Positions 1 to 44,975 of a stretch of 44,975 nt of DNA are shown here, in pieces. Below the pieces are notes generated by a model. The model was not told the origin of the DNA, did not search any database, and saw nothing but the letters and a program-made list of their open reading frames with translations. Positions within the stretch are counted from its first letter, which is position 1. Each line of letters begins with the position of its first letter. Origin of the DNA: Candidatus Aminicenantota bacterium (lineage in GTDB: Bacteria; Acidobacteriota; Aminicenantia; UBA2199); assembly GCA_023135565.1 (NCBI GenBank), contig JAGLSW010000583.1, positions 1-44,975 of the forward strand, in the 5' to 3' direction. The translations under genes were made by a program, and so were the position numbers.

Positions 1-44
1 TTTTTCAAAAGTGTGGCCCCCGGCAGGGCCGCCGTAGGCAAGAC
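1..44. repeat. Partial copy of hairpin repeat family 1 (right half)
   Basis: The first 44 bases match the right half of the repeat at 31681-31740. Both have TTTTTCAAAAG, then GCCCCCGGCAGGGCCGCC, then GAGGCAAG or TAGGCAAG. The left arm lies outside the window. It sits just past the stop codon of the minus-strand gene that follows. Confidence 0.75.
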
Positions 45-53
45 GCCGCACCC

Positions 54-3000
54 CTATTTGGAGGTAATCCACATAGGCGAAACCCAAACCATCTCGCCAT
101 CACTATATGTAACCTCGCTCAATTTTCCATCAGGCAGTTTTATTTTTCGTTTTATTTCTTTCCCCACCTGTTCGCCGCGCACATAATAATAACTAAGTAT
201 ACCCGGTTGGGCCGCGGTATCTGTCCAGGAGAACTGCACGAAAGTTTTTCCCGGTTTTAGGGTGTAAACGTCGATGCCGTCCTTGACGACGGTCACCCGC
301 ACAAAAGGCGCAGTACCGGTCAATTTCACATCCAGGGTGGGCGGCCTATCAACAGTAAACTCCTCACCCATAAAATGAGAACCGCAGCGCACGTCGGCAA
401 TAATATTATCCGTGGCAGCATAGACACGCCGTTTCTTAAGCGCCTGTAAGATCGCTTGCCGGGAAGATTCCTCCACGAACACGCAGCAGTAACTGATGTG
501 CGTTGATTTATGGTCGCTGGAAGCCTGGAACCCCAGGCGGTACCCTTTCTGTAACGCCCTATGAACCATTCCCTTTGGACGCCAACCGCCCCTGGTGAAA
601 AAAGCGCTGCCTACACGGGGCGCATTTTCTTTTTCATAGCTCTGGCGTGTTCCCTGGAAAATTTCCACCACCGGTTCTACTTCGGGATCATTGCTGCGCC
701 AGTCGGTGCCCATCCTGGTAGCGGAAGTGTGTACGCTGCAAATGCCGCCGAAAAACCGCAAATATTTATAAAGCATCTCTGTGTCCGGTTCATACCGGTA
801 TAGGATATTCAAATTACGAATACCCCGTTGGGCAAAAAGAATGTTACGGTGACCATAAGGGTATATAACGCTGCGCTCATAAGAAAACATAGGCATAAAA
901 GCACCCTGGTTGTGGAAAACATCGCAGGTTTTTTGGGTGAGCCACCAGGTATATTCGCGTCCTTTGCCGTTAAAATGGTCGCCGCTGCCTAACCAGTCGA
1001 GAGCAGCAATGTCCAAACCATAGCGCCACATATCGAAAAGACTGCCGTCCGCGCCGCCATCACTGGAAATTTCACTGTGGCGGTGAAATTCTCCACGCAG
1101 GATGCGCAGCCTTTTACCGCCGATTTCCGCCCTGTAATTGCGGATTGCCGTTACTGCCCCGGCTTCTTTTCGATCTGCCGGTGAGATGTGCCGGGAGCCG
1201 TTCCCGGCAAGGGGCGAAAGCTCGATCTCACCCGGGGCTTTCGCAGGTCCTGTATAGATAGAGTAAATATTCCAATTGACCGGGACATCGGCGTAGTGCA
1301 CCCGGTTTCTGGTCGCGGCAGGAGGTAAGTTTTGGTTTTGCCCCGGCTTTTGCTCGACCAGGGGCCGGTAAAAAGCCGCGTTCCGGAGCCGGTTGTCTGA
1401 ACTGGAGATAATGCGGAGACCTCCGTTTGGCGCGGGAGCAGGCAGCAGTACCGGTGATTCGTGCATCATGCCGTCTGTGCGCGGTATGGGCGCTGCTTGC
1501 CGCCAACCGCTGCTGTCGCAGGTAGTCAGGAAATTCAACCAGGTGGAACCTACCCGGCTGCTTACGAACCTATCTAACCGGGCGCGGGCGGACAGCCATA
1601 CCCGCCCTTGCGCATCCAGCGCCAATTTCGGGCCGCTTAAAAGAGATACCGGTTCCTTCAGCCTGCCCCAGTAGAGAGTAAGGTTGGTACGGGGCATTAT
1701 ATGGTTTATGTCTCCCGGCGGCGTATAGAACTTATCTTTTACCAGGACTTTTAAACCGATGCGGCGCTCCGAATACAAAGGCGGGAAAGCTTTATCATAA
1801 AAACCGTAATCCTTGCCCCATCCTTGCGGCGCGCTTTCGTAAGCGATCCACAGGCGGCTGCGTTTATCGTAGATAATGGCGGGACGCAGTTCACCGCGTT
1901 GGGATGCCGCCGCGGTGATTACTTTTCCCCAGGCGCCTTTAAAATAGGTGCGCAGCAGTATATCATAGTCGCCCTTTTCGTAACTATCCCAGGCCGCGGT
2001 GACATGCCCCTGCGGCGAAACCGCCAGTGCCGGCGTCCATTCGTTAGCCGGCCCGGAAGCGATGCGCACTGCTTCCCCGAAACCGGCGCCCTGCTGCCGG
2101 GCGGCGAAGATGTCCGAATTATTGCCGCGAAAACCCTGCCATACCAGCCATATGCGACCATCGGGGCCGGTGGCTGTAACATGGTTGATATCTGCTCCCG
2201 GGTCTGTTGTGACACGTATAGGCTGCGCCCATTTTTTTCCTGTACGCATGCGCGCATAGATATCCCAATTGCCCCCGGTATTTTCCGACCAGGACACCCA
2301 GGCGCGTCCATCTCCGTCCACCGCGGCGGCGGTACGGAAAATATCTCCCCCAGCCCCGGTCAGGGGTATCGGCTGGCTCCATTCTCCATTTTTCAATTCG
2401 GAAAACATCACCCGGTCGCCGCCCGTAGGAGCCTGTAGGTAAGAAAAGTCTTGCGGCTCTTCCGGTAATCTTTTTAGAAAGGGCTGGAATCTTTTATTGC
2501 CGGTGAAAGCGATATAAGCCGCCACCGCACCGCCGCCGGGAGCTGCCGCCGCGCTGGGGTAGGCATCTTCAGTGGGTGATGACGTGATAAGCCGTGATGT
2601 AGGCACCCGATCTACTATCATATCCCCATTTAAAAAGGCCAGCCGTTTCCCGAAAGGCAGTTTGCCCAGGGGGATTTGGAATCCGGGGACAGTTTTCCCG
2701 TCCTTTTTTATCTTAATGAGGATTTGGCTGTCAACCGTAATTTCTTCCGCAGCCAGGATAAAACCGTTTGGTAGATAGGGTAGGGAGGAGACCGGGCGGC
2801 TGCCCGGAGCCTGGTATTCCCATTTCAGGGGGCAAGCGCGGCGGATTTTTAGTTTGAAATCTGTCAAAGTGGCGAAATCTTTTTCTATCAGGCGCCAACT
2901 GTGAGCAGCGGTAATTTTTCCTTTTTTGAGCCGGTAATTGCCCTGCCATGAAGCTGCTTTGTGTTCTTTGACGCCGAAGAGCAGCCGTACGCTGACGGTG

Positions 3001-3110
3001 TTTTTTTGTGTTAGGGGTGTTATCTTTTCGTTGGCAGCTAAGAAAACGCAGGAAAAAATCAACGGCAGTATAAGTCCGGTTATAATTTTTTTTAATCGCT
3101 TAATAATCAT
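54..3110 (-). CDS. Secreted PHP-domain (DUF3604-like) protein with propeller-type N-terminal region
   Basis: A protein of about 1018 aa. The reading frame is open to 3209, but I place the start at 3110: from there the protein begins MIIKRLKK followed by a hydrophobic stretch, a good signal peptide, whereas the upstream extension runs through an intergenic repeat (3146-3177). The first two thirds hold repeated short motifs (for example AVDGDGRAWVSWSE, ATGPDGRIWLVWQG, ALDAQGRVWLSARA) typical of sialidase or propeller-like blades. The last third has a DUF3604/PHP-type core: GEFHRHSEIS, LDWLGSGDHFNGKGREYTWW, SVHTSATRMGTDWR and GFQASSDHKSTH, with His/Asp residues suited to metal binding, followed by a beta-sandwich-like tail. 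Seen: signal peptide and motifs. Known: PHP domains are metal-dependent phosphoesterases or hydrolases. Inferred: an exported hydrolase of unknown substrate, transcribed alone. Confidence 0.8.
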   Translation of the reverse strand: MIIKRLKKIITGLILPLIFSCVFLAANEKITPLTQKNTVSVRLLFGVKEHKAASWQGNYRLKKGKITAAHSWRLIEKDFATLTDFKLKIRRACPLKWEYQAPGSRPVSSLPYLPNGFILAAEEITVDSQILIKIKKDGKTVPGFQIPLGKLPFGKRLAFLNGDMIVDRVPTSRLITSSPTEDAYPSAAAAPGGGAVAAYIAFTGNKRFQPFLKRLPEEPQDFSYLQAPTGGDRVMFSELKNGEWSQPIPLTGAGGDIFRTAAAVDGDGRAWVSWSENTGGNWDIYARMRTGKKWAQPIRVTTDPGADINHVTATGPDGRIWLVWQGFRGNNSDIFAARQQGAGFGEAVRIASGPANEWTPALAVSPQGHVTAAWDSYEKGDYDILLRTYFKGAWGKVITAAASQRGELRPAIIYDKRSRLWIAYESAPQGWGKDYGFYDKAFPPLYSERRIGLKVLVKDKFYTPPGDINHIMPRTNLTLYWGRLKEPVSLLSGPKLALDAQGRVWLSARARLDRFVSSRVGSTWLNFLTTCDSSGWRQAAPIPRTDGMMHESPVLLPAPAPNGGLRIISSSDNRLRNAAFYRPLVEQKPGQNQNLPPAATRNRVHYADVPVNWNIYSIYTGPAKAPGEIELSPLAGNGSRHISPADRKEAGAVTAIRNYRAEIGGKRLRILRGEFHRHSEISSDGGADGSLFDMWRYGLDIAALDWLGSGDHFNGKGREYTWWLTQKTCDVFHNQGAFMPMFSYERSVIYPYGHRNILFAQRGIRNLNILYRYEPDTEMLYKYLRFFGGICSVHTSATRMGTDWRSNDPEVEPVVEIFQGTRQSYEKENAPRVGSAFFTRGGWRPKGMVHRALQKGYRLGFQASSDHKSTHISYCCVFVEESSRQAILQALKKRRVYAATDNIIADVRCGSHFMGEEFTVDRPPTLDVKLTGTAPFVRVTVVKDGIDVYTLKPGKTFVQFSWTDTAAQPGILSYYYVRGEQVGKEIKRKIKLPDGKLSEVTYSDGEMVWVSPMWITSK

Positions 3111-3145
3111 GAATAGATTATAGAAAAAAAACCGCTGTATTTCAA

Positions 3146-3177
3146 GCCCACTGCGTGGGCATCCTATGAGGGGCTGC
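3146..3177 (+). repeat. Hairpin repeat family 2, copy 1
   Basis: GCCCAC-TGC-GTGGGC forms a perfect 6-bp hairpin, followed by ATCCTATGAGGGGCTGC. The last 29 bases recur exactly at 3257-3285, and a variant with a different but still paired stem occurs at 40878-40909. It lies just upstream of the secreted PHP gene. Confidence 0.75.
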
Positions 3178-3256
3178 CTTTCGAGATAAGTTAGCCAGGT
3201 AGTTTCCAATATAGTCTTTTCCGGCTATTACAACCGGTCGTTTTTAGGCCCCAGGG

Positions 3257-3285
3257 CACTGCGTGGGCATCCTATGAGGGGCTGC
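3257..3285 (+). repeat. Hairpin repeat family 2, copy 2
   Basis: An exact 29-base repeat of 3149-3177 (CACTGCGTGGGC then ATCCTATGAGGGGCTGC). The left arm is changed (GGGCAC), so the hairpin is weaker. It lies in the 290-bp gap between divergent genes, which otherwise holds only the promoter at 3352-3379. Confidence 0.75.
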
Positions 3286-3351
3286 TCCCCCGGCATTCGT
3301 CCAAATAGTCCTATCCGTCCTATGCTTTTTGCCGGGAAATTTGTTTCTCCC

Positions 3352-3379
3352 TTGATATTTTTCTAATTTTTATTATAAT
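3352..3379 (+). promoter_or_regulatory. Promoter of the Septu-like pair
   Basis: TTGATA at 3352-3357, a T-rich 16-base spacer and TATAAT at 3374-3379. A GGAG ribosome-binding site follows at 3387-3390 before the ATG at 3401. The same box layout precedes the genes at 6681 and 9691. Confidence 0.7.
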
Positions 3380-3400
3380 ATGATATTGGAGTAAAACCAG

Positions 3401-5635
3401 ATGAAAAAAAATCCTTATAAATACAGGGGACCGTTAGACCCCATAAAAGACAAACTCGTTTGTGTGCCCAGGACAGAGGATGTCAAGCGGGTAATTGAAG
3501 GAATACATAATGGCGACTACTGGTCTATTTTAGGACCAAGACAAATAGGAAAAACCACCTTCTTAAGACAAATCCAGTACAAGATTTCCAATGCTTATTG
3601 TATATATTTTAATTTACAAATTTCTATTACAGGGGAAAAGCGTTTTTTTCGTTGGCTTAGAGACGAGGTGCTCGACAGTATTCCCGTGGCACAAAAAAAA
3701 CCGCATACTGCCGGGTGGGATGAAAAGAATCCCGGTTTTAGTTTTATCAGTTTTTTAGAAGAATTTAGGGCTGAAGATGAAACAAAAAAGATTGTTTTTC
3801 TTTTCGATGAAATTGACAACCTGCCCTTCCTGGGAGATTTTTTGCGTCTCTGGCGAAAAATATTTCACGACCGCTATAATAAAAAACAGCTAAAGCGTTA
3901 TGCAGTCATTATCACCGGGTCAGCGGATTTAATAGCGCAGTCAACCGGCCCTACTTCCCCTTTTAATATTGCAGAGAAATTGTACTTAAGGGATTTTTCG
4001 GATGAGGAATCGGAAAATTTAATCGATAAACCTTTTGCAAACCTAAATATCAAAATCGAACCCGGTGCAAAAAAGAAAGTGCTATCTCAAATTGCCGGAC
4101 ACCCGCAAATGCTGCTGCATACCTGTCACCGATTGGTCGATAAGGCACTGGAGGGGAAAAAGGCCATTTCGGGAAAAGATGTGGAAGCAGCATTAAACGA
4201 TTTACTGACCGGTAACGCAGCCATCGATACACTTAAGCAGGACCTGGAAAAAAATAAGGAACTCAAACAACTAATCATGGATATTTTTAAGGACGAGAAA
4301 ATAAAATTTTTCCCTTATAAGGATTTTCCGATCAAGGGAGCGGGTTGTATTATCGAAGACTCGAACTCTTTTTGCATGATCAGGAACAAATTATTTGAGC
4401 GGTATTTAAAGGACATGCTGGTTCGGATCGAAACCCGGGAAAATGGCGTACCGTTGATAAAGAAAGTTTCTAAGAAGACGTTTTTCGATGAAAACAAAAA
4501 GCAGCCCTTAAACTATGCCTTGAAGCAGTTCAGGGTAAGGAACTATTATGGGATTAAAGACACAGCGGTTGAAAATATTCCCGTAGATACCCAATGGATA
4601 TTCCTGACAGGTGAAAACAGTTTTGGCAAAACCGTTTTGCTGCAAGCTCTTGCCATCGGGTTATTCGGGGAAAGGGACGGCAATACCATATTAACCGGCG
4701 ATCAAAGGGAATGTAAAATCGGGGTAGAGATTTACGAAAAAGGCAAGAGCAGGGTAAATAACCTGGGTGAGTCCGGTTTTAAACAATTCACCGATTTTGC
4801 GGCTTATGGTTCATCCAGGCTCGAGATACAAAGCCGCCAGACCGAAAACGAAATATCCGAGAAAAGCACTAAGACGTATGGTTTGTTTAAAACAGATGGG
4901 GTACTGCTGAACATAGAACATGAACTATCAAGGTGGCATCTAAAAAAGAATCCTAAGTTCGGTGCAGTCAAACAGACGCTTTTGAAGCTGCTGCCTCATA
5001 TGGCGGAAATTAAGGTTACAGGAGATGACGAAATCCTATATATCGAAAAAGAGAGTGGAAACGGCAAGATTTTCGACCCGATTTCTTTTAGTAAGTTGGC
5101 TTCCGGTCACAAGAGTATTATCGCTATGATTGGAGACATAGTGCTTCGTCTTTATAAGCAGCAGCCGAAGACCGTTCAGCCCGAAAAGTTGGACGGCATT
5201 GTGATCATCGATGAATTGGATTTACACTTGCATCCTAAGTGGCAGCGTAAGTTACCTATATTGCTTTCCGAAATATTTCCCAACGTTCAATTTATCGTTT
5301 CCACACACAGTGTAATACCATTTTTAGGTGCTCCTAAGAATTCTGTCTTTTTGAAAGTTACCAGGGATGAGGGTGACGGCATCAAAGCGGAAAAGCTCGA
5401 CATAGATATCGAACACTTACTTCCCAATTCCATTCTCACTTCTGCTCTTTTCGACCTGGACGGTGAGGAAATCACCCAGGTGAATAAAAAGAGCATCGCT
5501 GCTGTACGCACCGAAGATACACATGAAGAAATCGTCAAGAACGAAAAAATAAGAGAAAAACTAATGGCTTTTGAGAAAAGCGGCAAGGATTTTCCCGACG
5601 ATTTATTTGAAACGGAGGAAACGGATGGAAAATGA
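3401..5635 (+). CDS. AAA_35 domain fused to SMC/RecF-type (PtuA-like) ATPase
   Basis: A 744-aa protein with two different NTPase units. Residues 1-340 form an AAA_35-like domain: Walker A GPRQIGKTT (45-53), Walker B IVFLFDEID (131-139), ITGSADL (171-177) and GHPQML (233-238). Residues 375-690 form an SMC/RecF/OLD-type ATPase: Walker A GENSFGKT (404-411), ABC-like signature LASGHKS (566-572), Walker B VIIDELDLHLHP (601-612) and H-loop STHS (634-637). The stop overlaps the ATG of the HNH gene by four bases (ATGA), so translation is probably coupled. Known: PtuA of Septu and retron Ec78 is this type of ATPase and works with the HNH nuclease PtuB. Inferred: a PtuA variant with an added N-terminal sensor or regulatory ATPase. 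The AAA_35 part is clearly homologous to the N-termini of the proteins at 12598 and 13840. Confidence 0.85.
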   Translation: MKKNPYKYRGPLDPIKDKLVCVPRTEDVKRVIEGIHNGDYWSILGPRQIGKTTFLRQIQYKISNAYCIYFNLQISITGEKRFFRWLRDEVLDSIPVAQKKPHTAGWDEKNPGFSFISFLEEFRAEDETKKIVFLFDEIDNLPFLGDFLRLWRKIFHDRYNKKQLKRYAVIITGSADLIAQSTGPTSPFNIAEKLYLRDFSDEESENLIDKPFANLNIKIEPGAKKKVLSQIAGHPQMLLHTCHRLVDKALEGKKAISGKDVEAALNDLLTGNAAIDTLKQDLEKNKELKQLIMDIFKDEKIKFFPYKDFPIKGAGCIIEDSNSFCMIRNKLFERYLKDMLVRIETRENGVPLIKKVSKKTFFDENKKQPLNYALKQFRVRNYYGIKDTAVENIPVDTQWIFLTGENSFGKTVLLQALAIGLFGERDGNTILTGDQRECKIGVEIYEKGKSRVNNLGESGFKQFTDFAAYGSSRLEIQSRQTENEISEKSTKTYGLFKTDGVLLNIEHELSRWHLKKNPKFGAVKQTLLKLLPHMAEIKVTGDDEILYIEKESGNGKIFDPISFSKLASGHKSIIAMIGDIVLRLYKQQPKTVQPEKLDGIVIIDELDLHLHPKWQRKLPILLSEIFPNVQFIVSTHSVIPFLGAPKNSVFLKVTRDEGDGIKAEKLDIDIEHLLPNSILTSALFDLDGEEITQVNKKSIAAVRTEDTHEEIVKNEKIREKLMAFEKSGKDFPDDLFETEETDGK

Positions 5636-6510
5636 TCAGCGTAACGAAAAACCATAAAGAGCCGCCGGGGATTCTCATTAGTGACAGGTGTACCCGCAGG
5701 ATAGAGCAAGCGTTGGTGGAAAAAGGGAAGCATGAGTTATGCAGAAATTGCTGCGGGGTTAGGGTGCGTAATGCATTAAAGGAGTTGTATCATAATAAAT
5801 GCGCATACTGTGAAACCGATGCAGGAGCGGGAGCCGTATTGAGGATAGAGCATTACCGGCCCAGGAAAGGCATAAAGGGAGAATATCACAGCGGTTATTA
5901 TTGGTTAACCTATGAATGGAGTAATTTACTCCCTGCCTGTGAGAAGTGCAACAGTAGTAAATCAAATAGATTTCCCCTCGAACCGACTGGAAAGAGAGCG
6001 GCAGTGCCTGTGTTGATCGAAGGGAAATTAAGCCGGGCTGATTGTTTGGCGGATTCCGGGGTTTTGAGAGCGGAAAAACCATTGATGCTGCACCCTGAGA
6101 TAGACGAACCGGAAAGAGATATGATTTTTTTACCGGATGGTACGGTAAGGGGAAGAGCGGACCGGGACTGGGACCGGGGGAAGCGGACTATAGAGGTTTG
6201 CCGTTTAGACAGGGTGGAACTGGTACTGGCGCGTAAAAAGGTTGTAGATCGATTTTTAGCCCGGATAAGGGAATTGCTCGATGATCTGGTTGAGCAGCGG
6301 GGAAAAAAAGAATTTAGCAGACGATTTGATCGATTTTTGATTAAGCTTTTAAAAGCTCATGAACCGCATAGACCTTATTCGCGGCTAGGTTGGTTTATGT
6401 TCCAGAAGTTTGAATTGTTTTTTGTGAAGCAGTTAGGGAAGAAGGGGCAGCGTGTGGTCAGGAAGGCTTATGAATCTTTCCGGGATAGGTATAAAACCAG
6501 CTGGAAATAA
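5632..6510 (+). CDS. HNH endonuclease, PtuB-like (TIGR02646-type)
   Basis: A 292-aa protein. Residues 57-112 carry the HNH core: CAYC (57-60), IEHYRPR (72-78), a tryptophan-rich YYWLTYEWSNL segment and CEKCN (103-107) followed by NSSKSNRFPLE. Paired cysteines for zinc and the metal-binding His are all present, so the nuclease looks intact. The remaining 170 residues are basic and helical with no motif I recognise. The start overlaps the stop of the upstream ATPase (ATGA). Known: this HNH type paired with an SMC-like ATPase is the Septu/Ec78 effector arrangement. Inferred: it cuts DNA or RNA once the ATPase is triggered. No reverse transcriptase is adjacent, so this is not an Ec78-type retron locus. 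Confidence 0.85.
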   Translation: MISVTKNHKEPPGILISDRCTRRIEQALVEKGKHELCRNCCGVRVRNALKELYHNKCAYCETDAGAGAVLRIEHYRPRKGIKGEYHSGYYWLTYEWSNLLPACEKCNSSKSNRFPLEPTGKRAAVPVLIEGKLSRADCLADSGVLRAEKPLMLHPEIDEPERDMIFLPDGTVRGRADRDWDRGKRTIEVCRLDRVELVLARKKVVDRFLARIRELLDDLVEQRGKKEFSRRFDRFLIKLLKAHEPHRPYSRLGWFMFQKFELFFVKQLGKKGQRVVRKAYESFRDRYKTSWK

Positions 6511-6617
6511 AAATATAGAATGGTGATTGGCGGTAACAGGATTTATAACGATTGGATTTTTTAGGAGGTCTCGCTAAAAATATGCGCATCTATTATGGAG
6601 TTAGTTTGAATTTTATC

Positions 6618-6645
6618 TTGATATTTTTTTGTTTTGTATTATAAT
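6618..6645 (+). promoter_or_regulatory. Promoter of first 960-aa ATPase gene
   Basis: TTGATA at 6618-6623, 16-base spacer, TATAAT at 6640-6645. The spacer end TTTTGTAT is shared with the promoter at 9629-9656. The ribosome-binding site before the ATG at 6681 is weak (only AATCGAG). Confidence 0.7.
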
Positions 6646-6680
6646 AGAAGCTTAAGAAAAGTTTTAATAGGCCAATCGAG

Positions 6681-9566
6681 ATGAGTGAAACGAACAGGTT
6701 CAGTAGAGCAGCAGGAGATAGTTTTGTCGAAATCGACAACCCATACTATATTTATGATCCCAAATCGGGGGAACAATTTTATCATGAGGAAGTGATACAG
6801 AGAATTAGAGATATATTCAATGACCAGCCTGAAAGGAGGATCGTGGTGCTCCAGGGCAACCCCGGTTCCGGGAAAACAGGTACTTTAAAGAAAATTGCAA
6901 GAGAACCGGGATTGCTGGGAGAAAATTATATCTCTATTTACGTTAACTTAAAAAAAAATGCCAACCTCGATTTTAACGATTTGTTATTTTCTCTTTACAA
7001 AGATATGGTGGTGAACCTGAATAAGAGAGGATGCAGCATTCCGCAGCCCAATTATTTTGGAGAACGGCGCAAGAAAGATGATATTAATACCCTGGAATCG
7101 ATTTTTTTGACAATTGCATCCAATCTTCCCGAGGGAAAGATTGCGGTTTTAATTTTTGATGAATTGGATGATTTACTGGATAAGATTGAACCTGAAACGA
7201 TTTCTTCATTCATCAGGTATTTAAAAAATATTGAATATAATTGGAGCAGTTATAGGTTAATCATGGCGGTAGATAAGAGATTGTCCGATTTTACCGGCGA
7301 TAAAACCGTCAAGAGTTTGTTGGCTTCATCTCCAGGTATCGATGTGAATGAGATGCTGACCGAAGCAAATATTAGAAAGTTAATCATCGAACCGGTAAAA
7401 GGAACATTGAGATATGCAGAAGATGCGGTCAGGAGCATCATTTACTATTCAGGTGGAAGTCTTTTTTTTCAACAATTAATCTGCCATCAACTAGTAACCT
7501 ACATGGATAAAAAAAAGAAAAACCATTGTAGAAACGTTGATGTTGAACAAGCTATCAAAGGGATATTGAAAGGATCGATAGCTGAATTTGGATATTATTG
7601 GGAGAACAAGTTTTCCTCAATGGAGCGGATAGTTGCCTCTGCATTTGTGGATAGACGGATAACAGGAAGGAGAGGAAAACGATATACGCTAAAGAAAGGG
7701 ACGCTATTGGATAATATTTTGGGGAAAGAGGCATATAGGAAAATTGCGAAAATGTATTATTTCGGTTACCTCAATAAAATGGAAGGGAGGCGGTTTCATG
7801 AATTCCCGTTCAAGATTGCACTTTTGGGAAAATGGATACAAAGAGAGCACCCCTTTATAAAAACCGTTATACAAAATATCGATGCTGTTGTCGATAAAAT
7901 TGATCTTGAAACAACCATTAAAGAGATTGACAAGATCGCAGGAAAGAAATTACTTCCCTTCGATAAGGGGAAAATTTTAGACATCTCGAAAAAATGGCAC
8001 TCGCTTCTAAAGAATATAGTAAAGAACCGTTTTACTGCTAAAGCAAGCCAGTTAGAAGATTTTTTTAAAATTTTTTGCGGCATTTTAGATATAAAAATTA
8101 ATGAAGAGTCTTCATCCGGGGAGAATTGTTTTATTATCGATATAAAGAACTTGAGAATCGGTACTTTGGAGGAAGCCCTGTGTTTCATTCAGGATAGACC
8201 TGAACTGAACGAAAATGAGATTTCTTATATCGAACAACAGGCAGCAAGATTTGCCCAGGACGCACAGGATAGGTTGATCTTTTTCTTTTATTTTAAAAGG
8301 CTCGAAGGGATCGAGAACCTAACAAAAAAACCACATTTAAGCCTGATTACTATCAACGAAAACGATTTTAAAAAGATCATATTATCTGACAGACCACAGG
8401 AGGCTGCCAGAAATGTCATCTTCAGCAAACTCTCTTTGCAGCGGGTGTCTCCCTATGTTGTCGCTGGACCGAGTACAACAGTTTTTTATGGCCGCAGCAA
8501 GATTATTAACCGGATAAATAGTAATCCTAATACCAGTTATGCCATCGTTGGAGCCAGGAGAATCGGCAAATCTTCCCTGCAGATCAAAATAACGGAAAAC
8601 GCGATACATGGGCTAAATTATCTTTTTATGAACTTAGAATATGAATTTTCTATTACCAAAAGCTATAGACCGTTTCTTACAAGTTTAAAGTCTAAAATCG
8701 AAAAGAAGTTTAAAAAAAAGGTCGATTTTAATAAATTCCTTGTGGGCCCGGACATTTCGAAAATACCTGCGGTTGTAACTGATCTTTTGCAAAGGGGGCA
8801 AAAAATCACATTCGTTTTTGATGAGATCGACGACCTGATCGTATTCGACAGTAAGAACAACTTTAAATTACTGCGTATATTTCGCAGCCTGTCCCAGGAA
8901 AACATCTGTCAATTTATTTTTTCCGGTTTTCAGGAGTTATTCAAGCAGCAGAGAGATATAGAGAATCCTCTATACAATTTTTGCGAAGAGATAGAACTTG
9001 GACCACTAGAAAAAGAAGCGGCATTGGAGTTGATCACAAGCCCTATGGAGAGTATCGGAGTTCAGTATAAAAATTTAGAAGATAGGGAACTCATCCTGAG
9101 GTATACCGGTTGTCATCCGAACCTGCTGCAATTCTTTTGCAAAAAGTTGATTGAGAACGTTGAAAAACACCACAGATCAAAAGAAAGGAGGACCATCTTT
9201 AAAGAGGATATCGAGAAACTTTACGATACGAAATATGAAGAGTACATCATGAACGATGTATATATGTTTTCCACCTTGAATAATATCGAAAAGTTAATCC
9301 TTTTGCTGCTGGTAGAAGACCGATTAAGAAGGAGGAATACTTTTTCGGTGAACTGGATTAAAAGCAAATTAGCAAACGAAGGGATTGAAATACCTATAGA
9401 TGATATCGGTCGATACCTGAGAAATTTGGTTCAGCGTTTCATTATGGTTGATAGAGGGGGAGGTAATTACAATTTTGCTCTTGATGTTTTCCCGGAGATT
9501 TTGCGGAAAAGGATCGATGAATTTTATAAGAACAAAATTAGACTGGAGATAATGGCAAACGAGTAG
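6681..9566 (+). CDS. Double P-loop (STAND/AAA-like) ATPase, copy 1
   Basis: A 961-aa protein with two separate ATPase domains. Domain 1: Walker A GNPGSGKT (59-66) and Walker B IAVLIFDELDD (about 154-164). Domain 2: Walker A GARRIGKS (624-631), Walker B ITFVFDEIDD (709-718) and a GCHPNLLQFF motif near 810 resembling the GHPQML motif of AAA_35 proteins. Between them, residues 340-600 show no domain I recognise, and the C-terminus reads like a winged-helix tail. No signal peptide or membrane segment is visible. It is a close paralogue of the next gene. Inferred: a large regulatory or sensing ATPase of the AAA_16/ATPase_2/AAA_35 group, cytoplasmic. No nuclease or other effector domain is visible, so its output is unknown. 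Confidence 0.75.
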   Translation: MSETNRFSRAAGDSFVEIDNPYYIYDPKSGEQFYHEEVIQRIRDIFNDQPERRIVVLQGNPGSGKTGTLKKIAREPGLLGENYISIYVNLKKNANLDFNDLLFSLYKDMVVNLNKRGCSIPQPNYFGERRKKDDINTLESIFLTIASNLPEGKIAVLIFDELDDLLDKIEPETISSFIRYLKNIEYNWSSYRLIMAVDKRLSDFTGDKTVKSLLASSPGIDVNEMLTEANIRKLIIEPVKGTLRYAEDAVRSIIYYSGGSLFFQQLICHQLVTYMDKKKKNHCRNVDVEQAIKGILKGSIAEFGYYWENKFSSMERIVASAFVDRRITGRRGKRYTLKKGTLLDNILGKEAYRKIAKMYYFGYLNKMEGRRFHEFPFKIALLGKWIQREHPFIKTVIQNIDAVVDKIDLETTIKEIDKIAGKKLLPFDKGKILDISKKWHSLLKNIVKNRFTAKASQLEDFFKIFCGILDIKINEESSSGENCFIIDIKNLRIGTLEEALCFIQDRPELNENEISYIEQQAARFAQDAQDRLIFFFYFKRLEGIENLTKKPHLSLITINENDFKKIILSDRPQEAARNVIFSKLSLQRVSPYVVAGPSTTVFYGRSKIINRINSNPNTSYAIVGARRIGKSSLQIKITENAIHGLNYLFMNLEYEFSITKSYRPFLTSLKSKIEKKFKKKVDFNKFLVGPDISKIPAVVTDLLQRGQKITFVFDEIDDLIVFDSKNNFKLLRIFRSLSQENICQFIFSGFQELFKQQRDIENPLYNFCEEIELGPLEKEAALELITSPMESIGVQYKNLEDRELILRYTGCHPNLLQFFCKKLIENVEKHHRSKERRTIFKEDIEKLYDTKYEEYIMNDVYMFSTLNNIEKLILLLLVEDRLRRRNTFSVNWIKSKLANEGIEIPIDDIGRYLRNLVQRFIMVDRGGGNYNFALDVFPEILRKRIDEFYKNKIRLEIMANE

Positions 9567-9628
9567 AAATCCTTTTAAATGCAAAGAAAGTTACCCCAAA
9601 CTAATTTGATTTTTCGGAGGGATTTCTC

Positions 9629-9656
9629 TTGATTTTTTTTTATTTTGTATTATAAT
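9629..9656 (+). promoter_or_regulatory. Promoter of second 960-aa ATPase gene
   Basis: TTGATT at 9629-9634, 16-base T-rich spacer ending TTTTGTAT, TATAAT at 9651-9656. AAGGA at about 9678 serves the ATG at 9691. This promoter probably drives the run of closely packed genes from 9691 to 16485. Confidence 0.7.
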
Positions 9657-9690
9657 AAAGTCTTAAAAAAGATTATGAAGGATAAGTGAG

Positions 9691-12591
9691 ATGAATGAAG
9701 AGAGAGACTGTGGTGAAAAACCGAATATGGATGCTGCTCCGGCAGTGAAAGATAGCTTCAGCGGAATCGACAACCCTTACTATCTATACGATTCGGAGTG
9801 GGGAGAACAATTTTATCACGAGGATGTGATACAGCGAATTAAAAGTGTATTCAATAACCAGCCTGAACGGAGAGTCGTGGTTCTCCAGGGCAACCCCGGT
9901 TCCGGGAAAACAGGTACTTTAAAGAAAATTGAAAGAGAACCGGGATTGCTGGGAGAAAATTATGTCCCTATTTACCTTAACTTAAAAAAATATGCGGACC
10001 TTGATGTTGACGATTTGTTATTTTCTCTTTACAAAGATGTGGTGAGAAACCTGAATAAAAGAGGATACAGCATTCCTCAACCCAATTATTTTGGAGAACG
10101 GCGCAAGAAAGATAATATTAATACCCTGGAATCGATTTTTTTGACAATTGCTTCCAATCTCGCTGAGGGAAAAATTGCGGTTGTAATTTTTGATGAGTTG
10201 GATGATCTGCTGGATAAGACTGAACCCGAAACGATTTCCCTATTTATCAGGTACTTGAAAAATATTGAACATAGTTGGAGCAATTATGGCCTGATCATGG
10301 CCGGGGATAAAAGATTGCCCGATTTTACCGGCGATAAAACCGTCAAGACTTTGTTAGCTTCGTCTCCAAGTATCGATGTGAATAAGATGCTGACCGAAGC
10401 AAATGTTAAAAAGTTAATCATCGAACCGGTAAAAGGGAAATTGGTATATGCAGAAGATGCGCTCAAGAGCATCATTTACCATTCAGGCGGAAATTTGTTT
10501 TTTCAACAATTAATCTGTTTTCATTTGATAAACCTCTTAAAGAAAGAGCAGCGGAACCGTTGTACAAAAACGGATGTCGAACAGGTTGTAAAGGGAATAT
10601 TAGAAACCCCGACAGCGGAGTTTGGCTATTACTGGGAAAATAAATTTACTAAGGAAGCCCGGATAATCGCCTCTGCCCTGGCTGATGATAGGGTTACGGA
10701 AAGGAAAGGGAGTTTTTATGCTTTAAGAAAAGGTACGTTATTGGATAATATTTTCGATAATAGACTTTACGAAGAAATCGAAAAATTGGAAGCTTTCGGT
10801 TATCTCGATAGCATGGAAGAAGGGCAGTTTCCCCATTACCCTTTTAAAATCACCATCTTTGGAGAATGGATAAAAAAAGAACACCCTTTTATAAAAACTC
10901 TTATGGAAAATATCGATCATATAGCTGATAAGATAGATCTTGTCAATATCATTGAAGAGATCGAGAAGCTGCCGGCAAAGGAGCTGCTGCCCTTCGATAA
11001 GGAGAAAATTTTAGACATCTCAAGAAAGTGGTACTTGCTGCTAAAAAATATCGTAACGAACTGTTTCATTGAGGCGGTAAGCCAATTAGAAGAATTTTTT
11101 AACACTTTTTGCAGCACTTTAAATCTAAGAATCAAAAAAGGGTCTTTATACAGGGAGAATTATTTTATTATCGATATAGAGAATTTGAGGATCGGTAAAT
11201 TAGAGGAGGCCCTGTGCTTCGTTCAGGATAGACCGGAGTTGAAAAAAAATGATGTGTCTTATATCGAGAAACAGGCGGTCAGATTTGCCCAGGACGCACA
11301 GAACAGGTTAACCTTTTTCTTTTATTTTAAAAGGGTCGAAAGGATCGAGAACCTAACAAAAAAGCCACATTTAAGCCTGATTACTATCGAGGAAAACGAT
11401 CTCAAAAAAATCATACTATCAGACAGACCGCGGGAAGCTGCCAGGAAAGTAATCTTCAATAAACTCTCATTAGAGCGGGTATCTCCTTATACAATAGCCG
11501 GGCCGACTACAACAGTGTTTTATGGCCGCAGCAAGATTATTAACCGGATCAGTAGTAATTCCAATACCAGTTATGCTATCGTGGGAGCCAGGAAAATAGG
11601 GAAATCTTCACTGCAGCTCAAAATAACGGAAGACGCTATGCCTGGGGTAAATTATCTCTATATGGACTTAGAATATGAATTTTTCAAAGCCAAAAGCTAT
11701 AGACTTTTTCTTGCAAGTTTAAAGTCTAAAATCGAAAAAAAATTTAATAAAAAGGTCGATTTTAATAAATTTCCTTTGGGGCCGGACATTTCGAAAATAC
11801 CTGCTGTTGTCGATGATCTTTCTCAAGGGGGGCAAAAAATCATATTTGTCTTCGATGAGATCGACCATCTTATTGAATTTGACAGGAAGAACAACTTTAA
11901 ACTGCTGCGTATATTTCGTAAACTATCCCAGGAAAAAATTTGTCAATTTATTTTTGCCGGATTCGAGGAATTATTTCAAAAAAAGCGGGATTTAAAAAAT
12001 CCCCTGTACAATTTTTGTGAGGAGATAGTACTCGGGCCACTGGAAAGAGAAGCGGCATTGGAGTTGATCACAAGCCCTATGGAGAGTATCGGTGTTCAGT
12101 ATAAAAATTTAGAGGATAGGGAACTTATCCTTGGATATACCGGGTGCCACCCGAACCTGCTGCAATTCTTTTGCAAAAAATTGATCGAAAATTTGGATGA
12201 ACACCGTAAAGAAGATGATCGGAGAACCATTTTTAAGCAAGATATCGATAAGCTGTATGATACAGAATATGAAAAGTACATTATGGATGAGGTATATATG
12301 TTTTCCACATTAGATAGGATTCAGAAATTAATCCTGATCCTGTTGGTGGAAGATCGTCCAAAAGCGAAAGATGGGAAAACTTTTTCTATCAATAAAATAA
12401 GCAAGAAATTATTAAACGAAGGGGTTGATATCCAGGCGGATGAGATTAAAAAACACCTGGAAAACCTGGGGCAGCGCTTCATCCTGGTTGATAAAGGAGG
12501 AGGTAATTATAGTTTTGCGTTGGATGTTTTTCCGGATATTTTGAAAAGAAAAGCCGGAGGATCTTATAGAGAAAAATTAGATTGGAGATAA
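9691..12591 (+). CDS. Double P-loop (STAND/AAA-like) ATPase, copy 2
   Basis: A 966-aa tandem paralogue of the preceding gene, with the same architecture and long identical stretches in protein and DNA (for example the run coding for EREAALELITSPMESIGVQY). Domain 1: GNPGSGKT (67-74) and VVIFDELDD. Domain 2: GARKIGKS (632-639), IFVFDEIDH near 718-726 and GCHPNLLQFF. The N-terminus differs (about eight extra residues), as does the C-terminal tail after the winged-helix-like part. Only six bases separate it from the membrane-anchored AAA_35 gene at 12598, so the two are co-transcribed. Both P-loops are intact, so neither copy is decaying. Inferred: a partner or sensor for the AAA_35 proteins downstream. 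Confidence 0.75.
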   Translation: MNEERDCGEKPNMDAAPAVKDSFSGIDNPYYLYDSEWGEQFYHEDVIQRIKSVFNNQPERRVVVLQGNPGSGKTGTLKKIEREPGLLGENYVPIYLNLKKYADLDVDDLLFSLYKDVVRNLNKRGYSIPQPNYFGERRKKDNINTLESIFLTIASNLAEGKIAVVIFDELDDLLDKTEPETISLFIRYLKNIEHSWSNYGLIMAGDKRLPDFTGDKTVKTLLASSPSIDVNKMLTEANVKKLIIEPVKGKLVYAEDALKSIIYHSGGNLFFQQLICFHLINLLKKEQRNRCTKTDVEQVVKGILETPTAEFGYYWENKFTKEARIIASALADDRVTERKGSFYALRKGTLLDNIFDNRLYEEIEKLEAFGYLDSMEEGQFPHYPFKITIFGEWIKKEHPFIKTLMENIDHIADKIDLVNIIEEIEKLPAKELLPFDKEKILDISRKWYLLLKNIVTNCFIEAVSQLEEFFNTFCSTLNLRIKKGSLYRENYFIIDIENLRIGKLEEALCFVQDRPELKKNDVSYIEKQAVRFAQDAQNRLTFFFYFKRVERIENLTKKPHLSLITIEENDLKKIILSDRPREAARKVIFNKLSLERVSPYTIAGPTTTVFYGRSKIINRISSNSNTSYAIVGARKIGKSSLQLKITEDAMPGVNYLYMDLEYEFFKAKSYRLFLASLKSKIEKKFNKKVDFNKFPLGPDISKIPAVVDDLSQGGQKIIFVFDEIDHLIEFDRKNNFKLLRIFRKLSQEKICQFIFAGFEELFQKKRDLKNPLYNFCEEIVLGPLEREAALELITSPMESIGVQYKNLEDRELILGYTGCHPNLLQFFCKKLIENLDEHRKEDDRRTIFKQDIDKLYDTEYEKYIMDEVYMFSTLDRIQKLILILLVEDRPKAKDGKTFSINKISKKLLNEGVDIQADEIKKHLENLGQRFILVDKGGGNYSFALDVFPDILKRKAGGSYREKLDWR

Positions 12592-12597
12592 AAACAA

Positions 12598-13839
12598 ATG
12601 GAAGAAAATCCCTATGAATACACAGGCCCTTTAGACCCGGTAAAACATGAACTTACTTGTGTCCCCAGGGCAGTAGATGTGAATAGAGTGATTGCAGGAA
12701 TAAAAAAGGGTGATTATTGGGCAGTTTTAGGGCCACGGCAAATAGGCAAAACTACGTTTCTAAGGCAGATTAAGCAGCAATCTGAAAACGAATATCATGT
12801 ATATATAGATTTTGAGGTCATACCATCGATTAAAGAAAGGGACTTCTATTGTTGGTTGAGGGATGAGATATTTAATAGAGTTCCTTCAAAGCAAGATTTT
12901 CAGAAAAAACATGACTTTGAGAATGAAAATCCCGGTTTCGGTTTCCTCTGTTTTTTAGAATGGTTCCGAGCTGAAGACAAAAAAAAAAAGATCATTCTTC
13001 TTTTCGATGAGATTGATAGACTGCCTTTCCTGAGGGAATTTTTACATATCTGGCGAAAAGTTTTCCACGAACGATATGAAAATGAAGAACTAAGGCAATA
13101 CGCTCCGGTTATAACGGGATCAGTAGATTTAATAGAGAAAACAACCGGCCCAACATCTCCCTTCAATATTGCAAAATTATTATATCTTAAAGACTTTTCA
13201 CATGGGCATTCGGAAAATTTAATTAACAGATCTTTTAAAAAGTTAAATATTAATATCGAACATAAGGCAAAGAACAAATTGGTATCCCGAATATCTGGTC
13301 ACCCGCAAATGCTCCAGCATGCCTGTTATATTTTGGTTGACAGGGCAGGCAAGCCGAATGTCACTATAACTGGAAAAGAAGTGAAAGAAGCGATAGATGA
13401 ACTGATGGTTTTAAATTCGAATCTCGATACCTTGAAGCAAAATATAATAAACAACAAAATTCTTGAGAGCTTACTTAGAGATATTTTAAATGGAAAGAGG
13501 AGGAAATTTTATCCTTATAAAGAATTTGCAATATCTGGAGTCGGGGCTATCACTAATAAAAAATCCAATTGTGCAATTAGAAATAAGGTTTACCGAAAAT
13601 GTATTATTGATTTTATGAAAAAAAGATACTCTCAGTCCCCGGTTCAAAAGAAAAAAAATAAAGATAATCAGGATAGAATCGTGAATACTCTATCCATTAT
13701 ATTAAGTCTTTTTTCTACAGTAATTGGACTCATATCATTATTAGCGGATTATTCTCCAGGAGTTATCACAGCGATTTCTCTGTTAACATTAGTACTCATT
13801 TTTTTCCTGGTTTATGTCATAGGAAAGAGGCACAGCTAA
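12598..13839 (+). CDS. AAA_35-like ATPase with two C-terminal membrane helices
   Basis: A 413-aa protein. Residues 1-340 are an AAA_35 module closely related to the N-terminus of the PtuA-like fusion: GPLDP near the N-terminus, Walker A GPRQIGKTT, Walker B IILLFDEID, ITGSVDL and GHPQMLQ. After a short basic linker, residues 361-409 form two hydrophobic helices (about 365-384 and 389-409) separated by ADYSPG, ending in the basic tail GKRHS. The domain therefore sits on the inner membrane facing the cytoplasm. TTGGAG lies upstream of the ATG, and the stop TAA directly abuts the ATG of the kinase fusion. Inferred: a membrane-output version of the same ATPase module. Two-helix tails act as membrane effectors in several defence systems, but a simple anchor is equally possible. 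Confidence 0.75.
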   Translation: MEENPYEYTGPLDPVKHELTCVPRAVDVNRVIAGIKKGDYWAVLGPRQIGKTTFLRQIKQQSENEYHVYIDFEVIPSIKERDFYCWLRDEIFNRVPSKQDFQKKHDFENENPGFGFLCFLEWFRAEDKKKKIILLFDEIDRLPFLREFLHIWRKVFHERYENEELRQYAPVITGSVDLIEKTTGPTSPFNIAKLLYLKDFSHGHSENLINRSFKKLNINIEHKAKNKLVSRISGHPQMLQHACYILVDRAGKPNVTITGKEVKEAIDELMVLNSNLDTLKQNIINNKILESLLRDILNGKRRKFYPYKEFAISGVGAITNKKSNCAIRNKVYRKCIIDFMKKRYSQSPVQKKKNKDNQDRIVNTLSIILSLFSTVIGLISLLADYSPGVITAISLLTLVLIFFLVYVIGKRHS

Positions 13840-15765
13840 ATGCATAACAATCCATATAAATACCTTGGCCCCTTAAATCCTCATGAAGATAAACTCGTTC
13901 TTGTAGAAAGGAACGGATATCTTGAAAAAGTCATCCACGGGATCCTGAATGGCAGCTATTGGTCCATTTCGGGCCCGAGACAGGTAGGTAAGACCACATT
14001 TTTACGGCAAATCCGGCATGGGCTGTCGGATGCTTATTATATCTCTTTTGACCTGGCAATTTCTATAACTAATGAAGAAAGTTTTTATCGTTGGTTGAGA
14101 GACAAGGTACTCAGTAGAATTTCTTCTCAACACCCTCCCTCCGCCACTGATTGGGATGATAACAGCCCCGGTTTTAGTTTCATTAGTTTTTTAGAAAAAT
14201 TCAGGGCAGAGGATAATAATAAAAAAATCATCTTCCTTTTCGATGAGATTGATAGTCTACCCTTCCTGAACGATTTTTTGCATATCTGGCGAAAAATATT
14301 TCACGACCGCTATGATAACAGGGAGTTAGACCGGTATACGGTTATTGTAACCGGTTCGGCTGATTTAATCGCCCAAACGGCTGGCAAAACTTCTCCTTTC
14401 AACATTGCGGAAAGATTATATTTAAAAGATTTTTCGGATCAAGAATCAGAAAAACTTATCGAAATACCTTTTAGAAAATTAGGAATTAAAATTGAAACGC
14501 TTGCAAAAGATGAAATTTTATCCCAGCTTGGGGGGCATCCGCAAATGCTTCAGCAAGTCTGTTTTCATCTGGTGAATATCGCATATGAAGAGAATAGATG
14601 TGTTTCTTTGAGAGATGTAGAAGTTTCGATAAATAGTTTATTTACAAACAATACAACCATTGATTTGCTAAAAAATGACCTGGGAAAAAGCAAAAGACTT
14701 GACCAGCTAATCAGGGAAATCTTTGCGGGTAAAAAGAAGAAATACTTCCCTTATAAAGATTTTTCAACCAGGGGAGCAGGTCCCATCAGTGAAGATGAAA
14801 ACTCTTCTTGTTCCATTCGCAACAAGGTCTTCGAAGAATATCTTAAATATATTCTGGATATTAAAATCGATGATCCGGGTGTTAAAAAATATAAAAAAAT
14901 GAGACTAATGTATGAACCCAGGTTTCGAGGATACGAGAAGATCGGAGAGGGAGGACGAGGGATTATATATAAAACCAGGGATATGTTTCTGGGTAGAACA
15001 GTAGCTGTCAAAGAGCTTGGTAGTGACATAACCCATAGTAAAGAGAACTTTGAAGAGCTTCTTAGAGAAGCCCGGGCTATAGCAAAATTAGAGCATCCTA
15101 ATATCGTTAGGGTTTATGATGTTCTGCCGACTGAAGATGGATACCGAACTATAATGGAGTATATTGAAGGGAAAAATTATGTAGAGATTCTTAAAAAAGA
15201 AAAAAAAATAGACCTTAAAGAAGTACTGTTAGTAGGGAAAAGTTTATTTGCCGCCCTAAGCTACTCCCATAAGAAAGGCGTGATCCATAGGGATATCAAG
15301 CCGGGCAACATTATGAAAAATCGTGGCAATGTCATTAAAGTTATCGATTTTGGGATAGCTATTATTTCCGAGACTTATAATAGCCAAAATGAATCCAGAT
15401 TCATTATCGGTTCTCCTAAATATATATCACCGGAACAAGTCAAGAAGGAACTGGTGGATCATCGGTCGGATATCTATTCTGCTGGGATTACAATGTTTGA
15501 GTTGGTAACCGGGAGAGCGCCTTATACAGGGCGAAGTAGCGAAATCTATCAGAAACATCTGTATGACCCTGTCCCGAAAGTCAGCAAATTTAGACCGGGG
15601 TTTCCTGATGAGTTTGCTAAATTAATCGAGAAATGTATACAAAAAGGGAAAGAAAAAAGGTTCCAGAGTGCCGGTGAAGCGTTGGATAAGCTGGAGTCAT
15701 TAGAAAAGAAACTGAGAATTTTGAATTTTAAGGATGAGAGCGTCACCCAGAAACTGCAAGTATAA
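13840..15765 (+). CDS. AAA_35-like ATPase fused to Ser/Thr protein kinase
   Basis: A 641-aa protein. Residues 1-350 are the third AAA_35 module in this locus (Walker A GPRQVGKTT, Walker B IIFLFDEID, VTGSADL, GHPQMLQ). Residues 360-635 are a Hanks-type kinase: glycine loop GEGGRG, VAVKEL with the ATP-binding Lys at 391, HRDIKPGN (483-490), DFGIA (503-507), SPKYISPEQ and HRSDIYSAG. All catalytic residues are present, so the kinase should be active. There is no membrane segment. The ATG directly follows the stop of the preceding gene. Known: Hanks kinases phosphorylate Ser/Thr. Inferred: the ATPase module controls the kinase. The substrate is unknown; neighbours such as the 231-aa protein downstream are candidates only by position. 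Confidence 0.85.
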   Translation: MHNNPYKYLGPLNPHEDKLVLVERNGYLEKVIHGILNGSYWSISGPRQVGKTTFLRQIRHGLSDAYYISFDLAISITNEESFYRWLRDKVLSRISSQHPPSATDWDDNSPGFSFISFLEKFRAEDNNKKIIFLFDEIDSLPFLNDFLHIWRKIFHDRYDNRELDRYTVIVTGSADLIAQTAGKTSPFNIAERLYLKDFSDQESEKLIEIPFRKLGIKIETLAKDEILSQLGGHPQMLQQVCFHLVNIAYEENRCVSLRDVEVSINSLFTNNTTIDLLKNDLGKSKRLDQLIREIFAGKKKKYFPYKDFSTRGAGPISEDENSSCSIRNKVFEEYLKYILDIKIDDPGVKKYKKMRLMYEPRFRGYEKIGEGGRGIIYKTRDMFLGRTVAVKELGSDITHSKENFEELLREARAIAKLEHPNIVRVYDVLPTEDGYRTIMEYIEGKNYVEILKKEKKIDLKEVLLVGKSLFAALSYSHKKGVIHRDIKPGNIMKNRGNVIKVIDFGIAIISETYNSQNESRFIIGSPKYISPEQVKKELVDHRSDIYSAGITMFELVTGRAPYTGRSSEIYQKHLYDPVPKVSKFRPGFPDEFAKLIEKCIQKGKEKRFQSAGEALDKLESLEKKLRILNFKDESVTQKLQV

Positions 15766-15789
15766 ATTTATTTTTCTAAAGGAGGTAAA

Positions 15790-16485
15790 ATGGCTATAAA
15801 AAATGAGCAAAGAAAAGGGGTTTCGACAGCGGCTGGAACCGATAAAATAAAATTAGGGGGTGGTGAAGAAACCAGGAGAATCAAATTAGTCCGCGAAATT
15901 AGCGAACTGGCACATTTTTCCGACATCTTAGGATATATGATTGAAGCATTGGAAAAAGCTAAGAAAAGGTTTAAGGGAAGTATTGTTGAATTCAAGGGTT
16001 TAAAGAAGGATTTAGAAGCAAAATTAAAAGATGACGGGCAGGAGAGTAAGGCCTATTCTTTTGAACTAAGGCGTATTAAAGACCAGGAAACTGAGACAGG
16101 ATTCAGTTGGGAATTGGAAGAATTCAGACTCGGCGTGGCAGAAAGAACCAAAAAAATGATATTCTCCGACTTTATAAAGAATATAGAACAGTACGAAGTG
16201 GAACCGAATCAATTCAAGACTGAAAATGTATATTCCTTTCTTTTGGACAAATGGTTCCAGATTAAATTCGCCAGGAACAGCGCCGACAGGGTTGTGGGAC
16301 TTGTCAAAATAATGGAAGAGAAGTTTGTAATAAGGGAAAATGATACCATGCTGACGGTGAATACCAGGACCTATCGGAGCCTACAAAAAGAGAAAGTTTT
16401 GCAATTAATGGAAGAAAACCCCCTTATCAGTGAAGATATGGCTTTTTACGCCAGCTTAATCCAACAGGCACAGGGAGTACGCTAA
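15790..16485 (+). CDS. Hypothetical protein, last gene of the AAA island
   Basis: A 231-aa, charged, largely helical soluble protein that I do not recognise. The N-terminal 20 residues look disordered (KNEQRKGVSTAAGTDKIKLGGG); residues 30-100 are Lys/Glu-rich and probably coiled coil; the C-terminal third could be a small helical domain. A strong AAAGGAGG site precedes the ATG, 24 bases after the kinase fusion, so it is probably in the same transcript and well translated. Its end overlaps the end of the convergent ABC gene by four bases. By position it may be a substrate or adaptor of the kinase fusion, but nothing in the sequence shows this. Confidence 0.7.
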   Translation: MAIKNEQRKGVSTAAGTDKIKLGGGEETRRIKLVREISELAHFSDILGYMIEALEKAKKRFKGSIVEFKGLKKDLEAKLKDDGQESKAYSFELRRIKDQETETGFSWELEEFRLGVAERTKKMIFSDFIKNIEQYEVEPNQFKTENVYSFLLDKWFQIKFARNSADRVVGLVKIMEEKFVIRENDTMLTVNTRTYRSLQKEKVLQLMEENPLISEDMAFYASLIQQAQGVR

Positions 16486-18452
16486 AGTTTAATACCCATT
16501 AATTCGGCATCACCTTTAAGCAGCGTCATGTAGTCACCGATTTTTTTCGCCATAGAAACATTATTAGTTATATAAAGAATCGCCGCCCCTTTTTGTTTTA
16601 ATTTTTCTAACCTATCTATGATCTCGTTTGCGAAATCGGTAGGCATTCCTTTTGTGATATTGTCGATCATATAGAAACCGCACTCTTTTAGCAGCGCACA
16701 TTCGAACAAAATGCGTCCTCTTTCGTTTACATTCATCTTGTTGAAATTTGTTTTACCTATATCCTTCAGGTTTAACTTGTTGCCGATTACTTTCAACTCT
16801 TCTTCCGCTGTGTTTCCTAATCTACCGATAAAAGAGAAAAAATCAATAGCTTTGATATCCCATGGTATTTCTTCCGGTTGACAGATGTACACGAAATTTT
16901 TTTTTTGACTCTCCTCTACAATATTAACTCCATTTAGAACAACCTTGCCGGCGAATTTTCCTTTTTGGCCTGATAAGACGTTGTAAAAATGGTTTCTTAA
17001 GTTATCACCGGCAAGTATGGCATGGGAATCTCCTTTATTGAGATGGATTTCCAGGTCGTTAAGCCCGGAAATTTTCTTTCCCGGGACTGAAAATATAGAT
17101 TTTTCGTATAAGTAAAAAGATAAAAAGGAAAGCCCGGCAATCCATAATATAGTTAATAAAAGACCCAACCAAAATAGTCCCGGTAACTGACTTGCGGCGA
17201 AAAAAACATTCACCTCCTTATCTTCTTTGTTCTTTCCCTTCTTCTCCAACTCCTCAATAAAAGACTCGACTTCCTGTCTCGGTTTAAAAGGATACCTTCT
17301 TTTTATATAAAAATCCAGGAATTGCTTTTTTCGTTTCGTTGCGAAACGATAAAAGTGCATCAAGTTTTCATATCCTTTGCTGCTGATTTCATTATTGACT
17401 GCGATATAAAAAGTCGAAGGGAAAATGATGGACACTTTATAGAAAAAATTAATATTAGATTTCACCTGATCTTCTAATTCTTTTTCAAGTTCCTGGATTT
17501 TTTTGAATCCGTTTTTTAAAAAATCACCCGCCAATTTTCTCCGCAATTCCGGGTTTTCCTTTCCACTTAGTTTCTTCGCTGCTTCTCTCTCGAAATCCAT
17601 CAACGTTTTTAGTTTTTCTGATTCAGATTTATATATATCTATTATATGTTCTGACTTTGCTTCAACTATTTTATTAATTGCCTCCGGGGCAAAGAAGACA
17701 AAGAAAACCCAGCATATTACCATAAAAAACCTGGCAAATTTTGATTTCCATAGACCTATTATAATACCGATAAAAAAGAAGAATACTGCCACTGTTAATG
17801 TCACCATGAGGAAAACCAATAAGTAATCAAATTCGCTTCCGGTTAAATGTATTCCTTTGACAGCAAAAACCGCTGCTGCACCCCCTATCCCCACTACTAC
17901 AGTGAAATAGGCGCTGATCAATATCATTCTCGACAGTCCAATATAGAAGAAGACCCATCTATAGCCATAAGCACTGGAAAGAAATTTCAAGTACTCCTCA
18001 CGACGGAAGGTATCATAACCGTAAAAGAGAGCGATAAAACTTCCAAAAAGGAGAATAATCCCGGAGAAATCTATAAATTTACCCTGTCTTGCAGAAAATA
18101 TTTTTTTCCCCTTAAAAGAGTTGTAGATGCTCAATTTTTCTCCAACATCGACGTGGGCGGTTAAATCGGAAAACAAGCTTGAATTATAAAAAAGAATACT
18201 CAACCGGCAGGGCATGAAATACAAACGTATTCCATACCCCCCGTATTGAAGATAATTGACAAAAGCCGCTGCCTTTTCTTTTTCAGTTTCTCGAAATTCT
18301 TTTTTGCTTTTTACTGTGTCATTGTACTGCTGAGCACCTGTATAGACAAGTATCATACACAGTGAAAAGAACAATATCAATATGACCGCATTTCGCAATG
18401 CGATAAAACGTTTAAATTCGAGAATAAAGAAAGCTCTAAAGGTTTTCATCAA
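16482..18452 (-). CDS. ABC-2 type permease fused to a degenerate ATPase domain
   Basis: A 656-aa membrane protein. Residues 1-455 are an ABC-2 type permease: a helix near 20-38, a large segment with an NNEISSKGYENLMHF-type motif, a cluster of four helices at about 130-260 and a last helix near 430-450. Residues 460-656 resemble an ABC ATP-binding domain, but the key motifs are lost: the Walker A region reads AGDNLRNHFYNVLSG, without the Gly-Lys-Ser/Thr; the signature region reads NVNERGRILFECALLKE; Walker B is FYMIDNIT; and the switch His of ITHD is replaced in ILYITNNVS. It should not hydrolyse ATP by itself. It is preceded 12 bases upstream by the 220-aa membrane-anchored gene, probably its partner. 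A catalytically competent ATPase would have to come from elsewhere. Confidence 0.75.
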   Translation of the reverse strand: MMKTFRAFFILEFKRFIALRNAVILILFFSLCMILVYTGAQQYNDTVKSKKEFRETEKEKAAAFVNYLQYGGYGIRLYFMPCRLSILFYNSSLFSDLTAHVDVGEKLSIYNSFKGKKIFSARQGKFIDFSGIILLFGSFIALFYGYDTFRREEYLKFLSSAYGYRWVFFYIGLSRMILISAYFTVVVGIGGAAAVFAVKGIHLTGSEFDYLLVFLMVTLTVAVFFFFIGIIIGLWKSKFARFFMVICWVFFVFFAPEAINKIVEAKSEHIIDIYKSESEKLKTLMDFEREAAKKLSGKENPELRRKLAGDFLKNGFKKIQELEKELEDQVKSNINFFYKVSIIFPSTFYIAVNNEISSKGYENLMHFYRFATKRKKQFLDFYIKRRYPFKPRQEVESFIEELEKKGKNKEDKEVNVFFAASQLPGLFWLGLLLTILWIAGLSFLSFYLYEKSIFSVPGKKISGLNDLEIHLNKGDSHAILAGDNLRNHFYNVLSGQKGKFAGKVVLNGVNIVEESQKKNFVYICQPEEIPWDIKAIDFFSFIGRLGNTAEEELKVIGNKLNLKDIGKTNFNKMNVNERGRILFECALLKECGFYMIDNITKGMPTDFANEIIDRLEKLKQKGAAILYITNNVSMAKKIGDYMTLLKGDAELMGIKL

Positions 18453-18464
18453 TTATTTCCTCGC

Positions 18465-19127
18465 TTAAATGTCGTGAAAGACCCTGGCCACATATTGGCC
18501 AAAGCGCAGTGATTGAGACAAGGTTTCGTCTAAATCCCACAAAATCGATAGCTCAGGAATCTCCTCGGCATCGATACTTGCTTTAATTTTTTTGGCAATT
18601 TTTAATACTTCTTCGGTATCTGAAAGAGCCTTGCCGAATAATTCCTTGATTTCGCCCTTCTCGAGATAGCCTTTCACTTTGTCAAAAATGGGTTCATTTA
18701 ATCCATTTTTTTTCTGGAACCAGTCATAGTCGAAATTCAGAAGCTTTTCGATTACTACCGGGTCGTAAGGAGTATTGTCCGCCGCCTCTTTTAACATGGT
18801 GTATACCTCTTTTGCATTCTCCATTTTCTCAATCGCACGATCCAGGGTCATCCCGGCTTCACCATACTGTAAGCCGTCTAATTCCGCAAGCTCGATTAAT
18901 TTTAAAAAATGGAGGAAATCCGAATATGAACCCAGGAAATAACCGGCCCCTTCGATAACATAGCCATTTAGGGTTTCGGTAGTAGAGGAACTACTTTCTC
19001 CACTTCCGCAAAGGCCTTTTGGCGCTTCATTGTAGTAGATTACAGCCGTTGAATACAGGGAAAACAGTAAAAGAACCGCGGCCCCTAAGAAAATTTTTGA
19101 CAAAGTGTTTTTGTTTCGATCTGTCAT
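18465..19127 (-). CDS. Membrane-anchored hypothetical protein, partner of the ABC protein
   Basis: A 220-aa protein with one N-terminal membrane helix (about residues 11-28, IFLGAAVLLLFSLYSTAV), then a Ser/Thr-rich linker (SGESSSSTTE) and an all-helical acidic domain placed outside the cytoplasmic membrane by the signal-anchor. I know no family for it. It lies 12 bases upstream of the permease/pseudo-ATPase gene on the same strand and shares its promoter (19273-19301), so the two probably form a complex. It could be a periplasmic accessory subunit. Confidence 0.65.
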   Translation of the reverse strand: MTDRNKNTLSKIFLGAAVLLLFSLYSTAVIYYNEAPKGLCGSGESSSSTTETLNGYVIEGAGYFLGSYSDFLHFLKLIELAELDGLQYGEAGMTLDRAIEKMENAKEVYTMLKEAADNTPYDPVVIEKLLNFDYDWFQKKNGLNEPIFDKVKGYLEKGEIKELFGKALSDTEEVLKIAKKIKASIDAEEIPELSILWDLDETLSQSLRFGQYVARVFHDI

Positions 19128-19266
19128 AAGACGCTCCTATCGTTAATTTTATTTTTTTAAACTGGTTAATTAAATAAAGTAAAGATTTGGTGTTTAGATA
19201 GGATGTGTCTGCTATAGACACCCAACTTAACCTTAAGTCCATATGTTAACCCTCTCTTGAGATAAG
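19128..19266 (-). promoter_or_regulatory. Leader with two inverted repeats upstream of the ABC pair
   Basis: The expected transcript from the promoter at 19273-19301 has an untranslated leader of about 140 bases. It holds GTGTCT-GCTAT-AGACAC (19205-19221), a perfect 6-bp hairpin, and ACTTAA-CC-TTAAGT (19225-19238), a perfect 6-bp inverted repeat. Either could be an operator or an RNA element. The remaining gap up to 19395 is T-rich with no gene. Confidence 0.4.
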
Positions 19267-19272
19267 ACAAAG

Positions 19273-19301
19273 GTTATAACATAACAAAAGGGATATTGCA
19301 A
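19273..19301 (-). promoter_or_regulatory. Promoter of the ABC/membrane protein pair
   Basis: Read on the minus strand: TTGCAA (19301-19296), 17-base spacer, TATAAC (19278-19273), with TG one base before the -10 hexamer (extended -10). Confidence 0.6.
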
Positions 19302-19395
19302 GTTTTTTTTATTTTTTTTATTTTTTTAACAAAATTAGACTTTCATATGGTGAAATCCAGGTAGTTCAAGATTTTTATTTTCGGCTTCCCCATTA

Positions 19396-19424
19396 CTTGA
19401 AATAATTCTTAAAAAATGGGATAA
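19396..19424 (+). promoter_or_regulatory. Promoter of the kinase with DUF1566 domain
   Basis: TTGAAA (19396-19401), 17-base spacer, GATAAT (19419-19424) preceded by TGG, an extended -10. The string TGGGATAATCTAA is identical in the promoter of the kinase at 21830. AGGAGG at 19440-19445 serves the ATG at 19452. Confidence 0.7.
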
Positions 19425-19451
19425 TCTAATCGGCGAATTAGGAGGAAAAAT

Positions 19452-21134
19452 ATGGATGAATATCCAGCGTTTCCAGGTTGTAAGATCGTAGGTGTGTTGG
19501 GCAAGGGGGGTATGGCAACCGTTTACTTAGCTACCCAGGATAAACTAAAGCGGAAAGTAGCAATCAAAGTTCTGCATTCTTCACTCTTGAAGAACAAAGA
19601 AACTGCGAATAATTTTAAAAAGGAAGCAAAAACCGCAGCCGGTTTTTCTCATTCGAATATTGTACAGATTTTCGATACCGGGAAAGCAGGGGATCATCAC
19701 TATATTATCATGGAGTACCTGGATACGTCTTTAAGAGACCGCATGGAGCGGAACCTGGGTAAGATGCCCGAACAACTTGCCCTGGATATTGTAGAAAAGA
19801 TAATGGAAGCATTGGATTACGCCCATTTCCAGGGTGTTTATCACCGGGATATTAAGCCGGAAAATATTATGTTTAGACACGATAGTACGCCGGTGTTGGT
19901 GGATTTTGGTATTTCATGCGTATCGGTTCCAAACGATCAATTTGAAAAGGTTAGTGGGATAGCGGGTACTGTTGATTATATGAGTCCCGAGCAATGTAGG
20001 GGACAAAAAAATGTGGATGACCGCAGCGATGTCTATTCTTTAGGGGTGTTGTTGTATGAGATGCTTACCGGTGAAAAACCTTATAAAGGGGATTCATATA
20101 TATCTGTGGCTCTTAAGCACATGGAAGAACCGGTGCCCCGACTTCCTGGGGAGTTTAGTCGCTATCAACCCTTAATAGATAAAATGATGGCCAAAGATAG
20201 GGAAGAGCGCCTCTCCAGTGCTCCCCAATTCGATAAATTACTCTATAGTATCTTGAGCGGTCCCGCTGCTACTTCTACTCCGTCAGTTGATTCAGCGCAA
20301 GCAGCAGAAAAAACAATTCCGGCAGCAGAACCGCCCCTTGAACAGTCGGAGGAAGTCGTCCCATCCAGCCGGGAGTTGGAACCGGCTAGCTCAATTTCAA
20401 GAGCGGCTTTAGGAATTGTAAAATCGTTAGTTAATAACTTCCCGGAGCCTATCAAGAAAAAATTGGATTTATTTATGGAATTTCCTCTCAAGAAAAGGTT
20501 GGTTTTGGGAAGCTTCCTGGTAGTGATAATTTTATTGATGGCGATCATATTGTTTGTCCCCGGTAATGGCTCGAAAAATGGGATCAAAAAAGATAATAAT
20601 GCCTATGCACAGGCAGTTTCTAAAAATACCATGAAACTGCGTTCTGGATATAAGAATGATTTGAGTGAGCAGGCTGTGGCGGCTATGATTCAAAGGCGTG
20701 GTTTTTTTGAGAAAAAAATAAATAAGAGCGCCGATTTTAAGTGCGATTATCAGACTTCAGTTAAAGAAAGGGGCGAAATGATCGTGATCTATAACAAAAC
20801 AGCCTTCGTGTGGCACGGTGAAAAAATGCCGGATAATTTGACTCTCCAGGAAGCGGAAGAGCGGCTCGAAAACTTGAACAACCGTGGCTATGGTGGATAC
20901 GATGACTGGCGCTTTCCTACTATCGAGGAGGCGGCATCATTGTTGAGAAAAACGAAAAACAGGGAAGGACTGCATATTGATTCCGCTTTTTCAAGAAGCC
21001 CCAGGAGTATTTGGACTAAAGATTCTATTATCCCGGGGGAATACTGGATAGTGAATTTTTATTCAGGAACTATAGAATTATCCTCCGAAAATTGGAAACA
21101 CTCACTGCGCCCGGTGCGCTCCTTTTTTGAATGA
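19452..21134 (+). CDS. Membrane Ser/Thr protein kinase with extracytoplasmic DUF1566 domain
   Basis: A 560-aa protein. Residues 10-275 are a Hanks-type kinase: GKGGMATVY loop, VAIKVL with the ATP-binding Lys, HRDIKPEN near 131-138, VDFGIS, GTVDYMSPEQC and RSDVYSLG. A Ser/Pro/Ala-rich linker leads to one membrane helix (about 350-372, VLGSFLVVIILLMAIILFV). Beyond it, outside the cytoplasm, lies a DUF1566 (Lcl C-terminal-like) domain at about 425-560 with LTLQEAEERLENLN, GGYDDWRFPTIEEA and HSLRPVRS. Known: this layout is a transmembrane sensor kinase. Inferred: the outer domain senses a wall or external signal. It shares promoter sequence and kinase-domain sequence with the gene at 21830, with hicBA in between. 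Confidence 0.85.
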   Translation: MDEYPAFPGCKIVGVLGKGGMATVYLATQDKLKRKVAIKVLHSSLLKNKETANNFKKEAKTAAGFSHSNIVQIFDTGKAGDHHYIIMEYLDTSLRDRMERNLGKMPEQLALDIVEKIMEALDYAHFQGVYHRDIKPENIMFRHDSTPVLVDFGISCVSVPNDQFEKVSGIAGTVDYMSPEQCRGQKNVDDRSDVYSLGVLLYEMLTGEKPYKGDSYISVALKHMEEPVPRLPGEFSRYQPLIDKMMAKDREERLSSAPQFDKLLYSILSGPAATSTPSVDSAQAAEKTIPAAEPPLEQSEEVVPSSRELEPASSISRAALGIVKSLVNNFPEPIKKKLDLFMEFPLKKRLVLGSFLVVIILLMAIILFVPGNGSKNGIKKDNNAYAQAVSKNTMKLRSGYKNDLSEQAVAAMIQRRGFFEKKINKSADFKCDYQTSVKERGEMIVIYNKTAFVWHGEKMPDNLTLQEAEERLENLNNRGYGGYDDWRFPTIEEAASLLRKTKNREGLHIDSAFSRSPRSIWTKDSIIPGEYWIVNFYSGTIELSSENWKHSLRPVRSFFE

Positions 21135-21141
21135 AATCGTA

Positions 21142-21160
21142 CCGGGATAGATAGTCCCGG
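21142..21160 (+). terminator. Hairpin after kinase gene
   Basis: CCGGGA-TAGATAG-TCCCGG, a 6-bp perfect stem eight bases after the kinase stop. No T-run follows, so it may be a weak terminator or an mRNA 3' end stabiliser. Nothing else is visible between here and hicA. Confidence 0.4.
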
Positions 21161-21256
21161 CCCAGGCATTCAGCCAACAGCTTCGTATTACCTCGATTGT
21201 TTCGTTTCCGGGTGAGAACTCGTTATCATAAATGATTATCCCCTATAATTGCCGGG

Positions 21257-21472
21257 TTAAATTAACTCTTTTAATTCTTCTATTGTAACATTAGCCTTTT
21301 TCAGGATATTGTTGAGTGTTCCCTTTTTTAGCTCCTTGTGATATGGAACGATGACGGATTTGTTTTTAGATAGGTTGTGCATAAAAATATGGCTGCCTCG
21401 TTGATGGTCAACAATGTAGCCTATTCTTCTTAATGCCTTCACTACTTGCTTACCGGAAAATGTTTTACTCAG
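21257..21472 (-). CDS. hicA: HicA-type mRNA interferase toxin
   Basis: A 71-aa HicA protein if it starts at the CTG at 21472: [18 protein letters not shown], then QRGSH with the catalytic His, and [17 protein letters not shown]. The FSGK start of the family lies upstream of the first usable GTG (21442), so that GTG would truncate the conserved N-terminus. There is no ATG in frame. The CTG overlaps the hicB stop (CTGA), a coupled arrangement like ATGA. Known: HicA is a dsRBD-like ribonuclease that cleaves mRNA and is neutralised by HicB. Here the antitoxin comes first. The start codon is my inference. Confidence 0.8.
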
Positions 21473-21684
21473 AGTCGTATCTCCAACTCCTGCATAATAA
21501 CCCCGGGCTTCGATTTTATTTGATTGAGTTTTTCAAGACCTTCGAGATAGCAGATGATGGCTTCATGAGCGTTTTCTATGGCTTCTTGTTCTGAATCTCC
21601 CTGGGTAAAACACCCGTCTAAGGCCGGGACACTCACATTGTAACCACCTTCTTCCGCAGGCTCTAAAATAATATTAAATCTCAT
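21469..21684 (-). CDS. hicB: HicB-type antitoxin
   Basis: A 71-aa protein beginning [20 protein letters not shown], then [23 protein letters not shown]: the RNase H-like HicB fold. The frame is open further upstream, but the ATG at 21684 is preceded by GGAG at a good distance and starts the conserved domain. There is no C-terminal DNA-binding domain, so repression may rely on the complex or another factor. It is the first gene of the hicBA transcript from the promoter at 21704-21732. Confidence 0.85.
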
Positions 21685-21703
21685 TTTTTTATTCTCCAAA
21701 ATA

Positions 21704-21732
21704 AATATACTGGAAAATTTCCGATTTGTCAA
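21704..21732 (-). promoter_or_regulatory. hicBA promoter with internal palindrome
   Basis: On the minus strand: TTGACA (21732-21727), 17-base spacer, TATATT (21709-21704). Within the spacer GGAAA-A-TTTCC (21712-21722) is a near-perfect palindrome and a likely operator. It is divergent from the kinase promoter at 21776-21804. Confidence 0.65.
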
Positions 21733-21775
21733 TAGCAGCCCGCGGCAAAATAATAAAGAGAATTGCTCTAATCTC

Positions 21776-21804
21776 TTGCAATCCACTAAAAAACATGGGA
21801 TAAT
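21776..21804 (+). promoter_or_regulatory. Promoter of the second kinase
   Basis: TTGCAA (21776-21781), 17-base spacer, GATAAT (21799-21804) with TGG before it. TGGGATAATCTAA is shared with the promoter at 19396-19424. GGAGG at 21820-21824 serves the ATG at 21830. Confidence 0.7.
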
Positions 21805-21829
21805 CTAAACGCTGTGTTCGGAGGATATA

Positions 21830-22642
21830 ATGGCTGACTTTCCTGATATTCCAGGATGCGAAATCATCGCCGACATGAAAGAAGGCGGTATGGCAACTAT
21901 CTATTTAGGCATCCAGAGAACTCTAAACCGGAAAGTAGCCGTCAAAGTCCTACAGCCCTCCTTCCTAAAAAATGAAGACGCTTCCGCCCGTTTCCAGAGA
22001 GAAGCAAAAACCGCGGCCGCAATACCTCATTCCAATATTATCCAGATTTTCGACGCCGGCACTATGGGAGATAGCCACTACATCGTGATGGAGTACTTAG
22101 AAGAGTCCTTAAGGGAACGGTTAGACCGCAGCCGCGAAAAAAGAATGCACCCGGAAATAGCTTTAGACATCATCGAAACCCTGGTAAGAGCTTTAGATTA
22201 CTCCCACTTCCGGGGCATCCTGCACCGCGATATTAAACCGGAAAATATCATGTTCAGACCGGACAGCACACCGGTGTTAGTGGATTTCGGCATCGCCCGG
22301 GTAGAAGATGCCTCCGACAGGTTGACCAAATACGACACCATAATGGGAACCGCCGACTATATGAGCCCGGAACAATGTAGAGCGCAGCGGGATATAGATG
22401 GCCGCACCGATATGTATTCCTTAGGTATAGTGCTCTTCGAGATGCTGGCCGGAAAAAGGCCTTTTGGCGGCGGACAAATATCGGTGGCTATCCAACATAT
22501 CGAACAACCGATACCGGAACTGCCGGAACCCGTTCGCCGTTACCAGCCCCTGGTCAATAAAATGATGGCGAAAGATAGAGAGGAACGCCTGGCTAACGCG
22601 CCTGAATTCGATAAACTGTTTTATGATATCCTGACTACTTAG
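21830..22642 (+). CDS. Soluble Ser/Thr protein kinase, kinase domain only
   Basis: A 270-aa protein that is essentially a bare Hanks kinase domain: KEGGMATIY loop, VAVKVL, HRDIKPEN, VDFGIAR, GTADYMSPEQC and RTDMYSLG. The ending PEFDKLFYDILTT matches the end of the kinase domain at 19452 (PQFDKLLYSILSG), but there is no linker, membrane helix or sensor domain. All catalytic residues are present. It probably arose from the membrane kinase by duplication with loss or absence of the C-terminal part. It is cytoplasmic; the substrate is unknown. Confidence 0.85.
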   Translation: MADFPDIPGCEIIADMKEGGMATIYLGIQRTLNRKVAVKVLQPSFLKNEDASARFQREAKTAAAIPHSNIIQIFDAGTMGDSHYIVMEYLEESLRERLDRSREKRMHPEIALDIIETLVRALDYSHFRGILHRDIKPENIMFRPDSTPVLVDFGIARVEDASDRLTKYDTIMGTADYMSPEQCRAQRDIDGRTDMYSLGIVLFEMLAGKRPFGGGQISVAIQHIEQPIPELPEPVRRYQPLVNKMMAKDREERLANAPEFDKLFYDILTT

Positions 22643-22662
22643 CCCCCGCCGCTTTATCCCCT

Positions 22663-22701
22663 CCCCACGTGGTGGTCTTATTGGTAGGGGTGCCGCCCCC
22701 C
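22663..22701. repeat. Hairpin-rich intergenic element (possible family 2 relative)
   Basis: CCCCACGTGGTGG contains the palindrome CCACGTGG (22665-22672), followed by TCTTATTGGTAGGGGTGCCGCCCCCC, which loosely resembles the ATCCTATGAGGGGCTGCTCCCCC part of the family 2 copy at 3257. It sits between the kinase stop and the lipA promoter. Confidence 0.4.
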
Positions 22702-22749
22702 TTCGTGGTAAGAATAGCCCATAGTAATTTTGAGAGAAGAAATAAACCA

Positions 22750-22778
22750 TTGACATCACTTGCGGTTTGTAATACAAT
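22750..22778 (+). promoter_or_regulatory. Strong promoter upstream of lipA
   Basis: TTGACA (22750-22755), exactly 17 bases, TACAAT (22773-22778): a near-consensus sigma70 promoter. Transcription would begin near 22785, about 130 bases before the lipA ATG. Confidence 0.7.
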
Positions 22779-22784
22779 CTACAA

Positions 22785-22913
22785 TTCCGGGGGGACTCCC
22801 GGTTTAGACAGAAGACAGGCTTTCCCCGGGACTGCGTCCGGGAAAAGAACCGCCTAACGACGGGACGTGAATTATGGCGAACATGTTCACCGATACCGCC
22901 ATGTAGTGGCACA
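22785..22913 (+). other. Structured lipA leader
   Basis: The untranslated leader folds into at least two hairpins: CTTTCCCCGGGAC-TGC-GTCCGGGAAAAG (about 22829-22856, one mismatch and one bulge) and ATGGCG paired with CGCCAT near 22875-22904. No clear Shine-Dalgarno site precedes the lipA ATG. It matches no riboswitch or ncRNA class I know. It could be a regulatory leader or a separate small RNA. Confidence 0.4.
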
Positions 22914-23804
22914 ATGAAAACGGAAACGGATTTTAAAACCAGGAACGCAAAGCCCAAATGGCTCAAAGCCAGTATCCCATCGGGAGAAAACTATTTCAAG
23001 ATAAAAAAAGAATTGGAACGGAAAAATCTAAGCACTATCTGCCGCAGCGCTAAGTGTCCCAATATTTCGGAATGCTGGAATAACCACCACGCTACTTTCT
23101 TAATCATGGGCGATACCTGCTCCCGGGCCTGTTCTTTTTGCTCGGTAAAAAAAGGCAGTCCCCGGCCTCTGCACCCGGAGGAAGCGGATAGAATACTGGA
23201 AATGGTGGAGATCATGAGGACAAAGTATGTGGTCATTACTTCAGTTACCCGCGACGATCTCGAAGACGGAGGCAGCGCGCATTTCGCCGCTGTGATTAAA
23301 AAAATTAAGAGCAGCGGGCGCGATCTAAAATTAGAAGTGCTGATCCCCGATTTTAAAGGCAATAAGGAACACTTAGACAGGGTTTTCGCAGCGGGAGCGG
23401 ATGTGTTGAATCACAATTTAGAGACCGTAAAATCCCTGTATGAAAAGGTAAATAGAAAACCGCAAAACTACTATGTGTCCTTAAGCGTTTTAAAAGCAGC
23501 CAAAGAGAAACAACCGGTTACCAAGTCGGGGATAATGGTCGGCTTAGGAGAAACAAAAGCAGACCTGGATGAGTTGTTCCATGATCTCAGGGAGAATGGC
23601 GTGGGCCTGCTGACCATAGGTCAATACCTGCAGCCCACGGCGGAGAACCTGCCGGTGGCGAAATTTTATTCTCCCGGGGAATTCGAGGAGTTAAAAAAAA
23701 CAGCTCTTTCTTTCGGATTTGCCGCGGTTGAAGCAGGACCTTTTGTAAGAAGCTCTTATAATGCCGGCCGGATGTATCGCCAGGGCTTAGGGAAGGGCGG
23801 ATGA
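22914..23804 (+). CDS. lipA: Lipoyl synthase
   Basis: A 296-aa radical SAM enzyme that inserts two sulfur atoms into the octanoyl chain on lipoyl-dependent proteins. It has both iron-sulfur motifs: the auxiliary cluster CRSAKCPNISEC and the radical SAM CSRACSFC, plus VTRDDLEDGG, HNLETV, GIMVGLGE, LTIGQYLQP and the C-terminal RSSYNAG whose Ser binds the auxiliary cluster. Full family length. It is preceded by a strong promoter and a structured leader without an evident ribosome-binding site. No lipB or lplA is adjacent. Confidence 0.95.
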   Translation: MKTETDFKTRNAKPKWLKASIPSGENYFKIKKELERKNLSTICRSAKCPNISECWNNHHATFLIMGDTCSRACSFCSVKKGSPRPLHPEEADRILEMVEIMRTKYVVITSVTRDDLEDGGSAHFAAVIKKIKSSGRDLKLEVLIPDFKGNKEHLDRVFAAGADVLNHNLETVKSLYEKVNRKPQNYYVSLSVLKAAKEKQPVTKSGIMVGLGETKADLDELFHDLRENGVGLLTIGQYLQPTAENLPVAKFYSPGEFEELKKTALSFGFAAVEAGPFVRSSYNAGRMYRQGLGKGG

Positions 23805-23848
23805 AGAAAAAAAAATTTACAAACTTTTACGAAGTCTCGATAAAAAGC

Positions 23849-23877
23849 TTGAATATCTTGACAAAAACAGCTATACT
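23849..23877 (+). promoter_or_regulatory. Promoter of the metallophosphoesterase operon
   Basis: TTGAAT (23849-23854), 17-base spacer, TATACT (23872-23877). A better -35 string TTGACA lies at 23858-23863 but has no -10 at the right distance. AAGG precedes the ATG at 23919. Confidence 0.5.
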
Positions 23878-23918
23878 TAGAGTTTAAAAGGAAAAAGATA
23901 ACTGCAAAAAGGTAATGT

Positions 23919-24656
23919 ATGAAATATTTGATATTTAGCGACATACACAGCAACTTAGATAGCCTGGAGAATTTACTGAGCTTAAAGAAAGCCAATGAAG
24001 TCGATAAATATCTATTTTTAGGCGACCTGGTGGGTTATGGCGCCAATCCCAATGAGACCATAGAGCTTTTTAGAACCATAAAAAAATTGCATTATGTAAG
24101 AGGTAATCATGACAAAGTGATCGCAGGTCTGGAATCTTCTTCGCTTTTTAACCCGGTGGCTGCTTTTTCCGCCGAGTGGAGTAAGATACAGATCAGCGAC
24201 GATAACCAACTGTTCTTAAAGAATGCAAAAAGAGGACCGGAGATCGTAGATCATTTTATCACCATATGTCATGGTTCTACTTTTGATGAAGATTATTATG
24301 TGTTCTCCATGTTCGAGGCAGTGGAATCTTTTAAATTTATGGAAACCCAGGTGGGTTTTTTCGGGCATACCCATTTCCCTATCATTTACTTGCTCAGGAA
24401 CGATAAAATCGACATCGTACCCCTGAGCAATAATACCAGAATAAAACTCGATCCCAATACCAGGTATCTTATTAATCCCGGTTCTGTCGGCCAACCCAGG
24501 GATAAAGACCCCAACCCCAGTTTTGTGGTTTTCGATTCTACCAGGAAAGAGATCAATTTCATGAGGTACTCATATAATGTCAAGAAAACTCAGAAAAAAA
24601 TCAGGGAAGTCGGCCTGCCGGAAATATTGGCCAGCCGCTTAGAGTCGGGGATATAA
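23919..24656 (+). CDS. Metallophosphoesterase (calcineurin-like, YfcE-type)
   Basis: A 245-aa protein with all the metal-binding motifs of the family: FSDIHSN at the N-terminus, FLGDLVGYG, VRGNHD, ICHGS and FGHTHFP, and NPGSVGQPRD as in YfcE-like phosphodiesterases. Dinuclear metal active site intact; cytoplasmic. The substrate cannot be told from sequence: cyclic nucleotide and protein phosphatase activities both occur in this group. The latter would fit the kinase-rich region, but that is only context. Followed at 22 bases by the GAF-like gene, probably an operon. Confidence 0.85.
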   Translation: MKYLIFSDIHSNLDSLENLLSLKKANEVDKYLFLGDLVGYGANPNETIELFRTIKKLHYVRGNHDKVIAGLESSSLFNPVAAFSAEWSKIQISDDNQLFLKNAKRGPEIVDHFITICHGSTFDEDYYVFSMFEAVESFKFMETQVGFFGHTHFPIIYLLRNDKIDIVPLSNNTRIKLDPNTRYLINPGSVGQPRDKDPNPSFVVFDSTRKEINFMRYSYNVKKTQKKIREVGLPEILASRLESGI

Positions 24657-24677
24657 ATAAAACCATGGAGTATTACA

Positions 24678-25730
24678 ATGGGCAATGAAGCAATCAAAGG
24701 TGTAATCGACAAGATTTTGAATGAAAAGAGAAGTTTGATCCAGTTAAAGATCGATAAGGTAAAAAACAACATTTCAGCCCAGTTAGAACAACTGAAAGAA
24801 TTAAAAGAATTAGCGCAGGTTAAGATTCCCGCCGGTTTAGATATGGGCGCTGGAGCCACCGAACAGGTAGGCTCTATCCACCGGGCTATTATGAAAGTAT
24901 CCACTGCCGATAACCAGTTGAACTTAATCAACAGCCTGCTGGAAGGACTCAACTATTTTTGTACCAGGGCGGCTCTCTTCTTGATCAAGGGGGACAAATT
25001 AGTGGGCTGGAAAGGTACAGGATTTTCCAATCATGGCGTGGGAATTAAAGATGAAGAAGTGAAAAAGATATTCTTCTCCTATTCCGCCAATACGGTTTTC
25101 AAACGTGTGCTGGAAACCAAAGAATCTTATTCAGGAGCTCCCTTATCGGAGCCGGACGACCACCTGATTTTCAGCCGGTTAGGGGGCAAAAACCCGCAGA
25201 TGATCTACGTACTGCCTTTTTTTGTCAAAGGTAAACCCCAGGCGGTTATCTACACAGACTCTTTCGGCGGCAAAGCAATCGGGAAAAAAGAAGTGGAGAT
25301 GGTCTCCATTGTCGGTGAGATGAGTCTCGATCTCCTTCCCTTGAGGCAAAAGATGCTTTCCCGGGTAAGGACCAGGGAGTTTGTGGAAGAAGAACCGGGA
25401 GCGCCGTCGCCCGCACCGTCGCCCGCTCCGGCGGAAGAGTATCCCGGGGATGATAATGAAATCACCCTACCGTCGGTCAAAGAGAGCGACCCGGAAAGAT
25501 TGGCCCGGGTAATCATCAATGACATTGTGCTTTACAATAAGAAACAGGTGGAGGAGGGCAGGCAAAAGAGAGTACTTTTCAAAGGCCCCTTAGAAGTTAC
25601 GATCATGCAAGCCAAGGAATTATACCTGATTAAATACAACGACCTGTCGATTTTTGAGAGGCAGTTGGTCAAGCAGTTGGCAAAAGGAGACAAAGACGCA
25701 TTAAGAGGTTTTAAGTTTGAAACCCTATAA
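24678..25730 (+). CDS. GAF-like domain protein of unknown function
   Basis: A 350-aa soluble protein. Residues 1-80 are coiled coil (KNNISAQLEQLKELKELAQ). Residues 85-225 look like a GAF-type fold (LNLINSLLEGLNYFCTRAALFLI, YVLPFFVKGKPQAVIYTDSF). A Pro/Ala/Ser-rich linker (PSPAPSPAPAE) follows, then a C-terminal helical domain of about 90 residues (DPERLARVIINDIVLYNKKQ). GGAG precedes the ATG. It is in an operon with the phosphoesterase and is followed by a clear terminator. No ligand can be assigned. Confidence 0.65.
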   Translation: MGNEAIKGVIDKILNEKRSLIQLKIDKVKNNISAQLEQLKELKELAQVKIPAGLDMGAGATEQVGSIHRAIMKVSTADNQLNLINSLLEGLNYFCTRAALFLIKGDKLVGWKGTGFSNHGVGIKDEEVKKIFFSYSANTVFKRVLETKESYSGAPLSEPDDHLIFSRLGGKNPQMIYVLPFFVKGKPQAVIYTDSFGGKAIGKKEVEMVSIVGEMSLDLLPLRQKMLSRVRTREFVEEEPGAPSPAPSPAPAEEYPGDDNEITLPSVKESDPERLARVIINDIVLYNKKQVEEGRQKRVLFKGPLEVTIMQAKELYLIKYNDLSIFERQLVKQLAKGDKDALRGFKFETL

Positions 25731-25806
25731 AACCTGGGAGCCGGTATCCCCAGCCTATGCCAATACATGGCGGTAAAAAACAACATGTTGTACATATTTC
25801 AATTAC

Positions 25807-25829
25807 CCACCGCAAGGTGGTTTTTTTTT
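25807..25829 (+). terminator. Intrinsic terminator
   Basis: CCACC-GCAA-GGTGG followed directly by nine Ts. It ends the phosphoesterase/GAF operon. The rest of the gap to 26013 holds no gene that I can see, apart from the palindrome CAACATGTTG at 25781-25790. Confidence 0.85.
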
Positions 25830-26013
25830 AAGCTAAGTCTTAAAAAACACTTAAAAATATAAGGAATTTTTCGGATGCCGCGAATAGAAAAAGAGGTTGT
25901 TTATTCTGCCGGACTTTTGCAGGGTAGGGAGCGCCGCTGCTGCCGGTCTACCCACGGGCACGCACGGACATGGACTATAAGGCCGGTAAAAGGGACGGGG
26001 AAACAAAAAAAAT

Positions 26014-28125
26014 ATGGCTTATAGCAATTTTTTGCAAAGTACTTTTATGAAGCGAGTGTTGTTTGGCGCAGGTATTTTTATGTTTTCCGTTTTATCGTCG
26101 TTTTTGATCGCAGCGATTTTAAAAGGGGGAAAAAAGGGCAGTGAAACCGCGGAAACGCAGAGATATTTTCTCAAGAATTTCAGGATACTGAAGCTTTTTT
26201 TGAATTTAGAGATCGAAGCAGGGGGTGAGAGAATATCGAACATCGAACATCGAACATCGAATCTCGAAGGAAAGCGCCGCAGGCAAGAAAAAAGTAATCA
26301 AATTATAAACAACCTCTTAAAATTAAAAACCGCGGCGGCTCTTCTTGAAGAGGGGAAACTCAAAAAAATCCCGCTCCTGCCGGCAGAGGTAGGCCACAGG
26401 AAGAACGAATTCCTATTATCCCGGAAAAGGGAGTTATTTTTAAAATATCTCTATGCCGGGAAAAAGTACGCGGAATTTGTGCGCCGGTTCGATGCCGGCC
26501 CGGTGAACAACCAAAAAACCGCCGTAGAGCCGGGTATCGAAATGCAGTTGTTTCTTGTCGTCAGCCTGCTCAAAAGCGGCGGCGAAATTAGGGCCTTTAA
26601 TATTTTCAAAGAACTGTTCGCCACCCGCGGCCTGAAAGTTTTCCGGGAGCGCCTCTCTAAGAAACAGTTGAGTGATTTTTTAGGCAAACTAACTATCGAA
26701 GACTGGTACCGGAAATTTTATTTCTTAGTAAGAAACAACCGCTACAGCGAATACAAGCGGGAGAAAAAATACGCCAATGTGCCCCCGTTAACCAGGTTGA
26801 TAGACGCGGAATTTTACTATGTCCGCAAGCAGTATACACGGGTATTAAAGTTGTTGGCAAAGGTAAATACCGGTAGGTTCTTAAATAACAAAAAAAAATT
26901 AATCATAAAGATAGACATCCGGCAGGATAATTTTGCCGGTATTGAAAAAAGAATAGATGAATTAAAAAAAGACGAAGAGGTTTACCTCCGGCTGCTCTTC
27001 AACAGCGCCAACATTTTTTTGCTAAAAGGGGAAGTGGAACTATCGTTAAAGCTTTTTGCAAAGTATATCGCCTTAGAACCCCCGGGCGATCCGCTGTATG
27101 ACAAAGCCATCTGGGTTTCCGCCTGGCTTCATTACCGCCGGGGGAATAAAGAACAGGCAGCTCTATATTTTGAGAAAGGCTCAGCTTCCCGTGAAATCGC
27201 TTACAAAATTGCCAACAGCTACTGGCTGTATCGCCTGACCGGGAAAGGCGCCGGGATTATAGAGAATTACCCCTTTTCTTACTATTTTACCAAAATCGCC
27301 GCTAAGCGGGCCGGGCAGGCTGCGTCCGCGCTCTCCGAAGGTTCATTGGGAATCGGTAAAATGAGAACCTCGAAGAATTTCGTGAATTTAATTAACGGCA
27401 AACAGAGTGATTCTATGGCCGCCGTGATCGCTGATTTAAAAATTTTATTCGAGAAGGGTTTTTTCGTTGAGGGCATCGCTTATATAAATTGGGCCAAAAA
27501 GGACGCCGGTTTGTCGGAATCCGACCGTAATGTGCTCAAGCTTTTGGAATCGGTTTTTTATCTCAGGAAGCAGGATTTTTACCGGTCTTTTATCAGTTTC
27601 AGGCAGAATTTTCCCAACTATACAGCTATCGTGCTGCCCCGTCTTTTAGGTGGGGTTTATGCGCCGGTCAGGTACAGGGAAATCGTCGCCCGCTATGCCG
27701 GGATCCGCCGCATAGACGAAATGCTGCTCCTGGCCTTGATCCGGGAAGAGACCATGTTTCAAGCGGACGCTGTATCGTCGGCCCGGGCCAATGGTCTGAT
27801 GCAGTTATTGTTGGGCACTGCGAAGCAGATGGCCCGTGGTGAAGGAATCAAAGTGCGCAGCCGCTGGGATCTTTACAAACCGGAAATCAACATCCGTTTA
27901 GGCAGTAAATATTTTCGTTATTTATTGGACAAGTATGATGGCCGGGTGTATTTAGCGTTAGCCGCTTATAATGCCGGGGATCACCGGGTTGATCGCTGGT
28001 TGAAAGAATTCGGCGCAGTCGAAGAAGAGGAATTCATCGAAATGATACCTTTTTCCGAAACCCGCAGTTATGTCAAGAACATCTTCCGCAATTACTATTA
28101 TTACAGGTATTACTACAAAGATTAA
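26014..28125 (+). CDS. Soluble lytic murein transglycosylase (SLT family)
   Basis: A protein of up to 703 aa. An N-terminal hydrophobic segment (VLFGAGIFMFSVLSSFLIAAI) is a signal or anchor; the start may be the ATG at 26014 or the one at 26047 (MKRVLFG), as neither has a good ribosome-binding site. A long helical superhelix region (about 150-540) is typical of Slt70. The catalytic domain at about 565-690 has LALIREETMFQADAVSSA with the catalytic Glu, ARANGLMQLLLGTA and LALAAYNAGDHRVDRWL. It cleaves the MurNAc-GlcNAc bond in peptidoglycan, forming anhydro ends, in the periplasm. Oddity: a tandem 8-bp repeat (26233-26258) lies in frame after the membrane segment. Confidence 0.9.
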   Translation: MAYSNFLQSTFMKRVLFGAGIFMFSVLSSFLIAAILKGGKKGSETAETQRYFLKNFRILKLFLNLEIEAGGERISNIEHRTSNLEGKRRRQEKSNQIINNLLKLKTAAALLEEGKLKKIPLLPAEVGHRKNEFLLSRKRELFLKYLYAGKKYAEFVRRFDAGPVNNQKTAVEPGIEMQLFLVVSLLKSGGEIRAFNIFKELFATRGLKVFRERLSKKQLSDFLGKLTIEDWYRKFYFLVRNNRYSEYKREKKYANVPPLTRLIDAEFYYVRKQYTRVLKLLAKVNTGRFLNNKKKLIIKIDIRQDNFAGIEKRIDELKKDEEVYLRLLFNSANIFLLKGEVELSLKLFAKYIALEPPGDPLYDKAIWVSAWLHYRRGNKEQAALYFEKGSASREIAYKIANSYWLYRLTGKGAGIIENYPFSYYFTKIAAKRAGQAASALSEGSLGIGKMRTSKNFVNLINGKQSDSMAAVIADLKILFEKGFFVEGIAYINWAKKDAGLSESDRNVLKLLESVFYLRKQDFYRSFISFRQNFPNYTAIVLPRLLGGVYAPVRYREIVARYAGIRRIDEMLLLALIREETMFQADAVSSARANGLMQLLLGTAKQMARGEGIKVRSRWDLYKPEINIRLGSKYFRYLLDKYDGRVYLALAAYNAGDHRVDRWLKEFGAVEEEEFIEMIPFSETRSYVKNIFRNYYYYRYYYKD
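26233..26258 (+). repeat. Tandem 8-bp repeat inside the transglycosylase gene
   Basis: The unit ATCGAACA repeats about three times and ends ATCGAATCTCGAA, giving the peptide NIEHRTSN. It lies in frame, in the linker between membrane segment and superhelix. Similar NIEHRTSN-type repeats occur in unrelated proteins and gaps of other bacteria. Confidence 0.65.
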
Positions 28126-28150
28126 GCTCTGAGACGTTGATCCAATAAAA

Positions 28151-28238
28151 TTGCCGCGAAGCGGCTCAACAAAAGTTTTTGGAGGTGTCGGAACCTTTTT
28201 TCAAAAAGGTTCTGACCCGCCGGAGGCAAAAAGAAAAC
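28151..28238. repeat. 88-bp repeat, left copy (hairpin family 1)
   Basis: Identical base for base to 28966-29053. It contains GCCGC-GAA-GCGGC, the head AAAAGTTTTTGGAGGTG, a 10-bp perfect stem GAACCTTTTT-TC-AAAAAGGTTC (28191-28212) and the tail CCGCCGGAGGCAAA. It borders the HigBA module on the left. Confidence 0.9.
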
Positions 28239-28268
28239 TATTAGAGAAATAAAGTAAGCCTTTCCCTC

Positions 28269-28297
28269 TTGACAAAAGTTATCTTTGATGATAACAT
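28269..28297 (+). promoter_or_regulatory. higBA promoter with overlapping operator
   Basis: TTGACA (28269-28274), 17-base spacer, TAACAT (28292-28297). The inverted repeat GTTATC-TTTGAT-GATAAC (28278-28295) fills the spacer and overlaps the -10 box, a typical autorepression site for the antitoxin. The GTG start is only six bases after the -10 box, so the mRNA is probably leaderless. Confidence 0.75.
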
Positions 28298-28303
28298 TTT
28301 GAC

Positions 28304-28654
28304 GTGAAAAGAAAAGTTTTTTTATACGAGACTGAAAACGGTAAATGCCCTGTTCGTGAATTCATTTTATCTTTGCAGGTCAAAGTTCAACGAGAAATAG
28401 CTAAAATCCTGAAACTATTAGAGGACGTTGAAATATTATCGGAACCGTATTTTAAGAAATTGAGAAACAGTGGTGAAATATGGGAGGCAAGAAAAAGATT
28501 CGGCTCTAATAGTTACCGGGTATTGTTCTTCTTCGATCAGGATAGCGTTGTGATCCTGACCAATGGTTTTGTTAAGAAGAAACAAAAAACACCGAGAGAG
28601 GAAATTAGCAGGGCAAAAAGATATAAAAAAGACTATTTAAGGAGAAAAAAATGA
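28304..28654 (+). CDS. higB: HigB/RelE-type toxin (phage Gp49-like)
   Basis: A 116-aa toxin of the Gp49-like group: KCPVREFILSL, IWEARKRFGSNSYRVLFFF and the family block LTNGFVKKKQKTPREEISRA followed by KRYKKDY. Starts at GTG with no leader, right behind the promoter; the stop overlaps the antitoxin ATG (ATGA). Known: these toxins are ribosome-dependent mRNA endonucleases. Intact length, so probably functional. The pair lies between identical 88-bp repeats. Confidence 0.9.
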   Translation: MKRKVFLYETENGKCPVREFILSLQVKVQREIAKILKLLEDVEILSEPYFKKLRNSGEIWEARKRFGSNSYRVLFFFDQDSVVILTNGFVKKKQKTPREEISRAKRYKKDYLRRKK

Positions 28655-28923
28655 TCGAATTGAAGGATTTTATCGACGAGTTAAAAGAAAATAAAGAATT
28701 TGCCGACGGTTTTGACCGGGAATATGAAAAATTGAAAATAGGTTACCTCTTGAAGCAAGCCCGGAAAAAGATCGGCATGACCCAGGAAAAGATGGCGGAA
28801 AAGATGAATACTTACAAAGGCAATATATCGAGAATCGAAAACCATGCAGAGGATATTAAATTATCGACCCTGGAAAGATTCGCCGCAGCGCTGGATAGAA
28901 GATTGGTTCTTAGCTTAGAATAG
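28651..28923 (+). CDS. higA: HigA-type XRE-family antitoxin
   Basis: A 90-aa protein with a helix-turn-helix: LLKQARKKIGMTQEKMAEKM, then NISRIENHAEDIKLSTLERFAAAL. It binds and neutralises the toxin and should repress the promoter at 28269-28297 through the GTTATC/GATAAC palindrome. Coupled to the toxin by an ATGA overlap. Toxin-first order is usual for HigBA. Confidence 0.9.
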   Translation: MIELKDFIDELKENKEFADGFDREYEKLKIGYLLKQARKKIGMTQEKMAEKMNTYKGNISRIENHAEDIKLSTLERFAAALDRRLVLSLE

Positions 28924-28965
28924 CTCGATCTAACCGGGTTTTGGATTCCCCGGCCTCTGCTGTTC

Positions 28966-29053
28966 TTGCCGCGAAGCGGCTCAACAAAAGTTTTTGGAGG
29001 TGTCGGAACCTTTTTTCAAAAAGGTTCTGACCCGCCGGAGGCAAAAAGAAAAC
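28966..29053. repeat. 88-bp repeat, right copy (hairpin family 1)
   Basis: Identical to 28151-28238. It separates higA from ddl and leaves about 50 bases for the ddl promoter (a TAAAAT box near 29080). Confidence 0.9.
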
Positions 29054-29104
29054 CTATTTTATTTTTTTGGGAAATAGTGTAAAATATAGAATTAGAGGCA
29101 CAGC

Positions 29105-30133
29105 ATGAAAAACAAAAAAACGACAGTCGGTATTCTCTTCGGCGGCATGTCCGCTGAACACGAAGTGTCGCTCAAATCCGCGGCGGCCGTCTACAAAAAT
29201 CTCGACCGGGAAAAATTCATCCCCACCCTGGTCTATATCGGCAAAAAAGGGCGCTGGTCGAAAATCGACGAAGATAGTTTTAAAAAGGGAGAATTCCCCC
29301 AAAGCGGCGGCTCTTCTTTTATTCCCTGGCAGAACGACGCGGTAGATAAAATCGAAGCCGACATCTATTTTCCCGTGCTGCACGGGCCTAACGGCGAAGA
29401 CGGCAAAATCCAGGGACTCTTCGAAATGGCGGGTAAACCGTACGTCGGGGCAGACAGTTTTTCTTCGGCCCTGGCCATGGACAAAGGCGTCGCCAAATTT
29501 TTGTTTCAAAAGGCCGGTCTAAAAACCCCCGGTTTCCTGCTTTTTACCCAAAATGATGGCTTCGCCATTAAAGAACAGGTGGAGGAAAAACTTTTTTACC
29601 CCGTCTTTGTAAAACCCTGTTCTTTAGGATCATCGGTAGGCATATCGAAAGCCAAGAACGAAGGAGAACTGCAGGCTGCGGTGGACCTGGCATTTAAGTA
29701 TGACCGGAAGATTATTATAGAACTGGGATTGGACGCCCGGGAGATCGAACTATCGGTAATGGGCAACGAAGAAATACTGGTTTCCCCGCCCGGCGAGTTG
29801 AACCCCGGCAATGAATTTTACGATTATGCCGACAAATATTTAAACGGCAAGACTACCTTCAGCATCCCGGCGGAACTGGAAGAACAGACCGTGGAGAAAT
29901 TGCAAAACATGGCCCGGAAAGCTTTTCAGGCCCTGTATTTGAACGGCATGTCCCGGGTCGATTTTTTTATAGAGAAAGAGAGCGGCGCAGTGTATATCAA
30001 CGAGATCAACACCATCCCCGGTTTTACGGAAATCAGCATGTTCCCTAAGTTGTGGACTGTAGTGGGCATCTCGTTTACCCAGTTGGTCACTCGTTTGATA
30101 GAGTACGGTTTCCAGTACCATGACAGCAGATGA
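29105..30133 (+). CDS. ddl: D-alanine--D-alanine ligase
   Basis: A 342-aa ATP-grasp enzyme that joins two D-Ala for the peptidoglycan stem peptide. Motifs: FGGMSAEHEVSLKSA, HGPNGEDGKIQG, SALAMDKGVAKFLF, VKPCSLGSSVGISKA, ELSVMGNEE and YINEINTIPGFTEISMFP with the Mg-binding Glu and Asn. Full length. GAGG at 29095-29098 precedes the ATG. Followed by ruvX after 26 bases. Confidence 0.95.
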   Translation: MKNKKTTVGILFGGMSAEHEVSLKSAAAVYKNLDREKFIPTLVYIGKKGRWSKIDEDSFKKGEFPQSGGSSFIPWQNDAVDKIEADIYFPVLHGPNGEDGKIQGLFEMAGKPYVGADSFSSALAMDKGVAKFLFQKAGLKTPGFLLFTQNDGFAIKEQVEEKLFYPVFVKPCSLGSSVGISKAKNEGELQAAVDLAFKYDRKIIIELGLDAREIELSVMGNEEILVSPPGELNPGNEFYDYADKYLNGKTTFSIPAELEEQTVEKLQNMARKAFQALYLNGMSRVDFFIEKESGAVYINEINTIPGFTEISMFPKLWTVVGISFTQLVTRLIEYGFQYHDSR

Positions 30134-30159
30134 GGGACGTTTCTTGTGCAGAAAAATAA

Positions 30160-30567
30160 ATGAAAATATTGGCGATCGACTACGGTAAAAAACGGATAGG
30201 TTTTGCTTTAGGCAATACTACTGTCAACTCAGCCGCGCCTTTGGAGCAAATAGTGCAAAAGAACAGGGCACAGGTGGTCGATCATATCACGCATCTAATC
30301 TCGGAATACGACATCGAAAAGATCGTCACCGGTTATCCGCTGCACATGGACGGCACAAAGAGCAAAATCAGCAGCGAAGTGGAAACCTTCGCTAAGACGC
30401 TGGAGAAAAAAACCGGCCTCCCGGTAGAGCTTGTAGATGAACGGCTGACCAGTTTCGAAGCCGAAGAGCTTTTAAAGACCATCCAGCCCGATTATAAGAA
30501 GAGGAAAAAAAACCTCGACTCGGTTTCGGCGCTGGTTTTGTTAAGAAGTTATATGGAGGATATATGA
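30160..30567 (+). CDS. ruvX: RuvX/YqgF family RNase H-like nuclease
   Basis: A 135-aa protein: DYGKKRIGFALG, IVTGYPLHMDGTKS, VELVDERLTSFEAEELL and KKNLDSVSALVLLRSY, with the acidic residues of the active site in place. Known roles: putative Holliday junction resolvase and 16S rRNA 5'-end maturation. The stop overlaps mltG by four bases (ATGA), so they are coupled. This pairing is common in bacteria. Confidence 0.9.
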   Translation: MKILAIDYGKKRIGFALGNTTVNSAAPLEQIVQKNRAQVVDHITHLISEYDIEKIVTGYPLHMDGTKSKISSEVETFAKTLEKKTGLPVELVDERLTSFEAEELLKTIQPDYKKRKKNLDSVSALVLLRSYMEDI

Positions 30568-31577
30568 AAAAAATCATAATATCTTTAATCATACTATTTA
30601 TAATAATTGCAGGCATCGTCGGTTTCGATTTTTACAGGAAAGTATCCGCCCCCTATAAAGGTTTTGAGAAAAAAGTGGAAGTTAACATAAAGCAGGGCTC
30701 TTCTGTAACCGCCATTGCCCAACTGCTGTACAGCAAAAAGATTATCGCCAATTATTACTATTTCCGGCTTTATTACCGCCTATTTTTCAGCGGCGTACAT
30801 TTCAAATCGGGGGAGTATCTTTTCGATAAATCGTACACCATGGAGCAGGTAATCCAAAAGCTGGCCGAAGGCAAAGTCATCCTCTACAAAATTACAGTCA
30901 AGGAAGGGCTGACCATAGAGGAAACCGCCGAACTCTTAGAACGGCAGCATAAAATGCATTTTGAGAGATTTGTGCTGAAGGCAAAGGATTTCAACTTAGT
31001 GCGGGATATAGACAAGAAAGCCGAAGACCTGGAAGGTTATCTTTTCCCCGACACTTATATGGTCCACAAAGGCATGACATCCGAAGATTTCGCAACATTA
31101 ATGGTAAAGAAGTTCAAGGAAAATTTCACCAACTCCATGGAATGGAGAGCCAGGGAACTTAATATGAACATCCGGGAAATAGTCACCCTGGCTTCGCTGA
31201 TCGAGAAAGAGACCTCTTCCCGTGAGGAGAGGTTTTTGATATCTTCGGTATTTCACAACCGGCTGCGCATCCGCATGGCCTTAGGCTGCGATCCCACTAT
31301 TATCTATGCCTTGAAAAGGGACAACAAGTATGACGGCAAGATAGGATGGGACGACTTAAAATACAAATCTCCTTACAATACCAGGATTTACCGTGGTTTG
31401 CCGCCCGGGCCCATTTGCAGTCCCGGTTTTGCTTCTATCGAAGCCGCGCTTTTCCCGGAGAATACGAAATATCTTTATTTTGTCGCCAAAGACCGCAGGA
31501 CGCATTATTTTTCCAAGACTCTCAACGAGCATAACCGGGCCGTCCGCAAATACATCATCAACAAAAAGAGAAAATAA
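30564..31577 (+). CDS. mltG: Endolytic murein transglycosylase
   Basis: A 337-aa protein of the YceG family. N-terminal membrane helix (IISLIILFIIIAGIVGFDFY), a LysM-like part (VNIKQGSSVTAIAQLLYSKK) and the catalytic region: YLFPDTYMV, LASLIEKETSSREER with the catalytic Glu, MALGCDPTIIYAL and YNTRIYRGLPPGPICSPG. Cuts nascent glycan strands at the inner membrane, setting their length. Ends the ddl-ruvX-mltG operon. Confidence 0.95.
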   Translation: MKKIIISLIILFIIIAGIVGFDFYRKVSAPYKGFEKKVEVNIKQGSSVTAIAQLLYSKKIIANYYYFRLYYRLFFSGVHFKSGEYLFDKSYTMEQVIQKLAEGKVILYKITVKEGLTIEETAELLERQHKMHFERFVLKAKDFNLVRDIDKKAEDLEGYLFPDTYMVHKGMTSEDFATLMVKKFKENFTNSMEWRARELNMNIREIVTLASLIEKETSSREERFLISSVFHNRLRIRMALGCDPTIIYALKRDNKYDGKIGWDDLKYKSPYNTRIYRGLPPGPICSPGFASIEAALFPENTKYLYFVAKDRRTHYFSKTLNEHNRAVRKYIINKKRK

Positions 31578-31583
31578 CAATGC

Positions 31584-31621
31584 CCCCGTGCGCACGGGGA
31601 GGCGACCCCACTCGCGTGGGG
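31584..31621. terminator. Two adjacent GC-rich hairpins after mltG
   Basis: CCCCGTGC-GCACGGGG is a perfect 16-base palindrome (31584-31599), followed by CCCCAC-TCGC-GTGGGG (31606-31621). No T-run follows, so they may be terminators, REP-like sites or barriers to RNA decay. Confidence 0.5.
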
Positions 31622-31680
31622 GGGCGATAAGCGGCTCCGCCACAAGAGGCAGCGTGTGAGCGCTTTTGATTCTAACTCAT

Positions 31681-31740
31681 AAGAAGTTTTGATTAAACTT
31701 TTTCAAAAGTTTAGCCCCCGGCAGGGCCGCCGGAGGCAAG
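31681..31740. repeat. Hairpin repeat family 1, copy after mltG
   Basis: Head AAGAAGTTTTGAT, perfect 9-bp stem TAAACTTTT-TC-AAAAGTTTA (31694-31713), then GCCCCCGGCAGGGCCGCC and tail GGAGGCAAG. The arms differ from the 28151 copy but still pair. It lies between the converging ends of mltG and the ATPase gene. Confidence 0.8.
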
Positions 31741-31747
31741 AGCGCTT

Positions 31748-32872
31748 TTACGCATAATACCGGTTGAACCACAGTTCAAAAACCGGGTCGATGAATTTTA
31801 CTTTACCGTTAAGCGTATCGACGATCTCTTTTTTCTCCAATGCTTTTTTTGCCCTGCTTATATTGGCGGAGGTATGTAATTCGTATTTTCGTATTACCTG
31901 TGTGGAACTTAATTGTTCCTCGCCCGCGGCCACTGCTTTTAGGAATTTTATTTGGATATTAGTCAAGGTTTCCACTTCGCGTTGGTACAATAGTGCGTTC
32001 TGGTTCAGCAGTTCATTGACTGCCTGTTCCAGTATTTCACCGGTAACCGACTCGTCTGTATTGATCCAGGTTAAATGAGCCAACTGTTGGGTGTAATAGG
32101 GATGACATTTTACCGTATCGGCGATTTTTTCCGCCTGTTCTTTTTCGATCTCTTTGCCGGTCTTAAAAAAAGCGCCCATGATATAAGTTGTCAGGTGATT
32201 TTTGGCAATTTTATCTAAGTAGACCACATCTCCGAATTTGAAAAAAGGCATCGACTTATTTTCGAAAAGATGCATCAACATATGGCGTTTGCTGCCGTAG
32301 AGGATATAGCTGACTTTTTGGTGATGCTGCCAAACGGCGCGAAGCCTTTTTTGGAATAGGGTAGGCTCATTAAAATTACCCAGGTTCTGGAACTCGTCGA
32401 TACAAACGATAATATTTATGTTTTTCTTAGCCGCGATTTTTTCGGGCAGGTCGAGAATTTCTTCGTAGTTTTCTGTGAGCCTTTTCATATCTAAATTGAT
32501 CTCGAAATCGTTCAGGGGGTCGGCGCCAAAGGAAATACGCGGTGTTATCCTGCTTAAAAAAGACTTTGCCAAGGCGATCCATTCTTCGTGTTTGGAAGAG
32601 ATCGATTTAATAACGGTATTAGCGTAGTTTGCATAGAAATCTTCTTCGTTCCTGATTTTAAACAGGTCGATGAAACAGAATCTAAGTTTTTTATTCCCTG
32701 CCAATTTGGCCGCGGTTTGTTTGACTAAGGAAGATTTGCCCCATCTCCTGGGAGAGATTAGCATAGTGTGGACGTTGTTTTCGATATTTGATTTCAGTCG
32801 TTTGATTTCGTCTTTGCGATTGGTGAAAGCGTCCCCCACCACGACTTTTCCGAATTGAAAAGGTGATTTCAT
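31748..32872 (-). CDS. ATPase_2-type (AAA) ATP-binding protein
   Basis: A 374-aa protein. N-terminal FVNRxDE-like motif (DAFTNRKDEIKRL), Walker A PRRWGKSSLV, Walker B NINIIVCIDEFQNL, and a C-terminal winged-helix region (SSTQVIRKYELHTSANISRAKKALEKKEI) ending FIDPVFELWFNRYY, as in PF01637-type ATPases common in archaea and some bacteria. GGGAGGG precedes the ATG. The function of this family is poorly known; some are linked to mobile elements. It stands alone, with a palindromic site array 45-100 bases upstream that suggests regulation. Confidence 0.8.
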   Translation of the reverse strand: MKSPFQFGKVVVGDAFTNRKDEIKRLKSNIENNVHTMLISPRRWGKSSLVKQTAAKLAGNKKLRFCFIDLFKIRNEEDFYANYANTVIKSISSKHEEWIALAKSFLSRITPRISFGADPLNDFEINLDMKRLTENYEEILDLPEKIAAKKNINIIVCIDEFQNLGNFNEPTLFQKRLRAVWQHHQKVSYILYGSKRHMLMHLFENKSMPFFKFGDVVYLDKIAKNHLTTYIMGAFFKTGKEIEKEQAEKIADTVKCHPYYTQQLAHLTWINTDESVTGEILEQAVNELLNQNALLYQREVETLTNIQIKFLKAVAAGEEQLSSTQVIRKYELHTSANISRAKKALEKKEIVDTLNGKVKFIDPVFELWFNRYYA

Positions 32873-32915
32873 CGCGTTCCCTCCCGTTTTAGGCGCACCC
32901 GGCGAACAGCAAAAC

Positions 32916-32970
32916 TAACAAGCTTGTTACCTAAAAAACTAACAACGTTGTTACTAACGCCTTTGTTAGT
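32916..32970. promoter_or_regulatory. Array of palindromes upstream of the ATPase gene
   Basis: TAACAAGCTTGTTA (32916-32929) and TAACAACGTTGTTA (32940-32953) are perfect 14-base palindromes with centres 24 bases apart. ACTAAC-N6-GTTAGT (32953-32970) is a third inverted repeat. All share ACTAAC. This looks like a repressor site array 44-98 bases upstream of the ATPase start. The rest of the 32873-33323 gap holds T-runs and the mntA promoter but no gene. Confidence 0.6.
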
Positions 32971-33278
32971 TACAAACCTGGAAGGCGTTAAAAGGTTGAT
33001 TAGTTCTTCTTTTTTAATCATATCTATATTTTAAACGAAAAAAAAAAAAATTTCAAGAGGGTGGAATTTTTTTTTTAGCTCGCCCTTCGCCCCTACCTGT
33101 ATCTTGCCTTACCAAACCGGCTTATTCTCAAACCTGAACAGTTATTATTATTTGCCTACTATGAAATTACTCTGCCTCCGGCGGCCAAACTTTTACTTAA
33201 TTTCATTCGTTTCCGGGTGTGGCTCGCATCATGATTGCCTGTCCCCAGTTATTATGGAAGCCGAAAAAAAATTCGATA

Positions 33279-33307
33279 TTGACAACAGGGTCGAAATATA
33301 ACATAAT
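33279..33307 (+). promoter_or_regulatory. mntA-hepT promoter
   Basis: TTGACA (33279-33284), 17-base spacer, CATAAT (33302-33307). The ATG of mntA follows at 33324 behind AAGAAAG. Confidence 0.6.
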
Positions 33308-33323
33308 AGTATCGTGAAGAAAG

Positions 33324-33626
33324 ATGAAAAATTCTAATTTAAAAGCACTGATGGCCCTGTTAAAGAAAGAGAAGCCGTTCCTTAAAAAAAAGTATAAAGT
33401 AAGGGAGATCGGTATTTTCGGTTCTTATGTTCGCGGGGATCAGCAGTTGCAGAGTGATATAGACGTTCTTGTGGATTATATTGACAATTCGATAGACCTT
33501 TTTGATTTTTTAGATTTGAAGGAGTATCTTTCCGGTCTAATGGGTAAGGATGTGGATTTAGTCATGAAGTCCGGTTTGAAACCGGTGATAGGTAAACGTA
33601 TTTTAAATCAAGTAATATATGTCTGA
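33324..33626 (+). CDS. mntA: MntA-type minimal nucleotidyltransferase antitoxin
   Basis: A 100-aa protein with the nucleotidyltransferase signature IGIFGSYVRGDQQLQSDIDVLVDY: GS followed by the DxD pair, and a later Asp in KDVDLVMK. Known: MntA antitoxins add AMP to HepT toxins and silence them. It overlaps the next gene by eight bases, so the pair is coupled. Confidence 0.9.
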   Translation: MKNSNLKALMALLKKEKPFLKKKYKVREIGIFGSYVRGDQQLQSDIDVLVDYIDNSIDLFDFLDLKEYLSGLMGKDVDLVMKSGLKPVIGKRILNQVIYV

Positions 33627-33981
33627 AAAACGAAATATTATTGACTATCTAAAGGATATTCTCGATGCTGTTGGTAAAGCAGGGAATTTTGTTGAGGGTT
33701 TATCCTTTGAAGATTTCCTGGATGATGACAAAACTATCTATGCAACTATATATGCACTGGAAATCATCGGAGAGGCAGCAGCCCAAATCCCGGATGATTT
33801 AAGGGAAAAGTACAGCGATATTCCCTGGAAGAAAATGGTAGGAATGCGAAATGTTTTAATTCATCAATACTTTGGGTTTTCTACGCCGGTAATCTGGAAT
33901 ACCATAAAAAATAGATTTCCCGAAGTGAAGAAATTGATAGGTGAGATGTTAACAAGTGAGATGAATGAAATAGTTGAATAA
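33619..33981 (+). CDS. hepT: HepT-type toxin (HEPN, DUF86)
   Basis: A 120-aa HEPN-domain protein: IYALEIIGEAAAQIPDDLREKY, then PWKKMVGMRNVLIHQYFG with the RNxxxH-type catalytic motif and the Tyr that MntA modifies. Known: HEPN toxins are ribonucleases. Complete and paired with mntA. Confidence 0.9.
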   Translation: MSEKRNIIDYLKDILDAVGKAGNFVEGLSFEDFLDDDKTIYATIYALEIIGEAAAQIPDDLREKYSDIPWKKMVGMRNVLIHQYFGFSTPVIWNTIKNRFPEVKKLIGEMLTSEMNEIVE

Positions 33982-34060
33982 ATCTCAGGCAAAGATTTCG
34001 AATCATCATTTTTATAAAAACGTTCTCCTTCTCAGGAAATCTTGTCAAAGGAGTATGTTT

Positions 34061-34357
<297 letters not shown>

Positions 34358-34392
34358 TTACCGATCTCTATGACGTGGAATAGTTTTCCCGC

Positions 34393-34418
34393 GTCACGAC
34401 AAAGCCCTATGTCGTGAC
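34393..34418. repeat. Inverted repeat near the end of the RNase H-like gene
   Basis: GTCACGAC-N10-GTCGTGAC, eight perfect pairs. The segment CCCGC(G/A)T(C/G)ACGACAAAGCC occurs twice (from 34389 and 34431), the second touching the stop of the RNase H-like gene. May act as a bidirectional terminator between the two genes. Confidence 0.45.
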
Positions 34419-34447
34419 GACAAATACTTCCCGCATGACGACAAAGC

Positions 34448-36115
34448 CTATTCTTCTTTGACATCCAGGGCTGCGATTTTCTTCTTCAACCGCTCTAACC
34501 GCTTCTCAAAGTCCCGCCGCTGCGATTCCGTCAAATCCACTGCCGCCAACCCCTGGCGCACAAAGTCGAGAGCTTTGTTATAATCCTTTTCCCGGTGCTC
34601 AAAATGAACCGATAACTCCCTGAAAGCAAAACGGTCTTCCCGGTTTGACAGGTATTCCCACAGCTCCCTGGCTTCATCGTAAAGTTTCTTTTTTTTTACG
34701 ATGATTGATTTGCGTTTTGCCGCCCTGGCAAGCACGTCATCCCTCTGCGCACTCTCTTTGACAATCCCATACAATTCATTGGCCTTTTCAAGATCGCCGT
34801 ACTTTTCATACAACATGGCTGTACCCAGTATCTCACCTTCATCAGCGGCAAAAGAGATGTCTTTCGTATACTTCGTGCCCAGCAAAAGGAGCGCGGCTAA
34901 ACCGAGCAGATCGAGGGCATTATGTTCGATTACTTTTTCTATTAAAGAAAAGTCGTTACTCCTCAAATAATTGAAATACAGCGCCGGGATATGGCTGCTG
35001 TCGATATCCTCCTGCCGGGAAAGCCCTAACAGTATTTCTCCTAAAAATCCCAGGCTCCTGGATTCATAGGTGTGCTTCCAAAGGGTGCGGGCCGGGAAAA
35101 GAAAATCTAAATGAGGTTTTTTTAACAGGGGAAACCGCTTCCTTTGCAAAATGTACCTGGTCTCCATGAGCGGGTAATCGTAGGATTTCCCGTTGTAAGT
35201 GACTACCCCGGAAAAATCCCTGCTGTCGAGGAACCTGTCTACTTCTTCTAAGAACTCCTCCTCTTTAGATAGATCATTCAAGATAAAAACTTTTACGTAG
35301 AAATGGTTATGGGCAAAGAAACCGAATCCTAATAGGAAAGGGATGGTGCCGGTTCCTCCTGAAAGCCCGGTAGTCTCAGTATCGAAAAATAAAAGTTCCG
35401 GTGGGGAAACTTGTAAAAACTCTTTATCCGCGAAAATGACGGCCAGTTGTTCGGGAGAAACGTCCTGCCATTCTTCGAGTTTGCAGTCCCCGAAAGTCGA
35501 ACTCAGCGGATAAGAAAAATCACGAATGATGAAGGCATTCTCTTCTTCGGGCGCTGCCTCGTTAATAGGCGAAGCATTTGTTTGGCCGTGTAGAGAGGAA
35601 TTTTGCGGGTTTGTATGTTTTTTTAAACCTTTGTAATCTTTATAATTTGCGTAATCTGAGGTTTTGGCCGGGTGCGCCGCCCTTTCTGTGCTGTTTATGT
35701 GCGAGAATCTTTTTTTTTTCCGAAAGCCTTCCGAAAGTGAAGAAATCGTTTTACCTCTTTTATCGGCTTGGGGCGCCGCATCCCCTGTGCTTTTTAAAGG
35801 CGAAAAGCTTGTCTGTCCTGGAAAGTTTTTTGGATTTATAGGAGTCGTTTTGTCACTCTTATCGGCTGGGTGCGCCGCATCCCCTGGACTTTTTATATGC
35901 GAAGAGTTTGTTTTTTCCCGAAAGTCTTTTGGAGGTGAAGAAATCTTTTTATCCCTTTTATCGGCTGGGGGCACTGCCCCCCCCTTGAGGGTGAGTTTTA
36001 CTAATTTATCGAGTTTTTCCCTGGTGGACAGACCTTCTTTTGAGTCGATTTTTTCCCATCTTTTTTCTATTTTGTCTTGTTTCAGGCGGTCTAATTTTTT
36101 TTTTAATTTACTCAT
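34448..36115 (-). CDS. YprB/RNase_H_2-type exonuclease-like protein with N-terminal repeats
   Basis: A 555-aa protein. Residues 1-45 are basic helix. Residues 50-155 consist of three 33-aa repeats (PPADKRDKKISS type), low complexity and probably disordered. Residues 240-420 are an RNase H-like 3'-5' exonuclease domain (PF13482): LLFFDTETTGLSGGTGT, VVTYNGKSYDYPLMETRY and IEHNALDLLGLAALL with the Asp residues expected for metal binding. The C-terminal 120 residues look like TPR helices. Cytoplasmic; the nucleic acid substrate is unknown. Lies 128 bases downstream of the M23 gene on the same strand. Confidence 0.8.
   Translation of the reverse strand: MSKLKKKLDRLKQDKIEKRWEKIDSKEGLSTREKLDKLVKLTLKGGAVPPADKRDKKISSPPKDFREKTNSSHIKSPGDAAHPADKSDKTTPINPKNFPGQTSFSPLKSTGDAAPQADKRGKTISSLSEGFRKKKRFSHINSTERAAHPAKTSDYANYKDYKGLKKHTNPQNSSLHGQTNASPINEAAPEEENAFIIRDFSYPLSSTFGDCKLEEWQDVSPEQLAVIFADKEFLQVSPPELLFFDTETTGLSGGTGTIPFLLGFGFFAHNHFYVKVFILNDLSKEEEFLEEVDRFLDSRDFSGVVTYNGKSYDYPLMETRYILQRKRFPLLKKPHLDFLFPARTLWKHTYESRSLGFLGEILLGLSRQEDIDSSHIPALYFNYLRSNDFSLIEKVIEHNALDLLGLAALLLLGTKYTKDISFAADEGEILGTAMLYEKYGDLEKANELYGIVKESAQRDDVLARAAKRKSIIVKKKKLYDEARELWEYLSNREDRFAFRELSVHFEHREKDYNKALDFVRQGLAAVDLTESQRRDFEKRLERLKKKIAALDVKEE
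35666..35970. repeat. 99-bp tandem repeat in coding sequence
   Basis: The motif GGC(C/T)(T/G)GG.GCGCC begins at 35666, 35765, 35864 and 35963, exactly 99 bases apart, giving three full units and part of a fourth. On the minus strand they code for 33-aa units ending SPGDAA, STGDAA and STERAA. The G/C-rich start of each unit is hairpin-like (GGGTGCGCCGCATCCC). Confidence 0.85.
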
Positions 36116-36243
36116 CGCTGCGGTTGTTTTTTTTGCCCGGTATAGAGAGGAAAAGCCTGGGGGTGGGATTTAAATAACGCTGCGCTGTAAAAGTCTCCCG
36201 CTGGGAGTGGGATAAGGTGTAAATAGTGTGTTGAGGAATTATT

Positions 36244-37167
36244 TTAATCAAGAATAAAATTCAGCGGGTTGATACGTTTACCCTGGTATATTACTTCGTA
36301 ATGAAGATGAGGCGCCGTGCTTCTTCCCGTGCTGCCCACATACCCGACTACCTGGCCTCTTTTCACGCGGTCTCCCTCTTTCACTTTAAAAGATACCAGG
36401 TGACCATAACGAGTCTGGTAACCGAATCCATGTTCGATGTGGATTAAGTTTCCTAACACTCCTTTATATTCGGCAATAAGTACATACCCATCGGCGGTAG
36501 CTATTACCGGGTTGCCGATCTGGGTTGAGATATCCTGGCCACCGTGGAACTGGGTTTGCCCGGTAAGAGGATTTTTCCGCATCCCGAAGGAATCGGTTAG
36601 ATAACCCCTGGTGGGCCAGCGTGAAGGTGTATGAGCAAGTCTTATCTTCTGTTCATCTATATGGTCCTGTACAAATTTCAAGGATTTTTCGATTTTTTTG
36701 GCATCCTTAGAGATTCCTTTTACTTTATCTATTAATTTTTCTCCGGCCTGCTCCCGGGTTAGGTTTACAGACTTACCCGGTAGTTCGATACTGCCGGTAA
36801 CATTTCTAATCGGTTCGCCCCCGCCTGAACCGACCTCCTTTAATGCATGTGGAGAGGTTAAACCCACTGCCACCAGGATTCTCTGCTTATAGGTTTCCAT
36901 CCGGGCCAGGCTTTCATTGATAATTTTGACCTGCGAATCCAATTCTGCTATTGTTTTTTCCTTTTTAACATTATCCGTCTCTAGTGTTTTCATCTTTTCT
37001 TTATCGAAAGAGATGGTCAGATAATCGAAAATCATGAACCCGGAGATGAGCATTAGAGCCAGGAAAGCAAGGATAGAGTTCCTTATTAGCCTGGAAGAGA
37101 GGACAAACTCCTTGTTTGTCGATGTGGCATCTGAAACTATAATAATTGAATAGTTTTTTTCTTTCAT
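36244..37167 (-). CDS. M23 family metallopeptidase, membrane-anchored
   Basis: A 307-aa protein with start at 37167 (MKEKNYSIIIV). The ATG 15 bases upstream overlaps the -10 box and is unlikely. One membrane helix (about 30-48), a coiled coil (about 55-90) and a C-terminal LytM domain: FGMRKNPLTGQTQFHGGQDIS with zinc-binding His and Asp, YGHL and APHLHYEV with the HxH motif. All zinc ligands are present, so it should be an active peptidoglycan endopeptidase in the periplasm. The layout is like that of cell-division and shape-linked M23 proteins. Confidence 0.85.
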   Translation of the reverse strand: MKEKNYSIIIVSDATSTNKEFVLSSRLIRNSILAFLALMLISGFMIFDYLTISFDKEKMKTLETDNVKKEKTIAELDSQVKIINESLARMETYKQRILVAVGLTSPHALKEVGSGGGEPIRNVTGSIELPGKSVNLTREQAGEKLIDKVKGISKDAKKIEKSLKFVQDHIDEQKIRLAHTPSRWPTRGYLTDSFGMRKNPLTGQTQFHGGQDISTQIGNPVIATADGYVLIAEYKGVLGNLIHIEHGFGYQTRYGHLVSFKVKEGDRVKRGQVVGYVGSTGRSTAPHLHYEVIYQGKRINPLNFILD

Positions 37168-37180
37168 TCTTTTAGATTGC

Positions 37181-37210
37181 ATTATAACATTTTTTTGGGG
37201 AATAAATCAA
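37181..37210 (-). promoter_or_regulatory. Promoter of the M23 gene
   Basis: On the minus strand: TTGATT (37210-37205), 18-base spacer, TATAAT (37186-37181). Transcription should start near 37175, leaving a very short leader before the ATG at 37167. Confidence 0.6.
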
Positions 37211-37252
37211 CCCATTATTTTATTTTTTTTTAAATTTATGGCGGTATACATC

Positions 37253-37281
37253 TTGACAATACTATAGAAAAAGTGTTAAAT
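37253..37281 (+). promoter_or_regulatory. Promoter of the receiver-domain gene
   Basis: TTGACA (37253-37258), 17-base spacer, TTAAAT (37276-37281). AGGAGG at 37297-37302 precedes the ATG at 37307. Confidence 0.65.
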
Positions 37282-37306
37282 AAAGAGTGGAAAAAAAGGA
37301 GGACAT

Positions 37307-38941
37307 ATGAGTAAAAAAACGATTGTCCTGGCAGATAATAGTTATACGATCCGCCGAATAGTCGAGTTGTCTTTTTCGGAAGAAGAAGAAATCGGACTGG
37401 TCAGCTTTGAAGATGGGGCAAATCTAAAAGAAAAATTGCTCGAATTGAAGCCGGAAATTGTACTGGTGGACATAAAGCTTCCCGAATTTAACGGGTATGA
37501 AGTTTGCAAATTTATCAATACTTCAGAAGAACTTAAACATACGAAAGTATTCTTGATGAAAGGTGGATTCGAACCCATCGATGAAGGGCTGTTGACTAAT
37601 CTAAGATATGCTACTATTATCACGAAACCCTTCGATTCCAATGCTCTTGTGGCAACGATAAAGAAGATGTTATCAGCCCCGCAGAGAACTCCGTCCACCG
37701 TTCCCGAACAGACTCCGGCAGCACCCGGTATGATGCCGGGAATCGAAGCCGGTAGTGTTGGCGGGATCCCTGCAACAAAAGAGGATTTCGGGGCGCGTGG
37801 AATACTTGACGATAAAATAAGTCCCGCAGCAGTGCCATATCAACCTATGATGGATGATGTGCAGCCTTCTGAAGAGATAACCCAGGGGACGCAGCCTGAA
37901 GTTGATACCCTGGCGCCGACTATGTCTGATGATATGGCGAATCCTTTTAATGGGGATCTCGCTTTCGGCCAGTCGGGAGCTGGCGCGGTATATCCTGAAG
38001 AGGTAGATATAAAACAGAATATCCACAAGCAAGAAAGCGATTTAGATGTCGGGTCTTTTACCCAGGAAGCTTTGCAAATCCAGCAGAATTTAGATAAGCA
38101 GGACAGCGGCCCAGCAGGTGACCAATTAAGTTTCGGCGGCCAGTTAGGCGCAGAGGCGCCTGATATTTTCGCGGGGCAGGCAGCGGACATCCCGGGTGTG
38201 GCACAGGGTGCCCCGGTCGCTGCTCCGGTGGTAGACGGAGCTCCTGCCGGTACAAGTGGACAAATGTTTGCCGGTGAGGAAATAGCCGCTCCAATGCAGG
38301 GCGGTGAAGAATTCGGCCGACAGGCCGGAGCAGTGGGAAGCGGCGGGATGGAATCCCAACAGGAAGTAGAAGAAGTGCTCGACCATGAACAGATTAACTT
38401 AGAGCAAGATCTGATGCCCGATGCCGGGGATGCGTTCGCCCCGATCGAGCAGCAGCCCCCCTTTGCCGACAGCAGCCCCGCGCAGGAGATGCAGCAGCCC
38501 GCGGCCTTTGAAAGCCCGGTAGGTGTGGATACTCCCGCGCCCGAAGCGGCCATCCCCGGTGCGTCTAATGAAGTCGGCGGACTGCCGATGGATAGCCACA
38601 CAGCACCTACTATGGCGGAAGAATTCCAGGTTCCCGGGATGGAGCAGCCGGCATCCTTCGAGGAAGCACCGGCTGTCGAGCCACCGCTGCAAACCGGACC
38701 GGCAGCGGACATGGAAATTCCACCCCGGCAGGAAGCCGCTGCCGGCGGTCAAGAAGAAGACCTAACCGGAATCCCCGCCGTGCAGAAAGAGCAAATTATG
38801 CATAAAGTTGAGGATAAGCTGGCAATTGCTATAAAAGAAATCTTATGGGATGTGGTGCCTCCCATGGCGGAAAAAATTATAAAAAATGAAATTGAAAAAT
38901 TAAAAACAGAGGTTGATGAATCTTTTGGCAGTACAGGATAG
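37307..38941 (+). CDS. Receiver-domain protein with long disordered tail
   Basis: A 544-aa protein. Residues 1-120 are a CheY-like receiver: acidic Asp10, phospho-acceptor Asp55 (IVLVDIKLPEFNGYEVC) and Lys107 in TKPFD. The usual Ser/Thr after strand 4 is absent: VFLMKGGFEPIDE. Residues 125-490 are Pro/Ala/Gly/Glu-rich and probably disordered. The C-terminal 50 residues form a helical tail (VEDKLAIAIKEILWDVVPPMAEKIIKNEI). Similar receivers with such a conserved tail occur in deltaproteobacteria and Acidobacteriota. Inferred: a scaffold or localisation protein rather than a transcription factor. No histidine kinase is near. Confidence 0.8.
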   Translation: MSKKTIVLADNSYTIRRIVELSFSEEEEIGLVSFEDGANLKEKLLELKPEIVLVDIKLPEFNGYEVCKFINTSEELKHTKVFLMKGGFEPIDEGLLTNLRYATIITKPFDSNALVATIKKMLSAPQRTPSTVPEQTPAAPGMMPGIEAGSVGGIPATKEDFGARGILDDKISPAAVPYQPMMDDVQPSEEITQGTQPEVDTLAPTMSDDMANPFNGDLAFGQSGAGAVYPEEVDIKQNIHKQESDLDVGSFTQEALQIQQNLDKQDSGPAGDQLSFGGQLGAEAPDIFAGQAADIPGVAQGAPVAAPVVDGAPAGTSGQMFAGEEIAAPMQGGEEFGRQAGAVGSGGMESQQEVEEVLDHEQINLEQDLMPDAGDAFAPIEQQPPFADSSPAQEMQQPAAFESPVGVDTPAPEAAIPGASNEVGGLPMDSHTAPTMAEEFQVPGMEQPASFEEAPAVEPPLQTGPAADMEIPPRQEAAAGGQEEDLTGIPAVQKEQIMHKVEDKLAIAIKEILWDVVPPMAEKIIKNEIEKLKTEVDESFGSTG

Positions 38942-39015
38942 TCCTTAAGGATAAAAAAAGTTTGTCCCTTTGGAGGCTATCGGCGGAATATTAATAAGAA
39001 GTGTAGGATACTGCA

Positions 39016-41046
39016 GTGGAAAAGGTTTACAATTTTATCGAGACAGAAAAGAAGCGGCACAGGGTCCGGCAGGAGATCAAATTACTCGCAGCCGGTAATC
39101 ATACGGGGCAGCAGTCTTTCTTGTTGGTTTTATCTTCCGGCGGAGTTGACTGCCCGCTTCCTTTGGAGCAAGTTCTAATATTTACCGGCGCGGACATCAT
39201 TGTAAGACGAAGAAAAATGCAGGATTGTTTTACCTTTTTGTGTCCCCGGGTTGATTTTACCGAAACCGCTGCCCGGGAAACTGCCGGATGGGAGCAGGAA
39301 ATAGACAGGCTGGGTATTTTTGTAGATTGGAGCCGGGTGAAGTCTGCCCCTGTTTCCCGGGAAAAAGAGATTGTGATCGAAGCCTTCGTACAATTATTCA
39401 CAGCAGGTAAGATTTACCGCGGTGAAAGGGAGCAGTGGTTTTTGAAGAGCGGGGAGATGACCGCTTCCGCAGTTGATGCGGTTGAACAGGGGGATATCAG
39501 GTTTTTCCCGGCGAAGTGGGCAAAAATTTTCGTCGATTGGCTGCGCAGCAGCGGTGATTGGTGTATCTCGCGCTCCACAGGGCGGGGGTATAGGGTGCCG
39601 GCGTATTGCTGCGGTAACTGCGGCAGCCTGTCGGTCACAGGGGAACAGCCCGGTGTTTGCAGTCGCTGCGCCTCAAAGGATATTGTCCGGGAAACGGGAT
39701 TTTTAGACGCCCGGTTTGTTTCGGCATTCCGGCCTTTTTTGCTCCTGAGTCGGGAGGAGCAGCCGGGGGCCGCGGTTTTTCGCATTTCTCGCCCCATGGA
39801 TCTGATGGTTGCCGGTTTCGATATGTTGTTTTCGCAGGCAGCCGGGATGGTAATGATGGGGCTGCACTTCGGCAAGGAAGTTCCTTTTAGGGAAGTGCTG
39901 GTAAATGGAGTGATAAAAGGAGATAAAGCGGCAGATAATATCGAGGCATATGGGGCTGATGCCTTCAGGTTCAGCCTGGCGCTGCAGGCCATACCGGGTA
40001 CGGCTGTAACTTTTTCCTCTAACCGGCTGAAAGGCAGCAGAGCTTTCATAAATAAAATATGGAATGCCGCGCGCTATACTTTGTTGAATTTAGCAGGGGA
40101 TGAAGATTTCGACATCGATGTAAAGAAAATAACCACGGTGGATAAATGGATTCTCCATTACCTCAACAAGACTATTGTCAAAGTGAACGAGCATTTAGAT
40201 AATTTCCGGGTGAATAAAGCGGCGCAGCTGCTTTATCGTTTTGCCCGGCGCGAGTACTGCGGTTGGTATTTAGAATTTTCCCGCGGTGACATAGATAATC
40301 TTCATACCAGGAAAGTCTTAAAAATAGTCCTTTTCCGGCTGCTCCAGTTGTTACATCCTTTTATCCCCTTCGTGACCGAGGAAATCTACCAAAAAATCGA
40401 GACCGGCGCCGTCTTCCTGCTGCATACGGAATTTCCCTCGCTCAGCAGCGATATTATTTTTAACGAAGAATATCAACACATAGAACTGTTGAAAAAAGTG
40501 ATAACAGGAATCCGCAGAACCAGGACAGGGAACAGGATTGCAGCCAACAAAAAGATTAAGGTTTTCTTGAAAAGCGGTTCTGAAAAAGAAAAAAGGATAT
40601 TATCTAAGGAGAAAAAATATTTCGATTTTTTAGCCGGTAGTTCCGGCACGGCGATTGTAAAGGATTTCCGGGGCTTGCCCAAAGGTTTTAGGGGGTTGTG
40701 CCGCAACTGGGAGATACTGCTGCCTTTTGCCGGTGAAGAAGAGAGGTTAGCGGAGTTAGCCAGGTTAAAACAGGAATTAGAAAAAGTGAGCCTCCGGGTT
40801 TTGGATTTCGAGGAAAAGCTGGCGCACGAAGCTTTTGTCGATGAAGAACCGGTGCCTTCTATGGGGGATTATAAGAAGCGGACGGCGTCCGCACCCTATG
40901 AGGGGCCTGGGAAACACATTCCCGACCAGGTTGACCGAAAAGTTCGTTTTTTCAGCAAACTTTCACGAAGTATTAGTAAGAAGAGGCTCCAGCAGGCCAT
41001 TGCCGGGAAGGAGAAAATTGAAAAAACCATTCATGATATATCTTAG
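39016..41046 (+). CDS. Valyl-tRNA-synthetase-like protein lacking catalytic motifs and editing domain
   Basis: A 676-aa protein with a GTG start behind AGGA. It aligns by motif with ValRS over its whole length: IDRLGIFVDWSR (96-107), GKIYRG (131-136), EQWFLK (139-144), DWCISR (181-186), zinc-ribbon Cys at 199, 202, 215 and 218, LDARFVSAFRPF, MMGLHFGKEVPFREV, EAYGADAFRFSLAL, the anticodon-binding region (FINKIWNAARY, LLQLLHPFIPFVTEEIYQKI) and a C-terminal coiled coil. Missing: the HIGH motif (PLEQ, 48-51, in its place), TDHAG, the whole CP1 editing domain (deleted near 137) and KMSKS (deleted near 301-305). ValRS is usually about 880 aa. It cannot be a normal ValRS. Possible roles: tRNA-Val binding, regulation, or an accessory factor. 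Nearest neighbour downstream is birA. Confidence 0.85.
   Translation: MEKVYNFIETEKKRHRVRQEIKLLAAGNHTGQQSFLLVLSSGGVDCPLPLEQVLIFTGADIIVRRRKMQDCFTFLCPRVDFTETAARETAGWEQEIDRLGIFVDWSRVKSAPVSREKEIVIEAFVQLFTAGKIYRGEREQWFLKSGEMTASAVDAVEQGDIRFFPAKWAKIFVDWLRSSGDWCISRSTGRGYRVPAYCCGNCGSLSVTGEQPGVCSRCASKDIVRETGFLDARFVSAFRPFLLLSREEQPGAAVFRISRPMDLMVAGFDMLFSQAAGMVMMGLHFGKEVPFREVLVNGVIKGDKAADNIEAYGADAFRFSLALQAIPGTAVTFSSNRLKGSRAFINKIWNAARYTLLNLAGDEDFDIDVKKITTVDKWILHYLNKTIVKVNEHLDNFRVNKAAQLLYRFARREYCGWYLEFSRGDIDNLHTRKVLKIVLFRLLQLLHPFIPFVTEEIYQKIETGAVFLLHTEFPSLSSDIIFNEEYQHIELLKKVITGIRRTRTGNRIAANKKIKVFLKSGSEKEKRILSKEKKYFDFLAGSSGTAIVKDFRGLPKGFRGLCRNWEILLPFAGEEERLAELARLKQELEKVSLRVLDFEEKLAHEAFVDEEPVPSMGDYKKRTASAPYEGPGKHIPDQVDRKVRFFSKLSRSISKKRLQQAIAGKEKIEKTIHDIS
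40878..40909 (+). repeat. Hairpin repeat family 2 copy inside the ValRS-like gene
   Basis: GCGGAC-GGC-GTCCGC, a perfect 6-bp hairpin, followed by ACCCTATGAGGGGCCTG. Same layout as 3146-3177, but with a different paired stem. It lies in frame, in the C-terminal coiled-coil region (peptide KRTASAPYEGPG). Confidence 0.6.
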
Positions 41047-41073
41047 AGAAGAATCCGAAAAAGGGACCTCAAA

Positions 41074-41140
41074 CGAAAGTTTTTGCGGGGGTGCAGGGGG
41101 CAGTTTTTCCAAAAAGCGCCCCCTGCTCGCCGAAGGCAAA
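41074..41140. repeat. Hairpin repeat family 1, copy before birA
   Basis: Head CGAAAGTTTTTGCGGGGGTG, stem GGGGGC paired with GCCCCC (41096-41101 with 41118-41123) around TTTTTCCAAAAA, tail CTCGCCGAAGGCAAA. The GAAGG of the tail lies eight bases before the birA ATG and may serve as its ribosome-binding site. Confidence 0.75.
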
Positions 41141-41144
41141 TAAT

Positions 41145-42023
41145 ATGAAAAAATATAACGAGTACCCCGGATTTTTAGAAGTAGTAAAATTGGCGAGCTG
41201 CGGTTCTACCAATGATTATTTAAGAGAAAATTACCGCCGGTATGAAAGGGATTTTCCTATCTTAGTGACTGCATCCCGGCAGTCGGCGGGTAGGGGACGG
41301 GCAGGCAGGACCTGGGATTCCCCGGCGGGAATGGGATTATACTCTTCGTTCGGGTTTTTTTTGCCGGTCGGCGTGAGTCTTAATCTTTTGCCTTTAGCCG
41401 CCGGGATAAGTGTGGTCGAAGCGTTGGCAGGAATAAGCGGTGTGCGGGGATTCGGTTTAAAGTGGCCCAATGATATTTTGTACAGCGGCAGGAAGATATG
41501 CGGCATCCTGGTTGACAATATGGTGCAGAAAGAGAGGATTTTTTGTATAACCGGGATCGGGATTAATTTGAACCAACAGGCGGTTGATTTTCCCCGTGAG
41601 TTAAGAGACCGGGCCATCTCTTTAAAAACAATAACAGGGAAAACCTATGAAATCGAAGCCGTCAACAAAGCGCTCTCCCATATTTTTTTTTCATGGGTAG
41701 AGAAACTAAAGAGCGGCGGGAATAAAGAGATTGTCGAGGCAGCCGGGCGGCTGAGTGAATTTTTAAAAGGCAGGCCTATTGCTTTCCACCGGGGCGACAA
41801 AATTACGGAAGGCGTTTTTAAGGGACTCAATCATGATGGCGGTCTTTTATTGGCCGCACCTAACGGCGATAAGAAAATATATTACAGCGGCGAAATCGTT
41901 ACAAAATTAAGGCTGCTGCGCCGGGAAGAGCTTGAAAGAAAACACCGGCAGGGCTACACTGAGAAGCCGGTTGAGAAAGGTGAATTCAGTGATTTCGAAG
42001 ATGAGCAGTTGTGGGGCGATTAA
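41145..42023 (+). CDS. birA: Biotin--[acetyl-CoA-carboxylase] ligase, monofunctional
   Basis: A 292-aa protein with start at 41145 (MKKYNEYPGF). The frame opens at 41091, but that part is read from the intergenic repeat. Motifs: CGSTNDYLRE, SRQSAGRGRAGRTWDSPAGMGLYSS (biotinyl-AMP loop), LKWPNDILYSGRKICGIL with the catalytic Lys, and ITGIGINLN. C-terminal SH3-like part with HDGGLLLAAPNGDKKIYYSGEI, then a charged extension. No N-terminal helix-turn-helix, so it does not act as a repressor. Attaches biotin to the carboxylase carrier protein. Confidence 0.9.
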   Translation: MKKYNEYPGFLEVVKLASCGSTNDYLRENYRRYERDFPILVTASRQSAGRGRAGRTWDSPAGMGLYSSFGFFLPVGVSLNLLPLAAGISVVEALAGISGVRGFGLKWPNDILYSGRKICGILVDNMVQKERIFCITGIGINLNQQAVDFPRELRDRAISLKTITGKTYEIEAVNKALSHIFFSWVEKLKSGGNKEIVEAAGRLSEFLKGRPIAFHRGDKITEGVFKGLNHDGGLLLAAPNGDKKIYYSGEIVTKLRLLRREELERKHRQGYTEKPVEKGEFSDFEDEQLWGD

Positions 42024-42162
42024 TGAAAAGAGGTGAGCTGCGCTTCTCTTTGCCCTGGGGTTTTAAGTGGCTGTCTTTTTACTAATACTTGGTGAAAGTT
42101 TTCTAAAAAAAAGGAAATTCTTTTGGATGACCTTATAGGCTGCGGGCATGCGCCCGCCTTGT

Positions 42163-42211
42163 GTAACAAAACGTAACAGCCTGTCCTATGATTTCGTAAC
42201 ATTTTGTAACA
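42163..42211. promoter_or_regulatory. Four GTAACA repeats in two pairs
   Basis: GTAACA at 42163, 42173, 42196 and 42206. Within each pair the spacing is 10 bases, and between pairs 33 bases, so all lie on one face of the helix. Pairs read GTAACAAAACGTAACAGC and GTAACATTTTGTAACAGC. A likely protein-binding array in the 438-bp gap before the PKD-protein gene. Confidence 0.5.
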
Positions 42212-42283
42212 GCGGTATTTTTGTTGGAAAGTGCCGGTATATCTAAGAAAATGGAAAAAAATGAGAAAAAACCACTTTGATAT

Positions 42284-42300
42284 TGTAATAAAATATTACA
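42284..42300. promoter_or_regulatory. Perfect palindrome TGTAATA-AAA-TATTACA
   Basis: A 7-3-7 inverted repeat, resembling an operator half-site pair. TTGATA (42277-42282) lies directly upstream and could be a -35 box, but I see no well-spaced -10. Confidence 0.5.
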
Positions 42301-42383
42301 GCGCCGGGAATCGGCGGAATCCCAGTGGTGCCAGGATAGCCTTTTGGGACGCTCGTTTCGGGAGAAAATTATATGTTGGCACC
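42301..42383 (+). other. Possible structured leader of the PKD-protein gene
   Basis: GGTGCCA (42327-42333) pairs perfectly with TGGCACC (42377-42383) around a G/C-rich centre with GGGACGCTCGTTTCGGGAG. Just before it, GCCG-GGAAT-CGGC and GGGA...TCCC can also pair. It stands out from the A/T-rich surroundings. No known riboswitch class fits: it lacks the full core of c-di-GMP-I. Confidence 0.3.
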
Positions 42384-42461
42384 GAATTTGCTAAGTAATT
42401 ATATCATGCAAAAAAAAGAAATTTTTAATCATTATTTGAATGAAGTGTAAAGGAGATTAAA

Positions 42462-44666
42462 ATGGTAAAAAAGTTATTATTAATTGTTGTTGTGTTTGTT
42501 TTGTGTATCGCCTGGAGCAGCGACCCCACCCCGGTTTGCAGGCCATTTGCCGGTAAAATGGTCGCCGCTGGTTCCGGCGGTGTTATTATCGCCTGGGTCG
42601 ATAATTCGGTCGTCTATATGCAAAGATTGTCTGATTCGGGCGCTGCGCTCTGGGGAGCTAACGGTAAGGTTATCTATTCCGGCAATAGGCAGCGTATATC
42701 CTACCTTGTGGCGAACGGCAGCGGCGGCGTCCTTTTCGCCGTTGGCAGTGAGGTAGAAGAGTATAGCAACATCTACTCCGGGTATGTGAAGCGGGTAAAT
42801 TCCCAGGGTAATGTGGTGTGGACTTCGAATATGATAAGCGACTCTATGCCGACCCCCAGTACTTGGCGTTTAGTTTTCGACGGATCGGGTGGAGTCTTTA
42901 TCTTTTGGGCGGAAGATTCAGGCAGCGAAACCAAAATCCAGGGGCAGCATATCGATAGTAACGGCAGTACCATGTGGACCGCCGGGGGCATACCTGTGTC
43001 TTCAATAGAAGGCGACCAGTATTATCCGGGCCACGCAGTTAGCGACGGCCAGGGCGGGACTTATGTAGCCTGGGTAAATTGGAGAGACTATCCTATTTCC
43101 GATGATCTTTTTATACAGCGTATCGACAGCAGCGGCAATCGTTTATGGGGGCAAGAAGGTATATTGGTGAATGATGAACCGGATATTCCCTACTCTGTTA
43201 GATTGTATTCGGCCGGTCAAAACGGTGTTTATGTGTCCCGGGGCAGGTGGCGTCATGAAATCCACATGCATCGTTTCGATTCAGCAGGAAATAGGCTCTG
43301 GGCAGCAGACGGCGTGCTGGTTTATAGAAATCAGTATTATTATTATAATTCCAGTGTGATAGACCTGGTCACAGATAAGGTAGGCGGGTTCTATATGTTG
43401 ATTGGAACTAGTTATACCGATCTCTGGGGATACGCCGAATATGAAGCAGCCCTGCAGCATATCGACTCTTCCGGTAATACAGCATGGGGTATGGAAGGTA
43501 TTACTATTATTAGGGACAGGGTGTATTTTAGGGATGCACGTATGATAGACGACGGCGCCGGGAAAGCCATAGTGGTCTGGAAAGAAGAGAACAGCGGCAG
43601 CGAACTCCTCAAAACCCAACTGGTAGACGCAGCCGGTACGTTCCGGTGGAGCGATGATGGGGTCACCGTTTCCGATGCCATTTCCCGGAATCGCAGTTTC
43701 TTGCAAACCAGTTCAAACGAGGCCGGTGGAGCGATTGTGGCCTGGTCTGACGGTAAGGCCTTTTATGCCCAGAATATTTGCGCTTCCGGGGGTATCGGAA
43801 CCTGCGTCGTTCCTATCGCTGTAATCGAGGCCAGCCGTTCCGGGGGCGTTGCTCCGGTCACAATTACATTTGACGGCAGCAGTTCTTACGACCCCGACGG
43901 TAAAGTGAAGCAGTGGAAATGGAACCTGGGCGACGGCGCCACCGCGTCTACCCCGAAAGTAACTCACACCTATAACAACACCGGTACTTACGACGTCACC
44001 CTGCGAGTCAAAGATGATTCGTGGGAATGGTCGAAAACGGTCAAGAAGAGGATTAAAATTTTTTCGTTGGACGCTTTAGACGCAGTCTTCGATTTTTATA
44101 CCGGCCCTATAAAATCAAAAAATAGGGGATATGCCATGGTACGGGCCTCGCTTTTCGACAAACCCTACAGCGAAGAAGAGAGAGCGCTGCCCGGGAACCT
44201 GGGGCTCACCTTTGCAGCCGATAAAGGAAGCTGGCAGGGTGACATTGCTTTCGGTTCCGGGGTTTATTCCCGTGCCCTCTCCGCCGAAACAAACGGCACA
44301 GCCACCATCTCGGCGGTATTGGAAGGAAAAGTATTGGCCACCGCTGAGGTGACTTTTGCCTGGCTTTTGCCTCCCGCCGCCGTCACCGTGAACTTGCAGG
44401 CCAACCGCTCTCTTTTCAGGGGGGAGTATAATGCCCACATATCCTGGTCGGCGAACCCGGAGGAAGTGTTTACCCCGGCCAAATACCGCGTTTACATATC
44501 TACCGGCGGCGGCGCTTTCGAGTTGGCAGCCGAAGTGGAAGCCGGAGTTTTTTCTTATGTAGACGAACATCTCCCGGCAGGCAGGCAGTATTCTTTCGCC
44601 GTATCCATGGTTGACGACATGGGAGATGAAAGCGATCTATCTACAGCTTCTTTGGTAAATAGGTAA
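42462..44666 (+). CDS. Secreted PKD-domain protein with propeller-like N-terminal region
   Basis: A 734-aa protein. Signal peptide at 1-18 (KKLLLIVVVFVLCIAW). Residues 25-440 contain repeated blades with the motif of type QRIDSSGNRLWGQEGI, HRFDSAGNRLWAADGV and QHIDSSGNTAWGMEGI, seven or more times, suggesting a beta-propeller. A PKD domain at about 455-535 has VAPVTITFDGSSSYDPDGKVKQWKWNLGDG and TYNNTGTYDVTLRV. The end (about 640-734) is fibronectin type III-like. AAGGAG precedes the ATG. Exported; probably surface or adhesion-related. No sorting signal is visible at its C-terminus. Confidence 0.85.
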   Translation: MVKKLLLIVVVFVLCIAWSSDPTPVCRPFAGKMVAAGSGGVIIAWVDNSVVYMQRLSDSGAALWGANGKVIYSGNRQRISYLVANGSGGVLFAVGSEVEEYSNIYSGYVKRVNSQGNVVWTSNMISDSMPTPSTWRLVFDGSGGVFIFWAEDSGSETKIQGQHIDSNGSTMWTAGGIPVSSIEGDQYYPGHAVSDGQGGTYVAWVNWRDYPISDDLFIQRIDSSGNRLWGQEGILVNDEPDIPYSVRLYSAGQNGVYVSRGRWRHEIHMHRFDSAGNRLWAADGVLVYRNQYYYYNSSVIDLVTDKVGGFYMLIGTSYTDLWGYAEYEAALQHIDSSGNTAWGMEGITIIRDRVYFRDARMIDDGAGKAIVVWKEENSGSELLKTQLVDAAGTFRWSDDGVTVSDAISRNRSFLQTSSNEAGGAIVAWSDGKAFYAQNICASGGIGTCVVPIAVIEASRSGGVAPVTITFDGSSSYDPDGKVKQWKWNLGDGATASTPKVTHTYNNTGTYDVTLRVKDDSWEWSKTVKKRIKIFSLDALDAVFDFYTGPIKSKNRGYAMVRASLFDKPYSEEERALPGNLGLTFAADKGSWQGDIAFGSGVYSRALSAETNGTATISAVLEGKVLATAEVTFAWLLPPAAVTVNLQANRSLFRGEYNAHISWSANPEEVFTPAKYRVYISTGGGAFELAAEVEAGVFSYVDEHLPAGRQYSFAVSMVDDMGDESDLSTASLVNR

Positions 44667-44674
44667 CCCCAAGC

Positions 44675-44704
44675 CCCCGCGGGATGATTTTTCGTCCCGC
44701 GGGG
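44675..44704 (+). terminator. Hairpin after the PKD-protein gene
   Basis: CCCCGCGGGA-N10-TCCCGCGGGG, ten perfect pairs, eight bases after the stop. No T-run follows, though the loop contains one. The rest of the window to 44950 shows no supportable gene. Confidence 0.6.
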
Positions 44705-44950
44705 CGCCCTGCGCGCTTTCCTGCTTCGGAAAGGCCTGCCGGGTTTCTTTTCGTGAGAGTAATCGTCCATCTTTTCAGTGGAGCAGTGCCGGTTTCCGTC
44801 TTGCCCGTTCATCATAATCTAAAAGAAGAAAGGCACTCCTTTTGGCTGCGTTCACGAAAGCGAGAATACCTAAAATAGGCATCGAAATGTGAAAACCTCT
44901 GTGCAGCCTGCGTAAATCGGTTAATTTTTTTTTTGGATGTATCGCTCATG

Positions 44951-44975
44951 AGAAGTTTTTGGAAGTCCAGAAACC
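44951..44975. repeat. Hairpin repeat family 1, copy cut by the window end
   Basis: AGAAGTTTTTGGAAGTCCAG then AAACC matches the head and left arm of the copies at 28151 and 28966 (AAAAGTTTTTGGAGGTGTCG then GAACC). The right half lies beyond the window. Confidence 0.65.

Follow-up and report, generated by a model that had tools for sequence, protein, structure and literature searches.

We found that the gene at positions 39016-41046 (+ strand) of the window, by which we mean the whole 44,975-nt stretch of DNA analysed here, is the native valS, still at its ancestral locus, and that it has been amputated, having lost the catalytic motifs and the editing domain of valyl-tRNA synthetase (ValRS). 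Our preferred reading, to which we assign a probability of roughly 0.6, is that the native valS was displaced by a foreign ValRS and has been kept as a pseudo-synthetase that binds RNA, probably tRNA-Val.

The amputated valS and its locus

The window belongs to a 7.6-Mb genome (G000) assembled in 1261 contigs and 87% complete; all genomes compared appear to be draft-grade assemblies. Its valS is open without interruption over 676 codons from a GTG start, in agreement with the intact frame reported by a first-pass annotation made from the sequence alone. Pfam matched the product to Anticodon_1 (PF08264, E=3.5e-34; residues 376-517, positions 40141-40566, +) and to tRNA-synt_1 (E=1.4e-27), and its NCBIfam scores, 335 bits for TIGR00422 (cut-off 612) and 365 for PRK05729 (cut-off 704), fell below the family cut-offs. 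The nearest match in named genomes was from ‘Candidatus Aminicenantes’ at 35% identity, and all hits of that search were ordinary ValRSs from other taxa. Scanning the window against Rfam gave no family above threshold.

Motifs were called from alignments with 41 bacterial ValRSs and with intact in-family ValRSs such as that of genome G021. At the HMGH position the window protein reads P49-L50-E51-Q52 (39160-39171, +); the KMSKS loop is deleted at residues 302-308 (39919-39939, +), where the alignment reads IKGDKAA--DNIEAYGADAFRF; and the CP1 editing domain, about 186 aligned residues, is missing between R135 and Q140-W141, with the junction at residues 137-140 (39424-39435, +). The first-pass annotation had named these three losses and was correct on each, as it was on the survival of DWCISR, the Cys-rich zinc ribbon CCGNCG...CSRC (39607-39672, +) and the anticodon-binding region, but it overlooked a further deletion of about 33 aa in the Rossmann domain, after the first Rossmann motif, and an insert of about 37 aa in the arm. 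The C-terminal module, comprising the SC fold, the anticodon-binding domain and the arm, spans residues 312-676 (39949-41043, +). Its last part, residues 574-676 (40735-41043, +), is the coiled-coil tRNA-binding arm, delimited by alignment and by AlphaFold2 secondary structure with helices at 574-603 and 635-651. The AlphaFold2 model was confident (pLDDT 84, pTM 0.83) and its best solved fold match was Thermus thermophilus ValRS-tRNAVal (1gax; E=1.7e-32, TM 0.73 by query). Compared with bacterial ValRS (TIGR00422/PRK05729; 1gax), the window copy thus shares the gene place, the C-terminal module, anticodon-binding domain and arm included, and a large part of the Rossmann scaffold, but lacks HIGH, KMSKS and CP1 and scores under the family cut-off. 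Among the other fold matches was the Mycoplasma mobile LeuRS (3ziu), a natural class I synthetase about 620 aa long. That enzyme has no CP1 editing domain but retains its catalytic motifs and activity, whereas the window remnant is without catalytic motifs.

The arm insert, within residues 619-658 (40873-40984, +), is an in-frame copy of a genome-wide interspersed repeat of about 110 bp with the palindromic core GCGGACGGCGTCCGC. This repeat has more than 20 copies in the genome, several of them within long open frames, and appears to behave like Rickettsia palindromic elements; related copies include L002-L008, and a partial copy lies at 42074-42111 (-) of the window.

Gene order places the remnant in the native valS position. 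Its conserved neighbours are an RNase H-like (YprB-type) protein (34448-36115, -), an M23 peptidase (36244-37182, -), a response regulator with a receiver domain (37307-38941, +) and a birA-type biotin protein ligase (41160-42023, +), and the order YprB-like / M23 / response regulator / valS or remnant / birA is shared by the loci examined in family f1, allowing for contig ends. The junctions of valS with the response regulator and birA are short or overlapping in most loci. Since the core order response regulator - valS - birA also occurs in G035, a member of another family, it is older than f1. The first-pass annotation had proposed a paralogue; the constancy of the gene order and the age of its core instead identify it as the displaced native gene and not a duplicate. 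In keeping with this, the active ValRS of the genome is of another type, only 28-30% identical to the native ValRSs of the family.

This second enzyme, on contig C1041, is the only other ValRS found in G000. It is about 880 aa long, carries both HVGH and KMSKS, reaches 1115 bits against the NCBIfam model alt_ValS (cut-off 900) and also matches PRK13208; judged by its motifs, it is the working valine enzyme of the genome. The separate valS that the first-pass annotation expected therefore exists and looks active, but it is foreign and not of the native type. An active but divergent native ValRS was rejected, because the catalytic motifs are missing and a complete HVGH/KMSKS ValRS is present in the same genome. 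A split synthetase was likewise rejected, no separate native catalytic half having been found in G000 or ten relatives, where the fragments that turned up resemble either the foreign ValRS or class I synthetases of other kinds. Contamination of a single assembly was rejected as well, given that remnant and foreign ValRS recur across genomes of the family with the remnant always in the same place.

Distribution of remnants and foreign enzymes

Family f1 consists of uncultured bacteria, and its sample comprised 34 genomes from nine genera. A native ValRS without a foreign one was present in 21 of the 34, with HIGH and KMSK in those checked; the native valS of G002 and G032 is truncated by contig ends, and no ValRS was found in two incomplete genomes, G019 and G025. 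Foreign ValRSs occurred in eleven genomes, and ten of these, spanning five genera, carried an amputated native valS. The remaining genome, G021, combines an intact native valS (887 aa) with a foreign enzyme of the alt_ValS type (L080, L081), and could represent an intermediate state preceding amputation.

Measured mostly from stop to stop, the remnants are 676 aa long in G000 and G001, 673 in G007, 678 in G018, 565 in G004, 486 in G006, 485 in G012, 465 in G008, 452 in G014 and 351 in G013. All ten frames are intact and all ten lack KMSKS, so that the relatives show the kind of loss described by the first-pass annotation and none of the frameshifted decay that would mark a dying gene, although they follow no single fixed loss pattern. 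In the G018 remnant (L079, 1149-3182, -), HLGH is kept while KMSKS and CP1 are gone; it is the sole relative keeping HIGH, indicating that HIGH loss was not the first step in every lineage. No named bacterial family of such architecture was found, as the first-pass annotation had supposed, and our search of open-licence papers for ValRS-like or truncated ValRS proteins yielded no bacterial case.

Every remnant genome contained a foreign ValRS, either whole or split at contig ends (the gene is interrupted in this way in G004, G006, G012 and G013). The foreign enzyme is of the alt_ValS type in g1, g6 and g7, and of a bacterial type of about 1087 aa, with HMGH and KMSKS, in g4 and g8. The alt_ValS-type protein ends without the bacterial coiled-coil arm, whereas the enzyme of about 1087 aa carries its own.

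Across the class (142 genomes), no amputated native ValRS was recognised outside f1, short contig-end frames having been inspected in part. Two genomes outside f1 have lost valS cleanly from this place: in G089, whose ValRS is of a foreign type and 1095 aa long, birA directly follows the response regulator at a distance of 48 bp, and in G100 the spacing is 3 bp with no valS between. These loci indicate that complete loss is possible and that the operon does not force retention, but such loss was seen in 0 of 10 replaced f1 genomes. Retention of the remnant is peculiar to family f1.

The number of amputations was approached through three trees. In that of four neighbouring genes, the intact G021 paired with G013, which has the shortest remnant (support 100/99), giving at least two changes of state and three on the best tree. 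The same pairing appeared in the rpoB tree, of which only the g1/g7 part was used because G011, G017, G025 and G031 were in wrong frames. The gene tree of the C-terminal module instead placed g1 with G007/G018 (94/98) and may be compatible with a single origin among the short-branch remnants. Since there are two foreign enzyme types and the deletions break at different points, the simplest account is probably that of several independent amputations, their number being uncertain.

Constraint on the retained module

Erosion of the catalytic half varies widely, and the C-terminal tRNA-binding module is the constant feature of the remnants. With G021 as reference, the N-terminal part had lost 210-542 of its 556 residues, compared with 0-8 of 331 residues for the C-terminal module across the ten remnants. 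When the deletion blocks of each lineage were placed at random, the probability of sparing the module to the observed degree was 0.25 for G007, 0.03 for G000, 0.005 for G008, 0.003 for G006, 0.002 for G013 and 0.00005 for G004. Still present in most remnants are an N-terminal ‘Y...E..W’ stretch and a ‘DIxxRRxxMQ’ helix; that of G013 has wholly lost the catalytic domain and is practically a bare C-terminal module.

We estimated omega (dN/dS) by the Nei-Gojobori method on pairs that are partly saturated, with bootstrap intervals. For the C-terminal module, three pairs gave 0.34 (95% 0.24-0.49), 0.23 (0.17-0.31) and 0.13 (0.07-0.22), the value of 0.13 being that between the window gene and its same-genus orthologue, and a further pair with saturated dS gave about 0.1. 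The module of the remnants is thus under purifying selection. Together with the intact frames of the relatives, this bears out the earlier view of a maintained protein rather than a pseudogene, for which dN/dS had been named as a check. Intact ValRS pairs gave 0.09-0.14, and the N-terminal part of the remnants 0.25-0.43, with all bootstrap intervals below 1. For what is left of the catalytic part, the pairs G000/G001 and G007/G018 gave 0.27-0.28, indicating that this remainder is also under purifying selection and does something there too. The module of the remnants has a higher rate of evolution than that of intact ValRSs, with long branches for G004, G013 and g6, suggesting that part of the constraint may be relaxed. 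Divergences among remnants are deep (dS from 0.34 to saturation).

Several changes within the module recur. Residue 411 (40246-40248, +) is W in 66 of 68 intact ValRSs and R in 8 of 10 remnants from five lineages; the remnant codon is CGG (as in the window) or CGA, and intact genes have TGG. In a control with six other ValRSs drawn at random, 3 of 200 trials gave a rare residue common to five or more of them, which makes the shared W411R suggestive but not proof. The net charge of the anticodon-binding part was +1 to +11 in remnants versus -6 to +3 in 20 intact members of the family (p about 1e-5, with no correction for relatedness), and three neighbouring proteins had no consistent charge shift. 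The anticodon contacts of T. thermophilus ValRS, which we take to be K581, F588, L650 and E651, align with K347, Y354, L419 and E420. K347, W349, N350 and L419 are kept in all ten remnants and E420 in nine; an aromatic residue at the position of Y354 is kept in eight and lost in G007 and G018.

Proposed role and competing explanations

Under the preferred reading, a ValRS gained by horizontal transfer and encoded at another locus would have taken over aminoacylation, thereby freeing the native enzyme from catalysis and editing. In-frame deletions, probably on more than one occasion in the family, would then have eroded the catalytic half, and selection would have kept the SC fold, the anticodon-binding domain and the coiled-coil arm, leaving a free-standing protein that would bind tRNA-Val or, more generally, structured RNA. 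The C-terminal half of ValRS grips the anticodon and elbow of tRNA-Val, and the arm contacts the T-arm of the tRNA (PMC5766645), making a tRNA-Val- or structured-RNA-binding protein the most likely identity of the remnant. Judged from the sequence, its ligand is probably RNA; that the specific ligand is tRNA-Val we put at a little under even, and another RNA may be bound instead. Candidate tasks include those of a tRNA chaperone or sequestering factor, an uncharged-tRNA sensor, and an adaptor presenting tRNA-Val to another enzyme, perhaps guiding a modification enzyme. These considerations suggest that the retained half does a second RNA-related job. We tentatively propose that the native f1 ValRS has a second, non-aminoacylating and hard-to-lose function in its anticodon-binding domain and arm, which each replacement would expose.

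The most economical rival is translational coupling to birA, by which the frame would be kept for operon reasons only, for the sake of birA expression, as a useless protein shrinks by in-frame deletions; a stop or frameshift would lower the transcription or translation of birA downstream. The position of valS between the response regulator and birA with tight junctions, and the fact that every change seen is in frame, accord with such coupling. However, it predicts deletions anywhere, whereas the C-terminal module was spared in six of six lineages, and an omega near 1, whereas the module gave 0.13-0.34; full deletion was also available, as G089 and G100 illustrate. We consider this explanation unlikely. 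Slow decay of a redundant gene, with frames intact because the losses are recent, is very improbable: the native valS was made redundant and the remnant branches are long, but ten frames have stayed intact over deep divergences, omega is well below 1 and the deletions are one-sided.

The remnant might otherwise serve the foreign ValRS in trans, supplying its missing arm as a tRNA-binding cofactor in the manner of Arc1p or Trbp111, free-standing tRNA-binding factors that aid synthetases and whose folds differ from that of the remnant. All remnants do keep the arm that the alt_ValS-type enzyme lacks, and remnants were found only alongside a foreign ValRS; but they are kept nonetheless in g4 and g8, where the foreign enzyme has an arm of its own, and elsewhere in the class a foreign ValRS functions in genomes that have no remnant. 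We give this account a small chance. Alternatively, the C-terminal module could have ceased to bind RNA and become a protein-protein interaction part, contacting the response regulator or acting as a dominant-negative translation partner, to which the conserved adjacency to the response regulator, W411R and other changes common to several lineages, and the missing aromatic residue in G007 and G018 would be congenial. This proposal is doubtful, for the gene order predates the family, as G035 indicates, and adjacency alone does not point to an interaction with the response regulator; the basic shift also fits nucleic acid better.

Other synthetase descendants, namely the GCN2 HisRS-like domain, HisZ and PoxA/EpmA, have lost aminoacylation and taken another role. 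These are of paralogous origin and have preserved much of the catalytic fold, whereas the remnant is a displaced native enzyme that has discarded its catalytic half. The closest functional analogue that we found is human DALRD3. This vertebrate protein lacks the catalytic motif, binds particular tRNA-Arg species and guides METTL2 to them (PMC7237682). Like the remnant, whose tRNA binding is putative, it has an anticodon-binding domain of synthetase type and no catalytic motif, but its domain is of the ArgRS-type DALR kind, its partner is known, and it stems from an unrelated event and is not a native gene that was displaced yet left in position.

The essential role of aminoacyl-tRNA synthetases usually makes any second function difficult to isolate; here nature seems to have separated the two, probably several times. 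With lengths running from 887 down to 351 residues, the series directly delimits the minimal functional unit and supplies ready constructs for learning what the tRNA-binding half of ValRS does by itself. It also carries a warning for annotation, in that remnants resemble ValRS yet should be unable to charge tRNA.

Elsewhere in the window, on the + strand, positions 3401-6510 encode a Septu-like pair, in which a PtuA-type ATPase with an extra N-terminal AAA_35 (STAND-like) domain precedes a PtuB-type protein. A series of large AAA_35/ATPase_2 proteins follows at 6681-15765 (+), possibly a conflict or signalling cluster, in which the protein at 13840-15765 (+) carries at its C-terminus a protein kinase domain that matches kinase models of the PD-T4-6 type. 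An MntA/HepT-type toxin-antitoxin pair, consisting of a nucleotidyltransferase and a HepT-like protein, lies at 33324-33981 (+).
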